Of a stretch of 64,000 bases of DNA, positions 1 to 64,000 are shown piece by piece. The notes below the pieces were generated by a model, which ran no database searches, had not been told where the DNA came from, and saw nothing but the letters and a program-made list of their open reading frames with translations. The position numbers and the translations under genes were made by a program. The stretch is from Stella humosa (GTDB lineage: Bacteria; Pseudomonadota; Alphaproteobacteria; ATCC43930; Allostellaceae), in contig NZ_AP019700.1 in the NCBI RefSeq assembly GCF_006738645.1, forward strand, positions 3,360,001 through 3,424,000, in the 5' to 3' direction. The first letter of the stretch is position 1. Every line of letters begins with the position of its first letter.

Positions 1-202
1 GATGACGGCAAATGGCGCCTATGTCAGCTTCTGCGAAGCGGACAAGGGCACGCTGGCGCCCGGCATGCTGGCCGACGTCGCCATCCTGTCGCGCGACGTC
101 TTCACCTGCGATCCCGAAGCGATCCGCCACGACACGCGCTGCGACGTGACGCTGCGCGGCGGGGTCGCCTCGTTCGATCGCCACGGCGAGATGGCGGCCT
201 GA
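1..202 (+). CDS. Amidohydrolase family protein, C-terminal fragment
   Basis: Only the last 66 or so codons lie in the window; the reading frame is open at the left edge. The visible tail carries the 'G-x-L-x-P-G-x-x-A-D-x-x-I/V-L' segment, which in amidohydrolases (YtcJ/amidohydrolase-3 and related metal-dependent hydrolases) forms the last strand of the small beta-sandwich domain after the catalytic barrel. The metal-binding residues are upstream of the window, so the substrate cannot be judged. It ends 7 nt before the first permease of a peptide-type ABC importer, and a second, complete amidohydrolase sits inside the same operon, so the two probably act on the imported compound or its breakdown products. 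The family call is fairly safe; subfamily is not. Confidence 0.7.
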   Translation, partial: MTANGAYVSFCEADKGTLAPGMLADVAILSRDVFTCDPEAIRHDTRCDVTLRGGVASFDRHGEMAA

Positions 203-209
203 CCGCACC

Positions 210-1151
210 ATGGGCCGCCATATCGTCCAACGCCTGCTGCTCTCCGTCCCGGTGCTGTTCGGCGTCCTGCTGATCGGCTTCCTGCTGCTGCAGGTGGTGC
301 CGACCGACCCGGCCGTGGTGCTGGCCGGCCCGATGGCGTCCCAGGACATCATCGAGGCGATCCGCCGCGACCTCGGCCTGAACGAGCCGCTCTGGTACCA
401 GTTCGGGCTCTACATCACCCGCGTCCTCCAGGGCGACCTCGGCAAGTCGATCATCAGCAACCTGGGCGTGGCCGAGGAACTGGCGCGGACCATGGGGCCG
501 ACACTGGAGCTGCTGGTCGCGTGCCTGGTCTGGGCGATCCCGCTCGGCATCGCCATGGGCACGCTGGCGGCCGTCCATCGCGGAAAGATCGCCGACCGCA
601 TCATCATGGCGATCTCGGTCGCGGGCGTGTCGATCCCGGTGTTCTTCCTGGGCCTCGTGCTGATCTGGTACCTCGGCTACAAGCTTCAGTGGCTGCCCTT
701 CACCGGCCGCGGCGGCCCCCTGTGGAGCTGGGACGGGATCATGCACCTGATCCTGCCGGCGATCACGCTGGGCGGCGTCTTCGTCGGCCCGATCGCCCGC
801 ATGACGCGGACCACGGTGCTGGAGGTGCTGGGTGCCGACTATGTCCGCACCGCCCGGGCGAAGGGATTGACCGAGACCCGCGTCGTCATCCGCCACGCCC
901 TGCGCAACGCACTCATCCCCATCGTCACGCTGATCGGCCTGCAGATCGGCTTCCTGCTGGGCGGGGCGGTCGTCACCGAGACGATGTTCAGCTGGCCCGG
1001 CGTCGGCCGGCTGGCCGTCGGCGCCATCCTGTCGCGCGACTTCCCCGTGGCCCAGGGCGCCATCATCGTCCTGGCGCTGGCCTTCCTGCTGATCAACCTG
1101 GCGGTGGATGTGCTCTACGCGTTCCTCGATCCGCGGGTGCAGAAGCGATGA
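210..1151 (+). CDS. ABC transporter permease, DppB/OppB type
   Basis: Inner-membrane permease of a peptide/nickel-type ABC importer, 313 aa, the normal length for DppB. The N-terminus is the typical short positively charged start followed by a first membrane helix (about residues 8-30) that ends in a 'VVPTDP' turn. A periplasmic loop follows, then several hydrophobic helices, and the cytoplasmic EAA-type loop that contacts the ATPase lies near residues 199-230 ('ADYVRTARAKG'). The C-terminus 'FLDPR' is also typical. It overlaps the next permease gene by ATGA, so the two are co-translated. No clear Shine-Dalgarno precedes the ATG, which suggests coupling to the upstream amidohydrolase. The substrate cannot be deduced from the permease. 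Confidence 0.93.
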   Translation: MGRHIVQRLLLSVPVLFGVLLIGFLLLQVVPTDPAVVLAGPMASQDIIEAIRRDLGLNEPLWYQFGLYITRVLQGDLGKSIISNLGVAEELARTMGPTLELLVACLVWAIPLGIAMGTLAAVHRGKIADRIIMAISVAGVSIPVFFLGLVLIWYLGYKLQWLPFTGRGGPLWSWDGIMHLILPAITLGGVFVGPIARMTRTTVLEVLGADYVRTARAKGLTETRVVIRHALRNALIPIVTLIGLQIGFLLGGAVVTETMFSWPGVGRLAVGAILSRDFPVAQGAIIVLALAFLLINLAVDVLYAFLDPRVQKR

Positions 1152-2026
1152 CGACGGCCGCCCCCGCCATCGCCGCGGTCAAGGCGCCCGCGCGCCGCTC
1201 GGTCATCCGCCGGCTGGCGCGCGATCCGGCCGCCATCCTGGCCCTGGTGTTCCTCGTTCTCGTGGTCCTGGCCGCCGTGCTGGCGCCCTGGATATCGCCC
1301 TACGACCCCTACTTCACCGACCCGTCCAAGGGGATGCGACCGCCGTTCGAGGATGCCGCCTATCCGCTCGGCACCGATGCCCAGGGACGCGACATGGTGA
1401 GCCGCCTGCTCTACGGCACCCGGCTGACCCTGCTGATGGGGTTCGTGGCACTCGCCATAGGTGGCGCCATCGGCACGCTGGTCGGCATCGTCGCTGCCTA
1501 CTACCGGCGCGTCGACGGGCTGCTGATGCGGCTGATGGACGTGCTGCTGTCGTTCCCGGCCATCCTGTTCGGCTTGGCGATCGCCGCCGTCACCGGCCCC
1601 GGCATCTCGCCCATCATCATCGCACTCGCCATCGCCACGATCCCGCTGCTGGCGCGGATCGCACGCTCCAGCGCGCTCGTCATCATGCAGCAGGACTATA
1701 TCGACGCCGCCCGCTCGGTCGGGCTGATCGATGCCGCCATCATCTGGCGCTACCTGCTGCCCAACTGCCTGTCCTCGATCTTCGTCTTCAGCACGCTGCG
1801 CTTCGGCCAGATCGTGCTGATCGGGGCTGCCCTCAGCTTCCTCGGCCTCGGCGCCCAGCCGCCGACGGCGGAGCTGGGCACCATGGCCGCCAACGGCCGC
1901 GACTTCCTGTTCTTCGCGCCGCACATCGCCACCATTCCCAGCCTGACGATCTTCGCGATCGTGCTGGCCTTCAACGTGCTGGGCGATGCCCTTCGCGACA
2001 TCCTGGACCCGCGCCTGCGGGCCTGA
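1148..2026 (+). CDS. ABC transporter permease, DppC/OppC type
   Basis: Second membrane subunit of the same importer, 292 aa. The ATG at 1148 overlaps the stop of the preceding permease (ATGA). It has the DppC layout: a cytoplasmic N-terminal tail, a first helix around residues 28-50 ending in 'ISPYDPY', the 'PLGTDAQGRDMVSRLLYG' segment before helix 2, and the EAA loop near residues 184-205 ('DYIDAARSVG'). The protein ends in 'ILDPRLRA', as is usual for this family. It forms the translocation channel with the preceding protein. A longer open frame exists upstream but lies wholly within the first permease gene and looks like an out-of-frame shadow. Confidence 0.93.
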   Translation: MTTAAPAIAAVKAPARRSVIRRLARDPAAILALVFLVLVVLAAVLAPWISPYDPYFTDPSKGMRPPFEDAAYPLGTDAQGRDMVSRLLYGTRLTLLMGFVALAIGGAIGTLVGIVAAYYRRVDGLLMRLMDVLLSFPAILFGLAIAAVTGPGISPIIIALAIATIPLLARIARSSALVIMQQDYIDAARSVGLIDAAIIWRYLLPNCLSSIFVFSTLRFGQIVLIGAALSFLGLGAQPPTAELGTMAANGRDFLFFAPHIATIPSLTIFAIVLAFNVLGDALRDILDPRLRA

Positions 2027-2096
2027 CGACCACGCGACTCGATCCCACGATCCGATGCAATCGGACGAAACCGAACACGGCAGGAGGGCTGAGCAG

Positions 2097-3686
2097 ATGG
2101 CTTCACGATACTGGCAAACGGCAATGGCGGCCGCGGGCGCGCTGCTGGTCGGCAGCGGCGCCGCGCTGGCACAGGGCAACACGCTGAACATCTCGCGCGT
2201 CATCGACGCTGACCGCTACGACCCGCCGCGGTCGACGGCGCGCTCGGCCGGCGATATCCTGTTTCAGATCGCCGACACGCTGCTGTCGCTCGACTACGAC
2301 CTGAAGACCGTCAAGCCGCTGCTGGCGAAGTCGTGGAAGGTCTCCGACGACGGCAAGACCTACACCTTCGCGCTGCGCGACGACGTGAAGTTCTGCGACG
2401 GCCGGGCGATGGACGCCGACGACGTCGTCTACTCGCTGAAGCGGTGGATCGATCCCGAGCTGAAGTCGCCCGTGCGCGGCCGCGCGGGCAAGGTGAAGGA
2501 GATCAAGGCGACCGACAAGTTCACGGTCCATTACGAGCTGGACGAGCCGTTCAGTGAGCTGCCGTTCCAGCTCACCCAGTTCTTCTCGTCCATCGTCGAC
2601 AAGAACACGGTCGAGAAGCTGGGCGCCGACTTCGGCGTCAAGGGCTTCAACGGCACGGGTCCCTACTGCTGGGAGAACTGGGTTCCCCGGCAGGAATTCG
2701 TGATGAAGCGCAACCCGCACTACAAGTGGGGTCCGGAGTTTTACCAGAATCGCGGCCCCGCCCACATCGAGCGGGTGGTGTGGAAGATCATCCCCGAGAA
2801 CTCGACGCGGCTCGCCTCGGTGATGACCAACCAGGTGCAGCTGACCCAGTACGTGCCCCAGATCGCGCTCGACCAGGCGATGAAGGCACCAAACCTGAAG
2901 GTCGAGAAGGCCCAGTCCTACCTCTGGACCTACTATATCGGCTTCAAGGTCGACCGCGACTTCATGAGCGACATCCGCGTGCGCCAGGCGATCAACCTCG
3001 GCGTCGACCAGGTCTCGCTGGTGAAGAACGTGTGGTTCGGCCATGCCGTGCCGGCCTACACCCCGGTCAGCCCGGATACGCCCGACTTCAACGAGAAGAC
3101 GCTCGGCGCCACCCTGAAGTACGACCCCGAGCGCGCCAAGAAGCTGCTCGACGAGGCCGGCTGGAAGATGGGCGCGGACAATTTCCGCTACAAGGACGGC
3201 AAGAAGCTGGCGCCGGTCTTCTATGCCATCTCGGGCGCGCCGACCAACCAGATGGCCGAGGCGGTGCAGGGTGACCTGCGCAAAATCGGCATCGACATGC
3301 AGGTGAACCTGTTCGACGCCACCATCGCCTGGGGCAAGCTGGCAACGCAGGAGTTCGACTCCTTCGCCATGAGCTACCCCTATGTCAGCGTCGGCGACGC
3401 CTACAACCTCTACTTCCGCTCGGCCGCTGCCCCCACGCCGAACCGGATGAATTGGAAGGACCCGCTGACCGACGAGTTGCTGGCAAAGGGCACGGCCGCC
3501 GTCACCGCCGAGGAGCGCCGCAAGTACTACGACCAGGCGCAGATGCGCATCCAGGAGTCGGTCCTGTGGCTGCCGATCGTGCATGAGCAGCTCCACCTGA
3601 CCGCGACCAACCGCCTGGACGGGGTGCGCGCCCACGGCATCTATGGCTGCGGCGTCTACAAGGGCCTGGACTACAAGTTCAAGTAG
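2097..3686 (+). CDS. ABC transporter substrate-binding protein, family 5 (peptide/opine type)
   Basis: Periplasmic solute-binding protein of the SBP_bac_5 (DppA/OppA-like) family, 529 aa. The start at 2097 has a strong Shine-Dalgarno (CAGGAGGG, 2081-2088). A Sec signal peptide covers residues 1-25 and ends in Ala-Leu-Ala before Gln26. Family hallmarks are the 'LAKSWKVSDDGKTYTFALR' block with 'DDVKFCDG', then 'ADDVVYSLKR', 'GTGPYCWENW' and 'RQAINLGVD'. It is the specificity component of the importer encoded around it. Dipeptides, opines, glutathione and other compounds are all carried by this family, so the substrate is open. The neighbouring hydrolases suggest an amide-, lactam- or peptide-containing ligand. 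Confidence 0.93.
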   Translation: MASRYWQTAMAAAGALLVGSGAALAQGNTLNISRVIDADRYDPPRSTARSAGDILFQIADTLLSLDYDLKTVKPLLAKSWKVSDDGKTYTFALRDDVKFCDGRAMDADDVVYSLKRWIDPELKSPVRGRAGKVKEIKATDKFTVHYELDEPFSELPFQLTQFFSSIVDKNTVEKLGADFGVKGFNGTGPYCWENWVPRQEFVMKRNPHYKWGPEFYQNRGPAHIERVVWKIIPENSTRLASVMTNQVQLTQYVPQIALDQAMKAPNLKVEKAQSYLWTYYIGFKVDRDFMSDIRVRQAINLGVDQVSLVKNVWFGHAVPAYTPVSPDTPDFNEKTLGATLKYDPERAKKLLDEAGWKMGADNFRYKDGKKLAPVFYAISGAPTNQMAEAVQGDLRKIGIDMQVNLFDATIAWGKLATQEFDSFAMSYPYVSVGDAYNLYFRSAAAPTPNRMNWKDPLTDELLAKGTAAVTAEERRKYYDQAQMRIQESVLWLPIVHEQLHLTATNRLDGVRAHGIYGCGVYKGLDYKFK

Positions 3687-3712
3687 GACGGGACCCGAAC
3701 GACCAAGGATCG

Positions 3713-3738
3713 GGGGCGGCCAGCGCCACGGCCGCCCC
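3713..3738 (+). terminator. GC-rich hairpin after the binding-protein gene
   Basis: A 9-bp perfect stem (GGGGCGGCC paired with GGCCGCCCC) with an 8-nt loop lies 26 nt after the binding-protein stop. No T-tract follows, so it may be an mRNA-stabilising or attenuating hairpin of the kind often found behind binding-protein genes, rather than a full terminator, since transcription probably continues into the amidohydrolase. Confidence 0.45.
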
Positions 3739-3778
3739 TACCCGCCTTCCCGATGCTCTCCTAGCCCCTGCCGGAGCC

Positions 3779-5215
3779 ATGGCCACCACCGTCATCCGCA
3801 ACGCCGCCTGGATCGTCGCCTGGGATACCGCCCGGGCCGGCCACGCCTATCTGAACGATGCCGACATCGCCTTCACCGACGACCGCATCGTCCAGGTGGG
3901 CGGCCGCTGGGAGGGTATTGCCGACACCGAGATCGACGGCCGCGACCGCATGGTCATGCCGGGACTGGTGAACATCCACAGCCACCCCAGCTCCGAGCCG
4001 ATGAACAAGGGCCTGCTGGAGGAACTGGGTAGCCCCGGGCTCTACATGAGCTCGCTCTACGAATTCATGCCGCTGTTCCGCAGTGACCCGGCCGGCGTCG
4101 AGGCCGCCGCCAAGGTCGCCTATTGTGAGCTGATGATGAGCGGGGTGACGACGCTGGCCGACCTGTCGGTCGCCCACCCCAACTGGCTGGAGCTGCTGGC
4201 CCAGAGCGGCCTGCGCGGCTGCATCGCGCCGATGTTCCGATCGGCCCGCTGGTTCACCGCCAACGGCCATGTCGTCCAGTACGAATGGGACGAGGCCGCC
4301 GGCAACCAGGCGATGGAAGACGCCTTCGGCCTGATCGAGCGGGCGCGCCAGCACCCCTCCGGCCGGCTGATGGGCATGGTCTCGCCCTCGCAGATCGACA
4401 CCTGCGCGCCCGAGCTGCTGCAGGACGCGGTCGCCCATGCCCGGGCGCGCAACCTGCCCTTCCAGCTCCACGCCGCCCAGAGCGTGGTCGAGTTCCACGA
4501 GATCACCCGGCGGCACGGCAAGACGCCGATCCAGTGGCTCGATTCCCTGGGCATCCTGGGCGAGCACACGATCATCGGCCACGCCATCTTCCTCGACCAT
4601 CACGACTGGGTCCATTGGCCCACGCGCCGCGACCTGGCGCTGCTGGCCGACACCGGCACCTCGGTCGCCCATTGCCCGACGGTGTTCTGCCGGCGCGGCA
4701 TCACCTTGCAGGATTTCGGCGCCTACAAGGCGGCCGGCATCAATCTCGGCATCGGCACCGACACCTTCCCGCACAACATGCTGGAGGAACTGCGCCATGT
4801 CGGCTACTTCGCCCGCGTGACGGCCGGCAACGTCGATGCGACCAAGACGACGGACGCCTTCGACGCCGCCACCATCGGCGGCGCCCGGGCACTGCGCCGC
4901 GATGATATCGGCCGGCTGGAGGTGGGGCTGAAGGCCGACCTGGCGCTGGTCGACATCCGCCACCCGATGATGCGGCCGATGCGCGAGCCGCTGCGCAGCC
5001 TGATCTACACCGCCGCCGAGCGCGCCGTGCGCGACGTCTTCTGCGACGGCCGCCAGATCGTCGCGGACGGCAAGCCGGTCGGCTTCGACTACCCCGCCGC
5101 CTGCGCCGCGCTCGAGGAAGCCCAGGCCCGCGCGCTGGAACGCGCGCCGGCGCTGGACTGGGCCCGGCGGCCGGTCGAGCAGATGACCCCCTTCGTCTTC
5201 CCCCGGATGGGCTGA
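3779..5215 (+). CDS. Metal-dependent amidohydrolase (cytosine deaminase/TRZ-ATZ group)
   Basis: Cytosolic metal hydrolase of 478 aa in the amidohydrolase superfamily that includes chlorohydrolases, SsnA and guanine/cytosine deaminases. Visible metal-ligand motifs in order are His67-x-His69 (strand 1), His231 ('FQLHAAQS'), His268 ('IGHAIF') and Asp328 in '[10 protein letters not shown]'. This is the full set for a one-zinc or one-iron deaminase-type site. The end of the barrel is followed by '[15 protein letters not shown]', typical of the C-terminal composite domain. A GGAG sits 6 nt before the ATG. It lies between the binding protein and the two ATPases of the importer, so it probably deaminates or dechlorinates the imported substrate or a catabolite. 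The exact reaction cannot be read from the sequence. Confidence 0.88.
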
Positions 5216-5218
5216 CCG

Positions 5219-6205
5219 ATGGCCGAAGCGCCGCTTCTCGACGTCCGCGACCTCAAGACCTACTTCAAGACCGAGGGCGGCCTGTTCCGGGCCGTCGACG
5301 GCATCTCGTTCCAGGTGCGGCGCGGGCGCACGCTCGGCATCGTCGGCGAATCGGGCTGCGGCAAGAGCGTCACCTCGCTGTCCATCATGGGGCTGGTGCC
5401 GCAGCCGCCTGGCATCCGCGCCGGCGGCGAGATCCTGTTCGAGGGCGAGGACCTGCTGAAGAAGCGGCCGGCCGAGCTGCGCCGCATCCGCGGCGGGGCC
5501 ATCTCGATGATCTTCCAGGAGCCGATGACGTCGCTGAACCCGGTCTTTACGGTCGGCGACCAGATCGCCGAGGCGATCACGGCACACCTGCCGATGAGTG
5601 CGGCGGCCGCCCGCGAGCGCGCCATCGCCATGCTGCGTCGGGTGCGCATCCCCTCGCCCGAGCGCCGGGTCGACGACTACCCGCACCTGATGTCGGGCGG
5701 CATGCGCCAGCGGGTGATGATCGCCATGGCGCTCGCCTGCGACCCCAAGCTGCTGATCGCCGACGAGCCGACGACGGCGCTCGACGTCACCATCCAGGCG
5801 CAGATCCTCGACCTGATGCGCACGCTGCGCGACGAGACCGGCACCTCGATCATCCTCATCACCCACGACCTGGGCGTCATCGCCGAGATCGCCGACGAGG
5901 TGGTGGTGATGTATGCCGGCAAGATCGTCGAGAGCGCCTCGGTCAAGTCGCTCTTCGCCGACCCGCAGCACCCCTACACGATCGGCCTGATGGGCTCGAT
6001 CCCCAAGCTGGAGGAGGAGCGCACGCGGCTGGCCTCGATCGAGGGCACGGTGCCGGCTCCGTTCGCCCTGCCCGAGGGCTGCCGCTTCAACCCGCGCTGC
6101 CCCTTTGCCGACGATCGCTGCCGGCGCGAGGAACCGCCCTTGCGCACCCTGCGCGACGGGCACGCCGTCGCCTGCTGGAAGGCACCGCTCGAGGAGGCCG
6201 CGTGA
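5219..6205 (+). CDS. ABC transporter ATP-binding protein, DppD/OppD type
   Basis: First ATPase of the peptide-type importer, 328 aa. Walker A is 'GESGCGKS' (residues 43-50), the Q-loop is in '[11 protein letters not shown]', the signature motif is 'MSGGMRQRV' near residue 160, and Walker B is '[14 protein letters not shown]' near 178-190, with the switch His in 'ITHDLG'. The C-terminal oligopeptide-transporter extension carries '[15 protein letters not shown]', whose cysteines in some DppD proteins hold an iron-sulfur cluster. It starts 3 nt after the amidohydrolase stop and ends overlapping the second ATPase. It should work as a heterodimer with that partner at the cytoplasmic face of the permeases. 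Confidence 0.94.
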
Positions 6206-7341
6206 TGGCACAGCAGGGGATGCCCAGGCACAAGGCCGGCAGCGGCACCGGCGAGGCGGACCGCCCGATCCTCAAGGTCGACCGGCTGGTCAAGCATTTC
6301 CCGGTGACCAGCGGCATCGTCCTGTCCAAGCAGGTCGGCGCGGTGAAGGCGGTCGACGACATCAGCTTCGAGGTGCGGCGCGGCGAGACGCTGGCGCTGG
6401 TGGGCGAATCCGGCTGCGGCAAGTCGACCACCGGACGCCTCGTCCTGCGCCTGCTGGAACGCACGTCGGGTGCGGTCGAGGTGGATGGCGAGGACATCTT
6501 CGCGCTCGATCGCGCCGCATTGCGGCGCAAGCGGCGCGACATGCAGATCATTTTCCAGGACCCCTACGCCTCGCTCAACCCGCGGATGACGGTGGGCGAC
6601 GTGCTGGCCGAGCCGCTGCGCGTCCATGGCGTCGCCAGCGGTGCTGCCCTGGCAGCCCGGGTCGAGGAACTGCTGAGCGTCGTCGGGCTCGCCCCCTACC
6701 ACGCCCAGCGCTACCCGCACGAATTCTCGGGCGGGCAACGCCAGCGCATCGGCATCGCGCGGGCGCTGGCCGTGAACCCCAAGCTCATCGTCTGCGACGA
6801 GCCGGTGTCGGCGCTCGACGTCTCGATCCAGGCCCAGGTGGTGAACCTGCTGCAGGACCTGCAGCAGAAATATGGCCTCTCCTACCTCTTCATCGCCCAC
6901 GACCTGGCGGTGGTGAAGCATATCAGCGACCGCGTCGCGGTCATGTATCTGGGCAAGATCGTCGAGCTGACCGACAAGAAGACGCTCTATGCCAACCCGC
7001 GGCACCCCTACACCCAGGCGCTGCTGTCGGCGATCCCGGTGGCCGACCCCGAGGTGCCGCACGGCCGCGGCATCATCCAGGGCGACGTGCCGAGCCCGCT
7101 GAACCCGCCGCCCGGCTGCCGCTTCCATACGCGTTGCCCCCATGCCCGCGATCGGTGCAAGATCGAGGAGCCGGCCTTTCGCGAGCTGGCCCCCGGCCAC
7201 CGCATCGCCTGCCACTTCGCCGAAGAGATCGCCATTCCCGATACCGTCCGCGCGCGCCAGGCGACGCAGATTTCCGATGCCTACCGGCGGCGCCTGGCCG
7301 CCTACGAAACCCAGCAGCAGCGGCGCCGCAACGCCGTCTGA
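6205..7341 (+). CDS. ABC transporter ATP-binding protein, DppF/OppF type
   Basis: Second ATPase of the importer, 378 aa from the ATG at 6205. This start has GAGGAGG 7 nt upstream; a GTG at 6202 is a poorer choice. The TGATG junction couples it to the preceding ATPase. Walker A is '[11 protein letters not shown]' (about residues 67-77), the signature is '[15 protein letters not shown]' near 174, and Walker B is '[14 protein letters not shown]'. The '[14 protein letters not shown]' and '[15 protein letters not shown]' blocks are the usual OppF C-terminal region. The tail of about 45 residues beyond it is rich in Arg and Gln and longer than in E. coli DppF. Together with the DppD-type partner it completes a five-subunit importer. 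Confidence 0.94.
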
Positions 7342-7354
7342 GGAGACGCCTGCC

Positions 7355-8455
7355 TTGAATCCCGCTTCCTTCTTCAGCCCCGACTACGCGACCGCCCGCG
7401 CCAAATTCCGTGCCGCCGCCAAGGCGGCCGGCGCCGAGGTCGTGACTTACCCGCACCCGCTCCAGGGACCGGACGGCGGCGACCTGTCGACCGACGTGGT
7501 GCGCATCGGCCCGGCCGACGCCCATCGCTATGTCGTGTGCAACACCTCGACCCACGGCGTCGAGGGCTTCTGCGGCTCCGGCCCGCTGATCGGCGTACTG
7601 AGCGAGCAGATCTATCGCGAGCTGCCGCCCAACGTCGCCCTGCTGCTGATCCACGCGATCAACCCGCACGGCTTCGCCTGGCTGCGCCGGGTGAACGAGG
7701 ACAATGTCGACCTCAACCGTAACTTCCTAGACTTCTCTCAGCCGCTGCCGGTGAATGCCGAGTACGCGCCGATCCACCAGTACCTGGTTCCGCGCAACTT
7801 CGAGGGCGAGGAACTGGCCCAGGCCGATGCCGAGTTGGCCAAGGCGCGCGAGCGTCTGGGCGCGCGTGGCTTCCAGACCGCCGTCAGCGGTGGGCAGTAC
7901 GCCTTCCCCGACGGCCTGTTCTATGGCGGCAACAAGCCCACCTGGTCGAACCAGACGCTCCGACGCCTGCTGCCGGAGCTGATCGGCGACGCCACCCATG
8001 TGATGTTCCTCGATTTCCACACCGGCCTCGGCCCCTACGGCTATTGCGAGCCGATCAATGGGCACGCGCCCGGGACCAAGGCGTTCGACCGCCTGTATGA
8101 ATGGATCGGCGACTGCGTCACCTCGGCCCAGACCGGCACCTCCAGCTCCACCCGCCTGTCCGGCACGATCGGGCTGGGCGTGATGGAGGCGCTGCCCAAC
8201 GCCATCCACACCAAGACGACGCTGGAATACGGCACGCGGCCCAACGACTATGTGCGCCTGGCCCTGCGCTCGGACTGCTGGCTGCACAATCACGGCGACC
8301 TGAAGAGCGCGCGCGCCAAGGAGATCAAGGCCCTGATCCGCGACGCCTTCTATCGCGACTATGACGACTGGAAGGAGCTGGTCTACGTCCGCGCCCGCCA
8401 GATCATCCGCAAGGGCATCGCCGGCCTGTCGGCCCAATCGGACCAGAAGGACTGA
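7355..8455 (+). CDS. DUF2817 family zinc carboxypeptidase-like hydrolase
   Basis: Protein of 366 aa from a TTG start at 7355, chosen because an AGGAG lies about 9 nt upstream and no ATG is suitably placed. It resembles the DUF2817 family, which has the M14 carboxypeptidase fold. The expected metal ligands are visible: His67-Gly-Val-Glu70 ('THGVEG'), a third histidine His222 in 'LDFHTGLG', and a candidate catalytic Glu291 in 'TLEYGT'. 'NPHGFAWLRRVNEDNVDLNRNF' is the conserved substrate-binding segment with Arg and Asn. There is no signal peptide, so it acts in the cytoplasm. It follows the importer ATPase by 13 nt and could trim the imported compound; the true substrate is unknown. Confidence 0.85.
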   Translation: MNPASFFSPDYATARAKFRAAAKAAGAEVVTYPHPLQGPDGGDLSTDVVRIGPADAHRYVVCNTSTHGVEGFCGSGPLIGVLSEQIYRELPPNVALLLIHAINPHGFAWLRRVNEDNVDLNRNFLDFSQPLPVNAEYAPIHQYLVPRNFEGEELAQADAELAKARERLGARGFQTAVSGGQYAFPDGLFYGGNKPTWSNQTLRRLLPELIGDATHVMFLDFHTGLGPYGYCEPINGHAPGTKAFDRLYEWIGDCVTSAQTGTSSSTRLSGTIGLGVMEALPNAIHTKTTLEYGTRPNDYVRLALRSDCWLHNHGDLKSARAKEIKALIRDAFYRDYDDWKELVYVRARQIIRKGIAGLSAQSDQKD

Positions 8456-8457
8456 CC

Positions 8458-9462
8458 ATGCAGTACCGCCCCCTCGGCCGCAGCGGCCTGCGCGTCTCGC
8501 CCATCTGCCTCGGCACGATGATGTTCGGCGACCGCACCGAGCAGGCCGAGGCGGCGCGGATCGTCGACATCGCGCGCGACGCCGGCATCAACTTCGTCGA
8601 CACAGCCGACGTCTACACCCGCGGCGCCTCGGAGCGGATGCTGGGGCCGCTGATCGCCAAGGACCGGGATTCCTGGGTGGTGGCGACCAAGGTCGGCAAC
8701 CCCATGGGCAAGGGCGCCAACCAGGGCAACCATAGCCGCAAGTGGCTGATGCATGAGATCGACCAGAGCCTGGGCCGGCTCGGCACTGACCATATCGACC
8801 TGTGGTATCTGCATGTCGACGACCAGAAGACGCCGCTGGCCGAGACGCTAGGCGCCATCGCCGACATCATCCGCGCCGGCAAGGTGCGCTACTGGGGCGT
8901 CAGCAACTTCACGGCCTGGCGCCTGGCCGAGGCCTGCCACGTCGCTCGCGAGGTGGGCCTGCCGCTGCCGGTCGCCAGCCAGCCGCTCTACAACGCCGTC
9001 AACCGCCAGGTGGAGGCCGAGCATCTGCCGGCCTGCGACTTCTACGGCCTGGGCGTCGTGCCCTACAGCCCCGTCGCGCGCGGCGTGCTGACCGGCAAGT
9101 ACGGCGTCGACGGCACGGCACCGGAGGGCTCGCGCGCGGCGATCAAGGATCGCCGCATGATGGAGACGGAATTCCGGCCGGAATCCTTCGCCATCGCCCA
9201 GCAGATCGTGGCCCACGCCCGCAGCCGCAACATCTCGCCCACCCAGTTCGCCATCCTCTGGCTGCTGCGCAACAAGCTGGTCAGCAGCGTCATCGCCGGC
9301 CCGCGCACCGTCGAGCAGTGGCAGGAGTATCTGGGCGCCCTGGAGCACGCGCTGGACGATGTCGACGAAAAAGCCGTCGACGCGCTGGTGAAGCCAGGCC
9401 ACGCCTCCACCCACGGCTACACCGACCCGAAATACCCCGTGCAGGGTCGCGTGGTGGGATAG
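8458..9462 (+). CDS. Aldo/keto reductase
   Basis: NAD(P)H-dependent oxidoreductase of the aldo/keto reductase superfamily, 334 aa, TIM barrel. The N-terminal 'RPLGRSGLRVSPICLGTMMFG' is typical of the YdhF/PhdYeI group. Catalytic tetrad residues are visible as Asp and Tyr in 'VDTADVYTRG' (about residues 50-58), Lys in 'VATKVG' (about 80) and His in 'WYLHVDD' (about 120). The cofactor end motif is in 'SVIAGPRTVEQW'. It starts 2 nt after the DUF2817 stop, so it belongs to the same operon and may reduce an aldehyde or ketone released by the hydrolases. The substrate is not predictable. Confidence 0.92.
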   Translation: MQYRPLGRSGLRVSPICLGTMMFGDRTEQAEAARIVDIARDAGINFVDTADVYTRGASERMLGPLIAKDRDSWVVATKVGNPMGKGANQGNHSRKWLMHEIDQSLGRLGTDHIDLWYLHVDDQKTPLAETLGAIADIIRAGKVRYWGVSNFTAWRLAEACHVAREVGLPLPVASQPLYNAVNRQVEAEHLPACDFYGLGVVPYSPVARGVLTGKYGVDGTAPEGSRAAIKDRRMMETEFRPESFAIAQQIVAHARSRNISPTQFAILWLLRNKLVSSVIAGPRTVEQWQEYLGALEHALDDVDEKAVDALVKPGHASTHGYTDPKYPVQGRVVG

Positions 9463-9517
9463 CCCCCCTCACCCCCCGGTTGTGCTATGCTGCCGGCGTT
9501 GCCCGACAGGAGGGGTC

Positions 9518-9814
9518 ATGACTGCATTCAACGTCGTGCGCTTCAAGGTCAAGGCCGGCATGGAAGACGCCTTTCTCGACGCCCATCGGACCATCGCCGA
9601 GGGCTGGCCGGGACTGCGGCATGCCAACATCATCAAGACCGGGGACGGGCGGTTCTGCATCATCGCGGAATGGGAGAGCAGCGACCGGCTGGTGGCGGCC
9701 CGGCCGCAGATGATCGCCACGCTCGACAGCTTCCGCGCGACGCTGGAAGACCTGGGTGGCGGGCTGGGCCTGACCGACCCGGTCGGCGGCCCAGTGGTGC
9801 TCGCCATCAAGTAG
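9518..9814 (+). CDS. Antibiotic biosynthesis monooxygenase (ABM) domain protein
   Basis: Small protein of 98 aa with the ferredoxin-like ABM fold pattern: an N-terminal strand 'FNVVRFKVKAGMEDAFLDAH', a central helix-strand with 'GLRHANIIKTGDGRFCIIAEWES', and a C-terminal helix. The start at 9518 has an excellent Shine-Dalgarno (AGGAGGGG, 9508-9515). ABM proteins are cofactor-free dimers that oxidise quinol-like compounds, or act as stress or binding proteins. With no diagnostic active-site residue, only the fold can be claimed. It lies 55 nt after the aldo/keto reductase and is probably the last gene of the importer operon. Confidence 0.75.
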   Translation: MTAFNVVRFKVKAGMEDAFLDAHRTIAEGWPGLRHANIIKTGDGRFCIIAEWESSDRLVAARPQMIATLDSFRATLEDLGGGLGLTDPVGGPVVLAIK

Positions 9815-9822
9815 CACCCCGT

Positions 9823-9891
9823 CGGCCTTGCGGTCGGGGGCGGCCTTGCGGTCGGGGCGGCCTTGCGGTCGGGGCGGCCTTGCGGTCGGGG
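9823..9891. repeat. Tandem 17-bp repeat, four copies
   Basis: Four head-to-tail copies of CGGCCTTGCGGTCGGGG occur at 9823-9840 (one extra G), 9841-9857, 9858-9874 and 9875-9891. The copies are identical apart from that extra G. The array fills most of the 104-nt gap between the ABM gene and the iclR-type regulator. Seventeen is not a multiple of three and no gene spans the array, so it is a non-coding minisatellite. It could alter the leader of the downstream regulator if copy number varies. Confidence 0.9.
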
Positions 9892-9918
9892 TGACAGCGG
9901 GCCACCCATCCTGCGACC

Positions 9919-10752
9919 ATGGCAGCGATGCGCCCGCGTAGCCCAGCCCCCGACAGCACCCCCGGCGTCGAGACCGTCGTCGATGCGGCCCCCATGCGCC
10001 CATCGGTCGTGAAGTCGGCCGCGCGCGTGCTGGAGATCATCGAGTTCTTCGACGAGGTGCGACGCGAGGCTCAGGTGGGCGAGATCGCCAACCGCCTGGG
10101 CTATCCGCAGTCCTCCACCTCGGTGCTGCTGAAGACGCTCGTGAAGCTGGGCTACCTCGACTATGACGGCGCCACGCGCAACTTCCTGCCGACGGCGCGC
10201 GTCGCCCTGCTGGGAAGCTGGCTCGACCAGGGGCCGATCCGCGAGGGCAGCCTGATCCGGATGATCGAGGAGCTGTCGCGCACCACCGCCGACACCGTCA
10301 TCCTGGCCGCGCGCAACGGCATCTATTCGCAATACATCCACGTGGTGCAGGCGCGCACGACCATGCGCTTTCACGTGCCCCAGGGGTCCCGCCGGCTCGT
10401 CGTCTGGTCGGCCACCGGCTATGCGCTGCTGGAGCGGGCCGAGGACGACCTCGTCGGCGCCCTGGTCCGCCGCACCAACTCCGAGGTGGCGCCGCAGCCG
10501 CTGATCGACCGGCGGCAGGTGCTGGAGAATGTCCGCCAGGTGCGCCAGCACGGCTACTTCTTCTCGCGCGGGCTGGTGACGCCGGGCGCGGGCTCGATCG
10601 CGGTCCCCCTGCCCCTCGGCATCGAGCGGCGCGACCGGCCGCTGACCATCGCCGTGTCCGGCCTGCTCGACGATTTCACCCGTCGCGAGGGCCAGATCGT
10701 GGCCGCGATCCGCGACGCCGTGCAGCGCTTCATCGGCCTGGAGAAACCATGA
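9919..10752 (+). CDS. IclR family transcriptional regulator
   Basis: DNA-binding regulator of 277 aa. After a Pro/Ala-rich N-terminal tail of about 30 residues, a winged helix-turn-helix runs from about residue 34 to 95 ('SAARVLEIIEFFDE', then 'VGEIANRLGYPQSSTSVLLKTL' with the recognition helix). The larger C-terminal IclR effector-binding domain follows, with 'GYFFSRGLVTPGAGSIAVPL' near residues 212-235. Its stop overlaps the ATG of the thiolase gene (ATGA), so the regulator is the first gene of the thiolase/DUF35 operon and probably controls it. The promoter would lie in or beside the tandem repeat. Confidence 0.92.
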   Translation: MAAMRPRSPAPDSTPGVETVVDAAPMRPSVVKSAARVLEIIEFFDEVRREAQVGEIANRLGYPQSSTSVLLKTLVKLGYLDYDGATRNFLPTARVALLGSWLDQGPIREGSLIRMIEELSRTTADTVILAARNGIYSQYIHVVQARTTMRFHVPQGSRRLVVWSATGYALLERAEDDLVGALVRRTNSEVAPQPLIDRRQVLENVRQVRQHGYFFSRGLVTPGAGSIAVPLPLGIERRDRPLTIAVSGLLDDFTRREGQIVAAIRDAVQRFIGLEKP

Positions 10753-11918
10753 CTCTCAAGGGGAAAGCCTACATTGCCGGCGCCTACGAGCATCCCACCC
10801 GCCATGCCCCGGACAAGTCTACCGCCCTCCTCCATGCGGAATCCGCGCTGGGGGCGCTGGCCGACGCCGGCCTGTCGCTGTCCGACGTCGACGGCTATTT
10901 CTGCGCGGCCGACGCGCCCGGCGCCAACCCGCTATGGATGGCCGACTATCTGAACCTGCGGCTGCGCTGGCTGGACGGCACAGATGCCGGCGGCTGCTCG
11001 TACCTGACCCATGTCGCCCACGCCACCGCCGCCATCGCCGCCGGCCATTGCGACGTGGCGCTGGTGACGCTGGCCGGGCGGCCGCGCAGCGAGGGCGTGT
11101 CGATCGGCGTCAATCCCCGGGCGGCCGCCCCCGACCGGCCCGACGAGCCGTGGGAAACGGCCTTCCGTCCCAACATCGCCGGCGTCTACGGCCTGTTCGC
11201 CCGGCGCCACATGCTCCAGTACGGCACCACGGCCGAGCAGATGGCGTGGGTCAAGGTCTCGGCCTCGCGCCACGCCCAGCACAATGCGAACGCCTTCCTG
11301 CCCAAGGTCGTGACGGTCGAGGATGTGCTGAACTCGCCGGTCATCGCCGACGGCATCCACCGGCTCGACTGCTGCGTGATCACCGATGGCGGCGGCGCCC
11401 TGGTGCTGGTGAAGCCGGAGATCGCGCGCAGCCTGTCGCGACCGCTGGTGCGGGTGATCGGCACGGGCGAGACGGTGTGGACCCAGGATGGCGGCTATGG
11501 CGACATCACCCGCACCGGCGCCGAGGTCTCCGGCCCAGCCGCTTTTGCCGAAGCGGGCGTGACGCCGGCCGACATCCAGTACGCTTCCATCTACGACAAC
11601 TTCACCATCATGGTGCTGATGCAGCTCGAGGGCCTGGGCTTCTGCGCGCCGGGGGCCGCCGGGCGCTTCGCGGCCGAGGGCAACCTGATCGCCGGCAGCG
11701 GCCGCCTGCCCTGGAATACCGATGGCGGTGGCCTGTGCAACAACCACCCGGCCAATCGCGGGGGCATGACCAAGGTGATCGAGGCCGTCCGACAACTGCG
11801 CGGCGAGGCCCACCCGGCGGTCCAGGTGCCGGGCTGCGGCCTGGCGCTGGCCTGCGGCCCCGGCCGGGTGCTGGGCAGCGGCCACGGCCACGCCACCGTC
11901 ATCCTCGAGCGGGAATAG
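10749..11918 (+). CDS. Thiolase family protein (SCP-x-like, acetyl-CoA acetyltransferase-related)
   Basis: Thiolase-fold protein of 389 aa that resembles the SCP-x/lipid-transfer thiolases often paired with a DUF35 protein. Features include 'ALADAGLSLSDVDGYF' at the N-terminus, the 'TDAGGCSYLTHVAHA' segment where classical thiolases carry the nucleophilic cysteine, and C-terminal 'NTDGGGLCNNHPANRGGM', close to the SCP-x 'N..GG..s.GHP' block but with Asn-His-Pro. Known relatives act on CoA esters of side chains or fatty acids, sometimes as retro-aldolases with the partner. It is translationally coupled to the IclR regulator and lies 4 nt before the DUF35 gene. Substrate unknown. Confidence 0.87.
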   Translation: MTLKGKAYIAGAYEHPTRHAPDKSTALLHAESALGALADAGLSLSDVDGYFCAADAPGANPLWMADYLNLRLRWLDGTDAGGCSYLTHVAHATAAIAAGHCDVALVTLAGRPRSEGVSIGVNPRAAAPDRPDEPWETAFRPNIAGVYGLFARRHMLQYGTTAEQMAWVKVSASRHAQHNANAFLPKVVTVEDVLNSPVIADGIHRLDCCVITDGGGALVLVKPEIARSLSRPLVRVIGTGETVWTQDGGYGDITRTGAEVSGPAAFAEAGVTPADIQYASIYDNFTIMVLMQLEGLGFCAPGAAGRFAAEGNLIAGSGRLPWNTDGGGLCNNHPANRGGMTKVIEAVRQLRGEAHPAVQVPGCGLALACGPGRVLGSGHGHATVILERE

Positions 11919-11922
11919 ACCG

Positions 11923-12327
11923 ATGACCGACACGCCCACCGCCGCCGACGCCATCGCCGCGCAGGCCGCGAGCCATCCCGAAATCCGCCCCTTTTGGCAG
12001 GCCGCGGCCGAGGGCCGCTTCGTGCTGGCCTTCTGCACCGCCTGCGGCAAGCCGCACTGGTATCCGCGCGCCATCTGCCCGCTGTGCGGCCATGGCGGGA
12101 TCGAGTGGCGGCCGGCATCTGGCCGCGGCACGATCTACAGCGTCAGCGTCCTGCGCCGGGCCAACCCGCCTTACGCGCTGGCCTATGTCACGCTGGAGGA
12201 AGGACCGACGATGATGACCAACATCGTCGACTGCGACCTGGACGAACTGGCGATCGGCCAGCCGGTGAAGGTGGCGCTGCGGCGCCAGTCGACCGGCCTT
12301 ACGGTGCCGATGTTCACGCCGCAATGA
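11923..12327 (+). CDS. DUF35 / OB-fold Zn-ribbon acyl-CoA-associated protein
   Basis: Protein of 134 aa with the two-part DUF35 layout. The N-terminal rubredoxin-like zinc ribbon has cysteines at residues 38, 41, 52 and 55 ('FCTACGKPHWYPRAICPLCG'). A C-terminal OB-fold contains 'GRGTIYSVSVLRR' and 'YVTLEEGPTMMTNIVDCD'. These proteins bind acyl-CoA and partner thiolase-like enzymes, as in steroid side-chain retro-aldolases. The gene begins 4 nt after the thiolase stop, so the pair very likely forms one complex. Confidence 0.9.
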   Translation: MTDTPTAADAIAAQAASHPEIRPFWQAAAEGRFVLAFCTACGKPHWYPRAICPLCGHGGIEWRPASGRGTIYSVSVLRRANPPYALAYVTLEEGPTMMTNIVDCDLDELAIGQPVKVALRRQSTGLTVPMFTPQ

Positions 12328-12338
12328 TGCCCTTGCGT

Positions 12339-12377
12339 TCCGGCAATACGCCGCCAACTATAAGGCATGTTGCCGGA
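12339..12377 (+). promoter_or_regulatory. Candidate promoter with flanking inverted repeat for the toxin-antitoxin operon
   Basis: A perfect 8-bp inverted repeat, TCCGGCAA (12339-12346) and TTGCCGGA (12370-12377), brackets a -10-like TATAAG (12359-12364). The -35 is weak; the nearest TTG is TTGCGT at 12333, with long spacing. The arrangement suits autorepression by the antitoxin, as known for other toxin-antitoxin modules. This is inference from layout only. Confidence 0.4.
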
Positions 12378-12393
12378 CAGGAAGGGACGCCCA

Positions 12394-12828
12394 ATGTCGG
12401 CGGTGATCGAGGAAGTGGCTCGCAAGCTAGGGGGATTGCCGGTGCTGGGAAGCACCGTCCGATCGCCGGCCGATTTGGCGTTGATAGTGCGCAACCGCAT
12501 TCCCCTCGCGGCACTCAAGGGATTGGCGCAGGCGGGCCTTACCGAGAGCGAAATCGAGCGCTTCGTCATTCCTCAAAGAACCCGTCGGCATCGGGCGGAT
12601 AGAAACCAGCCGCTGACAATTGACGAGTCTGATCGGGCAGTGCGGGTGCTTCGCATCCAGACCATCGCCGAAGACACCTTCGGCAATCAGACCAAGGCTC
12701 ACACCTGGCTGCGCCGGCCACTGGCAGAACTGTGTGGGGAAACGCCGCTGGACGTGGCGCAGACGGAAGTCGGTGCCCGCATCATCGAGACCATCCTGGG
12801 CAAGATCGCGTGGGGCGCGGCTGCCTGA
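12394..12828 (+). CDS. Xre/MbcA/ParS-type antitoxin (DUF2384)
   Basis: Antitoxin of 144 aa. The C-terminal half (about residues 80-144) matches the DUF2384 toxin-binding domain: 'AEDTFGNQTKAHTWLRRPLAELCGETPLDVAQTEVGARIIETIL', with the conserved Phe-Gly, Trp-Leu, Pro-Leu and Thr-x-x-Gly positions. The N-terminal half, about 75 residues, is helical and should hold the Xre-like DNA-binding part. ATG 12394 is preceded by AGGAAGGG; an in-frame ATG at 12367 is possible but has no ribosome site. It overlaps the toxin gene by 1 nt (TGATG). Base composition here looks less GC-rich than in the flanking genes, in keeping with transfer. Confidence 0.87.
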   Translation: MSAVIEEVARKLGGLPVLGSTVRSPADLALIVRNRIPLAALKGLAQAGLTESEIERFVIPQRTRRHRADRNQPLTIDESDRAVRVLRIQTIAEDTFGNQTKAHTWLRRPLAELCGETPLDVAQTEVGARIIETILGKIAWGAAA

Positions 12829-13289
12829 TGGTGCTTTGGCGTCTGTCGGGCCGACAGCATGCGCTGTCGTTCGATGGCGGCTATGGCCTGCTGCTGGAGG
12901 GGCGGTGGAACACGATCGGGCATGCGGTCACCTACTCCGCGACCTCTCCCTCGCTATGCGTTCTGGAGAAGCTTGTTCACGTCGAAGATCCAACTTTGCT
13001 CCCGGAACTCGTGATGGTGCGCTACCAGGTCCCTGACGACATGATTGCCGAATCTGTGGAACTGGCGGAGATGCCAGACGCATGGCGGCGCCAGCAGGCG
13101 TGGACACAGCAGTATGGCGATCGCTGGCACCGCGCGTTGAGAGCGCCGATGCTGCGTGTGCCCTCGGCGATCGTGCCGCTGGACGGATCACCCGACATGA
13201 ACGTGCTGATCAACCACCGCCACCCCGCCGTCGCCGCCATTGCCGTTGCTGCGGCCGAGCCCTTCGCGCTGGATCCTCGATTGCTCTGA
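12828..13289 (+). CDS. RES domain toxin
   Basis: Toxin of 153 aa of the RES family, named for conserved Arg, Glu and Ser residues. Known members ADP-ribosylate a target or degrade NAD+. Here the N-terminal 'LWRL' (Arg5), 'GRWNTIGHAVTY' (Arg26, Tyr36) and 'SLCVLEKLVH' (Glu47) are visible, with the C-terminal 'NVLINHRHP' motif around residues 125-133. Length and motif order fit an intact toxin. The ATG is embedded in the antitoxin stop, giving the antitoxin-first order usual for RES-Xre modules. It is not related to the metabolic genes on either side. Confidence 0.88.
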   Translation: MVLWRLSGRQHALSFDGGYGLLLEGRWNTIGHAVTYSATSPSLCVLEKLVHVEDPTLLPELVMVRYQVPDDMIAESVELAEMPDAWRRQQAWTQQYGDRWHRALRAPMLRVPSAIVPLDGSPDMNVLINHRHPAVAAIAVAAAEPFALDPRLL

Positions 13290-13308
13290 TGGGCAACCCC
13301 TATAGTAT
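13281..13308 (+). promoter_or_regulatory. Possible promoter for the monooxygenase operon
   Basis: TTGCTC (13281-13286) and TAGTAT (13303-13308) are separated by 16 nt, and the -35 overlaps the last codons of the RES toxin. This matches a weak sigma-70 pattern 44 nt before the monooxygenase start. Support is modest. Confidence 0.28.
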
Positions 13309-13351
13309 CTGCTCGATCCTCGCCCTTCCCCCCCGCACGAGGTCCATGCGG

Positions 13352-14389
13352 ATGACGATTGCGAAGGCGCCGCTGCGCCTGGGTTTCTTCACGCGCGTGC
13401 TGGATGTCGCCGAGCCGGCCGAGCGCTACCGGCTGGGGATGGAGCAGATCATCCATGCCGAGCGCTGCGGCTTCGATTCCGCCTGGGTCGCCCAGCATCA
13501 CTTCCATGTCGACGAGGGCGGGTTGCCCGCCCCCTTCGTCTTCCTGGCGCAGGTGGCAGCCCGGACGACGCGCATCCGCCTCGGGACCGGGATCGTCACC
13601 CTGCCGCTCGAGCTGCCGATCCGGGTGGCGGAGGACGCGGCCGTGCTGGACCTGATGTCGGGCGGGCGGCTGGAGGTCGGCATCGGACCGGGCGGCAACC
13701 TGACCGCCTTCCAGGCGTTTGCGCTGGATAGCGCCCAGCGCGCGACCCTATTCGCCGCGCACCGCGGGGTCCTGGTCGATGCTTGGGCGGACCGGCCGCT
13801 GCCCGGCGGCGATCGCCTCTACCCACCCCGCCCATCGCTCGTCGACCGCATCTGGCAGGCGACCTTCACCGTCGAGGGCGCCCGGCGGGCCGGCGCCGAC
13901 GGCGATGGGCTCATGCTCTCGCGCACCCAGCCGCGACCGGAAGCGACACCGGCGATCGGGCTCGACGCCATCCAGAACCCGATGATCGACGCCTACCTGG
14001 CAGCGCTTCCACCGGGCCGCGCGCCGCGCATCCTGGCGTCGCGCACCGTCTTCGTCGCCGACGAGCGCCACGACGCGGCCCGCTTCGCACAAGCCGGCTA
14101 TGCCCGCATGCGCGACCGGCTGGCCGCCACCGACCCGAAAGTCGCTGGCCAGACGGTCGACGAACTGATTGCCACCGGCGACGTCCACATGGGCACGCCG
14201 GACGAGGTGATCGCGTCCCTTGCCACCGACACCACGCTCGCGCGGGCGACAGACCTGGCCGTCCAGGTCCATTCGGTGGACCCGCCGCACCCCTTCGTGC
14301 TGCGCTCGATCGAGCTGGTGGCCGAAGTGGTGGCACCGGCCCTCGGCTGGCAGCGGGACGGCGCCGACAGCGTGCGCCAGGTCGCGTGA
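13352..14389 (+). CDS. LLM class flavin-dependent monooxygenase (luciferase-like)
   Basis: FMN-dependent luciferase-like monooxygenase of 345 aa, TIM barrel. Visible family segments are 'LRLGFFTRVLD' at the N-terminus, 'GFDSAWVAQHHFHVDEGGLPAPFVFLAQVAART' (about residues 45-77), the 'TGIVTLPLELPIRVAEDAAVLDLMSGGRLEVGIGPG' block and 'GTPDEVI' near residue 285. ATG 13352 is chosen because GAGG lies 9 nt upstream; ATG 13346 is the alternative. It resembles the family annotated as putative FMN-dependent luciferase-like monooxygenase, KPN_01858 type, which recurs beside the two CMD/AhpD-fold proteins that follow here. The three probably handle one oxidative reaction; the substrate is unknown. Confidence 0.9.
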   Translation: MTIAKAPLRLGFFTRVLDVAEPAERYRLGMEQIIHAERCGFDSAWVAQHHFHVDEGGLPAPFVFLAQVAARTTRIRLGTGIVTLPLELPIRVAEDAAVLDLMSGGRLEVGIGPGGNLTAFQAFALDSAQRATLFAAHRGVLVDAWADRPLPGGDRLYPPRPSLVDRIWQATFTVEGARRAGADGDGLMLSRTQPRPEATPAIGLDAIQNPMIDAYLAALPPGRAPRILASRTVFVADERHDAARFAQAGYARMRDRLAATDPKVAGQTVDELIATGDVHMGTPDEVIASLATDTTLARATDLAVQVHSVDPPHPFVLRSIELVAEVVAPALGWQRDGADSVRQVA

Positions 14390-14424
14390 CCCGGCCCCAA
14401 CCGCAGAATCGGAGACCGCCGCTC

Positions 14425-15021
14425 ATGAGCGACATCGACGTCATCGACCGGCTGCTCGGCATCGCGCCCGGCTCGGCGCTGGATCGCATCCGCGCCACCC
14501 GCACGGAGGCGCGGGCCCAGGCCCAGGCCAGCTATCGCGCCCTGTTCAACCCGGACGACATGGCTGGCATCGCCCAGCAGGAGCGGCTGGCGGTCGCCGC
14601 CTTCGTCGTCGGCCTGCATGGACAATCAGCCGTGACCGAACATTATGCCGGCGCTCTGGCGGCAGCGGGTGCCACCCCGGCACTGGCCGATGCGGTCGCA
14701 GCGGCGGCCAAGGCCGCAACCGGGCAAGGCCCCTATGGCAGCTACCCGGCCGGGCCGCTCTCGGTGGAGGACCAGCCGGGCGCCACCTGGCGGGTCGACG
14801 GCAGGATCGCCCCCATCCTGGGTCCGCGCCTGACGGCTGCCTTCGAGCATATGCACCTGCTGATCCTGCACCCGCGGGATGCCGGCCCGACCGCACTCCA
14901 GGCGCTGCTCGACGCCGGCTGGACGACGACCGATGTCGTCACCCTGTCGCAGATCGCGGCCTTCCTCGCCTTCCAGGTGCGCGTCGTGGCCGGCCTCGGC
15001 GCGCTCGCCACCCGCCTCTGA
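14425..15021 (+). CDS. CMD-domain protein lacking all cysteines (Avi_7170-like)
   Basis: All-helical protein of 198 aa that fits the carboxymuconolactone decarboxylase/AhpD-like fold and resembles the 'CMD domain protein, Avi_7170' family by size and neighbours. It contains no cysteine at all, so it cannot carry the CxxC peroxidatic pair of AhpD-type enzymes. The adjacent paralogue does carry that pair. Conserved-looking patches are 'QERLAVAAFVVGLHG' (about residues 51-65) and 'WTTTDVVTLSQIAAFLAFQVRVVAGL' near the C-terminus. Start 14425 has GGAG about 10 nt upstream. It is likely a structural or regulatory partner in a hetero-oligomer. Confidence 0.82.
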   Translation: MSDIDVIDRLLGIAPGSALDRIRATRTEARAQAQASYRALFNPDDMAGIAQQERLAVAAFVVGLHGQSAVTEHYAGALAAAGATPALADAVAAAAKAATGQGPYGSYPAGPLSVEDQPGATWRVDGRIAPILGPRLTAAFEHMHLLILHPRDAGPTALQALLDAGWTTTDVVTLSQIAAFLAFQVRVVAGLGALATRL

Positions 15022-15038
15022 CCCCTGGAGGTCCTCCA

Positions 15039-15647
15039 ATGACCGACACCACCCTGGTGCCGCCGCCGCACGTCGTGCCCACCGTCTTCACCCGCGACCA
15101 GCTCGACTGGCTGCCCTGGCTGGAGCCGCTGCCGGTCGAGGAACTGACCGACCGCCATTTCGCCGGGCTGGTAGACGCATCCCGCGCCAACTCGGCCTAT
15201 TTCCGCCTGCTCGTGCGCGACCCGGACGTGCTGGGTGCCCGCACGCGCACCGACAAGGACATCTTCTACAACCCCGAGGCCGGCCTGCCGCGGGCCGAGC
15301 GCGAGCTGGCGGCCGCGGCGGCATCGCGCCTCAACGGCTGCATCTATTGCGCCTCGGTGCATGCGCGCTTCGCCGTCACCTTTTCCAAGCGCGAGGCCGA
15401 CGTCCAGAAGCTGCTGGACGATGGCGTCGGCGTCGACCTGGGCGAGCGCTGGAACGCCATCGTCGCCGCCGCGGTGGCGCTGACGACGACGCCGATCACC
15501 TTCGGCCCCGCCCATGTCGACCGCCTGCGCGCAGCCCGGCTCGACGACGCGGCTGTAGCCGACGTGATCCAGGCCGCGGCCTTCTTCAACTGGGCCAATC
15601 GGCTGATGCTGTCCCTGGGCGAGCCGGCCTCGCCCCCCGCCGGATAG
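15039..15647 (+). CDS. Alkylhydroperoxidase-domain protein with AhpD-type active site (Avi_7169-like)
   Basis: Protein of 202 aa with a clear AhpD active site: Glu89, Cys101-x-x-Cys104 and His108. The spacing is 12, 3 and 4, as in mycobacterial AhpD. The core 'ASRLNGCIYCASVHARFA' is preceded by about 90 residues containing 'YFRLLVRDPDVLGART', the helix bundle typical of the peroxidase-related family that sits beside the KPN_01858-type monooxygenase. A strong GGAGG precedes the start. Expected role: thiol-dependent peroxide reduction, protecting or completing the flavin monooxygenase reaction. It lies 17 nt after the cysteine-less CMD gene. Confidence 0.9.
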   Translation: MTDTTLVPPPHVVPTVFTRDQLDWLPWLEPLPVEELTDRHFAGLVDASRANSAYFRLLVRDPDVLGARTRTDKDIFYNPEAGLPRAERELAAAAASRLNGCIYCASVHARFAVTFSKREADVQKLLDDGVGVDLGERWNAIVAAAVALTTTPITFGPAHVDRLRAARLDDAAVADVIQAAAFFNWANRLMLSLGEPASPPAG

Positions 15648-15688
15648 CGCCCGCCGAGCAGCGGCGCCAGGTACGCCACAAAAGTGAC

Positions 15689-15701
15689 TTGCATGATGCA
15701 A
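15689..15701 (+). promoter_or_regulatory. 13-bp palindromic operator candidate upstream of the MATE gene
   Basis: TTGCAT-G-ATGCAA is a perfect palindrome around one central base, 24 nt before the MATE exporter start. It overlaps a likely -10 region (CATAGT at 15703-15708). Such TTGC..GCAA palindromes are typical targets of MarR-family repressors, which often control efflux pumps. No MarR-type gene is present in this window, so the regulator would be encoded elsewhere. Confidence 0.45.
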
Positions 15702-15725
15702 TCATAGTCGCGCATCCTCGCGGCC

Positions 15726-17132
15726 ATGAAGCCTGCCGCCCCCCCGGATCGTGCCGCCCGCGCCCGCAAGCTGCTGGAAGGACCGATCCTGCTGACCCTG
15801 CTGGGGCTGGCGGCCCCCAACTTCGTCGTCATGCTGACCCAGACGGCGGCCAGCTTCGCCGAGAGCTACTATGTCGGGCTGCTCGGCACCGATGCTTTGG
15901 CCGGGGCGGCGCTGGTCTTCCCCATGTTCATGCTGATGCAGATGATGTCGGCGGGCGGCATGGGCGGCGGCATCTCGTCGGCCGTGGCGCGTGCGGTCGG
16001 CGCCGGGCGGCTGGCCGATGCCGAGGCGCTGGCGCTGCACGCGGTCGTCATCGCGCTCGTCTTCGGTGGCGCCTTCACGGCCGCCGCCCTGATCGGCGGG
16101 CCGGCGCTCTATCGCACCATGGGGGGGCGGGATGCCGCACTTGAGGCGGCTCTAGCGTACTCCAACACGGTCTTCCTCGGCGCCACCATGCTGTGGCTGC
16201 TGAACAGCCTGGCCAACGTGCTGCGCGGCAGCGGCAACATGGTCCTGCCGGCCCAGGTACTGGGCACCGGCGGCATCGCCGTGATCCTGCTGGCACCGCT
16301 GCTGATGTTCGGGCTGGGGCCGATCCCGGGCTTCGGCATCGTCGGCGCCGGCATGGCGCTGGTCGCCTTCCACACGGCCGGATCGGCCGTCATGGTGGTG
16401 AGCCTGCTGCGCGGCAACGGTCTTGTCCGGCTGTCGCTCGCCCACCCGCTCCGCTGGCGCCACTTCGCGGAGATATTGCGGGTCGGCCTGCTGGGCGTGT
16501 TCAACTCGCTGATCTCGAACATGGCCGTGGCAGCGGCGACGGCGCTGGTCGGGCTGCACGGGGTGGCCGCACTCGCCGGCTATGGGCTGGGGGCCCGGAT
16601 GGAATACCTCCAGATCCCGATCGCCTTCAGCTTCGGGTCGGCCCTGGTGGCGATGGTCGGCATGAATGTGGGCGCCGGCAAGCGGCGGCGCGCCCTGCTG
16701 GCGGCCTGGGCAGGCTCGCTGGCGGTGGGCGCGGTCACGGCCGCCATCGGCATCTCGACCGCGCTCTTCCCTCGCCAGTGGCTCGGCCTCTTCACCCAGG
16801 ACGCGGCCGTGATCGAGGCCGGCGCGCAGTACTTCGCCATCGTCGGCCCGGCCTACGCCTTCTTCGGGCTCGGCATGGCGCTCAACTTCGCGGCCCAGGG
16901 CACCGGCCAGATGATGTGGCCGCTGGCAGCCGGCGTCGTGCGCACGCTCTTCGTCTGCGGCGCCGGCTGGGTGGCGGCCCATGTGCTGGGCCTCGGCCTG
17001 ATGGGCACCTTCGTCGTCATCGCCGTGGCGCTGGTCCTCTTCGGCCTGCTCAACGCCACGCCCTGGCTGCTGCGCCTGTTCGACCCGGCCTGGGGCGGGG
17101 CAAGCCCTGCCCCTCAGAAGACCGCGCGATAG
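15726..17132 (+). CDS. MATE family efflux transporter
   Basis: Inner-membrane multidrug/toxin exporter of 468 aa with about 12 hydrophobic helices. It has the MATE two-lobe pattern: 'PILLTLLGLAAPNFVVMLTQTAASFAESYYVG' in helix 1-2, and the second-lobe counterpart 'EILRVGLLGVFNSLISNMAVAAATALVG' near residues 248-275. Transport is driven by H+ or Na+. No convincing Shine-Dalgarno precedes the ATG. The gene follows the monooxygenase/CMD/AhpD group after 78 nt holding a palindromic operator, so it may export a product or toxic substrate of that group under its own control. Its 3' end overlaps the convergent glutamine-synthetase-like gene by 19 bp. Confidence 0.93.
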   Translation: MKPAAPPDRAARARKLLEGPILLTLLGLAAPNFVVMLTQTAASFAESYYVGLLGTDALAGAALVFPMFMLMQMMSAGGMGGGISSAVARAVGAGRLADAEALALHAVVIALVFGGAFTAAALIGGPALYRTMGGRDAALEAALAYSNTVFLGATMLWLLNSLANVLRGSGNMVLPAQVLGTGGIAVILLAPLLMFGLGPIPGFGIVGAGMALVAFHTAGSAVMVVSLLRGNGLVRLSLAHPLRWRHFAEILRVGLLGVFNSLISNMAVAAATALVGLHGVAALAGYGLGARMEYLQIPIAFSFGSALVAMVGMNVGAGKRRRALLAAWAGSLAVGAVTAAIGISTALFPRQWLGLFTQDAAVIEAGAQYFAIVGPAYAFFGLGMALNFAAQGTGQMMWPLAAGVVRTLFVCGAGWVAAHVLGLGLMGTFVVIAVALVLFGLLNATPWLLRLFDPAWGGASPAPQKTAR

Positions 17133-18436
17133 CGGGCGATCACCTCGGCCGGTCCAACGCCTTCCAACTCGGCCAGTTCGGCCCGCTTCACGGTCGCGAA
17201 GGCGTCGGCCAGGGCCGACGGCAGCAGGTCGCGACCGCCCGACGCCAGCCGCTCCAAGGCCTGCGGCAGGCTGGTCGACAGCCGCTCGACCCCGCGCCTG
17301 GCCAGTTCCCCGGGCGCCACCGCGTCGGGATCGCCCTCCAGCGGCTCGTCCGGCAGCAGGCCGAGGCGGATGCCCTCCAGCCCCGCCCGCACCAGCAGGC
17401 CCAGCACCAGATAGGGGTTGGCCGCACCGTCGGTCGCGCGGAACTCGACGTTGAACTGCTCGGCCACCGGACGGCCGGTGCCGGGCCGGACGGGGCAGAT
17501 GCGCAATGCGGCCTCGCGGTCGCGCACCGCCAGCGTGTTGTAGGCCGCACTCCAGCGGTGCGGCTGCAACCGGTCGTAGGACACCACCGTCGGCGCCATC
17601 ACCGCCACCATGTCCGGCAGCCGGCGCCGGATGCCGGCCACGAAGGCGGCCGCGCGGGCCGACAGGCCGGTCGCGGTCGAGGCGTCATGCATCGCCGGCA
17701 GCCCCGCGCCATCGAGGAAGCTGAAATGCAAGTGCGCGCCGCTGCCCACACCGCCCGCCTCGCCGATCGGCGTGAAGGAGGCGCGCTCGCCGAAGGACTG
17801 GGCCACCGCCCGCACCACCTCGCGGAAGATGGTCGACTGGTCGGCGATCGCCATGCCGATGGCGGGCGCGATGGGCACTTCCACCTGCTGGGGCGCATAT
17901 TCGGGGATCACCGTCTCGGCCGCGACGCCCGCCGCGGCCAGCGCCGTCACCAGCCGGTCGGCAAACGGCGCCAACCGCTGGTAGGCGCCGAGCGAGAACG
18001 GATCGCCCAGCCGATGCTCCAGCCCGGAATAGAGGAACTCGTGCTCGAAGGCCCCCTTGAGCCGCCAGCCCGTCGCCAGTTCCAGGTCGGCCAGGGCCGC
18101 CTCCAGGAAGGCGCGCGGGCAGCAGTCCCACGCCTGCCCGTCGTCGGTACGGAGATGGCCGAGCGCGAGCCGCACCGGCGGGGTGCCAGGGACGGCAACG
18201 ATGCTGGTCAGCGTCTCCGGATCGGGCACGATGAAGACGTCGCCGCGCGAGCCGAAGTCATTGGCGGCGAGGCTGCCGAACGGCGTCAGCATCAGGTTGG
18301 CCGGCGGCCAGCCGACCCCCCAGCGGCAGCGATAGGGCCACTCATGGCCCAGCACCCCCTTGCCGCGGAGCACCCCGCCAAGATCGACCTGCCCGACGAA
18401 CACGATCTCCTGTTCGCCCAGCCCCGAATCCGCCAT
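17114..18436 (-). CDS. Glutamine synthetase family protein (GlnA3/PuuA-like ligase)
   Basis: ATP-dependent ligase of 440 aa in the glutamine synthetase superfamily. Start ATG at 18436 has GGGGAGGGG on the minus strand. Active-site segments appear in order: 'NDFGSRGDVFIVPD' (beta-grasp domain), 'GAFEHEFL' (metal-binding Glu pair), 'EYAPQQVEVPIAP' (second Glu pair), 'GSGAHLHFSFLD' (ATP-site His), and 'VEFRATDGAANPYLVLGLLVRAGLEG' (C-terminal Glu and Arg). It lacks the adenylylation-loop tyrosine pattern of housekeeping GS and is divergent at the N-terminus. Such paralogues gamma-glutamylate amines or polyamines. It is divergently placed from an N-formylglutamate-amidohydrolase-like gene, which suggests a glutamyl-amide pathway. 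Confidence 0.88.
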   Translation of the reverse strand: MADSGLGEQEIVFVGQVDLGGVLRGKGVLGHEWPYRCRWGVGWPPANLMLTPFGSLAANDFGSRGDVFIVPDPETLTSIVAVPGTPPVRLALGHLRTDDGQAWDCCPRAFLEAALADLELATGWRLKGAFEHEFLYSGLEHRLGDPFSLGAYQRLAPFADRLVTALAAAGVAAETVIPEYAPQQVEVPIAPAIGMAIADQSTIFREVVRAVAQSFGERASFTPIGEAGGVGSGAHLHFSFLDGAGLPAMHDASTATGLSARAAAFVAGIRRRLPDMVAVMAPTVVSYDRLQPHRWSAAYNTLAVRDREAALRICPVRPGTGRPVAEQFNVEFRATDGAANPYLVLGLLVRAGLEGIRLGLLPDEPLEGDPDAVAPGELARRGVERLSTSLPQALERLASGGRDLLPSALADAFATVKRAELAELEGVGPAEVIARYRAVF

Positions 18437-18506
18437 GCTGCGCCCCTCCCCGCCTGTTCGACCGGCCGATGATGGTCCGGTTCCCCGCCGAATTGAATAG
18501 CCATCC

Positions 18507-19304
18507 ATGCCCGATCCACAGCCCCCCGGACTGCTTGCGCCCGACGAGCCGCCGGCCGTCACCGTCGACGCCCCCGACGGGGCGTCGCCCTTCCTTCTGA
18601 CCTGCGACCATGCATCGCGCCGCGTTCCCCGACGGCTGGACGACCTCGGCCTGCCGGCATCGGAACTTGGCCGCCACATCGGCTGGGACATCGGCGCGCT
18701 GGTCGTCGCGCGCGAGGTCTCCCGCCTGCTCGACGCGACGCTGTTCGCGGCCGGCTATTCCCGCCTGGTTATCGACCTGAATCGGCCGGAAGCCGCCCCC
18801 GACCGCATGCCGACGACATCGGACGGCACCACCGTCCCCGGCAACGAGACCCTGACGGACGCAGACCGGGCGGAACGGGTTGCCACCCTGTTCGACCCGT
18901 ATCACGGCGCCATCGCGGCCGCCCTCGACCGCCGTCAAGCGGTGTACCGGCCGACCTTCCTCGCCTGCATCCACAGCTTCACCCCGCGGATGCGCGGCTT
19001 CGACCGGCCGTGGCATATCGGCGCCTGCCATGGACCCAACCCGGAGATGGCGCTCCTGCTGGCAGCCGCGCTGCGGCTGGAGCAGGGACTGGTCGTCGGC
19101 GTCAACGACCCCTATTCCTGCAGCCGGGCGTCCGACTATGGCGTGCCGGTCCATGGCGACGACCGCGGCATCCCCTCGGTCCTGATCGAGATCCGCCAGG
19201 ACCTGATCACGCGCGATGCCGACGCCATCGCCTGGGGCGGGCGCCTGGCGCGCTGCCTGTCTGCGATCGAACCCGACCTCCTCCAGAGCGGAGCCCTGCC
19301 ATGA
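18507..19304 (+). CDS. N-formylglutamate amidohydrolase family protein
   Basis: Metal-dependent hydrolase of 265 aa, FGase (HutG2-like) family. Recognisable blocks are 'FLLTCDHASRRVPRRL' (about residues 30-45, with the metal-binding Asp-His), 'HIGWDIGALVVAREVS', 'YSRLVIDLNRP' (about 88-98, substrate Arg/Asn), 'HSFTPRMRGF' and 'VLIEIRQDLI' near the C-terminus. The true histidine-pathway enzyme sits with hut genes, which are absent. Here the neighbours are a GS-like ligase and a cysteine hydrolase, so the substrate is more likely another N-acyl or gamma-glutamyl amide. It overlaps the next gene by ATGA. Confidence 0.88.
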   Translation: MPDPQPPGLLAPDEPPAVTVDAPDGASPFLLTCDHASRRVPRRLDDLGLPASELGRHIGWDIGALVVAREVSRLLDATLFAAGYSRLVIDLNRPEAAPDRMPTTSDGTTVPGNETLTDADRAERVATLFDPYHGAIAAALDRRQAVYRPTFLACIHSFTPRMRGFDRPWHIGACHGPNPEMALLLAAALRLEQGLVVGVNDPYSCSRASDYGVPVHGDDRGIPSVLIEIRQDLITRDADAIAWGGRLARCLSAIEPDLLQSGALP

Positions 19305-19981
19305 CGAGCCCCATTCCCGCCATCGACGCCGCAGGCGGCGCCTATCGCGAGCGCGCGATCGACCCGCGCCGCACCGCCCTGCTGTCGATCGACATGCAGA
19401 ACGCCGAATGGAGTCCCGATGCGGTGGCGAGTGCCCGGCGCGGCGAGGGCCATGCCGGCAAGCTGGAACTGATGGAGCGGATCGAGGGCGTGCTTATTCC
19501 CAACCAGGCGCGGTTGCAGGCGGCCGCGCGCGCGGCCGGGATCGAGGTCGTCTACACGATCATCGAGAGCCTGACGGCCGATGGCCGCGACCGCAGCCTC
19601 GACCACAAGATCTCGCGCATCCACCATCCCAAGGGCAGTTGGGAGGCGCAGATCATCCCGGCCGTCGCCCCCGTCGGCGACGAGATCGTCATCCCGAAGA
19701 CATCGTCCGGCATCTTCAACAGCACGAATGTCGAGTATGTGCTGCGCAATCTCGGCATCGAGTTCCTGGTCGTCTATGGCATCTACACCGACCAGTGCGT
19801 GGAATCGGCGATCCGCGACGCAGCCGATCGCGGCTTCCTGGTGACCCAGGTGGAGGACTGCTGCGCGGCCGAGACCGAGGCCAATCACCGCCGCTCGATC
19901 GCGGCGATGGGTGGCCATTACGGCCGCTGCCGGTCAACCGATCAAGTCATCGCCGAGATGATGTCGCCCGGCCCGCAGTGA
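19301..19981 (+). CDS. Cysteine hydrolase, isochorismatase-like
   Basis: Protein of 226 aa with the isochorismatase-like (nicotinamidase/ureidoacrylate hydrolase) fold and an intact triad: Asp31 ('LLSIDMQNAEW'), Lys133 ('VIPKTSSGIF') and Cys166 in 'YGIYTDQCVESAIRDA'. The cis-peptide region before Cys166 is as expected. Family members hydrolyse amides such as ureidoacrylate, N-carbamoyl amines or nicotinamide. The ATG overlaps the FGase-like stop, so the two hydrolases are co-translated and probably work in consecutive steps on one amide substrate. Confidence 0.9.
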   Translation: MTSPIPAIDAAGGAYRERAIDPRRTALLSIDMQNAEWSPDAVASARRGEGHAGKLELMERIEGVLIPNQARLQAAARAAGIEVVYTIIESLTADGRDRSLDHKISRIHHPKGSWEAQIIPAVAPVGDEIVIPKTSSGIFNSTNVEYVLRNLGIEFLVVYGIYTDQCVESAIRDAADRGFLVTQVEDCCAAETEANHRRSIAAMGGHYGRCRSTDQVIAEMMSPGPQ

Positions 19982-20003
19982 ACCATGGGCCACGTTGCGC
20001 GTT
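19979..20003 (+). promoter_or_regulatory. Weak EcfG-like promoter match upstream of the response regulator
   Basis: tGAAC (19979-19983) and CGTT (20000-20003) are separated by 16 nt. This is one mismatch from the alphaproteobacterial general-stress sigma EcfG pattern GGAAC-N16/17-CGTT. It sits on the stop codon of the cysteine hydrolase gene, about 80 nt before the leader ORF. Chance occurrence is quite possible. Confidence 0.22.
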
Positions 20004-20041
20004 TACAGCTTCATAGGCCGTCCTTCGTTCGACCCCATCCA

Positions 20042-20056
20042 CCGGTGTCGCACCGG
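20042..20056. repeat. Inverted repeat CCGGTG-tcg-CACCGG
   Basis: A perfect 6-bp inverted repeat with a 3-nt loop lies between the cysteine hydrolase and the response regulator leader. It could be a protein-binding site or a small attenuator hairpin. No T-tract follows. Confidence 0.35.
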
Positions 20057-20081
20057 AGATGGCGGCGGAAAGGAAAGGCTG

Positions 20082-20129
20082 ATGAAACGAACAATGGCCC
20101 ATGACCGCGTGCAATGCGTTGTGCAATGA
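20082..20129 (+). CDS. Possible 15-residue leader ORF of the response regulator
   Basis: ATG 20082 follows a good Shine-Dalgarno (AGGAAAGG, 20071-20078). It opens a 15-codon frame that reads MKRTMAHDRVQCVVQ and stops at 20127-20129, in ATGA overlap with an in-frame ATG (20126) of the response regulator. The regulator itself has no ribosome site of its own near that ATG. The simplest reading is a leader peptide that couples translation, but it could be a chance frame. Confidence 0.35.
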   Translation: MKRTMAHDRVQCVVQ

Positions 20130-20509
20130 ACGGCGGCGACGGACAGGGACTGCGCGTGCTGCTTCTGGAGGATGAAGCACTCGTCGCCATGTTGATGGAA
20201 GACATGCTGACGGACCTCGGCTGCGTGCCGGTGGGTCCGTTCGCGGAACTGGCGGAAGCGCAGGCATTCGTGCGTGCCAATCCGCAGGGGATGGACGCGG
20301 CGATCATCGACATCAACGTCGCCGGCTATCCGAGCTACCCGCTGGCCCAGATGCTGAAGGAGACGAACGTCCCCTTCGCCTTCAGCACGGGATACGACGT
20401 TTCCGGCATCGAGCCCGAATGGCGCCAGTATCCGTGGCTGCGCAAGCCCTTCATGATGCCGGACCTGGAGCAGGTCCTGGCGACGCTGCGCAGCAGCGTG
20501 CCAGCCTGA
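20126..20509 (+). CDS. Single-domain response regulator
   Basis: Stand-alone receiver domain, 127 aa from ATG 20126 (131 aa if ATG 20114 is used). No output domain follows. Receiver residues are in place: the acidic cluster in 'VLLLEDEALVAMLMEDML', the phosphoacceptor Asp in 'AAIIDINVAG', the switch Thr in 'PFAFSTGYD', and Lys in 'RKPF'. Such proteins in alphaproteobacteria act as phosphate sinks or in the general stress and chemotaxis pathways. No histidine kinase is nearby. The start is uncertain because the only good ribosome site belongs to a short upstream frame. It ends 1 nt before the stop of the convergent aminotransferase gene. Confidence 0.88.
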   Translation: MNGGDGQGLRVLLLEDEALVAMLMEDMLTDLGCVPVGPFAELAEAQAFVRANPQGMDAAIIDINVAGYPSYPLAQMLKETNVPFAFSTGYDVSGIEPEWRQYPWLRKPFMMPDLEQVLATLRSSVPA

Positions 20510-20510
20510 T

Positions 20511-21668
20511 CTACCCGAAGTAGCGGCCGAGCCGGTCGACGGCTTCGTCCAGAACCTCATCGCGCTTAGCGAAACAGAAGCGCGCATAGTTACGGACGGT
20601 CCCTTCAGCATAGAGCGCGCTGACAGGGATTGCCGCCACTTTCGCCTCGGCGGTGATGTGCTTGCAGAAGGCCTCGTCGTCGCCCTTGAAGCCGAGCGGC
20701 CGGAAGTCCGCATTCACGAAATAGGTACCTTCGCAGGGCAGCACGTCGAAGCCGACGCGGGCCAGCCCGGCCGTCAGGCGGTCGCGCTTGGCCTGCATGC
20801 CGCCCGCCAGCTCGGTGAAGTAGCTGGCGTCCTTCTCCAGCCCTTGGGCCACGGCCCGCTGGAGATTGGGCGGCGTGGTGAACACCAGGAACTGGTGGGC
20901 GCGCATGACCGGCTGCAACAGGGCCGGCACCGCGGTGACGTAGCCGACCTTCCAGCCGGTGAGCGAGAACGTCTTGCCGGCCGAGCCGATCTTCAGGCAG
21001 CGCTCGCGCATGCCGGGCAGCGTGATCAGGCTTTCGTGCCGCCGGCCGTCGAAGACGATGTGCTCATAGACCTCGTCGCAGACCGCATAGGCGTCGTACT
21101 TCTCCAGCAGGGCCGCGATCTCCTGCAACTCCGCCCGGGTGAAGACCTTGGCCGCCGGATTCATCGGCGTGTTCAGCAGGACCAGCTTGGTCTTGTCGCT
21201 GAAGGCCGCCTTCAGGCGATCCATCGGCAATTCCCAGGCCGGCGGCTCCAGCGACACCAGCTTGGGGATGCCGCCCGCCCGCCGCACGATCGGCAGGTAG
21301 CTGTCATAGAGCGGGTCGAACAGGATGACCTCGTCGCCCGGCTCGATCAGCCCGAAGAGGCAGGATGCCAGCCCCTCGGTGGCGCCCGAGGTGACCAGCA
21401 CCTCGCGCTCCCAATCCACGTCGAGGCCATAGAACCGCTTGCCGTGCGCGGCCACGGCCCGCCGCAGTTCTGGAATGCCGGTCATCGGCGGATACTGGTT
21501 GGATCCGTCGACGACGGCGTCGGCCGCGGCCCGGAGGACATCCTCCGGGCCGCGGTCGTCGGGGAAGCCCTGGCCGAGATTGACGGCGTCATGGGCACGG
21601 GCAAGCTGCGACATGACCTCGAAGACGGTCGTGCCATAGCCGGCAAGGATGCTGTTCGCGGGCTTCAC
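20511..21668 (-). CDS. Class I/II PLP-dependent aminotransferase
   Basis: Fold-type I aminotransferase of 385 aa, close in pattern to YbdL/kynurenine-oxoglutarate transaminases. 'NLGQGFPDDRGPEDVL' and 'YPPMTGIPELRRAVA' at the N-terminus and 'LVTSGATEGLAS' (cofactor phosphate) are followed by 'LLNTPMNPAAKVF', where the usual Asn-Pro-His-Asn is replaced by Thr-Pro-Met-Asn. Next come 'YAVCDEVYEHIVFDG' (Asp and Tyr for PLP) and Lys in 'GSAGKTFSLTGWKVGY' (Schiff base). The arginine that binds substrate carboxylate is in 'YARFCFAK'. It is the last gene of a four-gene minus-strand operon with a ThDP enzyme, a CoA-transferase and an RraA-like protein. Confidence 0.92.
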   Translation of the reverse strand: MKPANSILAGYGTTVFEVMSQLARAHDAVNLGQGFPDDRGPEDVLRAAADAVVDGSNQYPPMTGIPELRRAVAAHGKRFYGLDVDWEREVLVTSGATEGLASCLFGLIEPGDEVILFDPLYDSYLPIVRRAGGIPKLVSLEPPAWELPMDRLKAAFSDKTKLVLLNTPMNPAAKVFTRAELQEIAALLEKYDAYAVCDEVYEHIVFDGRRHESLITLPGMRERCLKIGSAGKTFSLTGWKVGYVTAVPALLQPVMRAHQFLVFTTPPNLQRAVAQGLEKDASYFTELAGGMQAKRDRLTAGLARVGFDVLPCEGTYFVNADFRPLGFKGDDEAFCKHITAEAKVAAIPVSALYAEGTVRNYARFCFAKRDEVLDEAVDRLGRYFG

Positions 21669-21714
21669 CGAATGGGGCTCCGGTTCTCTGGGTGCTGGGA
21701 TGGCTGGCCGGCCG

Positions 21715-22419
21715 TCAGTGGATCTCGTCGGCCTCGCCCATCGCCTTCTTCAGCTTCTCGATATCGAAGTCGGCGGCCTTGGCGGCGTCCAGGATCACCT
21801 TCTCGCGGCGGTTCAGCAGGTCGATGGCGGCCGGGATCTTCTTCACCACGTCGGCCGGGACCACCACCGCGCCATGGCGATCGGCATGGATCAGGTCGTT
21901 CGAGCTGACGATCATGCCGGCCACCTGAACCTGGTTGCCGAAATCGACCAGATGGACGTGGGCGTGCGAGGGCGCATAGTTGGCAGCCAGCATCTGGAAG
22001 CCGTCGGCCACCATGTCGAGGTCGCGGATGCAGCCGTCGGTGACGACGCCGAGGCAGCCGAGGCCCTTGTGGATGTTGGTCTGCACCTCGCCCCAGAAGG
22101 CGCCGAAGCCGGCATCCGGGCCGTCCAGGTCCTGGATCACCGACACGGTCGGCCGCGGGCCGGCCGCCACATACTCGTAGTAGCCGGTGCGCTGCTGGCG
22201 CATCGCCGCCTTGTCGCGGGTCGGCACGTGCTTGGAGCGGATCATCGCCGTGCGGGCATAGCCGATGATCGGCTTCAGGCCCGGGAAGGGGCAATGCAGG
22301 TGGCGCGTGGTGAAGCCGGTCGCCCGGCGCGCCGGCGCCACCAGTTCCAGGGCGTTGCAGATGGTGGGCGTATCCCAGGCGGTGAGCGCGTCGAAATCGG
22401 CTTGGGTCAGGTTGGTCAT
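21715..22419 (-). CDS. RraA-like family protein (HMG aldolase / oxaloacetate decarboxylase type)
   Basis: Protein of 234 aa with the RraA/HMG-CHA aldolase fold. Start 22419 has GGAGGA 9 nt upstream. Visible segments are 'TPTICNALELVAPARRATGF' (N-terminal), 'GYARTAMIRS', the phosphate/carboxylate loop 'GEVQTNIHKGLGCLGVVTDGCIRDLD' (with the conserved Gly-Cys-x-Gly and Arg-Asp that binds metal and pyruvate in aldolases), and 'DLIHADRHGAVVVP'. The Arg-Asp pair favours a catalytic aldolase or decarboxylase over an RNase E inhibitor role. The in-frame extension upstream runs inside the CoA-transferase gene and was excluded. Confidence 0.86.
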   Translation of the reverse strand: MTNLTQADFDALTAWDTPTICNALELVAPARRATGFTTRHLHCPFPGLKPIIGYARTAMIRSKHVPTRDKAAMRQQRTGYYEYVAAGPRPTVSVIQDLDGPDAGFGAFWGEVQTNIHKGLGCLGVVTDGCIRDLDMVADGFQMLAANYAPSHAHVHLVDFGNQVQVAGMIVSSNDLIHADRHGAVVVPADVVKKIPAAIDLLNRREKVILDAAKAADFDIEKLKKAMGEADEIH

Positions 22420-22450
22420 GGGCTTTCCTCCGGTGTTCGGTTTCTGGGGA

Positions 22451-23653
22451 TCACTCTTGAGGTTCGCCGACGGCGGCACCGGCGACGAGCAGGGATTCGA
22501 TCTCGGCCGCATCGTAGCCGGCCTCGGCCAGGACCTCGACCGTATGCTGGCCCAGGCGCGGCGGCAGGCGCGATATTTCGGCCGGCGTGCGCTCGTAGCG
22601 CACGGGATGGCCCAGCAAGACGATGTCGCCCTCGCTGTCGTGGTGGTGCGTCTCGTAGAAGCCGGTCGCCGCCAGGTGCGGGCAGTCAAGCACGGCGTCC
22701 AGGTCCTGCACCGGCATGGCCGGGATGTCGGCCGCGTCGAAGGCCCGGTGCCAGTCGGCCGTCGTGCGCGCCGGCATGGCATCGGCCACCATCTCGTAGA
22801 GCGCGCCGACATGGCGGTTGCGGGTGGGGCCGTCGGTCACGCGCGGATCGGCCGCCATCTCTGGCCGGCCGATCAGCTCGAACAGCCGCTGCCACTGGGT
22901 GACGGTATAGGGCAGCACGCCGATATGGCCGTCGGCCGTACGATAGGGCCTTCGATGGGGCGCCAGCACGCGGCCATAGCCGGCCGGCCCCTCCGGCGGC
23001 GCGAATCCGCGGCCGGCCATATGCTCGGGCATCAGGAAGGCGACGGTCGTCTCGTACATCGGGATCTCGATCGCCTGGCCCTCGCCGCTGCGCTCGCGGT
23101 GGAAGAGCGCCATGCCGATCGCCTGGGCGACGGTGAGCCCGACCAGCTTGTCGATCATCGAGGTCGGCACGTAGCGCGGCTCGCCCGCGAAGCTGGCCTG
23201 GATCGCGGCCAGCCCGGACGCAGCCTGGATGACGTCGTCATAGGCCGGGCGCCAGCCATGCGGCCCGTCGCGGCGGTAGCCATAGGCCGCGCAATGGATG
23301 ATGCGCGGATTGATGGCGCGCGCGGCGGCCGGCCCGAAGCCCAGCCGGTCCATCGCCTGCGGCCGCATGGAATGCATCAGCACGTCGGCCCCGGCTATGA
23401 GGCGGCCCAGCACCGCACGGGCTTCCGCCTGCTTCAGGTCCAGCACCACCGACCGCTTGTTCCGGTTGACCGCCAGGAATCCGGTACCCATGCCACGGTT
23501 CCGGGCCGGCGTGATCGACCGCGTGATGTCGCCGTCCGGCGTCTCGATCTTGATGACGTCCGCACCCAGGTCGCCCAGCGTCTGGGACGCGACGGGGCCG
23601 AGGAAGACCGCCGTCAGGTCGACGACCCGCACACCGGCCAGGGGTCCGCTCAT
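22451..23653 (-). CDS. Class III CoA-transferase (CaiB/BaiF/Frc type)
   Basis: Family III CoA-transferase of 400 aa. Hallmarks are 'GPLAGVRVVDLTAVFLGPVASQTLGDLGADVIKIE' at the N-terminus, 'NRNKRSVVLDLK', and the catalytic aspartate in 'PAYDDVIQAASG' near residue 160. 'GEGQAIEIPMYETTVAF' and the C-terminal 'LGQHTVEVLAEAGYDAAEIE' follow. The enzyme moves CoA between carboxylic acids through an aspartyl thioester. It overlaps the ThDP-enzyme gene by ATGA, an arrangement reminiscent of formyl-CoA transferase with oxalyl-CoA decarboxylase. Here the wider operon (aldolase and aminotransferase) argues for a different acid. Confidence 0.92.
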   Translation of the reverse strand: MSGPLAGVRVVDLTAVFLGPVASQTLGDLGADVIKIETPDGDITRSITPARNRGMGTGFLAVNRNKRSVVLDLKQAEARAVLGRLIAGADVLMHSMRPQAMDRLGFGPAAARAINPRIIHCAAYGYRRDGPHGWRPAYDDVIQAASGLAAIQASFAGEPRYVPTSMIDKLVGLTVAQAIGMALFHRERSGEGQAIEIPMYETTVAFLMPEHMAGRGFAPPEGPAGYGRVLAPHRRPYRTADGHIGVLPYTVTQWQRLFELIGRPEMAADPRVTDGPTRNRHVGALYEMVADAMPARTTADWHRAFDAADIPAMPVQDLDAVLDCPHLAATGFYETHHHDSEGDIVLLGHPVRYERTPAEISRLPPRLGQHTVEVLAEAGYDAAEIESLLVAGAAVGEPQE

Positions 23654-25293
23654 TTTTGCAGCGGTCCATTGGCAGAGCCGTCGCGCACGTCGGTCAGGAC
23701 ATGCACCAGCGCCGGGCCGTCATGGGCCAGCGCGGCCCGGAAGGCGGGCGCGAACTCGGCCGTCTCGCGCACCGTCCAGGCCGCCGCACCATAGCCGCGC
23801 GCCAGCAGCGCGAAGTCGGGGCTCTTCACCGTCACGCCGTGATAGGCCTCGGCACCATAGCGACGATGCTGGTGGATCAGGATCGAGGCATAGGCGGCGT
23901 TGTCGCACAGCACCACCTTGACCGGCACCGCCTCCTCCACCGCCGTCGCCAGTTCCGACCCGGTCATCAGGAAGCCGCCATCACCGACGAAGGCCACCAC
24001 GGTCGCATCCGGCCGGGCCAGCGACGCGCCGATCGCGCCGGGCACGCCCGCCCCCATGGCGCCGACCTCCGGCGCCACCTGGGTGGAGGGTTGCCGCCAG
24101 GGGTAGTGGCGATAGACCCAGCTGCCGAAGGTGCCGGCATCGGTCGCGATCAGGGCGTCGTCGGGCACTTGGGCGGCCACCGCCTCCACCACTTTCACCA
24201 TGTCGACCGCGCCGATCGACGGCCGCTGCGCGAAGCCGGCATGGGCCGCCTCGCGCGCATGGACCGCGTCGCGAACGGCCAGGCGCCCATTCGGCGCGGC
24301 CGGCAGCGCTGCGGTCAGCGCATCGAGCGACAGGCGAAGGTCGGCCGCCAGATGGACCGCGGCCCCGGCCGCGGCCGCCACGTCGGGGTCGGGATGCAGC
24401 AGCACCATGGTCTGGTCAGGCCGGACGAAGGTGAACTCCTCGGTCGTCATGTCGTCGAGCCGGCTGCCGACCGCGACGACGACGTCGGCTGTCGCCCACA
24501 GCTCGCCGATGTAGGGCTCGCGCGTCAGGCCGAGATGGCCGGCATAGGCCGGATGCGCATTGGGAAAGCAGTCCTGCCGGCGAAAGGCGGCCAGCACGGG
24601 TGCTGCCGTCCGGTCGGCGAAGCGCACCAGCGCGTCATGGGCGCGGTGGAGTGCCACCATCTCGCCGCAGACGATGACCGGCTGGCGGGCGCCGGCGATG
24701 GCGGCCACCGCGTCGGCCAGCGCATCGGGGGACGGGCCGGCTGCCGTCTGGCGGGGCGGGCGCGGGATCGTGCCGCCCTCGAACTCCGCCTCGGTCACGT
24801 CCTCGGGCAGCACGACGACGACCGGCCCCGGCCGGCCGCTGGTGGCCGTGCGCCAGGCGCGCGCCGTCGCCTCGGCCACGTCCTCGGCGCAGAAGGGCTG
24901 GATCACGGCCTTGGCGATGGCGCCGAAGAAGCGGCGGTAGTCGACGCCCTGGAACGCCTCGCGATCCTGCACCCGGCGCGGCACGTCGCCCACGAACAGC
25001 AGCAGCGGCGTCGAATCCTGCATCGCGGTGTGGATGCCGATGGAGGCGTTGGTCGCACCCGGGCCGCGGCTGACGAAGACCGCGGCCGGCTTCAGCGCGA
25101 TCTTGCCATAGGCCTCGGCGGCAAAGGCGGCCGAGCCCTCGTGGCGGGCGTTCACCAGGCGGATGCTGTTGCGCGCCCGGCGCAGCGCCTCCAGGACGGC
25201 CAGGAAACTCTCCCCCGGCACGGTGAAGCCGACGGTCACCCCATGCTCGATCAGCGTCGCGACGAGAGCGTCGCCACCGGACATGCGCGCCAT
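23650..25293 (-). CDS. Thiamine diphosphate-dependent enzyme (acetolactate synthase-like)
   Basis: ThDP enzyme of 547 aa in the acetolactate synthase/benzoylformate decarboxylase/oxalyl-CoA decarboxylase superfamily. The PYR domain has the catalytic Glu in 'NARHEGSAAFAAEAYG' (about residue 52) and 'SRGPGATNASIGIHTA'. The central domain follows, and the PP domain has the ThDP/Mg motif 'FVGDGGFLMTGSELATA' ending in 'LCDNAAY'. The gene heads a minus-strand operon and overlaps the CoA-transferase gene by 4 nt. There is no regulatory-subunit gene beside it, so a biosynthetic acetolactate synthase is unlikely. A 2-keto acid or acyl-CoA decarboxylase or lyase is more probable. Confidence 0.9.
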   Translation of the reverse strand: MARMSGGDALVATLIEHGVTVGFTVPGESFLAVLEALRRARNSIRLVNARHEGSAAFAAEAYGKIALKPAAVFVSRGPGATNASIGIHTAMQDSTPLLLFVGDVPRRVQDREAFQGVDYRRFFGAIAKAVIQPFCAEDVAEATARAWRTATSGRPGPVVVVLPEDVTEAEFEGGTIPRPPRQTAAGPSPDALADAVAAIAGARQPVIVCGEMVALHRAHDALVRFADRTAAPVLAAFRRQDCFPNAHPAYAGHLGLTREPYIGELWATADVVVAVGSRLDDMTTEEFTFVRPDQTMVLLHPDPDVAAAAGAAVHLAADLRLSLDALTAALPAAPNGRLAVRDAVHAREAAHAGFAQRPSIGAVDMVKVVEAVAAQVPDDALIATDAGTFGSWVYRHYPWRQPSTQVAPEVGAMGAGVPGAIGASLARPDATVVAFVGDGGFLMTGSELATAVEEAVPVKVVLCDNAAYASILIHQHRRYGAEAYHGVTVKSPDFALLARGYGAAAWTVRETAEFAPAFRAALAHDGPALVHVLTDVRDGSANGPLQK

Positions 25294-25362
25294 TCTGCTA
25301 CCCGAAGTTCCTGGAAGGATGGGGGATGACGCTAGCCAACCGGCCGGGCGGACACAAGCCGG

Positions 25363-25848
25363 CTATCCAGCCCGGTCGAACCGGCCATAGGCGCCGCGGA
25401 AGTGCAGCAGCGGTGCCCGCGTCGGGTCCGATTCCAGCGCCTCGACGCGGCCAACGATGATGGCGTGGTCGCCGCCCTCGTGCACGGTCTCCTTGCGGCA
25501 GACGACCCAGCCGACGCTATCGGTCAGCAGCGGGCAGCCATGCAGCCCTTCGCGATACTCCACGCCGGCCCAGCGGTCGAGACGGACCGAGGCGAAGCGC
25601 GAGGAGGTCGCGGCCTGCCCTTCGGCCAGGATGTTGACCGCGAAATGCGTGCCGTCACGGAAGGCAGGCCAGGTCTCCGCCACCCATTCCAGGCAGAACA
25701 GGATGAGCGGGGGGTCCAGCGAGACCGAGGTGAAGGAGCTGACGGTCACCCCCGCCGGCCGGCCGGCGGCGTCGCGCGCCGTCGCCACCGCGACGCCGGT
25801 AGCGAAGCTGCCCATTACGTCGCGGAACTGGCGATGATCGAACGGCAT
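25363..25848 (-). CDS. Flavin reductase family protein (HpaC-like)
   Basis: FMN-binding split-barrel protein of 161 aa, flavin reductase domain. Typical blocks are 'FRDVMGSFATGVAVATARD' (residues 7-25), 'GVTVSSFTSVSLDPPLILFCL' (flavin contacts), 'FAVNILAEGQ' and 'HAIIVGRVEALE'. Such proteins reduce FMN or FAD with NAD(P)H for two-component monooxygenases. No partner oxygenase is in the same operon; the luciferase-like monooxygenase at 13352-14389 is the only flavin monooxygenase in the window and is about 11 kb away. It lies 69 nt upstream of the ThDP-enzyme gene on the same strand and may be co-transcribed. Confidence 0.9.
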   Translation of the reverse strand: MPFDHRQFRDVMGSFATGVAVATARDAAGRPAGVTVSSFTSVSLDPPLILFCLEWVAETWPAFRDGTHFAVNILAEGQAATSSRFASVRLDRWAGVEYREGLHGCPLLTDSVGWVVCRKETVHEGGDHAIIVGRVEALESDPTRAPLLHFRGAYGRFDRAG

Positions 25849-25971
25849 GGCGCCCGTTTCTTGGCAAGGCCGTCTGATCTAAAGCAATGTCGCCGTCGCG
25901 CCAACTCGGAAACCGCCGATTTTCCACGTCAATCTCTGGACGACGACGCCCCGGCTGGCGACAATGCGAAC

Positions 25972-26742
25972 ATGAACCGCCTCGCTCCGCAGCCGCTGCA
26001 GCATTTCTATCGCACGGCGGCATTGCCATGCCCCTATCTGGATGGCCGGATGGAGCGCAAGGTGCTGACGGAAATCGCCGGACCGACGGCAGCCTCGCTC
26101 TACAATGGCCTGTCTCGCGCGGGCTTCCGGCGCAGCCACCACTTGGCCTATCGCCCGGCCTGCGCCGGCTGCACCGCCTGCGTGCCGGTGCGGGTGGCCG
26201 CCCGCCAGTTCGTGCCGAGCCGCAACCTGCGGCGGCTGGCCCGCCTCAGCCCCGACCTCGTCGCTGCCGAGGAGCCCGCGCGCGCCAGCGGCGAGCAATA
26301 CCGCCTGTTCAGCCGCTACCAGCGCTCGCGCCATGCCGAGAGCGACATGGCCAGCATGACCTATGGCGACTATCGCGCCATGGTCGAGGACAGCCCGATC
26401 GAGACCCGGCTTCTGACCCTGCGCGACCCTGCCGGCCAGCTCGTCGCCGCCTGCCTCGCCGACCGGCTGGATGACGGCTACTCCGCCGTCTACAGCTATT
26501 TCGACCCGGACCAGCCGCGCCGCAGCCTGGGCACGCTGCTGGTCCTGCGCCTGGTGGAACAGGCGGTGTCCCAGGACCTGCCCTACGTCTATCTCGGCTA
26601 TTGGATCGCCGACAGCCGCAAGATGGCCTACAAGGTCCGCTTCCAGCCGCTGGAATCGCTGGGCCCGACCGGCTGGTCCGTCATGCAGCCCCCGCCCGGC
26701 ATCGTCGACGGGCTGCTGATGCATGTGGACGCGGCGGACTAG
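25972..26742 (+). CDS. bpt: Aspartate/glutamate leucyltransferase
   Basis: Leucyl-tRNA--protein transferase of the Bpt type, 256 aa, which adds Leu to N-terminal Asp or Glu and so marks proteins for the N-degron route. The N-terminal cysteine motifs are visible: 'ALPCPYLDGRMERKVLTEI' and 'RPACAGCTACVPVRV' (about residues 62-76). The C-terminal catalytic region has 'YSYFDPDQPRRSLGTLLVLR' and 'YLGYWIADSRKMAYKVRFQPLE', both nearly invariant in the family. The ATG at 25972 fits the usual N-terminus 'PLQHFYRT'. An earlier in-frame extension lies over the opposite-strand flavin reductase and is not credible. Confidence 0.95.
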   Translation: MNRLAPQPLQHFYRTAALPCPYLDGRMERKVLTEIAGPTAASLYNGLSRAGFRRSHHLAYRPACAGCTACVPVRVAARQFVPSRNLRRLARLSPDLVAAEEPARASGEQYRLFSRYQRSRHAESDMASMTYGDYRAMVEDSPIETRLLTLRDPAGQLVAACLADRLDDGYSAVYSYFDPDQPRRSLGTLLVLRLVEQAVSQDLPYVYLGYWIADSRKMAYKVRFQPLESLGPTGWSVMQPPPGIVDGLLMHVDAAD

Positions 26743-26870
26743 CCCAACCGTACCGCCGACCGGCTTACCTCTCTCTACCCGCATGCTCGCGATCATCTGA
26801 CGCCCTGCGCCCACCGCAGTCGGCGCCAGCCCCCCAGGGCACCGGCCCGGCCCGCGCAGGAGACCATCGA

Positions 26871-28148
26871 ATGTTTGCGTCATGGGCCGCACCGGCCGCC
26901 GGCCGGCTCGGCATCCACTATGGCTGGGTGATGGTGGCGATCACCTTCACCGTCCTGCTCGCGTCTGCGGGCGCGCTCGGCATCCTGGGCGTGCTGCTGC
27001 TTCCCCTGCAACGGGAGACCGGCTGGACGACGGGCACGATCTCCGGTGCCCTGGCCGTGCGCCTGCTGCTGTACGGGCTGATGGCGCCGTTCGCCGCCGC
27101 ATTGCTGCAGCGCTACGGCCTGCGGCGCACCGTCGGCACGGGCATGGCGCTGGGCATCGCCGGCTGCGGCCTGTCCATGATGATGACCGAGGCCTGGCAG
27201 CTCTACATCACCTGGGGCGGCCTGGTCGGCCTTGGCACCGGCCTGACAGCCTTGGTACTGGGTGCGGCCGTCGCCAATCGCTGGTTCGTGCGCCAGCGCG
27301 GGTTGGTGATTGGGTTGCTGACGGCGGCCGGCGCCTCGGGCCAGATCGTCTTCCTGCCGGTGGCCGCGATGCTGGCGCAGAGCGACGGCTGGCGGGTCGC
27401 CATGGTGCCGGGCCTGGTCGTCTGCGGCGTGGCCGGGCTGCTGATGGTGCTGTTGGGCAGCAACCACCCGTCCGAGGTCGGGCTGCGCGCCTACGGCGAG
27501 CGGGAACCGGGCCAGCCCCCGCCGGCGCCGGTGGCCAATCCCGTGCGCAACGCGTTCGCGACCCTGGCCGAGGCGTCCGGCACGCGCGCCTTCTGGGTCC
27601 TGTTCCTCACCTTCATGGTCTGCGGCCTGTCGACGTCCGGCCTCGTCCAGACCCACTTCGTGCCGCTGTGCAGCGATTTCGGCATGGCCGAGGTCGAGGC
27701 TGCCAGCGTGCTCGCCATCATGGGCGGCTTCAACTTCGTGGGCACGATCGCGTCCGGCTGGCTGTCCGACCGCTACGACTGCCGGAAGCTGCTGTGCTGG
27801 TACTATGGCCTGCGCGGCCTGTCCCTGCTGGCACTGCCGTCGAGCGACTTCTCGATCTACGGCCTGTCGATCTTCGCGGTCTTCTACGGCCTCGACTGGA
27901 TCGCCACGGTGCCGCCCACCGTGAAGCTGGCGGCCCAGAGCTTCGGCCGGGAGAAGGCGCCGCTGGTCTTCGGCTGGGTCTTCACCGGCCACCAGGTCGG
28001 TTCCGCGATCGCGGCCGTCGGCGGCGGATTGAGCCGCGATGCGCTGGCCAGCCACCTGCCGGCCTTCTATACGGCCGGTGCCGCCTGCATCGTGGCAGCG
28101 GTCGTGGTCCTGGCGATCCGGACCACGCCGCAGCCCAAGGGCGCCTAA
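26871..28148 (+). CDS. MFS transporter
   Basis: Major facilitator superfamily protein of 425 aa with 12 predicted helices, similar in pattern to oxalate/formate antiporter-like or monocarboxylate-type MFS members. Start 26871 has AGGAGA 9 nt upstream. The helix 1-2 region carries 'HYGWVMVAITFTVLLASAGALGILGVLLLPLQRETGW'. The A-like motif in the second half is 'GTIASGWLSDRYDCRKLL' (about residues 290-310), and 'NRWFVRQRGLVIGLLTAAGASGQ' is typical of this subgroup. Substrate unknown. Its stop overlaps the stop of the convergent molybdenum-enzyme gene by 4 bp. Confidence 0.92.
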   Translation: MFASWAAPAAGRLGIHYGWVMVAITFTVLLASAGALGILGVLLLPLQRETGWTTGTISGALAVRLLLYGLMAPFAAALLQRYGLRRTVGTGMALGIAGCGLSMMMTEAWQLYITWGGLVGLGTGLTALVLGAAVANRWFVRQRGLVIGLLTAAGASGQIVFLPVAAMLAQSDGWRVAMVPGLVVCGVAGLLMVLLGSNHPSEVGLRAYGEREPGQPPPAPVANPVRNAFATLAEASGTRAFWVLFLTFMVCGLSTSGLVQTHFVPLCSDFGMAEVEAASVLAIMGGFNFVGTIASGWLSDRYDCRKLLCWYYGLRGLSLLALPSSDFSIYGLSIFAVFYGLDWIATVPPTVKLAAQSFGREKAPLVFGWVFTGHQVGSAIAAVGGGLSRDALASHLPAFYTAGAACIVAAVVVLAIRTTPQPKGA

Positions 28149-30354
28149 GCCACCGCCGGCAGCCGGTCGATCAGCTTGTCAAGCGTGATCGGGTAGTCGC
28201 GCACGCGCACGCCGGTAGCATTGTGGATCGCGTTGGCCACCGCGGCCGCGACCCCGCAGATGCCGAGTTCGCCCACGCCCTTGGCCTTCATCGGCGACGA
28301 GGTCGGGTCGACCTCGTCCAGGAAGATCACCTCCTGCTCGGGGATGTCGGCATGCACCGGCACCTCGTAGCCGGCCAGGTCATGGTTGACGAAGAAGCCC
28401 CGCCGCCGGTCGACGACCAGGTCCTCCATCAGGGCCGCGCCGACGCCCATGGTCATGGCCCCTATGACTTGGCTGCGGGCGGTCTTCGGGTTCAGGATGC
28501 GACCCGCCGCGCAGACGGCCAGCATGCGGCGCACGCGGACCTCGCCGGTCGCGGCATCGACGCCGACCTCGACGAAATGCGCGCCGAAGGTCGACTGCTG
28601 GTATTCCTTGTCCAGGTCGCCGAATTCGACGGCGTCCTCGGCCTCCAGGCCCTGCGCGCCAACGGCCTCGCCCAGCGGCACGCTGCGGCCGGCCCAACTG
28701 ACATGGCCCGCCGTGAACTCGATATTGGCCGGATCGGCGCCGATCCGCCGGGCCACGGCCTCCCGCAGTTTGGCGCAGGCCGCATAGACACCCGATGTCG
28801 ACGAATTGCCGCCCCACTGGCCGCCCGAGCCGCAGGACACCGGAAACCTAGAATCGCCCAGCCGGACCGACACGTGTTCGATCGGCACGCCCATCATCTC
28901 GGCCGCGGTCTGCGCGATGATCGTATAGCTGCCGGTGCCGATGTCGGTCATGTCGGTCTCGACCGTGACCTTGCTCCTGCCGTCCAGGCGGACCCGGGCG
29001 GCCGACTTCATGACGAGGTTGTTGCGAAAGGCGGCGGCGACGCCCTGGCCGATCAGCCAGCCCCCGTCCCGGTTCGCCCCGCCCGGGCCTGCCGCCGGTC
29101 CCAGCCGAAGCGAGCGGCACCGGCACGCAGGCATTCCACCAGCCGCCGCTGCGAGAACGGCCGACCGGGGTTCTCCGGATCGACCTGGGAGTCGTTGCGG
29201 ATGCGGAACTCGACCGGGTCGAGCCCCAGCCTCTCGGCCATTTCGTCCATGGCGATCTCCAGGGCCATCATCCCCGATGCCTCGCCTGGCGCCCGCATGG
29301 CGTTCCCTTCCGGCAGGTCGAGGACCGCCAGCCGCATGGCGGTCAGGCGGTTGGCGCCGGCATAGAGGAGGCGCGTCTGCATCACGGCCACCTCCGGCTC
29401 GCCGTCCGGCAGATCGCCCGACCAGCTTTCATGGCCGATGGCCGTGATGGCACCGTCCCCGGTGGTGCCGATGCGGATGCGCTGGATCGTGGCGGGGCGG
29501 TGCGTCGTGTTGTTGAAGATGAGCGGCCGCGGCAGGCTGACCCGTACCGGTCGCCCCGCCGCCCGCGCGCCCAGGGCCGCCAGCAGGGCGTCCGCCCGCA
29601 CGAACAGCTTCCCGCCGAAGCCGCCGCCGATATAGGGCGAGACCAGCCGGACCTTGTCCTTGGGGATGCCGAGCGTAAGGGCGATGTCGCCGCGCGACCA
29701 GTCGATCATCTGGTTGGCACTCCAGACCATCAGCCGGTCGCCTTCCCAGGCCGCGATCGAAGCGTGGGGCTCCATCATGGCATGCGACTGGTCGGGCGTG
29801 GTGTAGGTCATGTCGAGCTTCACCGGCGCGGCCGCGAAGGCCGCCGCAAAATCGCCGACAGAAGTGTCCGGCTTGGCATCGCCCGTCATCTTGGCGGGCT
29901 TGGTCGCACTGTCCTTCGCTGCGGCCAGGTCGAAGGTGCCCTCGGCTGCGGCATAGTCGACGCGGATCAGGTGCGCGGCCGCCCGCGCCTGCTCGAACGT
30001 CTCGGCGACGACGACGGCTATGGCCTGGTGGTAGTGCTGGATGTCGGGTCCGGCGAGCAGCCGGGCCGTATTGAACTTTCCCTGGCCGAGCTTGCCTGCG
30101 TTCTCGGCCGTGACGATGGCGATGACGCCGGCCGCCGCCTTGGCGGCGCGAAGGTCCATGGCGCCGATCCGTCCCTTCGCGATCGCCGAACCCAGGACAT
30201 ATCCATGCGCCTGGTTGGCGACGACATCGTGCCGGTCGTTGGCATAGGGCGCGGTTCCGGTCGTCTTCAGCGGGCCGTCGACGCGGTCGAGCGGCTTGCC
30301 GACCACGGTCAGCCGGTCGATGGGGTTGGTGGTCGCAGGGGTATCGAACTTCAT
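28145..30354 (-). pseudogene. Molybdenum-cofactor subunit of PaoABC-type aldehyde oxidoreductase, frameshifted
   Basis: Catalytic Mo-molybdopterin subunit of the xanthine oxidase family (PaoC-like), split into two overlapping frames. Frame 1 (30354 down to 29053) covers residues 1 to about 423: 'PLDRVDGPLKTTGTAPYAND', 'YIGGGFGGKL', 'NAMRAPGEASG' and 'IRNDSQVDPENPGRPFSQRRLVECL'. Frame 2 continues near 29080 with 'RDGGWLIGQGVAAAFRNN', then 'TDMTDIGTGSYT', and 'KAKGVGELGICG' with the catalytic-Glu motif. One extra G in the run at about 29079-29084 would join them into a protein of about 736 aa, the normal PaoC length. As given, the first part would be truncated. This is either a real null mutation or a sequencing error. 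Confidence 0.85.
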
Positions 30355-30357
30355 GGT

Positions 30358-31308
30358 TCAGGCCCTCGCTTCGGCAAGCACGGCCGCCAGCGCGCGCTCG
30401 ACCAGCGGAATCTTGAAGGCGTTCTCGTGGGTCGTGCGGGCGCCGGCCAGGAGCTGCGCGGTCACCGCCCGGGCGCCGGCCGGCATCTGCGCCTCTGCCG
30501 CCTCCATGCGCCAGGGCCTGGCCGCCACGCCGCCCAGGGCGACGCGGCCCGTGCCGTCGCGCCGCACGATGGCCCCGACCGAGACCAGGGCGAAGGCGTA
30601 GGACGCCCGGTCGCGCACCTTGCGGTAGATGTGCCGTCCGCCGACCGGCGGCGGCAGCGTCACCGCCGTGATCAGCTCCCCCGGGCGCAGGGTGGTTTCG
30701 ACCTCCGGCGTTTCCCCCGGCAGGCGGTGGAAGTCGGCGATCGGGATGGCCCGCGACGCCCCGTCCGGACCCATCACCTCGACCGTCGCATCCAGCGCCC
30801 GCATGGCCACCGCCATGTCGCTGGGGTTGGTCGCGATGCACGCATCGCTGGCACCGACGACCGCGTGCTGCCGGCTGAAGCCGCCCAGCGCCGCGCAGCC
30901 GCTGCCCGGCCGCCGTTTGTTGCAGGGCTGGTTGGTGTCGTAGAAGTATGGGCAGCGCGTCCGCTGCAACAGGTTGCCGGCCGTGGTCGCCTTGTTGCGC
31001 AGTTGGCCCGATGCCCCGGCCAGCAGGGCGCGCGACAGCAGGGCATAGTCGCGCCGCACCCGGGCATCGGCCGCCAGGTCGGTATTGCGCACCAGCGCGC
31101 CGATGCGCAGGCCGCCATCGGCCGCGGCCTCGATCCGGTCGAGCGCCAGGCCGTTCACGTCGATCAGATGGGCCGGCGTCTCGATCTGGAGCTTCATCAG
31201 GTCGAGCAGGTTGGTGCCGCCGGCGATGAAGCGGGCACCCGGCATCCGCGCCGCCGCCGCGACGGCTTCGGCCGGGGAGCCGGCGCGCTCATAGGTGAAG
31301 GGCTTCAT
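30358..31308 (-). CDS. FAD- and [4Fe-4S]-binding subunit of PaoABC-type aldehyde oxidoreductase
   Basis: FAD subunit of 316 aa (PaoB-like). '[13 protein letters not shown]' (FAD pyrophosphate loop, about residues 27-39) is followed by '[26 protein letters not shown]' and '[16 protein letters not shown]' (about residues 98-145). The extra cysteines there match the insertion that binds a [4Fe-4S] cluster in E. coli PaoB and in the 4-hydroxybenzoyl-CoA reductase group. '[18 protein letters not shown]' lies in the C-terminal CO-dehydrogenase flavoprotein domain. The start at 31308 overlaps the stop of the 2Fe-2S subunit gene (ATGA). It passes electrons from the Fe-S subunit to the acceptor. Confidence 0.92.
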
Positions 31309-31961
31309 GCCGGCCTCCCGGCGATCTCGGTGATCGCGTCGACGATGTTGGGATAGGCGCCGCAGCGGCAGATGTTGCCGCTCATCCGCTCGCGCAGCTC
31401 GGCCGCCGTGACCTGCGGGACGGCATCGAGGTCGCCGCTCGCATGACTCGGGATGCCGGCGCGGATTTCGTCCAGCACGGCCACGGCGGAGCAGATCTGG
31501 CCTGGCGTGCAGAAGCCGCACTGGTAGCCGTCGTGGCGCACGAAGGCCGCCTGCATCGGGTGCATGGCACCTGGATTGCCCAGCCCCTCGATCGTCGTGA
31601 TCGCATCGCCCTCGTGCATGACGGCCAGCGTCAGGCAGGAATTGATGCGCCGCCCGTCGACGATCACGGTGCAGGCGCCGCATTGGCCGTGATCGCAGCC
31701 CTTCTTGGCGCCCGGCAGGGCGAGGCGTTCGCGCAGCGCGTCCAGCAGCGTCGTCCGCGTGTCGACTGCGAGTTCGCGCGCGCTGCCGTTCACGGTGAAG
31801 GAAACCCGGGCGACGACCGGTGCTTCGAGGATGGCGGGCGGGGCCGCCGCCGGGGTTGTCTGGGCACCGGCGATCGGCGGCGCGGCAACGGCGGCGGCGG
31901 AGGCCGCGGCACCGATCAGCAGGCCGCGCCGGGATAGATCGAGGTCTCTGGAGCTTGGCAT
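31305..31961 (-). CDS. [2Fe-2S] subunit of PaoABC-type aldehyde oxidoreductase, Tat-exported
   Basis: Iron-sulfur subunit of 218 aa (PaoA-like). A twin-arginine signal is visible ('LSRRGLLIG' with an Ala-rich h-region, about residues 8-35), so the holoenzyme is probably periplasmic. The plant-ferredoxin-type cluster ligands are in '[22 protein letters not shown]'. The second cluster ligands are in '[16 protein letters not shown]' and '[12 protein letters not shown]'. ATG 31961 is preferred; a GTG at 31985 would add eight residues before the signal peptide. It is the first gene of the oxidoreductase operon, opposite a LysR regulator. Confidence 0.92.
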
Positions 31962-32137
31962 GGCAGGGGCCCAGCCTTTCTGCACGGGATGGCGGTGGAG
32001 GATTGCTGTCCGTGAAACTCGCCCTCGGCCGGATCGATCCCGGAACGACCGGTACAGGGGCCATCACCGAGGTGGGACCGACCCGGACGGACGATTAGGC
32101 AGTGATATCCGCATGGACTTATGGGTAGGGTTCATCA

Positions 32138-33031
32138 ATGGCCCGCACGGACCTCAATGACCTGATCGTCTTCCTGGCCGTCGCCCGCGAACGGAGCTTC
32201 ACCCGCGCTGCGGCCAGGCTCGGCGTCTCGCAGTCCTCGTTGAGCCACACCGTCCGCGGCCTGGAGCAGCGGCTGGGGGTGCGGCTGCTGGCGCGCACCA
32301 CCCGCAGCGTGGCGCCGACGGAGGCGGGCGAGCGGCTGCTGCGCACCGTCGGGCCGAACCTGGACGAGATCGAGGCGGAACTGGCCGCCCTCGGCGACCT
32401 GCGCGAGAAGCCGGCCGGCACGGTTCGCATCACCGCGGGCGAGCATTCGGCGGAAACGATCCTGTGGCCCGTGCTCGAGCGCCTGCTGCCGCTCTACCCC
32501 GACATCCAGGTCGAGGTGGCGGTCGACTATGGCCTGACCGACATCGTGGCCGAGCGCTACGATGCCGGCGTGCGGCTGGGCGGGCGCATCGCGCGCGACA
32601 TGGTGGCGATACGCATCGGGCCCGACATGAGCATGGCCGTCGTCGGCGCACCGGACTATTTCGCCCGGCGGCCGCCGCCGATCGAGCCGCAGGACCTGTC
32701 GGCCCATGCCTGCATCAACCTGCGCCTGCCGACCTATGGCGGGCTCTATGCCTGGGAGTTCGAGCGCGACGGGCGGGAGTTCAGCGTGCGGGTGGAAGGG
32801 CCGCTGGTCTTCAACACCATGCAACTGCGGATGAACGCCGCCCTGTCGGGGCTGGGACTGGCCTACCTGCCCGAGGACGCCGTCCGCCCGCACGTTGCAG
32901 CCGGCCGGCTCGTCCGCGTGCTGGCCGACTGGTGCGCACCCTTCTCGGGCTACCACCTTTATTATCCCAGCCGCCGGCAGCATCGGCCGGCCTTCGCGCT
33001 GCTGGTCGACGCGCTGCGCTACCGGGGCTGA
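32138..33031 (+). CDS. LysR family transcriptional regulator
   Basis: LysR-type regulator of 297 aa. The winged helix-turn-helix spans residues 5-65: 'DLIVFLAVARERSFTRAAARLGVSQSSLSHTVRGLEQRLGVRLLARTTRSV'. The periplasmic-binding-protein-like co-inducer domain follows from about residue 90. It is divergently transcribed from the PaoABC-like operon across 176 nt, the usual arrangement for a LysR activator and its target, so control of the aldehyde oxidoreductase is likely. Inducer unknown. Confidence 0.93.
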   Translation: MARTDLNDLIVFLAVARERSFTRAAARLGVSQSSLSHTVRGLEQRLGVRLLARTTRSVAPTEAGERLLRTVGPNLDEIEAELAALGDLREKPAGTVRITAGEHSAETILWPVLERLLPLYPDIQVEVAVDYGLTDIVAERYDAGVRLGGRIARDMVAIRIGPDMSMAVVGAPDYFARRPPPIEPQDLSAHACINLRLPTYGGLYAWEFERDGREFSVRVEGPLVFNTMQLRMNAALSGLGLAYLPEDAVRPHVAAGRLVRVLADWCAPFSGYHLYYPSRRQHRPAFALLVDALRYRG

Positions 33032-33032
33032 C

Positions 33033-33053
33033 GGGGCGGCTTGCCCCCGCCCC
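33033..33053. terminator. Bidirectional hairpin between lysR-type gene and parC
   Basis: GGGGCGG and CCGCCCC pair in a 7-bp stem with a 7-nt loop. It fills the 22-nt gap between the convergent stop codons of the LysR gene and parC. No T-tract is present on either strand, so termination would rest on the GC-rich stem. Confidence 0.42.
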
Positions 33054-35267
33054 TTACCCGAACTTCTGGTTCTTCGGGAAGCCGTTGGGCGGCAGGCGTC
33101 CTGCGGTCGCGCGGGCGCCGAGCCACGGGTCGAGGTCGGTCTCGGTCCGCGTGCGCTCGCCGATCTTCCAGGTCAGGCCGTCGGCCTTGGCGAAGACCTT
33201 GATGTCCGACAGGCCGCCATCCTTGTAGCGTTGCAGGATGACGCCGCGGCCGCGCGCCAGGGTCGGCACCTCGTCCAGCTTGAAGACCAGCAGGCGCCGG
33301 TTGTCGCCGACGACCGCGACATGGTCGCCCACGGCCGGAATGCACACCTTGGCCTCGACAGCGCCCGCCACGTTCAGCACCTGACGCCCGGTGCGGGTCT
33401 GGGCCAGCGTCTCGTCCTCGGCCACCAGGAAGCCGCGGCCGTCGCTGGTCGCCACCAGCAGCGTGCGGCCGGGCCGGTGGGGGAACAGCGTCACGACGTC
33501 ATGGTCGTTGGGCAGGTCGATCATCAGTCGGATCGGCTCGCCAAAGCCGCGGCCGCGCGGCAGCTTGTCCGCGGCCAGCGTGTAGAATCGCCCGTTGGTC
33601 GAGAACAGCAGCAGCCGGTCGGTCGTCTCGGCGTGGACCAGGAAGCGGCCGCGGTCGCCATCCTTGAAGCGCAGGTCGGCATCGGCCTCGACATGGCCGC
33701 GCGCCGCCCGGATCCAGCCCTTCTCGGACAGGAGAATGGTGATGGGCTCGCGCTCGACCATCGCCTCCATCGGCACCTCGACCGCCAGCGGGGCCGCACC
33801 GATCGTGGTGCGGCGACGACCGAGCGGGTTGGCGTCGCCGAACTGGTCGCCGATCTCCTTGATCTCCTTGGCGATCGCCCGCCACTGCTTGCGCTCGCTG
33901 TCGAGCAGCCCCTGCAAGCCCGCCTGCTCGGCCGCCAGCTTGTCGCGCTCGCGACGGATCTCGATCTCCTCCAGCCGGCGCAACGCGCGCAGGCGCAGGT
34001 TCAGGATCGCCTCGACCTGCACATCCGTCAGCGACCAGCGGGCGATCATCACCGCCTTGGGCTCGTCTTCCTCGCGGATGATGCGGATGACCTCGTCGAT
34101 GTTGAGGAAGGCGATCAGATAGCCCTCCAGCACCTCGAGCCGGCGCGCGACCTCGCCCAGGCGGTGGCGGCTGCGCCGTTCCAGCACCACCTTGCGATGG
34201 TCGAGGAAGGCCTGCAGCACCTCCTTCAGGCTCATGACGCGCGGCACGCCCTGGGCGTCCAGCACGTTCATGTTGAGGCTGATGCGCTGCTCCAGCTCGG
34301 TCGCCCGGAAGAGCGATTCCATCAGCATCTGCGGGTCGACCGTGCGGCTCTTGGGCTCCAGCACCAGCCGGATGTCCTCGGTCGACTCGTCGCGCACGTC
34401 GGCCAGCAGCAGCAGCTTCTTTTCCGACAGCAGGTTGGCGATGCGCTCCACCAGGCGCGATTTCGCCACCTGGTAGGGAATCTCGGTCACGACGATCTGG
34501 TAGAGGCCGTGCGACAGGCGCTCGGCCTCCCAGCGGGCGCGCACGCGGAAGCTGCCGCGCCCGGTCTCGTAGGCAAGGCGGATCGCCTCGGCGCTCTCGA
34601 CCAGCACGCCGCCGGTCGGGAAGTCCGGGCCCCTCACATGCGCCAGCAGCGAATCGGGCGTGGCCTTGGGGTCGTCGATCAGAGCCAACAGGGCGCCGCA
34701 CAGCTCGCCCGCATTGTGCGGCGGGATGCTGGTCGCCATGCCGACGGCGATGCCGGCCGAGCCGTTGGCCAGCAGGTTGGGGAAACGCGCCGGCAGCACC
34801 ACCGGCTCCTCGCCCTCGCCGTCATAGGTCGGGCGGAAATCGACCGCGTCCTCGTCGATGCCGGCCAGCAGCGCCTGGGCCACCTCCGTCAGGCGCGCCT
34901 CGGTGTAGCGCATGGCCGCCGCGCCATCGCCATCGACATTGCCGAAATTGCCCTGCCCGTCGACCAGCGGATAGCGGGCGGCGAAATCCTGGGCGAGGCG
35001 CACCAGCGCGTCATAGACCGACTGGTCGCCATGGGGATGGAACTTGCCGATGACGTCGCCGACCACGCGGGCCGACTTCTTGGGGCTGGTATTGGGGTCG
35101 AGGCGAAGCTGGCGCATGGCGAACAGCAGCCGGCGATGCACGGGCTTCAGCCCGTCGCGCACGTCCGGCAGGGAGCGCGCCATGATGGTCGAGAGCGCAT
35201 AGGACAGGTATCGCTCGCCCAGGGCGTCGACCAGCGCGACGTCGCGGATTTCCGAGGTGTCGGTCAT
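33054..35267 (-). CDS. parC: DNA topoisomerase IV subunit A
   Basis: ParC of 737 aa, the breakage-reunion subunit that decatenates chromosomes with ParE. The N-terminal winged-helix domain has '[32 protein letters not shown]' and '[17 protein letters not shown]'. The active-site tyrosine is Tyr121 in '[10 protein letters not shown]'. The tower and coiled-coil segment runs to about residue 480, and a C-terminal beta-pinwheel of about 250 residues follows with GyrA-box-like repeats. It is short compared with GyrA (about 850-900 aa), supporting ParC. The Ser81/Glu85-type quinolone region is '[10 protein letters not shown]'. It overlaps recO by ATGA. Confidence 0.95.
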
Positions 35268-36046
35268 GAATCCTGTAGATTTTGTGGTCTTTGCGGGCTC
35301 TCGCCTCCGCCCATAGTAGCCAGCCGGGCGATCCGGTCAACGAGGCGGCCGCGCGCGGCAGGCGCCCCGGCCCGGCCGAGGGCCGCGAAGACGTGGTTTT
35401 CCAGGAACCGGCCGGTCAGGCGAAGGCCATCCAGCACGTCGGCCGGCGGCGCCCCGGCAACCCCGTCGGCCAGCAGGAACGGCGGCAGGCGCAGCAGGCG
35501 GTCGGCATAGGCGGCCCCGGCCGCGGCCGACACGGCCCGCCCGCTGCGGGGTGAAACCCAGCGCAGCTCTTCGCGGCTGCCCGTCACCGCACACCGTTCG
35601 AGATCGAGGCCGAAGCCCAGCTCCGCCAGCAGGTCGCGCTCCCAGCAGACATAGGCGGCGGGCCAGGCATCCTCGGCATCGAGCCGCGCCAGCAGGTCGG
35701 CCAGGCCGTCGAAGCAGAGCGGGTGCGGCTCGCGGTCCGGCAGGGCGGCGTCGGCCACGGCGGCGGCCGCAACCAGTGCCGACAGCCGGTCGGCATCCCC
35801 CATCAGGCGCGCCGCGTGGCCATGCACCAGCTCGGCCGTCAACGCGCCCAACTGGTCGTCCAGGCGCGCGCGCCAGCGGGCGGCGATGCGGTTGCCCGGC
35901 TGGTAGACCGGGCCGGCCCGCCGCCCGGCGCCGCCGCGCACGAGCCCGGAATAGCGCCCCTGCCCGCGCGCCAGGACCGAGACGATGGCGTCGTTCTCGC
36001 CATGCCGGCGCAGCACCAGGACGATGGCGTCCTCTGACCACTCCAT
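35264..36046 (-). CDS. recO: DNA repair protein RecO
   Basis: RecO of 260 aa. The N-terminal OB-fold begins '[35 protein letters not shown]', with the basic '[25 protein letters not shown]' DNA-binding stretch next. A helical domain contains '[46 protein letters not shown]', in which the cysteines mark the usual (partly degenerate) zinc-binding region. It promotes RecA loading with RecR. It is 7 nt downstream of an RlmM-like methyltransferase and overlaps parC, so the three form an operon. Confidence 0.93.
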
Positions 36047-36053
36047 GCCCGGG

Positions 36054-36974
36054 CTATGCCGCCCTCAGCAGCGACCAGGTCAGTTCGTGCTTGTTGTGGT
36101 CCAGATGCATGAGGCGCGAGCCGGGAATGGCGGCAAAGGCGGCCGCCGTGGCGTGGTCCGTCTCGCCCTGGAACTTCAGGGTGCAGACGAAGTTGCGTGC
36201 GCGGCCCGCATCGAGCCAGCGGCGGACCAGTGCCAGCAGACGCGCCGGATAGCAGATGACGTCCGAGAAGAGCCAATCGACCGGCGGCTGGGCGGCGGGG
36301 TCGAGCCCGAATGCGCTGGTGCCGACCCAGGTGACGCCCGGCAAGGCGGCAATCGCCGGGGCCAGCGGCGCCTTGTCGATCGCCGTCACGCTGGCACCCA
36401 GCCCCTGGATCACCCAGGTCCAGCCGCCGGGGCTGGCGCCGAGGTCGATGCAGGTCTCTCCGGGTCCAGGGTAGGCGCCGATGCGGGTCAGCGCCTCCCA
36501 CAGCTTCAGATAGGCGCGGTTGGGCGGGATGTCGCGATCTTCGACGAAGGTCCAGGCGCCATCCGGCATCGGGCTGGAGCAATGGCCGGCGGCCAGCATC
36601 TGGCCGGGTTCGAGCAAGGTCCAGCTGCCGAGTGGAGCGGTCGGCGGGCGCTCGGGAAAGGCCAGCGGCTTCGGCCGCACCGGCGGCAGCTTCTCGCGAA
36701 TGAGCTCGGCGCGGCGGAAATGGCCGATGGGGTGCAGGTGCCAGCTACGCTGGATCGCCCGCAGGCGGCGCGCCGCATCGCCGATGGAGGCGATCGGGTG
36801 CAGCATGGGCTCGTGCCACACGTTCCTGGCCCAGGCGGCCGGCCGAGCGGGACCGGGTGCCGCCACGAGATCGCCCAGCATCGACGCCCCCTCCCCCAGC
36901 TCTATCAGGAGCTGGGGGAGGAAGCCGTCGGCTGGAACGTAGATGGTCTGTCCGAAGGGTGTCGTGTCGTTCAC
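36054..36974 (-). CDS. SAM-dependent methyltransferase, RlmM/FtsJ-like
   Basis: Protein of 306 aa with a C-terminal RrmJ/FtsJ-type Rossmann domain. The SAM-binding motif I is 'CIDLGASPGGWTWVIQGLGASVTAIDKAPL' (about residues 175-203). 'DWLFSDVICYP' supplies the motif IV Asp and 'FVCTLKFQGETDH' the catalytic Lys, as in RlmM, which methylates 2'-O of C2498 in 23S rRNA. The N-terminal half (about 160 residues) would be the THUMP-like/RNA-binding portion and is poorly conserved. The final 'HLDHNKHELTWSLL' also fits RlmM. The ribosomal target is inferred from family only. Confidence 0.85.
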   Translation of the reverse strand: MNDTTPFGQTIYVPADGFLPQLLIELGEGASMLGDLVAAPGPARPAAWARNVWHEPMLHPIASIGDAARRLRAIQRSWHLHPIGHFRRAELIREKLPPVRPKPLAFPERPPTAPLGSWTLLEPGQMLAAGHCSSPMPDGAWTFVEDRDIPPNRAYLKLWEALTRIGAYPGPGETCIDLGASPGGWTWVIQGLGASVTAIDKAPLAPAIAALPGVTWVGTSAFGLDPAAQPPVDWLFSDVICYPARLLALVRRWLDAGRARNFVCTLKFQGETDHATAAAFAAIPGSRLMHLDHNKHELTWSLLRAA

Positions 36975-37007
36975 CGGCAGGCGGCGGATACCGTTTCGCC
37001 GCTCCGG

Positions 37008-37026
37008 CCCGGGGACGATCCCCGGG
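37008..37026 (-). terminator. Strong hairpin directly after the sugar ABC ATPase gene
   Basis: CCCGGGGA and TCCCCGGG form a perfect 8-bp stem with a 3-nt loop that abuts the stop codon of the ATPase gene on the minus strand. There is no T-tract, but the stem is very stable and stands between the transporter operon and the unrelated methyltransferase operon. Confidence 0.5.
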
Positions 37027-38121
37027 TCAGACGACCTTATCCGTCGATGGGTCGATCAGATGCATGTGCCCGAGGTCGGCCGCAAGGGGCATTACCTGCC
37101 CTGCCGCCACCGCGGAGGTCGGCTCGACGCGAGCAGACACCTCTTCGCCGTTGATGCGGAAGTAGAGCAGCGTCTCCATCCCCATCGGCTCGACCACGTC
37201 GACGGTCACCTGGAAGTTCTCCGACTGGCCGCTCGCATGGGGCCGCCGCTCGGTCATGTGCTCCGGCCGCAGGCCGAACAGCATGTCGCGACCGACATAC
37301 TGCTTGTAGCGCTCGGTGCGGCTTGCCGGCAGCGGCAGCGACACATCGCCCATATGCGCCGTCAGTCCACCCGAATTCTGCTCCAGGCGGCAGGGGATGA
37401 AGTTCATCGCCGGCGAACCGATGAAGCCGGCCACGAACTTGGTCTTGGGCGCGTGGTAGAGATCGTTGGGCGCGCCCACCTGCTCGATCACGCCATGGTT
37501 CATCACCACGACGCGGTCAGCCAGCGTCATCGCCTCCACCTGGTCGTGGGTGACATAGACGGTGGTGGTGCGGACCTTCTGATGCACCTTCTTGATCTCG
37601 GTGCGCATCTGCACGCGCAGCTTGGCATCGAGGTTGGACAGTGGCTCGTCGAACAGGAACACCTTGGGATCGCGCACGATCGCGCGGCCCATGGCGACGC
37701 GCTGCCGCTGGCCACCCGAAAGCTGCTTGGGCTTGCGCGCCAGAAGCTCCGTGATGTCGAGGATGCGGGCGGCATTCTCGACCCGGCGCTTGATCTCGTC
37801 CTTGGCCACCTTCTTCAGGCGGAGGCCGAAGGACATGTTCTCGTAGACGGTCATGTGCGGATAGAGCGCGTAGTTCTGGAACACCATGGCGATGTCCCGG
37901 TCCTTCGGCGGCACGTCGTTCACCACCGTGCCACCGATGGCGATGTCGCCGTCGGAAATCTCCTCCAGCCCGGCGATCATCCGGAGCGTCGTCGACTTGC
38001 CGCAACCCGACGGGCCGACCAGCACCACGAACTCCTTGTCCGCGATGTCGAGGTCGATACCACGCACCGCCAGGGTGTCGTCGTACTTCTTCACCACCTT
38101 GCGCAACGTAACCTGGGCCAT
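37027..38121 (-). CDS. Carbohydrate ABC transporter ATP-binding protein (UgpC/MalK/MsmX type)
   Basis: ATPase of 364 aa. Start 38121 has GGGGAGAGG upstream. Walker A 'GPSGCGKST' is at residues 36-44, with the Q-loop in 'VFQNYALYPHMTV', signature 'LSGGQRQRVAMGRAI', Walker B 'VFLFDEPLSNLDAKLR' and switch His in 'YVTHDQVEAMTLAD'. From about residue 240 the MalK-type TOBE/regulatory beta-domain follows ('GLRPEH'). It is the last gene of the two-binding-protein transporter operon. Because the second sugar importer in this window (54084-58209) has no ATPase, this protein may also serve that system, as MsmX does in Bacillus. Confidence 0.94.
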   Translation of the reverse strand: MAQVTLRKVVKKYDDTLAVRGIDLDIADKEFVVLVGPSGCGKSTTLRMIAGLEEISDGDIAIGGTVVNDVPPKDRDIAMVFQNYALYPHMTVYENMSFGLRLKKVAKDEIKRRVENAARILDITELLARKPKQLSGGQRQRVAMGRAIVRDPKVFLFDEPLSNLDAKLRVQMRTEIKKVHQKVRTTTVYVTHDQVEAMTLADRVVVMNHGVIEQVGAPNDLYHAPKTKFVAGFIGSPAMNFIPCRLEQNSGGLTAHMGDVSLPLPASRTERYKQYVGRDMLFGLRPEHMTERRPHASGQSENFQVTVDVVEPMGMETLLYFRINGEEVSARVEPTSAVAAGQVMPLAADLGHMHLIDPSTDKVV

Positions 38122-38156
38122 ACAGCCTCTCCCCTTAACTGATCCCGTGGCCGATA

Positions 38157-39071
38157 TCAGCCCTTGGTGGCGCCGGCCGTCAGCCCGGCGATGTAGTAGT
38201 CCATCAGGAAGGCATAGATGATCAAGGGCGGAGCGGCACCGAGCAGCGCGCCCGTCATGATCTGCCCCCAGTTGAAGACGTCGCCCTTGATGAGGGTCGT
38301 GATGATGCCGACCGGCAGCACGAGTTGGTCGGTCGATGTCGTGAAGGCCAGCGGATACAGGAACTGCGCCCAGGACACGGTGAAGGCGAAAATCATTGCC
38401 GCGATGATGCCGGGCAAGGCCACGGGAATGAAGATCTTGGTCAACGTCTGGAAATAGGTCGCCCCGTCGATCACGGCCGCTTCGTCCAGTTCCTTGGGAA
38501 TGGAGGCGAAGTAGCCGATCATGATCCAGGTGCAGAACGGCACCGTCAGCGTCGGGTAGATGACCAGCAGCACCCACCAGTTGTTGATGAGCTGGATGCC
38601 CGTATACTCGTAGACGAAGGCGAAGATCTTGAACAGCGGGATGAACAGCAGCGTTTCCGGGATGAGGTAGGTGAGGAACACCCCGGTCGCCAGCGTCGTC
38701 GAGCCCCAGAACTTCATCCGCGCCAGCGCGAAGGCCGCCGGAATGCTCACCAGCATCGTGATCGTGACGACGACGATCGAGATGATGGCCGAGTTCTTGA
38801 AGAAGGTCAGGTACTGGTTGGAGGTCAGCAGCTCGGTGTAGTTCGCGAGCGTCGGGTTGAAGACCCACCATGGGTTCGTCGCCGCCGAGATCTCCTGCGA
38901 GGTCTTCAGCGAGGTGATGAACATGTAGATGGGCGGCGTCAGGAAGAAGATCGCGAACAGGACGAGGAAGACATAGGACCAGACCAGCGCCCGCTTGCGC
39001 GAGCGGCTGATGCTGCCATAGGACACCGGGCGGGACGGACCGCCCCGGGTCTCTGCAATTGCGGCGGCCAT
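38157..39071 (-). CDS. Carbohydrate ABC transporter permease, MalG-like
   Basis: Inner-membrane permease of 304 aa with six helices. The cytoplasmic N-terminal tail (about 25 residues) is followed by 'VFLVLFAIFFLTPPIYMFITSLKT', the typical MalG first helix. The EAA loop is 'KELDEAAVIDGATYFQTL' near residues 195-212, and the C-terminal helix ends with 'AGLTAGATKG', the usual MalG-family tail. Start 39071 overlaps the stop of the partner permease by 1 nt. Confidence 0.93.
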   Translation of the reverse strand: MAAAIAETRGGPSRPVSYGSISRSRKRALVWSYVFLVLFAIFFLTPPIYMFITSLKTSQEISAATNPWWVFNPTLANYTELLTSNQYLTFFKNSAIISIVVVTITMLVSIPAAFALARMKFWGSTTLATGVFLTYLIPETLLFIPLFKIFAFVYEYTGIQLINNWWVLLVIYPTLTVPFCTWIMIGYFASIPKELDEAAVIDGATYFQTLTKIFIPVALPGIIAAMIFAFTVSWAQFLYPLAFTTSTDQLVLPVGIITTLIKGDVFNWGQIMTGALLGAAPPLIIYAFLMDYYIAGLTAGATKG

Positions 39072-40000
39072 CAGGCTTCGTTCCCCCGCTTGGTGATATC
39101 CCGCAGAATGAAGATCGCTGCCACGCCCAGCAGCGGCACCATGAACAGCGAAACCGTGGCGCCCAGGGGAATGTCGCCGCCCTCGATCCCGAGCTTGAAG
39201 GCCCAGGTGGCGAAGACATGCGTCTGGTCGATCGGGCCGCCGGCCGTCAGCACGCGGACGATGTCGAAGTTGGCGAAGGTGACGATCAGCGAGAACAGCA
39301 CGGTGATCGAGATGATGTTGCGCATCATCGGCAGCGTCACGTACCAGAGGCGCTGCCACCAGTTGGCGCCGTCGATGGAGGCCGCCTCGTAGAGCTGCTC
39401 GGGCACGGATTTCAGGGCCGCCAGATACATGATCATGAAGAACGGCGCGCCGTACCAGACATTGACCAGGATGACCGAGAAGCGCGCCCAGTACGGGTCG
39501 CCCAGCCAGGGCACCGACGGAATGCCGAGCAGCGCGAACAGCCAGTTGAAGGCGCTGTAGGACGGATCGAACAGCCAGAACCAGGCGAGCGTCGACATGG
39601 CCGGCGGGATGACCCACGGCACCAGCAGCATGCCGCGCCACTTGCGCTGTCCCTTGTCGGGGATGGCGTGGACGAAATGGGCGACGAAGAAGCCGATCAG
39701 CGCCTTGAAGACGACGGCCGTCACCGCAAAAATGCAGGACTGCTTCACCACCATCCAGAACGTCTCGCGCTTAAACAGGAACTCGAAGTTCCCGAAGCCG
39801 ACGAAGCGCTCCATCGACTTGTTCAGGGTCGCAAGATGGAGGGAGTAGATCGCGGGATAGACCACAAGGGCCGCGATGATGATGATCAGCGGCAAGGCCA
39901 TCATGAACGCGATCGTGGACTTGCGCTGGAAGAACCGGGGCCGCTGCCGGAAGCGCCGACCCGATTGAATGCCTACGGTACCGGAAGTCGCATCGACCAT
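39071..40000 (-). CDS. Carbohydrate ABC transporter permease, MalF/UgpA-like
   Basis: Partner permease of 309 aa from the ATG at 40000, which has AAAGG 8 nt upstream; ATGs at 40006 and 40060 are less well placed. Six helices are visible, starting with 'IAFMMALPLIIIIAALVVYPAIYSL'. 'FFVAHFVHAIPDKGQRKWRGMLLVPWVIPPAMSTLAW' and the EAA loop 'EQLYEAASIDGANWWQRL' near residue 215 are diagnostic. It should pair with the MalG-like protein to form the channel for a sugar or polyol. Confidence 0.92.
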   Translation of the reverse strand: MVDATSGTVGIQSGRRFRQRPRFFQRKSTIAFMMALPLIIIIAALVVYPAIYSLHLATLNKSMERFVGFGNFEFLFKRETFWMVVKQSCIFAVTAVVFKALIGFFVAHFVHAIPDKGQRKWRGMLLVPWVIPPAMSTLAWFWLFDPSYSAFNWLFALLGIPSVPWLGDPYWARFSVILVNVWYGAPFFMIMYLAALKSVPEQLYEAASIDGANWWQRLWYVTLPMMRNIISITVLFSLIVTFANFDIVRVLTAGGPIDQTHVFATWAFKLGIEGGDIPLGATVSLFMVPLLGVAAIFILRDITKRGNEA

Positions 40001-40106
40001 CGGCATCACCTTTCGCACTCGGAACCAAGCACCATGCAATTGTGGTTGCGGCGCCGCCATCCCGCGGGGGACGACGGCGCCGCCACCGGACTGCCGCCGC
40101 AGCGAC

Positions 40107-41447
40107 TTAGCTGCGGGAGAAGCCTTCGAGCTCCGTCTCGGCCCAGGCGAGTGTCTTTTCCATGGCTTCGCCCTGGAAGTGCCGGACGACCATCTTGGTC
40201 ATGGTCGCCTGGGTGTAGATCTGCGAGGCGATCTTCGGCGGGGCCGGGGACGCGGCGATCGAGAGCGTCTGGTGGTTGTGCGGGTTCGGGTAGTGGTAAA
40301 GCGTGCCCTTCGGCGGGCCTTCCTCGGCCCAGGTCTTGAAGGTGGTCAGCTTCTCGAAGGCCGGCAGGTCATAGCCACCCGACGCCACGACCATCTTCTC
40401 GGCCGCATCGGCCTGCGAGAGGCGCATGAGCAGGCTCTTGGCCGCCGTCTTGTTCTTCGAGAACGACCAGATGCCCCAGAAATACGGCAGGAAAGGCGAG
40501 AAGCGGCCCTTGGGACCGGCCGGCATGCCGTGGGTCCAGAGCTGCTCGGCGATCTGCGGTGCGTCGCGCTTGGCAACGGCCCAGGTGCTGGGCGGGTTCA
40601 TGATCAGCGAGCCGCGGCCGGACACCAGCCACTTGTTGTTGGACGCGTCGTCCCAGGCCGAGACGTCGGCCGGCAGGAAGGCGGTCAGGCGCTTCATGTA
40701 GTCGAGGGCCTGGCGGACATTGTCCGACTTGACGACGATCTTGCCCTTGTCGTCGATCAGCGTCGCACCGAAGGACTGGAAGATGGCGCCGGCCGTATCG
40801 ACCGAGTCCGAAGTCTGGCCGAGACCGATGCCGAAGGGCACGCCCGCCTTGTGGCACTTCTCGGCCGCGACCAGGAACGTATCCATGTTCCAGCCATCGG
40901 CCTTCGGCGCCGAGCCGGCCGGATACATCGCCTGGATGTCGATGCCGGCATGCTGCTTCAGGAGGTCGATGCGCGTGCACGGCCCCTTGATCTGGCTGCC
41001 CGCCGTGGCCGGGACGGCGATCCACTTGCCGCCGGAGCGCGCAAGGTATTCGACCGTGCCGTTGACCTTGCCGTTCTGCTTGATCAGCTCGGTCATGATG
41101 TCGTCGACCGGCTCCAGGTTCTTAACCTGGTCGGCCGGCTGCCAGGTCGGGAAGGCCAGGATGTCATGGCCCGACCGCGCCTGCGATTCGGCGGCGATGG
41201 TCAGCAGGTTCTTGTTACCCTGCGAAGTGATGTAGTCGATCGTGATGTCGACTTTTTCCTTGGCCGCCCACTCCTGGCAGAGCTGGGTCAGCGCGCCGTT
41301 GGCGCCGGGCACCCAATGGTCCCAGAAGCCGACCGACAGCTTGCCGGCGGCATAGGCGCCGCGGACGAAAGGCGCACTGAGCGCGACGGCCGAGACTGCG
41401 GCCGCCCCTTTCAGCACTCCACGACGGGAAACGCTTGCTCGGGTCAT
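40107..41447 (-). CDS. Extracellular sugar-type solute-binding protein (family 1), Tat signal
   Basis: Binding protein of 446 aa. The ATG at 41447 has GGAGG 6 nt upstream; the ATG at 41453 is too close to that site. A twin-arginine signal ('SVSRRGVLKG') and the 'ALSAPFVRGAYA' cleavage region occupy residues 1 to about 34, so the protein is exported folded. The mature part opens 'KLSVGFWDHWVPGANGALTQ', followed by 'SQARSGHDILAFPTW' and 'IDLLKQHAGIDIQ'. It lies 106 nt before the permease genes and is clearly related to the protein encoded just upstream (41601-42953), so one importer may use two binding proteins. Confidence 0.93.
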   Translation of the reverse strand: MTRASVSRRGVLKGAAAVSAVALSAPFVRGAYAAGKLSVGFWDHWVPGANGALTQLCQEWAAKEKVDITIDYITSQGNKNLLTIAAESQARSGHDILAFPTWQPADQVKNLEPVDDIMTELIKQNGKVNGTVEYLARSGGKWIAVPATAGSQIKGPCTRIDLLKQHAGIDIQAMYPAGSAPKADGWNMDTFLVAAEKCHKAGVPFGIGLGQTSDSVDTAGAIFQSFGATLIDDKGKIVVKSDNVRQALDYMKRLTAFLPADVSAWDDASNNKWLVSGRGSLIMNPPSTWAVAKRDAPQIAEQLWTHGMPAGPKGRFSPFLPYFWGIWSFSKNKTAAKSLLMRLSQADAAEKMVVASGGYDLPAFEKLTTFKTWAEEGPPKGTLYHYPNPHNHQTLSIAASPAPPKIASQIYTQATMTKMVVRHFQGEAMEKTLAWAETELEGFSRS

Positions 41448-41547
41448 CGTCATCCTCCGCTGTTGGCCGTTCCCCCGATTATCGGAGGCGGCCAAGTTAA
41501 GGTCTTTCCGCGCACCGCTAGGTGGCGAATGACTCTTTTTTGTGAGC

Positions 41548-41583
41548 GTCAGTCTGACCCTTTTGGACTTTCCGCTCAAGCGG
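41548..41583. repeat. Two small inverted repeats between the paralogous binding-protein genes
   Basis: GTCAG-t-CTGAC (41548-41558) and CCGCT-ca-AGCGG (41572-41583) lie in the 153-nt gap between the two binding-protein genes, just after the upstream gene's stop. They could act as mRNA hairpins or as operators for the downstream gene. A short T-run (41535-41541 on the plus strand) is on the wrong strand to make a terminator for this operon. Confidence 0.35.
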
Positions 41584-41600
41584 TTTCGGATGGTGGAGGA

Positions 41601-42953
41601 TCAACCCGGGCGGTATGTCTCCAGCTCTTCCCTGGCCCAGGCGACCGCCTTCTCCACGGCCCAGCCTTCCCGCGTTACACGAGAAGCAAGACGGCCGATC
41701 ATGCCTTGATTGTAGATCGTGGCCGCGATCGCGGGCGGGGCCGGATAGCCCGCGGTGATCATCGCCTCGTCGCCGCGCACGGGGTAGTTGAAGACGGTGC
41801 CTTTCGGCGGCCCGGCTTCGGCCCAGGTCGGCCCGTCCAGGAGTGGCCGCAACAGCGGCAGGTCGTAGCCCTGCGACGCGGCAACCATCCGCCGGACGAC
41901 ATCGCGATCGGCCAGATGCCGGAGGAGCGCGCGGGCCGCCGGCTTGTTGCGCGCGAAGTCCCAGATGCCAAGGAAATGCGGCATCACGGCGCGGAAGCGC
42001 CCCGATGGTCCGCCCGGCATGTCGTGGTGCCAGAGCTGCTGCGCCAGGCTGGCCTTGCCCTGCCTGGCCATCGCCCAGGGGCTGGGCCGGTTGACGATGA
42101 CGGCGGCCCGGTCCTCGGCCAGCCAGTCGTTGTTGCCCCGGTCGTCCCAGCCCTCGACCTCGCGCGGCATCTGCTCGGCCAGGCGGATCAGATACTCCAG
42201 GGCATTGCGCATCTGGTCGGAGTCGACCCCGATCTCGCCGCGCGCGTTGACCAGCACGGCACCGAACGACAGGAACAGTGGTGCCAGCCAGTTCTGGGCG
42301 TCGCCGCCGGGGCCGATGGCGGCAGCGAAGGGCCGGCCCGCCTGCCGCAGGCGGCCGGCATGGACCAGGAACGCCTCCCACGACCAGGTCGCCACCCGGT
42401 CGGCCTGCCGGCTCACGCCGGCCGGGGGAAAGACCTCCTGCAGGTCGACCCCGGCATGCTGCTTCAGCAGGTCGAGTCGGGAGACCATGGGGAAGGCATG
42501 GCTGCCGGACGGCGCCGGCAGGCCGCGCCATCGGCCGTCGACGCGCGCCAGGAAGGATGCGGCCTCGTCATAAGGGCCGTGCGTGGCCTCGACCTCGGCC
42601 ACGATGTCGTCCAGCGGCTCGAGCTGGCGGTGGTGGACGGCCACCTGCCAGCCGGGATGCACCATGACGTCGTGCCCGACCCGCGCGCGCGCCTCGGCCC
42701 GCGCGGTCAAGAGGTGCTTGGCGCCGACCGAGGTGATGAAGTCGATCCGCAGCGCGATGCGGTTCTCGTCGGCCCATTCCTCGACGACGCCGCGCAGCGC
42801 CTCGTCGGCGCCGGGAACCCGATGCTCCCAGAAGGCGACGGTCAACGGGCCCGATGCATGCGCGCCGCGGACGAATGGGGCAGCAAGCATCGCCGTGCCA
42901 AGGGTGGCCGCCCCACCAAGGAACCGTCGTCGCGCTATCGGCTCGCTACCCAA
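41601..42953 (-). CDS. Extracellular sugar-type solute-binding protein (family 1), paralogue of the next gene
   Basis: Binding protein of 450 aa. A TTG start at 42953 is chosen because AGGAGG lies 7 nt upstream; a GTG at 42995 would add 14 unlikely residues and has no ribosome site. A Tat-like signal ('ARRRFLGG') and the 'AAPFVRGAHA' cleavage region match the neighbour's. The mature start 'PLTVAFWEHRVPGADEAL', then 'EARARVGHDVMVHPGWQ' and 'LDLLKQHAGVDLQ', align block by block with the downstream binding protein, showing tandem duplication followed by divergence. It is the first gene of the transporter operon. Confidence 0.92.
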   Translation of the reverse strand: MGSEPIARRRFLGGAATLGTAMLAAPFVRGAHASGPLTVAFWEHRVPGADEALRGVVEEWADENRIALRIDFITSVGAKHLLTARAEARARVGHDVMVHPGWQVAVHHRQLEPLDDIVAEVEATHGPYDEAASFLARVDGRWRGLPAPSGSHAFPMVSRLDLLKQHAGVDLQEVFPPAGVSRQADRVATWSWEAFLVHAGRLRQAGRPFAAAIGPGGDAQNWLAPLFLSFGAVLVNARGEIGVDSDQMRNALEYLIRLAEQMPREVEGWDDRGNNDWLAEDRAAVIVNRPSPWAMARQGKASLAQQLWHHDMPGGPSGRFRAVMPHFLGIWDFARNKPAARALLRHLADRDVVRRMVAASQGYDLPLLRPLLDGPTWAEAGPPKGTVFNYPVRGDEAMITAGYPAPPAIAATIYNQGMIGRLASRVTREGWAVEKAVAWAREELETYRPG

Positions 42954-43060
42954 CTCGCCACCTCCTGGTCCGCGCGGGCGGCATGTTTCAGCCACGGCGG
43001 AGGATCAACGCCGGCAGCGACCGTCCGGTTCCCTGCGCGGGCCGGCCAGCCGCGACCCCA

Positions 43061-44023
43061 TCAGTTGGGCGACCAGTCCATGCCCTGGACGGCATAGGCC
43101 TCGGGCTCGTCCTGCCAGTTCGGGCGTTCCTTGACGAAGAGCAGCAGGTGCACGCGGCGCCCCATCATCTCGGCCATCTCGGTGCGCGCGGCCGTGCTGA
43201 TCGCCTTGATCCGGGCGCCGCCCTTGCCCAGGACGATCGCTTTCTGGCTGGCGCGCATGACATAGACCACCTGGCCGATGCGCACGCTGCCGTCGCGATG
43301 CTCCTCCCAGGTCTCGGTCTCGACCGCGACGGCGTAGGGCACCTCGTCATGGAGCTGCAGGAACAGCTTCTCGCGGGTGATCTCGGCCGCCAGCAGCCGC
43401 ATCGGCATGTCGGCCATCTGGTCCTCGGGATAGAGCCAGGGACCGGTCGGCATCAGCGAGGCCACCCGCCGCGCCAGGTCGGCGACGCCGTCGCCGGTCA
43501 GGGCCGAGATCATGAAGGTCTCGGAATAGGCGCCCGACTCCGCCATCTCGGCCGCCAGCGGCAGCAGGCGCTCCAGGCGGATGTCGTCGATCTTGTTCAG
43601 CGCCAGGATCGCTTTGCGCCGCGACCGGGCCAGCCCTTCCATGATGCGGCGCGCATCGGGGTCCAGCCCGCGGGTGGCGTCGACCAGGTGGATCTGGAGG
43701 TCGGCATCCTCGGCCCCCTTCCAGGCCGTCGCCACCATGGCGCGCTCCAGCCGGCGGCGCGGCTGGAAGATCCCGGGCGTATCGACCCAGATGATCTGGG
43801 CCGGGCCGTCGAGCGCGATGCCCAGCACGCGGGCGCGGGTGGTCTGCACCTTGGGCGACACGATCGCCACCTTGGAGCCGACCAGCCGGTTGACCAGGGT
43901 CGACTTGCCGGCGTTGGGGGCGCCGATGATGGCAGTGAAGCCGCAGCGCGTGGGCTCGGCGGCGGCGGTCGCGGCGGCGGCGGACTCGGCCGGCGGATTG
44001 GGCGGCAGTTCAGGCTCGGTCAT
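43061..44023 (-). CDS. era: GTPase Era
   Basis: Era of 320 aa, a small GTPase that binds 16S rRNA near its 3' end during 30S maturation. The N-terminus has an Ala/Pro-rich extension of about 27 residues before the G domain. G1 is 'GAPNAGKST' (about residues 34-42), G3 'DTPGIFQPRRRLERAM', and G4 'LNKIDD'. The C-terminal KH domain carries 'VVYVMRASQKAIVLGKGGARIKAIS' with the GxxG loop. It overlaps rnc by ATGA, the classic rnc-era pair. Confidence 0.96.
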   Translation of the reverse strand: MTEPELPPNPPAESAAAATAAAEPTRCGFTAIIGAPNAGKSTLVNRLVGSKVAIVSPKVQTTRARVLGIALDGPAQIIWVDTPGIFQPRRRLERAMVATAWKGAEDADLQIHLVDATRGLDPDARRIMEGLARSRRKAILALNKIDDIRLERLLPLAAEMAESGAYSETFMISALTGDGVADLARRVASLMPTGPWLYPEDQMADMPMRLLAAEITREKLFLQLHDEVPYAVAVETETWEEHRDGSVRIGQVVYVMRASQKAIVLGKGGARIKAISTAARTEMAEMMGRRVHLLLFVKERPNWQDEPEAYAVQGMDWSPN

Positions 44024-44781
44024 GCGGCAGGCTGCCCCTTTAGGATGGTGAGGAGGGCCTCGGCGGCGGCGCGCTCGGCCACCCGCTTGGAGGTGCCGAC
44101 GGCCGACGCGCCCGGATGGCCCTCGATGGTGACGGACACGGTGAAGGCCGGCGCGTGATCGGGGCCGTCGGCCGCCACCGTCTCGTAGCGCGGCAGCGGC
44201 AGCCCCCGGCCCTGGGCCCATTCCTGGAGTGCCGTCTTGGGATCGTTCGGCGGCTGGCGCTGGCCGACGCCCGCCCCCCAGCGCGCATGGATGAAGCGGG
44301 CCGCGACCTCCAGCCCGCCATCGAGATAGAGGGCGCCGATCACGGCCTCCATGCAGTCGGCCAGGGTCCCGGCCTTGGCCCGGCCGCCGCCGACCTCCTC
44401 GCCGCGCGACAGCATGATGAAGCGGCCGAGGCCGATCTCGCGCGCCACCTCGGCCAGGGCATCGCGCCGGACATGGGCCGCCAGGCGGCGGGCCAGGTGC
44501 CCCTCCGGCTCGGACGGGAAGCGGCGCAGCAGCAGTTCGGCCACGACCAGCCCCAGCACCCGGTCACCCAGGAATTCCAGCCGCTCGTAGCCGGACGCAC
44601 CGGGGGCGGCGATCAGGCTCGGGTGGCGCAGCGCGTCGCGCAGCAGGCGGCGGTCGCGGAAACGATGGCCCAGGATGTCGGCCAGCAGCTCCGGGTCGCC
44701 GTCGCCGGGCGCGACTTCTATTCCGGGAGGTGCCCCGGCGGACGGGCCGCCGGCCGCGGCGGGCCGGGCGGCCCGCGCCAT
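44020..44781 (-). CDS. rnc: Ribonuclease III
   Basis: RNase III of 253 aa, a double-strand-specific endoribonuclease that processes rRNA precursors. An N-terminal extension of about 30 Ala/Pro/Gly-rich residues precedes the nuclease domain. The signature 'ERLEFLGDRVLGLVVAE' supplies the catalytic Glu and Asp, and 'GTLADCMEAVIGALYLDGG' the second acidic pair. The C-terminal dsRBD has 'DPKTALQEWAQGRGLPLPRYE' and 'GTSKRVAERAAAEALL'. The start at 44781 overlaps the lepB stop by 1 nt. Confidence 0.95.
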   Translation of the reverse strand: MARAARPAAAGGPSAGAPPGIEVAPGDGDPELLADILGHRFRDRRLLRDALRHPSLIAAPGASGYERLEFLGDRVLGLVVAELLLRRFPSEPEGHLARRLAAHVRRDALAEVAREIGLGRFIMLSRGEEVGGGRAKAGTLADCMEAVIGALYLDGGLEVAARFIHARWGAGVGQRQPPNDPKTALQEWAQGRGLPLPRYETVAADGPDHAPAFTVSVTIEGHPGASAVGTSKRVAERAAAEALLTILKGQPAA

Positions 44782-45545
44782 CACCCCACCCCGGAGAAGA
44801 GGCGGGACCAGCGGATCGCCATCGGCCAGCGCCAGAACTGCCACAAGGCGGCCGACCCGTCGGTCGAGAAGAACAGGAACTCCGCCCGGCCCACCAGGTT
44901 CTCGGCCGGCACGAAGCCGACCGCCGACGGGTCGCGGCTGTCGGCCGAGTTGTCGCGATTGTCGCCCATGGCGAAGTAGTGCCCGGCCGGCACGAGATAC
45001 TCGGCCGTGTTGTCGAACTGCCCCTCGTCGGTGATCTCGAGGATGCGGTGCTGGCGCCCGCCCGGCATCGTCTCGATGTACTGGGCCACGCGCATGGAGC
45101 CGCCGAAGGGGCTGCGCTCGGTGAAATCCTCCACCCGCTGGCGCTTCACGGCCTCGCCATTGATGTAGAGCAGGCCCTGGCGCACCTGGATGCGGTCGCC
45201 GGGCAGGCCGACGATGCGCTTGATGTAGTCCGTCTTATTGTCGCGCGGATACTTGAAAACGGCGACGTCGCCACGCTCCGGCCCCTTGGCCAGGACGCGG
45301 CCGTTGAACAGCGGCAGGCCGAACGGCATCGAGTAGCGGCTGTAGCCGTACGAGAATTTCGACACGAACAGATAGTCGCCGACCAGCAGCGTCGGGATCA
45401 TCGACCCCGACGGGATGTTGAAGGGCTCGTAGGCGACCGTGCGCACGAACATGGCGATCAGGATCGCATAGACGACCGTCTTGATCGATTCGAGCAGGCC
45501 GCCCTTGGCCTTCTTGTCGGGAACGGAAGAACTGCGGAACACCAT
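44781..45545 (-). CDS. lepB: Signal peptidase I
   Basis: Leader peptidase of 254 aa with one N-terminal membrane anchor (about residues 21-37). The nucleophile is Ser48 in 'IPSGSMIPTL'. The general base is Lys109 in 'YIKRIVGLPGD', and 'YFAMGDNRDNSADSR' is the conserved box E. It acts at the periplasmic face, removing Sec and Tat signal peptides. ATG 45545 is the start that gives the family N-terminus; an upstream in-frame extension is Pro-rich and improbable. The position between acpS and rnc is typical of alphaproteobacteria. Confidence 0.95.
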   Translation of the reverse strand: MVFRSSSVPDKKAKGGLLESIKTVVYAILIAMFVRTVAYEPFNIPSGSMIPTLLVGDYLFVSKFSYGYSRYSMPFGLPLFNGRVLAKGPERGDVAVFKYPRDNKTDYIKRIVGLPGDRIQVRQGLLYINGEAVKRQRVEDFTERSPFGGSMRVAQYIETMPGGRQHRILEITDEGQFDNTAEYLVPAGHYFAMGDNRDNSADSRDPSAVGFVPAENLVGRAEFLFFSTDGSAALWQFWRWPMAIRWSRLFSGVG

Positions 45546-45619
45546 CGACGACGCCTTGTTGGCTGGATTTCGGGTGCCGGGACGGCGCGGAGCCGGCGGA
45601 TGAAGCCCGCCGGAGCCGG

Positions 45620-45651
45620 GCAAGTCAAGCGGCGGGCAAGTCAAGCGGCGG
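45620..45651. repeat. 16-bp perfect tandem duplication over the acpS stop codon
   Basis: GCAAGTCAAGCGGCGG occurs twice head to tail (45620-45635 and 45636-45651). The second copy contains the acpS stop codon (minus strand, 45641-45643), and the first copy lies in the acpS-lepB gap. It looks like a recent slippage duplication. Confidence 0.9.
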
Positions 45652-46066
45652 GCGGAGCGGCCTCGTCGGCGAGCGGGATCGCCGAAATGATGACGATGAC
45701 CTGGGCCTGGGGATATTCGTCGGTGATGGAGACGTCGATGCGCGTGCCCATGCCGGGCGGCGTGATCTCCGCCAGGCGGGCGGCGGCCCCGCCGGTGAGC
45801 CGCATCGTCGGCTGCCCGCTGGGCAGGTTCACCACCCCCATGTCGCGCCAGAAGACGCCACGCCGGAAACCGGTGCCGAGCGCCTTGGAGCAGGCCTCCT
45901 TGGCGGCGTAGCGCTTGGCGTAGCTGGCCGCGCGCAGCCGCCGCCGGTCGGACTTGGCGCGCTCCAGCTCGGTGAAGATGCGCTGCGTGAAGCGCTCGCC
46001 ATAGCGCTCCAGCGTCCGCTCGATCCGGCGGATGTCGATGATATCGCTGCCGATGCCGATGATCAT
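45641..46066 (-). CDS. acpS: Holo-[acyl-carrier-protein] synthase
   Basis: 4'-phosphopantetheinyl transferase of 141 aa that activates acyl carrier protein. '[16 protein letters not shown]' gives the Mg-binding Asp8, and '[18 protein letters not shown]' gives Glu57 and the CoA-contact Lys. The C-terminal '[17 protein letters not shown]' is also standard. It starts 13 nt after the rsh stop. In many alphaproteobacteria pdxJ lies between rsh and acpS, but it is absent here. The 3' end is within a 16-bp duplication. Confidence 0.95.
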
Positions 46067-46079
46067 CGGGCGGCGGCCA

Positions 46080-48215
46080 TCATGCCCGCGCCCGCTCGAC
46101 CGAATTGACCGACGAGTTGCTGCGCAGGGCAGCAATGATGTTGGTCAGATGCTTCACGTCCTGCACTTCGATGTCGATCAGGATCTCGAAGAAGTCCGTC
46201 GACCGACTGGTAATCTTGAGATTGGAGATGTTGCCCTGGTTCTTGCCGATGATCGTGGTCAGGTTGCCCATGCTGCCTGGCTCGTTCAGCAGGATGACGT
46301 GGATGCGCCCGACATGGTTGGCCGCCTCCCCCGTGCCGTCCCAGCCGACATCGACCCAGCGCTCCGGCGTCTCGGCAAAGCTCTCCAGCGTCTCGCAGTC
46401 GATCGTATGGATCGTGACGCCCTTGCCGGTGGTGACGATGCCGACGATGCGGTCGCCCGGCAGGGGGTGGCAGCAGCCGGCATAATGCACCGCCATCCCC
46501 GGGATCAGGCCGCGGATCGGGATGCCACCCTCACCGCGCACGGCCTTGGGCTTCACCCGGCGCAGCGGCACCACCTTGTCGCGCGGCTCGACCGGCTGCG
46601 GATGGACGGCGTTCACGACCTCGCGCCCGGTATGGAGCCCCTCGCCGACCGCAGCGTAGAGATCCTCCAGCGTCGTCAGGTTGAACACCCGCAGGACGGC
46701 CTCGACCGGGCGCTCCTGGAAGTCGTGGCCCTCCGCCTTGAAGGCGCGCTGCAGCAGCGAGCGACCCATCTCGACATACTGGTCGCGCTGCTGGGTGCGG
46801 ACGAAGCGCCGGATGCGGGCCCGCGCCTTGCCGGTGACGACGAAACGCTCCCACACCGGCGACGGCGTCTGCGCGCGCGACGTGATGATGTCGACCTGGT
46901 CGCCGTTCTGCAGCACCGTGCGCAGCGGCATGATGCGGCCGTTGATCTTGGCACCGACGCAATGGTCGCCGACCGCCGAATGGACGGCATAGGCGAAGTC
47001 GACCGGCGTCGCACCGCGCGGCATGGCGATCAGGTCGCCCTTGGGCGTGAAGCAGAAGACCTGGTCCTGGAACATCTCGAGCTTGGTGTGCTCGAGGAAT
47101 TCGACCGGATTGGAGGCATGCTCCATGATGTCGAGCAGTTCGCGCAGCCAGCGATACTGCGGCCCCTCGGTGCTGCCGGAGCCCTGCTTGTAGCTCCAGT
47201 GGGCGGCCACGCCGAGTTCGTTCACCTCATGCATGTCGGTGGTGCGGATCTGCACCTCGATGCGCTGGCGCTCCGGCCCGATCACCCCCGTGTGGAGCGA
47301 GCGGTAGCCGTTGGGCTTGGGCGTCGACAGGTAGTCCTTGAAGCGGCCCGGCACCACCGGGTAGCGGCTGTGGATGACGCCCAGCGCGTGATAGCAGTCC
47401 TCGACCGAGCCGACGACCACGCGGAAGGCCATGATGTCGGCCAGTTGCTCGAAGCCGACATTCTTGCGCTGCATCTTGCGCCAGACCGAATAGGGCGACT
47501 TCTCGCGGCCCGAGACGTCGGCCGCCATCCCGCTCTCGCCCAGCAGCTTCTGCAGCTCGCTGGTGACGCGGCCGACCAGCCCGCCGCCCTGGTCGCGCAG
47601 GAATGACAGGCGCTGGGTGATCGACTGGCGGGCGTCCGGGTGCAGCTCGGCGAAGGCCAGGTCTTCCAGCTCGTCCTTCATCTCGTGCATGCCGATGCGC
47701 TCGGCCAGCGGCGCGTAGATCTCCATCGTCTCGCGCGCGATGCGGCGGCGCTTGTCGGCCGACTTGATGAAGTGCAGCGTGCGCATGTTGTGCAGCCGGT
47801 CGGACAGCTTGACCAGCAGCACGCGGATGTCCTCGGACATCGCCAGGACCAGCTTGCGGAAATTCTCCGCCTGCTTGGTCTGGTCCGATTGCAGCTCCAG
47901 CCGCGACAGCTTGGTGACGCCATCGACCAGGCGCGCGATGTCGCGGCCGAACAAGGCCTCGATCTGTTCCAGCGTCGCGACCGTGTCCTCGACCGTGTCG
48001 TGCAGCAGGCCGGTGACAATCGACGCCGTGTCGAGCTTCATCGAGGCCAGGATGCCGGCGACCTCGACGGGATGCGAGAAATAGGGGTCGCCGCTGGCGC
48101 GCTGCTGCGAGCCATGGGCCTGGACCGCGAAGACGTAGGCGCGGTTGATGGAGCCTTCGTCCGCGCCCGGGTCGTACGCCTTGACGTGCTCGACCAGTTC
48201 GAACTGGCGCATCAT
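46080..48215 (-). CDS. rsh: Bifunctional (p)ppGpp synthetase/hydrolase (Rsh/SpoT)
   Basis: Alarmone enzyme of 711 aa that makes and degrades (p)ppGpp. The HD hydrolase domain includes '[12 protein letters not shown]' (about residues 45-56) and '[13 protein letters not shown]' with the His-Asp pair. The synthetase domain has '[26 protein letters not shown]', '[20 protein letters not shown]' and 'VEQIRT'-like '[17 protein letters not shown]'. A TGS domain ('[27 protein letters not shown]') and C-terminal ACT domain follow. Both active sites look intact, as expected for the single Rsh of alphaproteobacteria. The start may be either of two adjacent ATGs (48215 or 48212). Confidence 0.95.
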
Positions 48216-48277
48216 GGCGGGCGCGCCCGGAAACGCGGCGAAGGGAACTAGCGGGGCGAGGGCTGCTGCCTGGGCGG

Positions 48278-48655
48278 CTATTCTTCCTCCGGCACCGGCG
48301 CGTCGCCCACTTCCTCGACCTCAAGGCCGGCGTCGGCCACCTCGGACTCGGCGCTGCGGGACGCGATCGCCTCGGTCCAGACCTGCTCGGACACGGACAT
48401 CTCCTTGTCCTCTTCCGGCTCGTCGTTCTCGACATGGCGCTGCAGGCCGCGGATCAGGGACTCCTGCAGGCCGGGCAGCGAGACGGTGGCGTCGGCGATC
48501 TCGCGCAGCGCCACGACCGGGTTCTTGTCGTTGTCGCGGTCGATCGACAGCGGCGCGCCGGCGGCCACTTCGCGCGCCCGCTGGCCCGCCATCATGACGA
48601 GATCGAAGCGGTTGGGGATGCGCATGACGCAATCTTCGACGGTGACGCGTGCCAT
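48278..48655 (-). CDS. rpoZ: RNA polymerase omega subunit
   Basis: Omega subunit of 125 aa that helps beta-prime fold and, with it, senses ppGpp. The N-terminus '[30 protein letters not shown]' is the family signature, followed by '[11 protein letters not shown]'. The acidic C-terminal tail (about residues 75-125) is longer than in E. coli (91 aa), as is common in alphaproteobacteria. It sits 62 nt upstream of rsh, the usual rpoZ-rsh pairing. Confidence 0.95.
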
Positions 48656-48701
48656 TGGCGACCCGCTCCTTGATCAGAAATTTGGTGGCTGGTCTTCTAA
48701 G

Positions 48702-49289
48702 CTAGTGGGGCCGGCCCCGATCATCAAGGAATTCCGCGCCCTGCGGCAATGCGGACGGCCCCTGGCCGGCCAAGCGCACGGCCTCCGGCCGGGCCGGCAG
48801 GCGGTCGAGCAGGGCCTGGGCGGTCGCCCCCGTCACCGGGTGGCGCCAGCCAGGCGCCAACTCGGCCAGCGGCGCCAGCACGAAGCGACGCTCGGCCAGA
48901 CGCGGGTGCGGCAGGATCGGCCCCGGGGCCCCTGCCCGCACCAGCCCGCGGCAATCGATCAGGTCGAGGTCCAGCGTGCGCGCCGCCCAATGCCGCTCGC
49001 GCACGCGGCCGAACTCGGCCTCGATGCGATGCAGGGCGGCCAGGATCGCCTCCGGCCCGAGGCCGCTTGCGGCGCGGACGACGCCGTTCACGAACCAGGG
49101 CTGCCCCGGCTCCCCCACCGGCTCGGTCGCATACCAGGACGAGCGGCCGGTGACGCGGATGCCGGCGGCCGACAGGCGGACGACCGCCGCCCGGCAGGTT
49201 TCCATGGGCGACGTGCCGCCCGGGCTCGGCAGGTTGGCGCCCAGGGCCACGAACACGTCGCCGGCCACCGGGTCAGACTGCGCCATCAT
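48702..49289 (-). CDS. folK: 2-amino-4-hydroxy-6-hydroxymethyldihydropteridine pyrophosphokinase
   Basis: HPPK of 195 aa, a folate biosynthesis enzyme that pyrophosphorylates 6-hydroxymethyl-dihydropterin. The N-terminus 'VFVALGANL' is followed by 'SSWYATEPVGEPGQPWFVNGVV', and the signature 'HWAARTLDLDLIDCRG' carries the Mg-binding Asp pair. 'LPHPRLAERRFVLAPLAELAP' is also standard. Start 49289 or the next codon (49286) is likely. The gene precedes rpoZ by 46 nt, so it may head the rpoZ-rsh-acpS-lepB-rnc-era series. Confidence 0.94.
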   Translation of the reverse strand: MMAQSDPVAGDVFVALGANLPSPGGTSPMETCRAAVVRLSAAGIRVTGRSSWYATEPVGEPGQPWFVNGVVRAASGLGPEAILAALHRIEAEFGRVRERHWAARTLDLDLIDCRGLVRAGAPGPILPHPRLAERRFVLAPLAELAPGWRHPVTGATAQALLDRLPARPEAVRLAGQGPSALPQGAEFLDDRGRPH

Positions 49290-49350
49290 GAAAGGAAATC
49301 CTTGCATTGGCCGGCGCGAAGACGAATCTTCCGCCCCGTTCGAATCCATC

Positions 49351-49369
49351 CTGCCGCACATCGCGGCAG
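49351..49369. repeat. Inverted repeat in the folK/NYN divergent region
   Basis: CTGCCGC and GCGGCAG form a perfect 7-bp stem around ACATC, midway in the 142-nt divergent gap. It may be an operator or a small hairpin in the leader of the NYN gene; no further support is visible. Confidence 0.35.
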
Positions 49370-49431
49370 CAAGGATCGGAATATATGCCCAGCCGTTCCA
49401 GTAGAGCGATTATCTTCCGGGAGATGCTATA

Positions 49432-50019
49432 ATGAATTTCTATCCCGAGGACCGCATCGCGGTCTTCATCGACGGCGCCAATTTCTATGGCGCAGCGCGT
49501 GCGCTGGGTTTCGATATTGACTATCGCCGGATGCACGACCTGTTCACCAAGCGGGCGCGCCTCATCCGCATTTCCTACTACACCGCCTTTACCGACGACC
49601 AGGAATACTCGCCCCTGCGGCCGCTGATCGACTGGCTCGACTATAACGGCTTTACGCTGGTAACCAAGCCGACCAAGGAATTCACCGACGCCACCGGCCG
49701 CCGCCGCCTCAAGGGCAACATGGATGTCGAGATCGCCGTCGACATGATGGAGATCGTCGACCGCGTCGACCATGTGGTGCTGATGTCGGGCGACGGCGAC
49801 TTCCGCAGCCTGGTCGAGGCCGTGCAGCGCAAGGGCGTGCGGGTGACCGTGGTCAGCACGCTGCGCTCGCAGCCGCCGATGATCGCCGACGAGCTGCGCC
49901 GCCAGGCCGACGTCTTCGTCGACCTACAGGAACTGGCGCCCCTCATCCAGCGCGCCCAGAGCCAGCGCGAGGAAGGGCTGCCCTCGCGCTACACCGCCCC
50001 GCACAACGACGAGGCATGA
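49432..50019 (+). CDS. NYN domain protein (LabA/DUF88 family)
   Basis: PIN-like NYN-domain protein of 195 aa, a putative metal-dependent ribonuclease. Acidic active-site residues are visible in 'RIAVFIDGANFYGAA' (Asp14), 'NMDVEIAVDMM' and 'VVLMSGDGDFRSLVEAV', the typical triad of LabA-type proteins. A GGGAG ribosome site precedes the ATG. It is divergent from folK and overlaps the uracil-DNA glycosylase gene by ATGA, so the two products are made together. The RNA target is unknown. Confidence 0.92.
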   Translation: MNFYPEDRIAVFIDGANFYGAARALGFDIDYRRMHDLFTKRARLIRISYYTAFTDDQEYSPLRPLIDWLDYNGFTLVTKPTKEFTDATGRRRLKGNMDVEIAVDMMEIVDRVDHVVLMSGDGDFRSLVEAVQRKGVRVTVVSTLRSQPPMIADELRRQADVFVDLQELAPLIQRAQSQREEGLPSRYTAPHNDEA

Positions 50020-50657
50020 CCGCCGCGCCGGCCGAGCCGGCGCGGGACTGCCCCTTCTGCCCGCGGCTGGTGGCCTTTCGTGAGCTGCATCGGGCACGCG
50101 AGCCCGCCTGGCACAACGCGCCCGTGCCGTCCTTCGGGGCGGCCGGCGCGCGGCTGCTGATCGTGGGGCTGGCGCCCGGCCTGCGCGGGGCCAACCGCAC
50201 CGGCCGGCCCTTCACCGGCGACTGGGCGGGCGACCTGCTCTATCCGACGCTGATCCGCCACGGGCTGGCGGTCGGGCAGTTCCTGGCGCGCCCCGACGAC
50301 GGGCTGGCGCTGGCCGGCTGCCGCATCACCAACGCCGTCCGCTGCGTCCCGCCCGAGAACAAGCCGACCCCGGCCGAGGTGAAGACCTGCCTGCCCTTCC
50401 TGGCCGGCGAGATCGCAGCCTTGCCCACTGGCGGTGGCATCCTGGCGCTCGGCCGCATCGCCCACGACGCGGTGCTGACGACCCTGAAGATCCGCAAGGC
50501 GGATTTCCCCTTCGCGCACGGCGCCATGCACGAGCTGCCCGGCGGCCGCTGGATGGCCGAGAGCTACCATTGCTCGCGCTACAACACGAATACCGGACGG
50601 CTGACGCCGGAGATGTTTGACGCGGTGGTGGGGGCAGTGGTCGCGCGGATCGGATAA
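50016..50657 (+). CDS. Uracil-DNA glycosylase, family 5 (UDGb-like)
   Basis: Base-excision enzyme of 213 aa. An N-terminal 'CPFCPRLVAFRE' holds the first cysteines of the [4Fe-4S] cluster, with further Cys in 'ITNAVRCVPPENKPTPAEVKTCLPFL'. Motif A is 'VGLAPGLRGANRTGRPFTGDWAG', in which family 5 enzymes lack the usual catalytic Asp or Asn, and motif B is 'ESYHCSRYNTNTGRLT'. The match to type V UDGb, which removes uracil, hydroxymethyluracil and hypoxanthine, is good. It is co-translated with the NYN-domain protein. Confidence 0.92.
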   Translation: MTAAPAEPARDCPFCPRLVAFRELHRAREPAWHNAPVPSFGAAGARLLIVGLAPGLRGANRTGRPFTGDWAGDLLYPTLIRHGLAVGQFLARPDDGLALAGCRITNAVRCVPPENKPTPAEVKTCLPFLAGEIAALPTGGGILALGRIAHDAVLTTLKIRKADFPFAHGAMHELPGGRWMAESYHCSRYNTNTGRLTPEMFDAVVGAVVARIG

Positions 50658-50778
50658 TATTCCTGGGCGCCACTTGAATGATCTGGCGATCGGCTGCCTC
50701 CAATCTGCATGGCAGGAACCCATCGCGCGCCACAATAGCCCAGGTTAGCCAAAACACGGAACCGCTCAGCGTCGTCCG

Positions 50779-50997
50779 TCAGTCGCGCTTCCCCTTAAAA
50801 AGCGCGACCAAGGCCATCCCGTGGCCTCGGCCAAGGTCGAAGTCATGTTTCAGCCAATCGAGGATCTCTCCCGCCTTCACCCCGGGGCGGACGCCGTCGG
50901 CATCGCAAAAGCCCTTCTCCCGGGCCATAGCCTTGAATGCGGCGGGCGACTTGCCCGTCTTCGCCTCAATATTGTCGAGATACGCCTGAAACGACAT
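50779..50997 (-). CDS. DUF4287 domain small protein
   Basis: Protein of 72 aa that matches the DUF4287 pattern: 'FQAYLDNIEAKTGKSPAAFKAMAREKGF', then 'GVKAGEILDWLKHDFDLGRGHGMALVALFKG'. An AAGGAG ribosome site lies 6 nt before the ATG. Function unknown; the domain is helical and found alone or with DUF5655 partners. It lies in a convergent position to the UDG gene. The next gene upstream on the same strand (51099-51446, YjbR-like) is 101 nt away and may share regulation. Confidence 0.85.
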   Translation of the reverse strand: MSFQAYLDNIEAKTGKSPAAFKAMAREKGFCDADGVRPGVKAGEILDWLKHDFDLGRGHGMALVALFKGKRD

Positions 50998-51098
50998 GCA
51001 AGACTCCTTGGTCGGAACGTCAAGATAGTCGCAAGGGGTGCACTTGGTGCAATTCCGGGTCGTGCAACCACAATCGGGTCAGCTTGGGCTCAACTGGG

Positions 51099-51446
51099 CT
51101 ATTGGAACCGCACCTCGTCGAATGCCTTCACAGCCCGCTTCGACGCGCACCCTCGCCAGCGGCGCTCCAGGAAGCGCATGAGCACTTCGGGCGACAGCGC
51201 CCCCAATCGCGCCAGCACGATCGGATAGTCGGCATAGTGCGGTGTCGTGTGGAACACTGCCGGGTCGGCCTCGATCAGCATCGCCCGCTCGTCGATCGGC
51301 ACGTCGTGCAGGGTGATGCTGTCGTCCTCCGGCCGCAGCCGGGTGAGCAGTCGGCCGCGCACCTTCAAGGCGGGGGTGCCGTAGGAGGTGGAAAGCTCCG
51401 CGCCCGGTAGGTCGGCGGCCAGGCGGACGACGTCTTCCCAATTCAT
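51099..51446 (-). CDS. MmcQ/YjbR family protein
   Basis: Protein of 115 aa with the YjbR-like double-wing pattern: 'WEDVVRLAADLPGAELSTSYGTPALKVRGRLLTRLRPEDDSITLHD', then 'HYADYPIVLARLGALSPEVLMRFLERRW'. Start 51446 has GAGGG 9 nt upstream; a longer frame upstream lies over another gene. Function unknown; the fold suggests DNA or nucleotide binding. It is 16 nt downstream of the ROK repressor gene on the same strand and may be co-transcribed with it. Confidence 0.87.
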   Translation of the reverse strand: MNWEDVVRLAADLPGAELSTSYGTPALKVRGRLLTRLRPEDDSITLHDVPIDERAMLIEADPAVFHTTPHYADYPIVLARLGALSPEVLMRFLERRWRGCASKRAVKAFDEVRFQ

Positions 51447-51462
51447 CGATCGACCCTCTGGA

Positions 51463-52677
51463 TCAGAAGTCGAATGCCGAGGCGCCGCCAGCCGCACCCG
51501 TCGCAAGCCGCGGGGCCAGGCGGTGGAACAGCGGCAGGGCGGCGGCACCGAGGGCGGGCGTCTCCGGCCCCAGGCCAGCCTCGATCAGGCGCGGCATGGC
51601 GCGGCCCGGGCGGGCGGCGACGCTGGGCGGCAAGGGTTCAAGCCGGGCGAGGAAGGTCCGACGCATGGCCGGGGGCAGCAGGCCGCCGAGGATGACGGTC
51701 TCCGGGTCCAGCAGGTTCTCGATGTTGGCGAGCGCCGCGCGGAAATGGCCCGCGGCATCGCTTAGCCAGGCGTCGAGCGTCGGCTCGCCGGCCAGGAAGG
51801 CGGCCTCCAGCCGGGCCGGGTCGATGTCGGAGGCGTCCGCGTCCGGGCCGGCCACCGCGGCATGGGCGGCGGCCAGGGAGACATAGCGTTCCAGGCACCC
51901 GTGGTTGCCGCAGAGGCAGGGCCGGCCGCCGGGCACGACCACCATGTGGCCCAGTTCGCCCGCCCGGCCGCCCGCCCCGCGATGGGGCTGGCCGCCGGTG
52001 ATGATGCCGGCCCCCAGGCCGACGCCGAAATAGACATAGACGAAGTCCCGCAAGTCGCGCCCGGCACCATAGAGCCGCTCGCCGACGGCGGCGGCCGTCG
52101 CGTCGTTCTCGACCAGGACCGGCATCTCCAGCAGCGCCGACAGCCGTTCGGTCAGGGGGAAGCCGTCCCAGGCCGGCAGGCTGGTGGGGCCGAAGGAGAC
52201 GGGGCTGCCGGCCTCGAACAGGGTCGGCATGACGACGCCCGCCCCCAGGATGCGGGCCCCCTCCACGCGGCCCGCCCGCCGCAGGCGGGCGACCGCATCG
52301 GCCATCAGCGGCAATGCCGCGGCCGGCGTCGGGGCGGCGGTGGCGATCTCCACCTCGGCGCGGCGCTCGCCGGCCAGGTCGACGAGGACGGCAACCAGCC
52401 GACGGTGGTCCAGCGACAGGCCGATGGTGAAGCCGCCGCCGGGGTTGATCGCCAGTTCGATCGGCGGCTGGCCGCGCCCGCCCGTCCGCCGGCCGGATGC
52501 CACCAGCAGCCCCGCGCCCAGCAGCTCCTCGGCGATGTTGGACACCGTCTGCGCCGACAGGCCGGTCGCCCGCGCGATCTCGGCGCGCGAGATGGCGCCG
52601 CTGGTCCGCACGGTCTCGACCACCACCCGGCGGTTGTAGCTGCGTGCATGCTCGAGGTTGGTCCCGGCCAGGGCCAT
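51463..52677 (-). CDS. ROK family transcriptional repressor (NagC/Mlc/XylR type)
   Basis: Regulator of 404 aa. The N-terminal winged helix-turn-helix is at about residues 20-75 ('GAISRAEIARATGLSAQTVSNIAEELLGAGLL'). The ROK sugar-binding domain follows with 'VENDATAAAVGERLYGAG', 'GVGLGAGIITGGQPHRGAGGRAGELGHMVV', and the zinc motif 'CLCGNHGCLERYVS'. It faces the sugar operon across 99 nt that contain a palindrome, so it most likely represses that operon and itself until its sugar or sugar phosphate binds. Confidence 0.93.
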   Translation of the reverse strand: MALAGTNLEHARSYNRRVVVETVRTSGAISRAEIARATGLSAQTVSNIAEELLGAGLLVASGRRTGGRGQPPIELAINPGGGFTIGLSLDHRRLVAVLVDLAGERRAEVEIATAAPTPAAALPLMADAVARLRRAGRVEGARILGAGVVMPTLFEAGSPVSFGPTSLPAWDGFPLTERLSALLEMPVLVENDATAAAVGERLYGAGRDLRDFVYVYFGVGLGAGIITGGQPHRGAGGRAGELGHMVVVPGGRPCLCGNHGCLERYVSLAAAHAAVAGPDADASDIDPARLEAAFLAGEPTLDAWLSDAAGHFRAALANIENLLDPETVILGGLLPPAMRRTFLARLEPLPPSVAARPGRAMPRLIEAGLGPETPALGAAALPLFHRLAPRLATGAAGGASAFDF

Positions 52678-52702
52678 TCGATCCGTTCCCGCGAAATCCC
52701 GC

Positions 52703-52745
52703 TTGCAGACTGGGTGAGTCCGACGCTTAAATCAATTTGATTGAT
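52703..52745 (+). promoter_or_regulatory. Promoter and palindromic operator of the sugar catabolic operon
   Basis: TTGCAG (52703-52708) and TTAAAT (52727-52732) are 18 nt apart and look like a sigma-70 promoter. Overlapping and just past the -10 is ATCAAT-TTG-ATTGAT (52731-52745), a perfect palindrome that also contains the 11-bp ATCAA-T-TTGAT. An AT-rich palindrome on the -10 of the operon, next to a ROK repressor gene, is a good operator candidate. Binding is inferred. Confidence 0.45.
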
Positions 52746-52776
52746 GAATTCGGGCCCGGCCCTGGGAGAGCAATCC

Positions 52777-54021
52777 ATGACCCGTTCGACGCTGCCCGTC
52801 CTGCGCATCGGCTTCATCGGTTCGGGCTTCATGGCCCGCTTCCACCTGCAGTCGCTGACGGGCGTGCGCAACGCCGTGGTGGCCGGCGTCTACAGCACCA
52901 CGGCCAAGCGCCGGGAGGCCTTCGCGGCCGAGGCCAACCGCCTCGACCTCGGCCCCTGCACGCCCTACGACAGCATCGAGGCGATGCTGCGCTCCGGCCA
53001 AGTCGACGCGGTGTGGATCGCCAACCCCAACTATGCCCGGCTGGAGGCGATGGAGGAGATCCATCGCCTGGTGAAGGCCGGTGCCACGCCCTTGCGCGCG
53101 GTCGCCTGCGAGAAGCCGCTGGCGCGCACGCTGGGCGACGCCCGGCGCATGCTGGCGCTGGTCGAGGATTGCGGCCTGCTGCACGGATACCTGGAGAACC
53201 AGGTGTTCTCGACCGCCGTGCAACGCGGCCACGAGATCATCTGGCGGCGCGCCGTGCCGAATGCCGGGCGGCCGTACCTCGCCCGCGCGGCCGAGGAGCA
53301 TAGCGGCCCGCACGAGCCCTGGTTCTGGCAGGGCGAGCAGCAGGGCGGCGGCGTGCTGTCGGACATGATGTGCCACAGCGTCGAGGTCGCCCGATTTCTG
53401 CTGAGCGCGCCCGGCGAGGCGCGCGGCGCCATGCGCCTGGTGTCGGCCAACGCCACCGTCGCCAACCTCAAATGGACCCGTCCGGAATACGCCCGCAAGC
53501 TGTCGGCCGCCATGGGCGGGGTCGACTACACCAAGCGCCCGTCCGAGGATTTCGCGCGCGGAATCCTGACCCTGGAAGACCCCGACGGCAACGTCGCAAT
53601 GATCGAGGCGACGACGTCCTGGGCCTATGTCGGGCCGGGCCTCCGCATCAACCTGGAGCTGCTGGGGCCGGAATACGCGATGGAGTTCAGCTCGCTCAAC
53701 ACGGGCCTGAAGATCTTCCTGTCGCGCGGCGTCATCGGGACCGAGGGCGAGGACCTGGTCGAGAAGCAGAATGCCGAGCAGGGGCTGATGCCGGTCCTGG
53801 ACGACGAGGCCGGCATCTACGGCTACACGCTGGAGAACCGCCACATGGTGGAGCATTTCCGCCGCGGCCAGCAGCCGATGGAAACCTTCGACGATGGCGT
53901 GGCCGTGGTCGAGATGCTGATGGCGCTCTACCGCTCGGCCGAGCTGGGCCAGACCGTGACGCTGCCCGACGAGAACCTGGAGACCTACGTGCCGGTGGTG
54001 GCGCGGCCCGCCGGCCGATAG
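52777..54021 (+). CDS. Gfo/Idh/MocA family oxidoreductase
   Basis: NAD(P)-dependent sugar or cyclitol dehydrogenase of 414 aa. ATG 52777 has GGAGAG 7 nt upstream; a TTG at 52741 lies inside the operator palindrome and is unlikely. The Rossmann nucleotide motif is 'IGFIGSGFMARFHLQ' (about residues 10-24), and the family lysine motif is 'CEKPLART' near residue 111. The C-terminal beta-sheet substrate domain holds 'GGGVLSDMMCHSVEVARFLL', with the Asp/His expected at the active site. It heads the operon, before its binding protein. Candidate substrates are inositols, glucosides or amino sugars. Confidence 0.92.
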   Translation: MTRSTLPVLRIGFIGSGFMARFHLQSLTGVRNAVVAGVYSTTAKRREAFAAEANRLDLGPCTPYDSIEAMLRSGQVDAVWIANPNYARLEAMEEIHRLVKAGATPLRAVACEKPLARTLGDARRMLALVEDCGLLHGYLENQVFSTAVQRGHEIIWRRAVPNAGRPYLARAAEEHSGPHEPWFWQGEQQGGGVLSDMMCHSVEVARFLLSAPGEARGAMRLVSANATVANLKWTRPEYARKLSAAMGGVDYTKRPSEDFARGILTLEDPDGNVAMIEATTSWAYVGPGLRINLELLGPEYAMEFSSLNTGLKIFLSRGVIGTEGEDLVEKQNAEQGLMPVLDDEAGIYGYTLENRHMVEHFRRGQQPMETFDDGVAVVEMLMALYRSAELGQTVTLPDENLETYVPVVARPAGR

Positions 54022-54083
54022 GCGTCCGGCCAAAGGGCCGACGCCGCCCAAGAAGCCCCGCGCGCCAGCAGGAGAGGCCAACG

Positions 54084-55304
54084 ATGAGGAAGACGATTGC
54101 GACCTGGGTCGGCGCCGCCGGCCTGACGCTGACGCTCGCCGCCGGGGCGGCCGGCCAGACCCTGAAGATCACTTACCCCGGCTGGGACAGCAAGGAGCAG
54201 GAGCGCGAGGTCACCGCGATCTTCGCCGCGTACGAGAAGCAGAACCCGGGCGTGAAGATCGAGCTGATCTCGACCCCGTTCCCGGTGATGAAGCAGAAGC
54301 TGGTGGTCTCGCTGCGCTCTGGCGATGCGCCGGACCTGGGCTATCTCGACGGCCGCTGGCTGCCGGAACTGCAGGCCGCGGGCTTCCTGGCCGACGTGAC
54401 GGCGCAGGCCAACGCGCTCGACCGCAAGGACTGGTATCCGGCCGCCTGGGAGCCGGCCACCATCGACGGCAAGGTCTATGGCATCCCCGACCGCGTCGAC
54501 CCGTGGATGGTCTACTACAACACCGATCTGTTCAAGGCGGCCGGCGTCGACCGCTTTCCCGAGACCACCGACGAGCTGGTGGCGGCCGGCAAGAAGATCA
54601 CCGGCAACGGCGTCCATGCCTGGGGCCTGATCGGCACCAACGACGCCACCTTCATCGGCCGCTACCTCAACATCCTCTATGCCTTCCACGGCAACCTGCT
54701 GTCGCCCGACGGCAAGAAGGCCGTCGTCAACGACGCCAACGGCGTGGCCGCACTCGCCTTCTACACCGACCTCCTGATCAAGCACGGGATCGCCCAGCCC
54801 TCGGCCGTGGGCAACAACCACAACGACGTCCGCCAGCTTTTCATGACCAAGCAGGTGGCGATGATCATCGACGGCCCTTGGGCGCGCGGCACGCTGCGCG
54901 AGATGGCGCCGACGGTGAACTGGTCGGTCGGGCGCATCCCGGCAGCGCCGGGCAAGGAACCGCGCTTCACCATGACGTCGTGGCACTACACGACCTTTGC
55001 CGCCGGCAAGAACCAGGCGGCCGTCGCCAAGCTGGTCGCCTACCTGGTGCAGCCCGAGAACCAGGCGCGCAGCGTCGTCACCCTGCCCGCCCGCCAGTCG
55101 GCCGCCGCCCTGCCGCGCTTCCAGACCGACGAGTACAAACCCTGGGTGGCAGCATTGCCGGCCGGCCGCGCCTTCCCCATCACCGACCGCTTCAGCGAGA
55201 TCGCCGACATCGTCGGCAAGTCGGTGCAGGAGGTGCTTGCCAAGCGCAAGGACGCCAAGGCCGCGGCCGACGAGGCGGCGGCGCGTATCGATAAGCTGCT
55301 GTAG
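54084..55304 (+). CDS. Extracellular sugar-type solute-binding protein (family 1)
   Basis: Periplasmic binding protein of 406 aa. Start 54084 has GGAGAGG 7 nt upstream. A Sec signal peptide (about residues 1-24, 'LAAGAAGQ') is followed by 'LKITYPGWDSKEQEREVTAIFAAYEKQNPGVKIELI', the standard N-lobe start of UgpB/MalE-like proteins. 'VYGIPDRVDPWMVYYNTDLFKAAGVDRFPET' and 'QVAMIIDGPWARGT' are also typical. It supplies specificity for the two permeases downstream. The operon's dehydrogenases, isomerase and kinase point to a sugar or amino-sugar ligand. Confidence 0.93.
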   Translation: MRKTIATWVGAAGLTLTLAAGAAGQTLKITYPGWDSKEQEREVTAIFAAYEKQNPGVKIELISTPFPVMKQKLVVSLRSGDAPDLGYLDGRWLPELQAAGFLADVTAQANALDRKDWYPAAWEPATIDGKVYGIPDRVDPWMVYYNTDLFKAAGVDRFPETTDELVAAGKKITGNGVHAWGLIGTNDATFIGRYLNILYAFHGNLLSPDGKKAVVNDANGVAALAFYTDLLIKHGIAQPSAVGNNHNDVRQLFMTKQVAMIIDGPWARGTLREMAPTVNWSVGRIPAAPGKEPRFTMTSWHYTTFAAGKNQAAVAKLVAYLVQPENQARSVVTLPARQSAAALPRFQTDEYKPWVAALPAGRAFPITDRFSEIADIVGKSVQEVLAKRKDAKAAADEAAARIDKLL

Positions 55305-55326
55305 CGGCGGCACAGCTCCAGCGTCC

Positions 55327-55365
55327 CTCGACTGCTCGTTTCGCGCAGCGCAGCGAGCAGTCGAG
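55327..55365 (+). terminator. 12-bp perfect hairpin after the binding-protein gene
   Basis: CTCGACTGCTCG (55327-55338) pairs with CGAGCAGTCGAG (55354-55365) around a 15-nt loop, 22 nt after the binding-protein stop. No T-tract follows and the operon continues, so it probably protects or attenuates the mRNA and sets a higher yield of binding protein than of permease, a common feature of ABC operons. Confidence 0.55.
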
Positions 55366-55415
55366 TGACCCGCCGGCGGCAACAACCGACCAACCGCGAA
55401 CAACGACAGGCGCCC

Positions 55416-56459
55416 ATGAACAAGGACCGTATCCGCATCGCCATGCTCGGCACCGGCTTCATCGCCGAGTTCCGGGCCCAGGTCTATGCCCGGATGCCGG
55501 GCGCCGAGGTGGTGGCGGTACTGGGCCGCGACCCGGAGAAGACCGCTGCCTTCGCCCAGCGGAACGGCATCGGCGTGGCGGCGACCGACCTGGAGGAACT
55601 GCTTCGCTCCACCGATTTCGACGCGGTCGACCTGTGCCTGCCCAACCACCTGCACCGCGACGCCGGCGTGCGCATGGCCGAGGCCGGCAAGCATATCCTG
55701 TGCGAGAAGCCGCTGGGTCGCACCGCGGCCGAGGGCCAGGACATGCTGGACGCGGCCGAGCGTGCCGGCATCGTCCATGCCTATGGCGAGAACATGATCT
55801 ACTCGCCGGACTTCCAGGAGATCCTGGCGGTCATCGAGCGCGGCGTGATCGGCAAGCCGCTATGGATGCGCGGGCGCGAGGCGCATTTCGGGCCGCACTC
55901 GCCCTGGTTCTGGCAGCGCGACCTGGCCGGCGGCGGGGCGCTGATCGACATGGGCTGCCACCTGATCGGCATCTTCAACCTGGCCCTCAAGCAGCAGGCG
56001 ACCAAGGTCTTCTGCCATGCCCCGACCCTGCACCATAAGACCGACTGTGAGGACAACGCGCTCGCCATCCTGAAGTACCCCGGCGGCACCGTCGGCCAGT
56101 GCGAGGCGTCCTGGACGCAGCGCGGCGGCATGGCAGTTGCCTTCGAGGCCTGCGGCGACGAGGGCACCATCGTCTATGACCGCTCCGGCCTGTCGCAGCC
56201 GATCAAGGTCTTCGCCCGCAATGCCCAGACCCGCTATTTCAGCGAGAAGGTGGAACATGACCGCGGCTGGCTGTTCCCGACGGTCGAGGAGTATCGCCGC
56301 TACGGCTACTACGACCAGATCGCCCATTTCCTGGACTGCATCCGCTCGGGCAAGCCGCCGCTGCTGACCTTCCGCGAGGGCGTGGCGGTCAACCACGTGA
56401 TGGATGCGTGCTACGCGTCCGCCCGGTCCGGCGGCTGGGAAGCGGTGCCGGCCGCATGA
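55416..56459 (+). CDS. Gfo/Idh/MocA family oxidoreductase (second in operon)
   Basis: NAD(P)-dependent dehydrogenase of 347 aa. The cofactor motif is 'IAMLGTGFIAEFRAQ' (residues 8-22) and the family lysine lies in 'ILCEKPLGRT' near residue 97. 'GGGALIDMGCHLIGIFNLAL' and 'EDNALAILKYPGGTVGQCEASW' follow in the substrate domain. It is distinct from the first dehydrogenase of the operon (52777-54021) and about 67 residues shorter. Two such enzymes together suggest an oxidation and a later reduction, as in scyllo/myo-inositol or 3-keto-sugar routes. It overlaps the next permease gene by ATGA. Confidence 0.92.
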   Translation: MNKDRIRIAMLGTGFIAEFRAQVYARMPGAEVVAVLGRDPEKTAAFAQRNGIGVAATDLEELLRSTDFDAVDLCLPNHLHRDAGVRMAEAGKHILCEKPLGRTAAEGQDMLDAAERAGIVHAYGENMIYSPDFQEILAVIERGVIGKPLWMRGREAHFGPHSPWFWQRDLAGGGALIDMGCHLIGIFNLALKQQATKVFCHAPTLHHKTDCEDNALAILKYPGGTVGQCEASWTQRGGMAVAFEACGDEGTIVYDRSGLSQPIKVFARNAQTRYFSEKVEHDRGWLFPTVEEYRRYGYYDQIAHFLDCIRSGKPPLLTFREGVAVNHVMDACYASARSGGWEAVPAA

Positions 56460-57370
56460 TCCTCGGCCGGTTCCGCAGGCGGCTGGCGATCGGCACGGGG
56501 CGGACGGCGCTGGGCTATCTCTTCGCCGCCCCGCTGCTGGTCGTGCTGACCGTCGCCGTGCTGCTGCCGGCCCTCTACAACACCGGCGTCGCCTTCTTTC
56601 GCTACAACGCCACGCGCGACACCTGGCGCTACAACGGCTTCGACAATTTCGTCGGCCTGTTCCAGTCCGATGCCTTCTGGAACTCGTTCTGGGTGACGCT
56701 GATCTGGGTCGCGGGCAATGTCGGCCTGCAACTGGTGGCGGGCTTCTGGATCGCGCTGGCGCTGAACCGCATCGTGCGCTTCCGCGGCGCCTTCAGCGCG
56801 GTGCTGCTGATCCCGTGGGTGTCGTCCTTCGTCGTCGTCGCCGTGCTGTTCCTGTGGATCTACCACCCGCAGCTAGGCGTGCTGAACGACCTGCTGCTGA
56901 AGCTGGGGCTCGTATCCAAGCCGGTCGCGTGGCTGTCCTCGCCCGAGTTGGCCCAGGTGTCGCTGATCATGGCCAATAGCTGGAAGTTCTTCCCGCTCGT
57001 TATGATCACGCTCTTCACCGGCCTGCAGGACGTGCCGGGCGAGGTGCTGGAGGCGGCCGAGATCGACGGCGCCGGGCGCTTCCAGACCTTGTGGCGGATC
57101 GTCGTGCCGCTGCTGGCGCCCTCGATCGCCACGGCCGTGCTGCTGTCCACCATCTGGGGCTACAACAGCTTCACCCTGCCGATCATCATGACGGCCGGCG
57201 GGCCGCTCGGCTCGACCGAGATCATGGGCCTCTACATCTACAAGCTGGCCTTCGACGCCTTCGACTTCGGCGGGGCGGCGGCAGCCTCGATCGTGCTGTT
57301 CGTCCAGATCCTGGCGATGGTGGCGCTCTATCTGCGCTTCGCCGACCGCGAACTGGCGCCGGCCGGATGA
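56456..57370 (+). CDS. Carbohydrate ABC transporter permease, MalF/UgpA-like
   Basis: Inner-membrane permease of 304 aa, six helices. It starts at the ATGA overlap with the dehydrogenase stop. 'LGYLFAAPLLVVLTVAVLLPALYNTGVAFFRYN' is the first helix region, 'GVLNDLLLKLGLVSKPVAWLSSPELA' the usual periplasmic loop, and 'GEVLEAAEIDGAGRFQTLWRI' the EAA loop near residues 198-218. It should form the channel with the following MalG-like protein; no ATPase gene accompanies the pair. Confidence 0.93.
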   Translation: MILGRFRRRLAIGTGRTALGYLFAAPLLVVLTVAVLLPALYNTGVAFFRYNATRDTWRYNGFDNFVGLFQSDAFWNSFWVTLIWVAGNVGLQLVAGFWIALALNRIVRFRGAFSAVLLIPWVSSFVVVAVLFLWIYHPQLGVLNDLLLKLGLVSKPVAWLSSPELAQVSLIMANSWKFFPLVMITLFTGLQDVPGEVLEAAEIDGAGRFQTLWRIVVPLLAPSIATAVLLSTIWGYNSFTLPIIMTAGGPLGSTEIMGLYIYKLAFDAFDFGGAAAASIVLFVQILAMVALYLRFADRELAPAG

Positions 57371-58209
57371 GCGGACGGTCGCGCACTGCGCCGGGCCTGA
57401 CGGCGCTGGCCTATGTCTTCCTCGGCCTGACGACGGTGGTGGTCGCCTTCCCCTATCTCTGGATGGTGGCGACCAGCGTGAAGCCGATCGAGGAGTTCTT
57501 CACCTACCCGCTGCAATGGCTGCCGGCGGCGCCGACCGCCCGCCACTACCTGGCGGTGCTGGAGGACAGCCGGTTCCTGCGCGCGCTCCTCAACAGCACC
57601 ATCGTCGCCACCGTGGTGACGGCGATCAGCATCGCCCTGGCGGTCCCGGCCGCCTATGGGCTGGTGCGGCTGGCGGGGCAGCGCGGGCGGCCGATGTTGA
57701 TCGCCATCCTGTCGGCGCAGTTCTTCCCGCCGATGATCTTCTTCATCCCGTTCTACATCCTGCTGGCGCAGGTGAAGCTGCTGAACACGCTGACGGGGCT
57801 CGTCTTCGCCTACCTGTCGGTGACGCTGCCGATCTGCACCTGGATGGTGGCGACCTCGCTGCGCGCGCTGCCGCGCGAGCTGGAGGAAGCCGCCCGCATC
57901 GACGGCTGCTCGGACGTGCAGATCATCTGGCGCATCGTCCTGCCGATCGCCAGACCCGGCATCATCACGGCCGGCATCTTCGCCTTCGTGCTGGCCTGGC
58001 AGGAATACATCTTCGCGCTGCTCTACACGACGACGCCGGCCGCCCAGACCGCGCCGGTGCTGATGTTCTATTACCTGGGCCAGCACCAGATCGACTATGG
58101 CCGGCTGATGGCCGCCTCGGTGCTGCTCAGCCTGCCGATCGCGCTGCCGTTCGCGATCATCCAGCGTCACTACCGGCAGGGACGCAACGAAGGCGGAGTG
58201 AAGGGATGA
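57367..58209 (+). CDS. Carbohydrate ABC transporter permease, MalG-like
   Basis: Partner permease of 280 aa. The first helix ends in 'FPYLWMVATSVKPIEEFF', and 'RFLRALLNSTIVATVVTAISIALAVPAAYGLVRL' is typical of MalG. The EAA loop is 'RELEEAARIDGCSDVQIIWRI' near residues 172-192. Start and stop overlap the neighbouring genes (ATGA at both ends), so it is tightly coupled to the first permease and to the SIS-domain gene. Confidence 0.93.
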   Translation: MSGRSRTAPGLTALAYVFLGLTTVVVAFPYLWMVATSVKPIEEFFTYPLQWLPAAPTARHYLAVLEDSRFLRALLNSTIVATVVTAISIALAVPAAYGLVRLAGQRGRPMLIAILSAQFFPPMIFFIPFYILLAQVKLLNTLTGLVFAYLSVTLPICTWMVATSLRALPRELEEAARIDGCSDVQIIWRIVLPIARPGIITAGIFAFVLAWQEYIFALLYTTTPAAQTAPVLMFYYLGQHQIDYGRLMAASVLLSLPIALPFAIIQRHYRQGRNEGGVKG

Positions 58210-59246
58210 CGATGGACATGGCCACCGACGATCCGGTGGCCGACTATATCCGCGAGCAGCCGGCGGTGGTCGCGGCCACGCTGTCCGCCGCCCGCGCGGA
58301 GCTGACCAGCTGGTCGCCAACCGCGCGCGGCGTGGTGCTGGTCGGCTCCGGCTCGTCGATGAACGCCATCCTGGCAACCGCCCCCAGCTTTGCCGCGGCC
58401 GGGCGCGGGCCGGTGCTGGCGCGCAACCCGACGGCCTTCATCGCCGAGGCGGCAACGCTGGCCGGCTGGGCCGGCCTGGCCGTGATCCTGTCGCAGTCCG
58501 GCGCCAGCCGCACGACGATCGCGGCGGCCGAGGCCGCGCGCGCGGCCGGCATGGCCGTGCTGATCGTCACCGGCGACGGCGCCAGCCCGATCGCAGCACT
58601 CGGCCTGCCGATGGTCGTCATGCCGATCGGAGCCGAGCCCATCGGGCCCAAGACCAAGGGCTTCGGGGCCAGCATCGCCGCCATGCTGGCGGTGGCCGAG
58701 CGGCTTGGCGCGCCGCTGCCGGGGCTGCCCGGCCTGGAGACCGCCCTGGCCGACGCCGTCGAGCCGGCGCGAGCGGCAATGGAGCGGTTCGCCACGGCCG
58801 TGCCGGCCCTCGACTTCCTGATGGTGGCGGGCCAGGGCCGGCTGCTGGGCATCGCCGTCGAGGGCTCGCTGAAGGTGGCCGAGATGGCCGGCATCCCGGC
58901 CGGCGGCTTCGATACGGAGGAGGCGCTGCATGGCCGTTTCCACGGCCTGACGCAGAACAGCGCCGCCATCTTCCTGACCGCCGACGCGGCCGAACGGGCG
59001 GAGGCCGCGCGGGCCGTGGCCGTGCTGGGCAGCCTCGGCATCCAGGCCGGCACGATCGACGCGGCCGGCAGTCCGGGTCTATGCCCCGTGCCCGCCCTGC
59101 CGGCGCCGTTCCAGCCCCTGGCGGCCGTCATCCCGCTGCAATGGCTGGCCTATCACTTGGCGCGCGGGCGCGGCATCCAGCCGGATCAGATGCGCTATCC
59201 CGGCCTTTCGCAGAAGCTGGCGATCAAGACGGACCAGCAGCCCTGA
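58206..59246 (+). CDS. SIS domain sugar-phosphate isomerase/deaminase-like protein
   Basis: Protein of 346 aa with two SIS domains, as in the isomerase half of GlmS and in FrlB/AgaS-type enzymes. Domain 1 shows 'GVVLVGSGSSMNAILAT' (about residues 41-57) and 'AVILSQSGASRTTIAAAEAA', the phosphate-binding Ser cluster. Domain 2 shows 'GIAVEGSLKVAEMAGIPAGGFDTEEALHG', with the Glu and His of the GlmS isomerase site. No glutaminase domain is present. Probable reaction: isomerisation or deamination of an amino-sugar or fructosamine phosphate made by the neighbouring kinase. Confidence 0.88.
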   Translation: MTMDMATDDPVADYIREQPAVVAATLSAARAELTSWSPTARGVVLVGSGSSMNAILATAPSFAAAGRGPVLARNPTAFIAEAATLAGWAGLAVILSQSGASRTTIAAAEAARAAGMAVLIVTGDGASPIAALGLPMVVMPIGAEPIGPKTKGFGASIAAMLAVAERLGAPLPGLPGLETALADAVEPARAAMERFATAVPALDFLMVAGQGRLLGIAVEGSLKVAEMAGIPAGGFDTEEALHGRFHGLTQNSAAIFLTADAAERAEAARAVAVLGSLGIQAGTIDAAGSPGLCPVPALPAPFQPLAAVIPLQWLAYHLARGRGIQPDQMRYPGLSQKLAIKTDQQP

Positions 59247-60169
59247 TGCGTTCGGCCATCGGCATCGACATCGGCGGCACCGCGATCAAGCTGGGACTGG
59301 TCGCCAGCGACGGGCGGGTGCTGGCACGCCGGCAGTTCCCCTTCGACCGCGCGCTCGGCTTCGAGGCACTGGCCGATGCCATCGCCACTGCCGCGAAAGC
59401 CGTCGCCACCGGCCATGCGGCGGTGGGCGTCGGTATCTCGACGCCGGGCTATGCCGACCGCCGCGACGGCACGCTGATCGACGGCACCGCCAACGTGCCG
59501 GCGCTGGCCGGGCGCTCGCTGCCGGCCGCACTGGGCAGCCGGCTCGGCCTGCCGGCCGTCATCGAGAACGACGGCACGGCCGCCACCTTGGCCGAACTGC
59601 GCTTCGGCGCGGGAAAAGCCTTTCGCCGGTTCGCACTGATCGCCATCGGCACCGGCATCGGCGGCGGCATCGCCATCGATGGCCGGGTCGTCACCGGCAA
59701 TGCCGGCGAGCCACCGGAACTGGGGGCCATGGTGCTGGATGCCGAGGGCGAGCGGAACTACAGCAGCCTGCCCGGCACCTTCGAGCATCTGGCTGCTGCC
59801 GATGGGTTCCTGGCGGCGCACCGCCGGCTGTCGCCGGCCGACCCGGCGCCCTCCGTCGCGGCCCTTTTCCAGCGGGACGATGCCGCGGCCGCCGCCGCCA
59901 TCGACGCCACCGCCCGGCGCATCGCCCAGGCGCTCGGGTCGATGATCAACCTGCTGAATCTGGAAGCCTGCCTGCTGGGCGGCGGCGTGTCGGAGGCCGG
60001 CGCCAGCCTGCTCGACGCGGTCGGCCGCCACCTGCCGGATTTCACCTGGCCCCTGCTGCTGGCGCGCTGCCGCCTGCTGCCGGCCGCACTCGGCAACGAT
60101 GCCGGGCTGGTGGGCGCGGCCGCCCTGGCGCTCGACCAGGCAAGGTCAACCGAGCCGGGCCAGGCGTAG
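59246..60169 (+). CDS. ROK family sugar kinase lacking the zinc motif
   Basis: Sugar kinase of 307 aa. The phosphate-1 loop is 'IGIDIGGTAIKLGLV' (residues 5-19), and the catalytic Asp is in 'VIENDGTAATLAELRFGAG' near residue 112. The second phosphate loop is 'AIGTGIGGGIAIDG', and 'CLLGGGVSEAG' is the adenosine motif. Most ROK kinases have a His and a CxCGxxGCxE zinc site after the 'AGE' motif; here that stretch reads 'AGEPPELGAMVLDAEGERN' and both are missing. It is likely still active, with an altered sugar site. Its 3' end overlaps the convergent hpnG by 24 bp. Confidence 0.9.
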   Translation: MRSAIGIDIGGTAIKLGLVASDGRVLARRQFPFDRALGFEALADAIATAAKAVATGHAAVGVGISTPGYADRRDGTLIDGTANVPALAGRSLPAALGSRLGLPAVIENDGTAATLAELRFGAGKAFRRFALIAIGTGIGGGIAIDGRVVTGNAGEPPELGAMVLDAEGERNYSSLPGTFEHLAAADGFLAAHRRLSPADPAPSVAALFQRDDAAAAAAIDATARRIAQALGSMINLLNLEACLLGGGVSEAGASLLDAVGRHLPDFTWPLLLARCRLLPAALGNDAGLVGAAALALDQARSTEPGQA

Positions 60170-60769
60170 TGCCGCTACCGTCAGCGTGCGATCGGCCGAC
60201 CGGCTGGCCGCCGCGAGCCGGAGGAGGCCGGGCAGGTCGCCCGGGCGGCGCAGCAGGGCCGCGAGGAGTGCCGCCGGGCGCAACCGTCCGGACCGATCTA
60301 CCGCCACCAACGAAGCCGCAGGCAAGGCCATGCCCGCGGCATCGACAACCACCCGGACCACGCTGAAGCCGATCCCCCGGGCGGACGCGACGGCAGCCAC
60401 GGCATGGGATTCGCAATCGACCGCCGCTGCAAGCCCGGCCGATCCGCCCTTCTCCGCCCGGCTTGCCATCACCCGGTCGGCGCCGAGCAGCAGGCCGGCC
60501 ATCGGGAACCCCGGCAGTCCCGCGCAGGTCCAGCGGCGGCCCGCCTGGTCGAGCACGGCCGTGGGCACGACGAGGTCGCCCGCCGCCAGGTCGGGCGAAA
60601 GACCGCCGGCATAGCCGAACGACACCAGCCAGTCGGCGCCGCGAGCGGCCAGTTCACCTGCCGCCTGGCGGGCGCCATCCGGTCCTGGGCCGCGACAGGC
60701 GACATCCAGCCCCGCGCCGGCGGCGATCCGCGCCTCTCGCGGCAGCCCGGTGACGATTGCGATCTTCAA
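60146..60769 (-). CDS. hpnG: Hopanoid-associated phosphorylase (adenosylhopane nucleosidase type)
   Basis: Phosphorylase-superfamily protein of 207 aa, matching HpnG, which removes adenine from adenosylhopane during side-chain formation. The frame opens with a TTG at 60769 that overlaps the shc stop (TTGA), giving 'LKIAIVTGLPREARI', the expected N-terminus; no ATG is available. 'LVSFGYAGGLSPDLAAGDLVVP' (about residues 56-77) and 'AVDCESHAVAAVASARGIGFSVVRVVVD' (with the conserved Glu and Asp) are family blocks. It is the last gene of the hopanoid group here. Confidence 0.88.
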   Translation of the reverse strand: MKIAIVTGLPREARIAAGAGLDVACRGPGPDGARQAAGELAARGADWLVSFGYAGGLSPDLAAGDLVVPTAVLDQAGRRWTCAGLPGFPMAGLLLGADRVMASRAEKGGSAGLAAAVDCESHAVAAVASARGIGFSVVRVVVDAAGMALPAASLVAVDRSGRLRPAALLAALLRRPGDLPGLLRLAAASRSADRTLTVAALRLARLG

Positions 60770-62634
60770 CCCCGCCCCACCAGCCGGTCCCAGCGGGCCA
60801 ACGCCCAGATTGGGAAATAGGCCGGATAGCCGCGATAGCGAAGGTGGAAGACGTTGGGAAAGCCGGTGCCGGTGTGCCACGGCTCGTCCCAGAAGGGGCC
60901 GTCTGCCGGCGCCTCGACCAGCCAGCGGATGCCCGCCGTCACCGCCGGATGCCCCGCCTGCCCGCCCGCCATCAGTCCCAGCAGCGCCCAGGCGGTCTGC
61001 GAGGCCGTGCCGGCGCGCGCGAAGCCGCGATGGGCCGGGCGGTAGGTCAGGCCATCCTCGCCCCAGCTTCCATCCGGCCGCTGCGCCCCCAGCAGGTAAC
61101 GGATGCCACCGGCCGCCGCCGGGTCGTCCGTCCCGAGCCCAAGTTCGGCCAGCGCCGACAGCGCCGACCAGGTGCCATAGACATGGTTTGTGCCCCAACG
61201 GCCGAACCAGGAGCCGTCCGCCTCCTGCGCGGCCTGCAAGAAGGCCAGACCGCGGGCCACCGCGGGCCGATCCTGCTGGCGGCCCAGCCTGCCCAGCGCG
61301 GCCAGGCAGCGCGCGGACACGTCGGCGGTCGGCGGATCGAGCAGCGCGCCATGGTCGGCAAACGGGATATGGTTCAGCCGGTGGTGGGTGTTGTCAGCAT
61401 CGAACGCGCCCCAGCCGCCATTGCGGCTCTGCATTCCAACGACCCAGCCGGCCGCGCGCGCGATGGCGGTCGCGGCATCGGAGTGGCCATCGAGGGCCAG
61501 GACCACGGCCGCCGTGTCGTCCAGGTCGGGGTAGTGGTCGTTGCGATACTGGAAGGCCCAGCCGCCCGGCGCCAGTCCTGGCCGGTCGCGCCGCCAGTCG
61601 CCGACCTTGTCCGTCACCTGGCGGTCCAGCAGCCACGCCCGGCCGCGCCGGGTGGCGCCGTCGGTCCCCGCCACGCCTTCCAGCGCCAGCAGCGACAGGG
61701 CCGTGTCCCAGACGGGGGACAGGCAGGGCTGGCAGCGGGCCTCGCCGCCATCCTCGACCACGAGCCGGCGCAGGGCGCTGCGCGCGCAGACCAGATCCGG
61801 ATCGCCCGGCGGCCGCCCGAGTGCCGTCAGGGCCATGACCGCGTTCGCCATGGCGGGAAAGATCGCCCCCAGCCCGTCCTCGCCGTTCAGGCGCTCGGTC
61901 AGGAAGCGCACGGCGGCATCCATTGCCCGCCGCCGGGCGGCGCCGGGCAGCATCGGCTCGGCCAGGCGGACCGCGGCATCGACGGCCAGGAACAGCCGGG
62001 CCCAGCGGTCGGCCGGCCTGGGTGCCGCAGCCGGCGCAGCGAACAGCTCGGCGATGGTGACACCGCGTGGGTTGGCCGCGCGCGGCTTCAGCGCCATCAG
62101 GATCAGCAGCGGCACGATCACGACGCGCGACCAGTAGGCGACCTTGTCGAGGTGGAACGGTGACCAGCGCGGCAGCAGCATGATCTCGACCGGCATCGCC
62201 GGCACCGCCCGCCACGGCACCTGCCCGAACAGCGCCAGCATGATCCGGGTGAAGACGTTGGCCGCCCCCGCCCCGCCCAGCGACAGGATCAGGCGTCGCG
62301 CGCCGGCCATGGCCGGCGCGTCGGGGTCGTCGCCCACCAGCTTCAGGGCGAAATAGGCCTTCACCGTCGCACTGAGGTCGCCCGCCCCGCCATGGAACAG
62401 CGGCCAGCCGCCATCGGCCCCTTGCGCGCGCCGCAGGTAGCGGGCGAGCCGCTGCTCCAGTTGCGGATCGGGATCGCCCAGGAAGTGGTTCAGCAGGATG
62501 TATTCGGCTGGGATGGTAGCGTCCGCCTCCAGCTCGAAGCACCACTCGCCGTCCGGTCGCTGCGCCGCCAGCAAGCCGTCGACGGCCGTCGCCAGCCGCT
62601 GCCCGACGCTGCGGCGAAAGTCAGCGTCGACCAT
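60766..62634 (-). CDS. shc: Squalene--hopene cyclase
   Basis: Membrane-associated triterpene cyclase of 622 aa (HpnF/Shc) that converts squalene to hopene or diplopterol. The protonation motif DxDD is seen as 'DLDD' in 'NDHYPDLDDTAAVVL' near residue 355. QW-type repeats include 'GADGGWPLFHGG', 'PGGWAFQY', 'NGGWGAFDADN', 'DGSWFGRWG' and 'DGSWGEDGLTY', and the C-terminal end 'YFPIWALARW' is standard. Start 62634 overlaps hpnE by 14 nt; a longer frame upstream is within hpnE. Length is slightly shorter than the usual 630-680. Confidence 0.95.
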   Translation of the reverse strand: MVDADFRRSVGQRLATAVDGLLAAQRPDGEWCFELEADATIPAEYILLNHFLGDPDPQLEQRLARYLRRAQGADGGWPLFHGGAGDLSATVKAYFALKLVGDDPDAPAMAGARRLILSLGGAGAANVFTRIMLALFGQVPWRAVPAMPVEIMLLPRWSPFHLDKVAYWSRVVIVPLLILMALKPRAANPRGVTIAELFAAPAAAPRPADRWARLFLAVDAAVRLAEPMLPGAARRRAMDAAVRFLTERLNGEDGLGAIFPAMANAVMALTALGRPPGDPDLVCARSALRRLVVEDGGEARCQPCLSPVWDTALSLLALEGVAGTDGATRRGRAWLLDRQVTDKVGDWRRDRPGLAPGGWAFQYRNDHYPDLDDTAAVVLALDGHSDAATAIARAAGWVVGMQSRNGGWGAFDADNTHHRLNHIPFADHGALLDPPTADVSARCLAALGRLGRQQDRPAVARGLAFLQAAQEADGSWFGRWGTNHVYGTWSALSALAELGLGTDDPAAAGGIRYLLGAQRPDGSWGEDGLTYRPAHRGFARAGTASQTAWALLGLMAGGQAGHPAVTAGIRWLVEAPADGPFWDEPWHTGTGFPNVFHLRYRGYPAYFPIWALARWDRLVGRG

Positions 62635-63895
62635 CGCCCGCCTTCTCCGCCCCCTCCACACCGCAGGCCAGCTCGGCCGCCCGGTCGCCGGAGCGGATGG
62701 CACCCTCGATCGTCGCCGGCAACGGCCCTGCCACCCAGTCGCCGGCCAGGAACAGGTTGGGCCAGGCGGTCCACGGCTGCGGTCGGCGGGCGACGTCGGC
62801 CGGCGTCTGGGCATAGGTCGCCCGCCGCTCCTTGATGACGCGGACGCGTGGCATGTCGCCGGTCAGCCGCAGGGCCACGCGCACGTCCTGCCACAGCCGC
62901 TGGGCCAGGTCGTCGGCATCGGCATCCATGCCGGCATCGGCGGCGCTCGTCGTCGTCGAGGCGACGTCGCCGCGCACGAATATCCATTCGGCCAGCCCGC
63001 CGATCAGGCCGAGCGGCGGCCGCACCCGCTCGGGCAGGCCGTCGACGCGGAAATGGGCATTCAGGATCGCGCGGGTCTCCAGCGGCACCGTCAGGTCGGG
63101 CACGATCTCGGCCGCTGCGGCCGGCGGCACCGCCAGGACCACCACGTCCTCCGGACCGACCGCGACGCTGCCGTCGGTGAAGCGCAGGGCGGCGATCCGG
63201 CCACGGCCGAACTCCAGCCCGCGCAGGCGCTGGTTGAACTCCGCCCGCACCGAGCGGCCGGCGAGCCAGGCCAGGGCCGGGTCGATGAAGGCCGCGTCCA
63301 GGCTGCGGGCCGCCATCAGCGGGCGGCAGGCGGCCCCGCCCCGCAGGAAGGTCTCGCGCACCACCGCCCCCAGCAGGGCGGCCGCGCCCTCGGTCGGCTG
63401 GGCGTTGAGGGCGGCGATGGCCAGCGGCAGCACCAGCGCCTCGTAGAGCGGGTGGTCGTCGGGCACGATCTGGGCGACCGTCTGGTTCGGCCCGGCCAGC
63501 ATCAGGCGGGCCAGCGCCAGATAGTCGCCCAGCACGGTGTGGGGCACGCGCGCCCGCTCGCTGAACAGCCAGAACGGCAGCCGCCCGCGCCCGAGGTCGA
63601 GGCGCCAGCGCCGGCGGTCGGTCAGGTCGATGAAATCGAACTGGGCGGTGGGCGGCCCCGTCAGCTCGGCCGCACTGCCGATGGTCTCGACGAAGCGCCG
63701 GGCCGAGCGGTTGCCGCTCAACAGCAGGTGGTTGCCATTGTCGATGGTGCGCCCCAGCACGGCGTCGAAGAAGCTGCGGCAACGGCCGCCGGCCTGGCCT
63801 GTCCCCTCGTAGAGGCGCACCCGCCGGCCGCGGCCGGTCGCCTGGACGGCGGCGGCCAGCCCGGCCAGCCCGGCGCCCACCACATGCACCGTCAT
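62621..63895 (-). CDS. hpnE: Hydroxysqualene dehydroxylase
   Basis: FAD-dependent amine-oxidase-fold protein of 424 aa. The dinucleotide motif is 'VHVVGAGLAGLAAAVQA' (residues 3-19), followed by 'LYEGTGQAGGRCRSFFD', typical of phytoene-desaturase-like enzymes and HpnE. The C-terminal FAD block is 'NLFLAGDWVAGPLPATIEGAIRSGDRAAE'. HpnE reduces hydroxysqualene from HpnC to squalene, the Shc substrate. Its place between hpnD and shc supports the assignment. Confidence 0.93.
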   Translation of the reverse strand: MTVHVVGAGLAGLAAAVQATGRGRRVRLYEGTGQAGGRCRSFFDAVLGRTIDNGNHLLLSGNRSARRFVETIGSAAELTGPPTAQFDFIDLTDRRRWRLDLGRGRLPFWLFSERARVPHTVLGDYLALARLMLAGPNQTVAQIVPDDHPLYEALVLPLAIAALNAQPTEGAAALLGAVVRETFLRGGAACRPLMAARSLDAAFIDPALAWLAGRSVRAEFNQRLRGLEFGRGRIAALRFTDGSVAVGPEDVVVLAVPPAAAAEIVPDLTVPLETRAILNAHFRVDGLPERVRPPLGLIGGLAEWIFVRGDVASTTTSAADAGMDADADDLAQRLWQDVRVALRLTGDMPRVRVIKERRATYAQTPADVARRPQPWTAWPNLFLAGDWVAGPLPATIEGAIRSGDRAAELACGVEGAEKAGDGRR

Positions 63896-63928
63896 CGGTG
63901 CCCGAACCCGCGCAAGACCGGCCCCCCG

Positions 63929-64000
63929 TCAGAACCAGGAATGGCGGATCGCCAGCCACAGCCGTTCGGCCCGGCCGAGGCGCACGCGCGGCTCCAGCCG
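63929..64000 (-). CDS. hpnD: Presqualene diphosphate synthase, C-terminal fragment
   Basis: The last 23 codons of a gene that enters the window from the right, ending at 63929. The tail reads RLEPRVRLGRAERLWLAIRH followed by SWF, close to the usual HpnD ending (an Arg-Val-Arg-Leu motif, then Lys/Arg-Leu-Trp and an Ala-Leu/Ile-Arg helix). HpnD condenses two farnesyl diphosphates to presqualene diphosphate, and it directly precedes hpnE in many hopanoid clusters. The call relies on the tail and on position only. Confidence 0.75.
   Translation of the reverse strand, partial: RLEPRVRLGRAERLWLAIRHSWF

Follow-up and report, generated by a model that had tools for sequence, protein, structure and literature searches.

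A sugar importer operon of Stella humosa that lacks an ATPase gene, and the candidates for a borrowed motor

Within a 64,000-nucleotide stretch of DNA (the window) from the soil bacterium Stella (now Allostella) humosa ATCC 43930 lies an operon for sugar import and catabolism that carries no gene for an ATP-binding subunit. What, then, would drive the importer? A sequence-only reading had suggested that the UgpC/MalK-type ATPase at 37027-38121 might be shared, as MsmX is in Bacillus. We put at about 70% the probability that the locus provides a working CUT1 importer and a catabolic route, with the ATPase borrowed from another operon, most likely the one at 37027-38121, and with a ROK protein repressing the operon and not the ATPase. 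We infer the transport activity, the ATPase pairing, the substrate and the regulation from the genes and their relatives, as set out below.

Gene content and regulation of the operon

The sequence-only reading had begun the operon at 52703; the operon proper starts at approximately 52777, with the first of two Gfo/Idh/MocA dehydrogenases (52777-54021, plus strand, as are all of the following genes; Pfam GFO_IDH_MocA, 62.5 bits). For this gene ATG 52777 was chosen over TTG 52741, since the latter falls within a putative operator. Next come a CUT1 solute-binding protein (54084-55304; SBP_bac_1, 150.9 bits), the second Gfo/Idh/MocA dehydrogenase (55416-56459; assigned by Pfam), permease 1 of the UgpA/MalF type (56456-57370; BPD_transp_1, 65.8 bits), permease 2 of the UgpE/MalG type (57367-58209; BPD_transp_1, 62.8 bits), a two-domain SIS protein with a GlmS-isomerase/NagB-II fold (58206-59246) and a ROK sugar kinase (59246-60169; Pfam ROK, 162.2 bits; NCBIfam ROK_glcA_fam, 143.5 bits, under its cut-off). 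Since the junctions from the second dehydrogenase through the kinase overlap (by 4, 4, 4 and 1 nt), these genes are probably a single operon. Its 3' end shares 24 nt with a convergent open reading frame at 60146-61198 (minus strand); this is the neighbor that had been called hpnG, and the convergent arrangement stands, but the HpnG profile score (153.9 bits) is below the cut-off of 187.1, so that the gene is better described as HpnG-like.

Profile searches thus recovered every component that had been listed, including the upstream ROK repressor. The features of a CUT1 importer are present (a family-1 binding protein and two MalF/G-type permeases, each with an EAA loop), and comparison with the orthologous operon of S. 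vacuolata gave dN/dS values of 0.13 for the binding protein, 0.15 for permease 1 and 0.22 for permease 2; the permeases are under purifying selection.

The divergent ROK-family transcriptional repressor (51463-52677, minus strand; Pfam ROK, 152.6 bits) has an N-terminus that scores marginally under the MarR_2 cut-off (26.3 bits; cut-off 27). Conservation and rarity mark a putative ROK operator, TTAAATCAATTTGATTGAT (52727-52745, no strand applicable), which includes AATCAA-T-TTGATT: it is identical in S. vacuolata, although the surrounding intergenic region has diverged, is expected 0 times by chance in shuffles of the window, and occurs once in each of these two genomes; it was absent from two other Stella genomes when up to 3 mismatches were allowed. 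The repressor probably acts at this palindrome and would thereby repress the operon, whereas the supplying ATPase is probably not under ROK control; no ATPase gene adjoins the sole S. humosa copy.

The SIS protein had been described as an isomerase. That it is a SIS protein holds, but a plain isomerase it is not: its fold is that of the GlmS isomerase domain and of SIS-type glucosamine-6-phosphate deaminases. Against NCBIfam it scores far under the cut-offs (GlmS 67.7 bits, cut-off 381; NagB-II 51.9 bits, cut-off 430), and its AlphaFold model (pLDDT 86.9) matches the GFAT isomerase domain 2zj3 (Z 36.7, rmsd 2.8, 331 residues aligned), followed by 2cb0 (Z 35.4) and 7kqa (Z 33.8). Judging from the model, it is probably an amino-sugar-phosphate deaminase or isomerase, similar to but outside the curated GlmS and NagB-II families. 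Together with the ROK kinase it suggests an amino-sugar substrate, so the catabolic route encoded beside the importer may serve an amino sugar or an amino-sugar glycoside; as both proteins fall under every family cut-off, we claim no substrate. The solved chains nearest to the second dehydrogenase, 6nor and 6jw6, are what we take to be aminoglycoside-pathway dehydrogenases.

Supply of ATPases in Stella and its relatives

The operon indeed has no ATP-binding subunit, as had been proposed: in a six-frame profile search the nearest ATPase-like domain to permease 1 within the window was at 37030-38121, 18.3 kb off, tblastn found no ATPase remnant in 50601-62700, and no MalK-type ATPase is encoded together with the importer. 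S. vacuolata retains the orthologous operon, likewise without an ATPase gene, and this identical arrangement means that the missing gene is not an assembly error.

An inventory of the genome's MalK-type ATPases had been suggested as a check. Profile searches of the single-contig S. humosa genome found 15 CUT1 permease pairs (the permease-1 count ends at a clear score gap, from 301.7 to 119.2 bits at the next match) vs six MalK/UgpC-type ATPases. All six are located in the operons of other importers, beside their own permeases, and therefore nine of the 15 importers have no ATPase of their own. Four paralogous ugpBAE sets with UgpB-type binding proteins, whose permeases are 53-66% alike and form a single clade (support 100/100), have one ugpC among them, at 217 kb. 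Sharing is thus well supported genome-wide; with too few MalK-type ATPases for Stella's importers, the operon would belong to a genome-wide pattern of borrowing, and a borrowed ATPase would be the best explanation for its gene content.

The same pattern extends to the other Stella species: six of 12 CUT1 importers in S. vacuolata and three of 10 in Stella sp. ATCC 35155 are without their own ATPase, and six of the nine ATPase-less importers of S. humosa recur ATPase-less in the former and three in the latter (matched by eye, by neighboring genes). Farther away, the orthologous operon in a Rhodospirillales metagenome-assembled genome (MAG) includes its own ATPase gene, so either Stella lost the gene or the MAG gained one, a comparison that has this one full orthologue. 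The sequence-only reading had named such an operon in a relative as an argument against sharing; the operon exists, but it provides no ATPase to the S. humosa genome. Related operons of Mesorhizobium have an ATPase in all eight loci, and those of Inquilinus have none beside the permeases in either of two loci, one of which is a short contig.

Which ATPase would fit the importer

The candidate at 37027-38121 (minus strand) scores 523.6 bits against NF008653 (cut-off 432) and, as multitask CUT1 ATPases do, has a MalK-like OB/TOBE C-terminal domain (OB_MalK 57.4 bits, TOBE_2 34.2 bits). On the same strand lies its own importer: permease 2 (38157-39026; gene call and profile A2), permease 1 (39071-40060; ORF list and profile A1), a solute-binding protein (40107-41579; an ORF whose homologues adjoin a related ATPase in other alphaproteobacteria) and a second, tandem solute-binding protein (41601-42995; an ORF, in a tandem that S. 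vacuolata and Stella sp. share). This importer occurs in other families too. The ATPase aligns with MsmX (6yir) over residues 1-361 at 408.8 bits, and its best PDB match is 7x0q, which would correspond to Clo1313_2554.

The argument for this ATPase comes from its relatives. The dedicated ATPases of the MAG and Mesorhizobium operons group with it in one tree (support 100/99), making it the closest of Stella's six to them. The relationship is looser in a wider tree (which omits one of 20 loci, L090, because its called ATPase is below 400 bits), where the MAG ATPase falls in a 10-row group containing it with support of only 92/91. From these comparisons it is the likeliest partner of the operon's importer, the two permeases of which would dock a UgpC/MalK-type ATPase dimer via their EAA coupling helices to yield a type I sugar importer; the 217 kb UgpC or the 2640 kb ATPase could overlap with it in this role.

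Three other lines do not establish the pairing. The comparison of EAA loops that had been recommended does not single out 37027-38121: for permease 1 the matches, of 39 positions, were 16 with its importer, 19 with that at 217 kb and 17 with that at 2640 kb, and for permease 2 they were 16, 11 and 19, favoring no single ATPase and giving 37027-38121 the lowest count for permease 1. Overall, the operon permeases share only about 30% identity with the permeases of the 37027-38121 importer, and no less with the 2640 kb pair. Of six MsmX interface residues taken from PMC7658222 (K74, D77, N84, R104, E110, K154), five match in 37027-38121 (K, D, N, K, E, K), but N84 is common anyway: as part of FQN it was found in 18 of 19 other ATPases of the class sampled from the top-scoring matches, mostly ones with their own importers, and so FQN is no marker of sharing. 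Proximity says little as well, because in each of the three complete Stella genomes the ATPase operon adjoins genes that, judged by eye, resemble acpS/lepB/rnc/era. One of these genomes is that of Stella sp. ATCC 35155, in which a search at E 1e-50 found no homologue of the operon's SIS gene. Of the original proposal, then, sharing itself gains genome-wide support and 37027-38121 is the closest to the dedicated ATPases, but the specific pairing is favored only, and the EAA loops do not speak for it.

It is accordingly quite possible, if less probable than our reading, that the motor comes mainly from the 217 kb UgpC or the 2640 kb ATPase, or from several, and that 37027-38121 is not special. 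Both score above the cut-off for UgpC (551.2 and 502.5 bits) and carry FQN, the first is the sole UgpC for four ugpBAE-type sets, and the EAA loops of permeases 1 and 2 are nearest to the 217 kb and 2640 kb importers, respectively. Both, however, fall outside the group uniting 37027-38121 with the dedicated ATPases in either tree, and in the groove region (residues 66-156) their identity to the MAG ATPase is 67% and 63%, vs 71% for 37027-38121.

ATPases that belong to other classes of importer (PotA, FbpC, CysA or peptide type) are unlikely motors. The profile search did find 29 more ATPases in the genome at E 1e-60 or better, and a two-domain ATPase of 552 residues (C1:3426463-3428121) is encoded 9.1 kb downstream of permease 1, beyond the end of the window and the hopanoid-type genes, with a counterpart in S. 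vacuolata. But that counterpart is an oligopeptide-type protein (oligo_HPY), and the S. humosa protein adjoins its own two permeases and binding protein, so we set it aside; most such ATPases were likewise near their own permeases (by eye), and ATPase exchange, according to PMC7658222, is known from reports on CUT1 importers exclusively.

It is more improbable still that ATPase loss has left only a remnant of an importer, decaying or silent, for which the ATPase gene of the MAG operon, absent in Stella, could be cited: the reading frames are open, the genes overlap tightly, dN/dS is low for the binding protein and permeases, the putative operator is conserved, and several further ATPase-less importers have been retained across Stella species. 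A dedicated ATPase elsewhere in the genome, controlled along with the operon, has a precedent in the unlinked MsmX but is very improbable and, for S. humosa, largely refuted, since no MalK-type ATPase above 400 bits stands apart from permeases and a genome search for the single-copy putative operator found no orphan ATPase of the kind that the sequence-only reading had considered.

Known ATPase sharing and the alphaproteobacteria

The mechanism that we propose is already known from MsmX; the organism and the scale are new. MsmX of Bacillus subtilis is, like 37027-38121, of the MalK type, down to the C-terminal domain, and it serves CUT1 importers from ATPase-less operons. Its gene is unlinked and stands alone in B. 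subtilis 168 (PMC12632257), whereas every candidate in Stella, where we infer sharing, is part of its own importer's operon. The same source describes the fructosamine operon FrlONM, for which the operon's own ATPase FrlP and the shared MsmX are interchangeable. That system resembles the Stella operon in combining a SIS-fold enzyme (there a deglycase), a kinase and an importer; the Stella operon differs in its ROK-type kinase, two extra Gfo/Idh genes and lack of an ATPase, and FrlB is a more distant structural match to its SIS protein (Z 25.5) than GlmS-type domains are (Z 36.7). In the Gram-positive Clostridium thermocellum, too, transporter B is encoded in a cluster without an ATPase gene, its ATPase Clo1313_2554 lying elsewhere, outside the importer's cluster; the Gram-negative Thermus thermophilus HB8 has a beta-glucoside transporter cluster without an ATPase gene (both from PMC9601137). 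In Escherichia coli, UgpC and MalK, which are both in-operon CUT1 ATPases as Stella's candidates are, reportedly substitute for each other at lower efficiency (PMC7658222), but each of the two importers owns an ATPase, whereas nine importers in Stella do not.

In the literature that we found, some of it in partial text, the tests of sharing come from Firmicutes, with mentions for other Gram-positive bacteria. Here is a Gram-negative genome in which nine of 15 sugar importers would need a borrowed ATPase and the MalK-type candidates form a closed set of six. This allows one to ask what fits one ATPase to several permease pairs, a question for which the MAG orthologue, with its dedicated ATPase, offers a matched pair. 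Counts of "complete" ABC operons would underestimate the working importers, and several uptake systems may be lost when a single ATPase gene is knocked out.

We lean slightly toward a broader reading, of pooled motors, in which a few in-operon UgpC/MalK-type ATPases serve most of Stella's CUT1 importers and operons shed their ATPase genes, with a milder form in other alphaproteobacteria; it would take in the four duplicated ugpBAE sets that have a single UgpC, as well as the stand-alone MalK-type ATPases of some other alphaproteobacteria. For the class as a whole we drew 143 genomes and scored the best 16 and 14 candidates. Among the 61 genomes outside Stella that had a CUT1 permease, CUT1 permeases by thresholds outnumbered MalK-type ATPases in 33, equaled them in 25 and were fewer in three (excluding one genome, G082, with 0 permeases vs 2 ATPases). 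The ATPase threshold misses some genes, as genomes with 5 permeases vs 0 ATPases (G145) and 3 vs 0 (G076) indicate. An adjacency check of 42 permeases (40 stretches from nine genomes, chosen mainly for an apparent permease excess) found an ATPase of at least 300 bits within 5 kb for 27, a few of which (317-384 bits) may belong to another family, none for 10, and contig ends for five. The threshold counts therefore overstate the shortage, and we dropped them as proof that it is class-wide. That shared ATPases are less often described in alphaproteobacteria, as had been stated, fits our literature search, in which we noticed no report of a tested shared CUT1 ATPase from this class among the partly available open-licence texts, and "msmX" appeared, in the text found from two alphaproteobacterial papers, as an annotation label only; CUT1 permeases without an ATPase are themselves no rarity in the class, however (10 of the 42 checked by adjacency, in genomes picked mainly for an apparent excess).

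ATPase-less importers in the Stella humosa genome

Sharing of ATPases among the CUT1 sugar importers of Stella humosa (genus since renamed Allostella; PMC12488387) is well supported by an inventory of its genome, a single contig of 5,832,650 bases. With a search profile built from the 15 permease-1 proteins, 15 CUT1 permease-1 matches scored at least 301.7 bits, cleanly separated from the next (119.2 bits), and a MalK-type ATPase profile found six ATPases scoring at least 494 bits; the seventh-best match (396.4 bits) sits among what by eye are polyamine-type genes. Four of the six exceed the cut-off of Pfam OB_MalK and a fifth matches it weakly. Each of the six has its own permease-1 gene, no more than 2.5 kb from its start. 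Across the whole genome, nine of the 15 importers have no adjacent MalK-type ATPase of their own, and no MalK-type ATPase above 400 bits stands alone by profile search and adjacency; thus, if these importers work, borrowing is forced. For six of the nine, the flanking sequence retrieved (at least 7.8 kb on each side) holds no ATPase-like domain, and a seventh is the operon at 52777-60169. The importer at 4965 kb has an other-family ATPase, with its own permease, 5.1 kb off, and that at 2328 kb a weak ATPase match (145 bits) 4.9 kb off in a neighboring transporter set. The sharing mechanism itself is already known; the setting is new.

The clearest case for borrowing, clearer than the operon singled out by the sequence-only reading, is provided by four paralogous ugpBAE-type importers (G000 C1: 217-220 kb, 3460 kb, 3597 kb and 4965 kb; loci L034, L035, L036 and L039) with a single ugpC, which lies beside only one of them. 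Their permeases are 53-66% alike and form a single clade (100/100 support), and three of their UgpB-type binding proteins score 564.5, 459.6 and 498.6 bits over a curated cut-off of 411, with the fourth (390.8) just under. The 3597 kb set is surrounded by glycerol-phosphate and glycerophosphodiester-type genes, as read from the sequence by eye.

By the same kind of profile search and adjacency, 6 of 12 importers in the sister species S. vacuolata and 3 of 10 in Stella sp. ATCC 35155 are ATPase-less; judged from neighboring genes, six and three, respectively, are shared with the nine of S. humosa. Genome G002, in 570 contigs, gave counts only (13 permease-1 matches, seven ATPases).

The operon and its putative operator

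The operon at 52777-60169 is real, and ORF and domain profile searches found every gene named for it: rightwards from the divergent ROK repressor (51463-52677, minus strand) come Gfo/Idh-1, the binding protein, Gfo/Idh-2, permease 1, permease 2, the SIS protein and the ROK kinase, the junctions being gaps of 62 and 111 nt and then overlaps of 4, 4, 4 and 1 nt. A six-frame profile search of the window found no ATPase-like domain closer to permease 1 than 37030-38121, and tblastn with two ATPases as queries found no ATPase remnant in 50601-62700. A two-domain ATPase does lie outside the window, 9.1 kb past permease 1, but two permeases and a binding protein accompany it as one set, and the corresponding protein in S. 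vacuolata contains oligo_HPY, a peptide-importer domain. The ROK kinase gene overlaps the convergent HpnG-like gene by 24 nt (60146-60169); in S. vacuolata (L051) the operon end adjoins a different gene, patatin-like by eye.

The SIS gene was found in two of four Stella genomes. In the comparison of S. humosa with S. vacuolata, dN/dS values are low for the binding protein (0.13) and permeases (0.15 and 0.22), so the importer is under selection; the SIS gene (58206-59246; 0.39, 76% identity) diverges faster than the remaining operon (0.10-0.22). The SIS protein model (pLDDT 86.9) matches GFAT/GlmS isomerase domains (Z 36.7, rmsd 2.8, 331 aligned) and SIS-type GlcN6P deaminases (Z 35.4 for 2cb0, 33.8 for 7kqa), with FrlB lower (25.5). 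This modeled fold, taken with the ROK kinase and the pair of Gfo/Idh enzymes, suggests that the operon serves to break down an amino sugar or a glycoside of one.

Between repressor and operon, a 19-nt stretch, TTAAATCAATTTGATTGAT, is identical in S. vacuolata amid diverged surroundings; allowing up to three mismatches, it occurs once in each of these two genomes and is absent from the other two Stella genomes. We infer that it is the operator bound by the ROK repressor. At the same tolerance, it lies beside no ATPase gene of S. humosa, which makes control of the ATPase by this repressor improbable.

Possible origin of the gap and a candidate partner

Relatives of the SIS protein are encoded at 12 loci. 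One, in a Rhodospirillales metagenome-assembled genome (SV3-B17.1, L061), has the same gene order, permeases 69 and 66% identical to those of S. humosa, and a UgpC-type ATPase as first gene; an orthologous operon with its own ATPase therefore exists in a relative, although the S. humosa genome has no such gene. Eight Mesorhizobium loci also include an ATPase, in a different layout (binding protein, permeases, SIS, ROK kinase and ATPase in the same direction, Gfo/Idh on the opposite strand), and two Inquilinus loci, one a short contig, have the binding protein and permeases with no adjoining ATPase. Loss of the gene in Stella would explain this more simply, but it may instead have been gained in the metagenomic lineage.

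The proposal that the UgpC/MalK-type ATPase at 37027-38121 (minus strand) is shared is plausible but unproven, and we put the probability that it is the main partner at about 0.5. It is the closest of Stella's six to the dedicated ATPases (63% identity to the metagenomic one, 62-64% to those of Mesorhizobium; the other five are at most 57% identical to the former) and groups with them at 100/99. Adding 19 further alphaproteobacterial ATPases loosens this grouping: all three kinds stay in a 10-row group (92/91) that excludes the 217 kb and 2640 kb ATPases, and the metagenomic and Mesorhizobium proteins fall outside a set of in-operon relatives of the window ATPase. The window ATPase keeps five of six interface residues discussed for MsmX, the multitask ATPase of Bacillus subtilis (PMC7658222), of which N84 is widespread. 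The EAA-loop comparison is, if anything, slightly against it: of 39 positions, permease 1 shares 16 with the window importer, 19 with the 217 kb importer and 17 with the 2640 kb importer, and permease 2 shares 16, 11 and 19. The ATPase's own importer has two tandem solute-binding proteins (40107-42995, minus strand), an arrangement that recurs in S. vacuolata and Stella sp. ATCC 35155, with three in a row in alphaproteobacterium L096.

Other alphaproteobacteria

Stella looks extreme in the degree of its ATPase shortage, not in kind. Adjacency was checked directly for 42 CUT1 permeases, taken from the best-scoring in nine other alphaproteobacterial genomes chosen mainly for an apparent permease excess. 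For 27 of them an ATPase lies within 5 kb, for 10 it does not, and five meet contig ends. In a 2006 table, 26 complete systems stand against 29 CUT1 ABC genes in S. meliloti, and 36 against 46 in R. leguminosarum; these figures count ATPase genes and are uninformative on permeases without one (PMC1557990). Two of 20 fetched ATPase loci, from two other alphaproteobacterial genomes, hold a UgpC-type (MalK-type) ATPase whose surroundings, out to about 4.5 kb, contain no permease gene (L095, 5379-6443; L093, 4819-5913; both minus strand), and these are candidates for MsmX-like stand-alone motors. The 1.6 Mb alphaproteobacterial genome G174 has 11 CUT1 permease-1 genes versus four MalK-type ATPases by count; the single permease checked there for adjacency has an ATPase.
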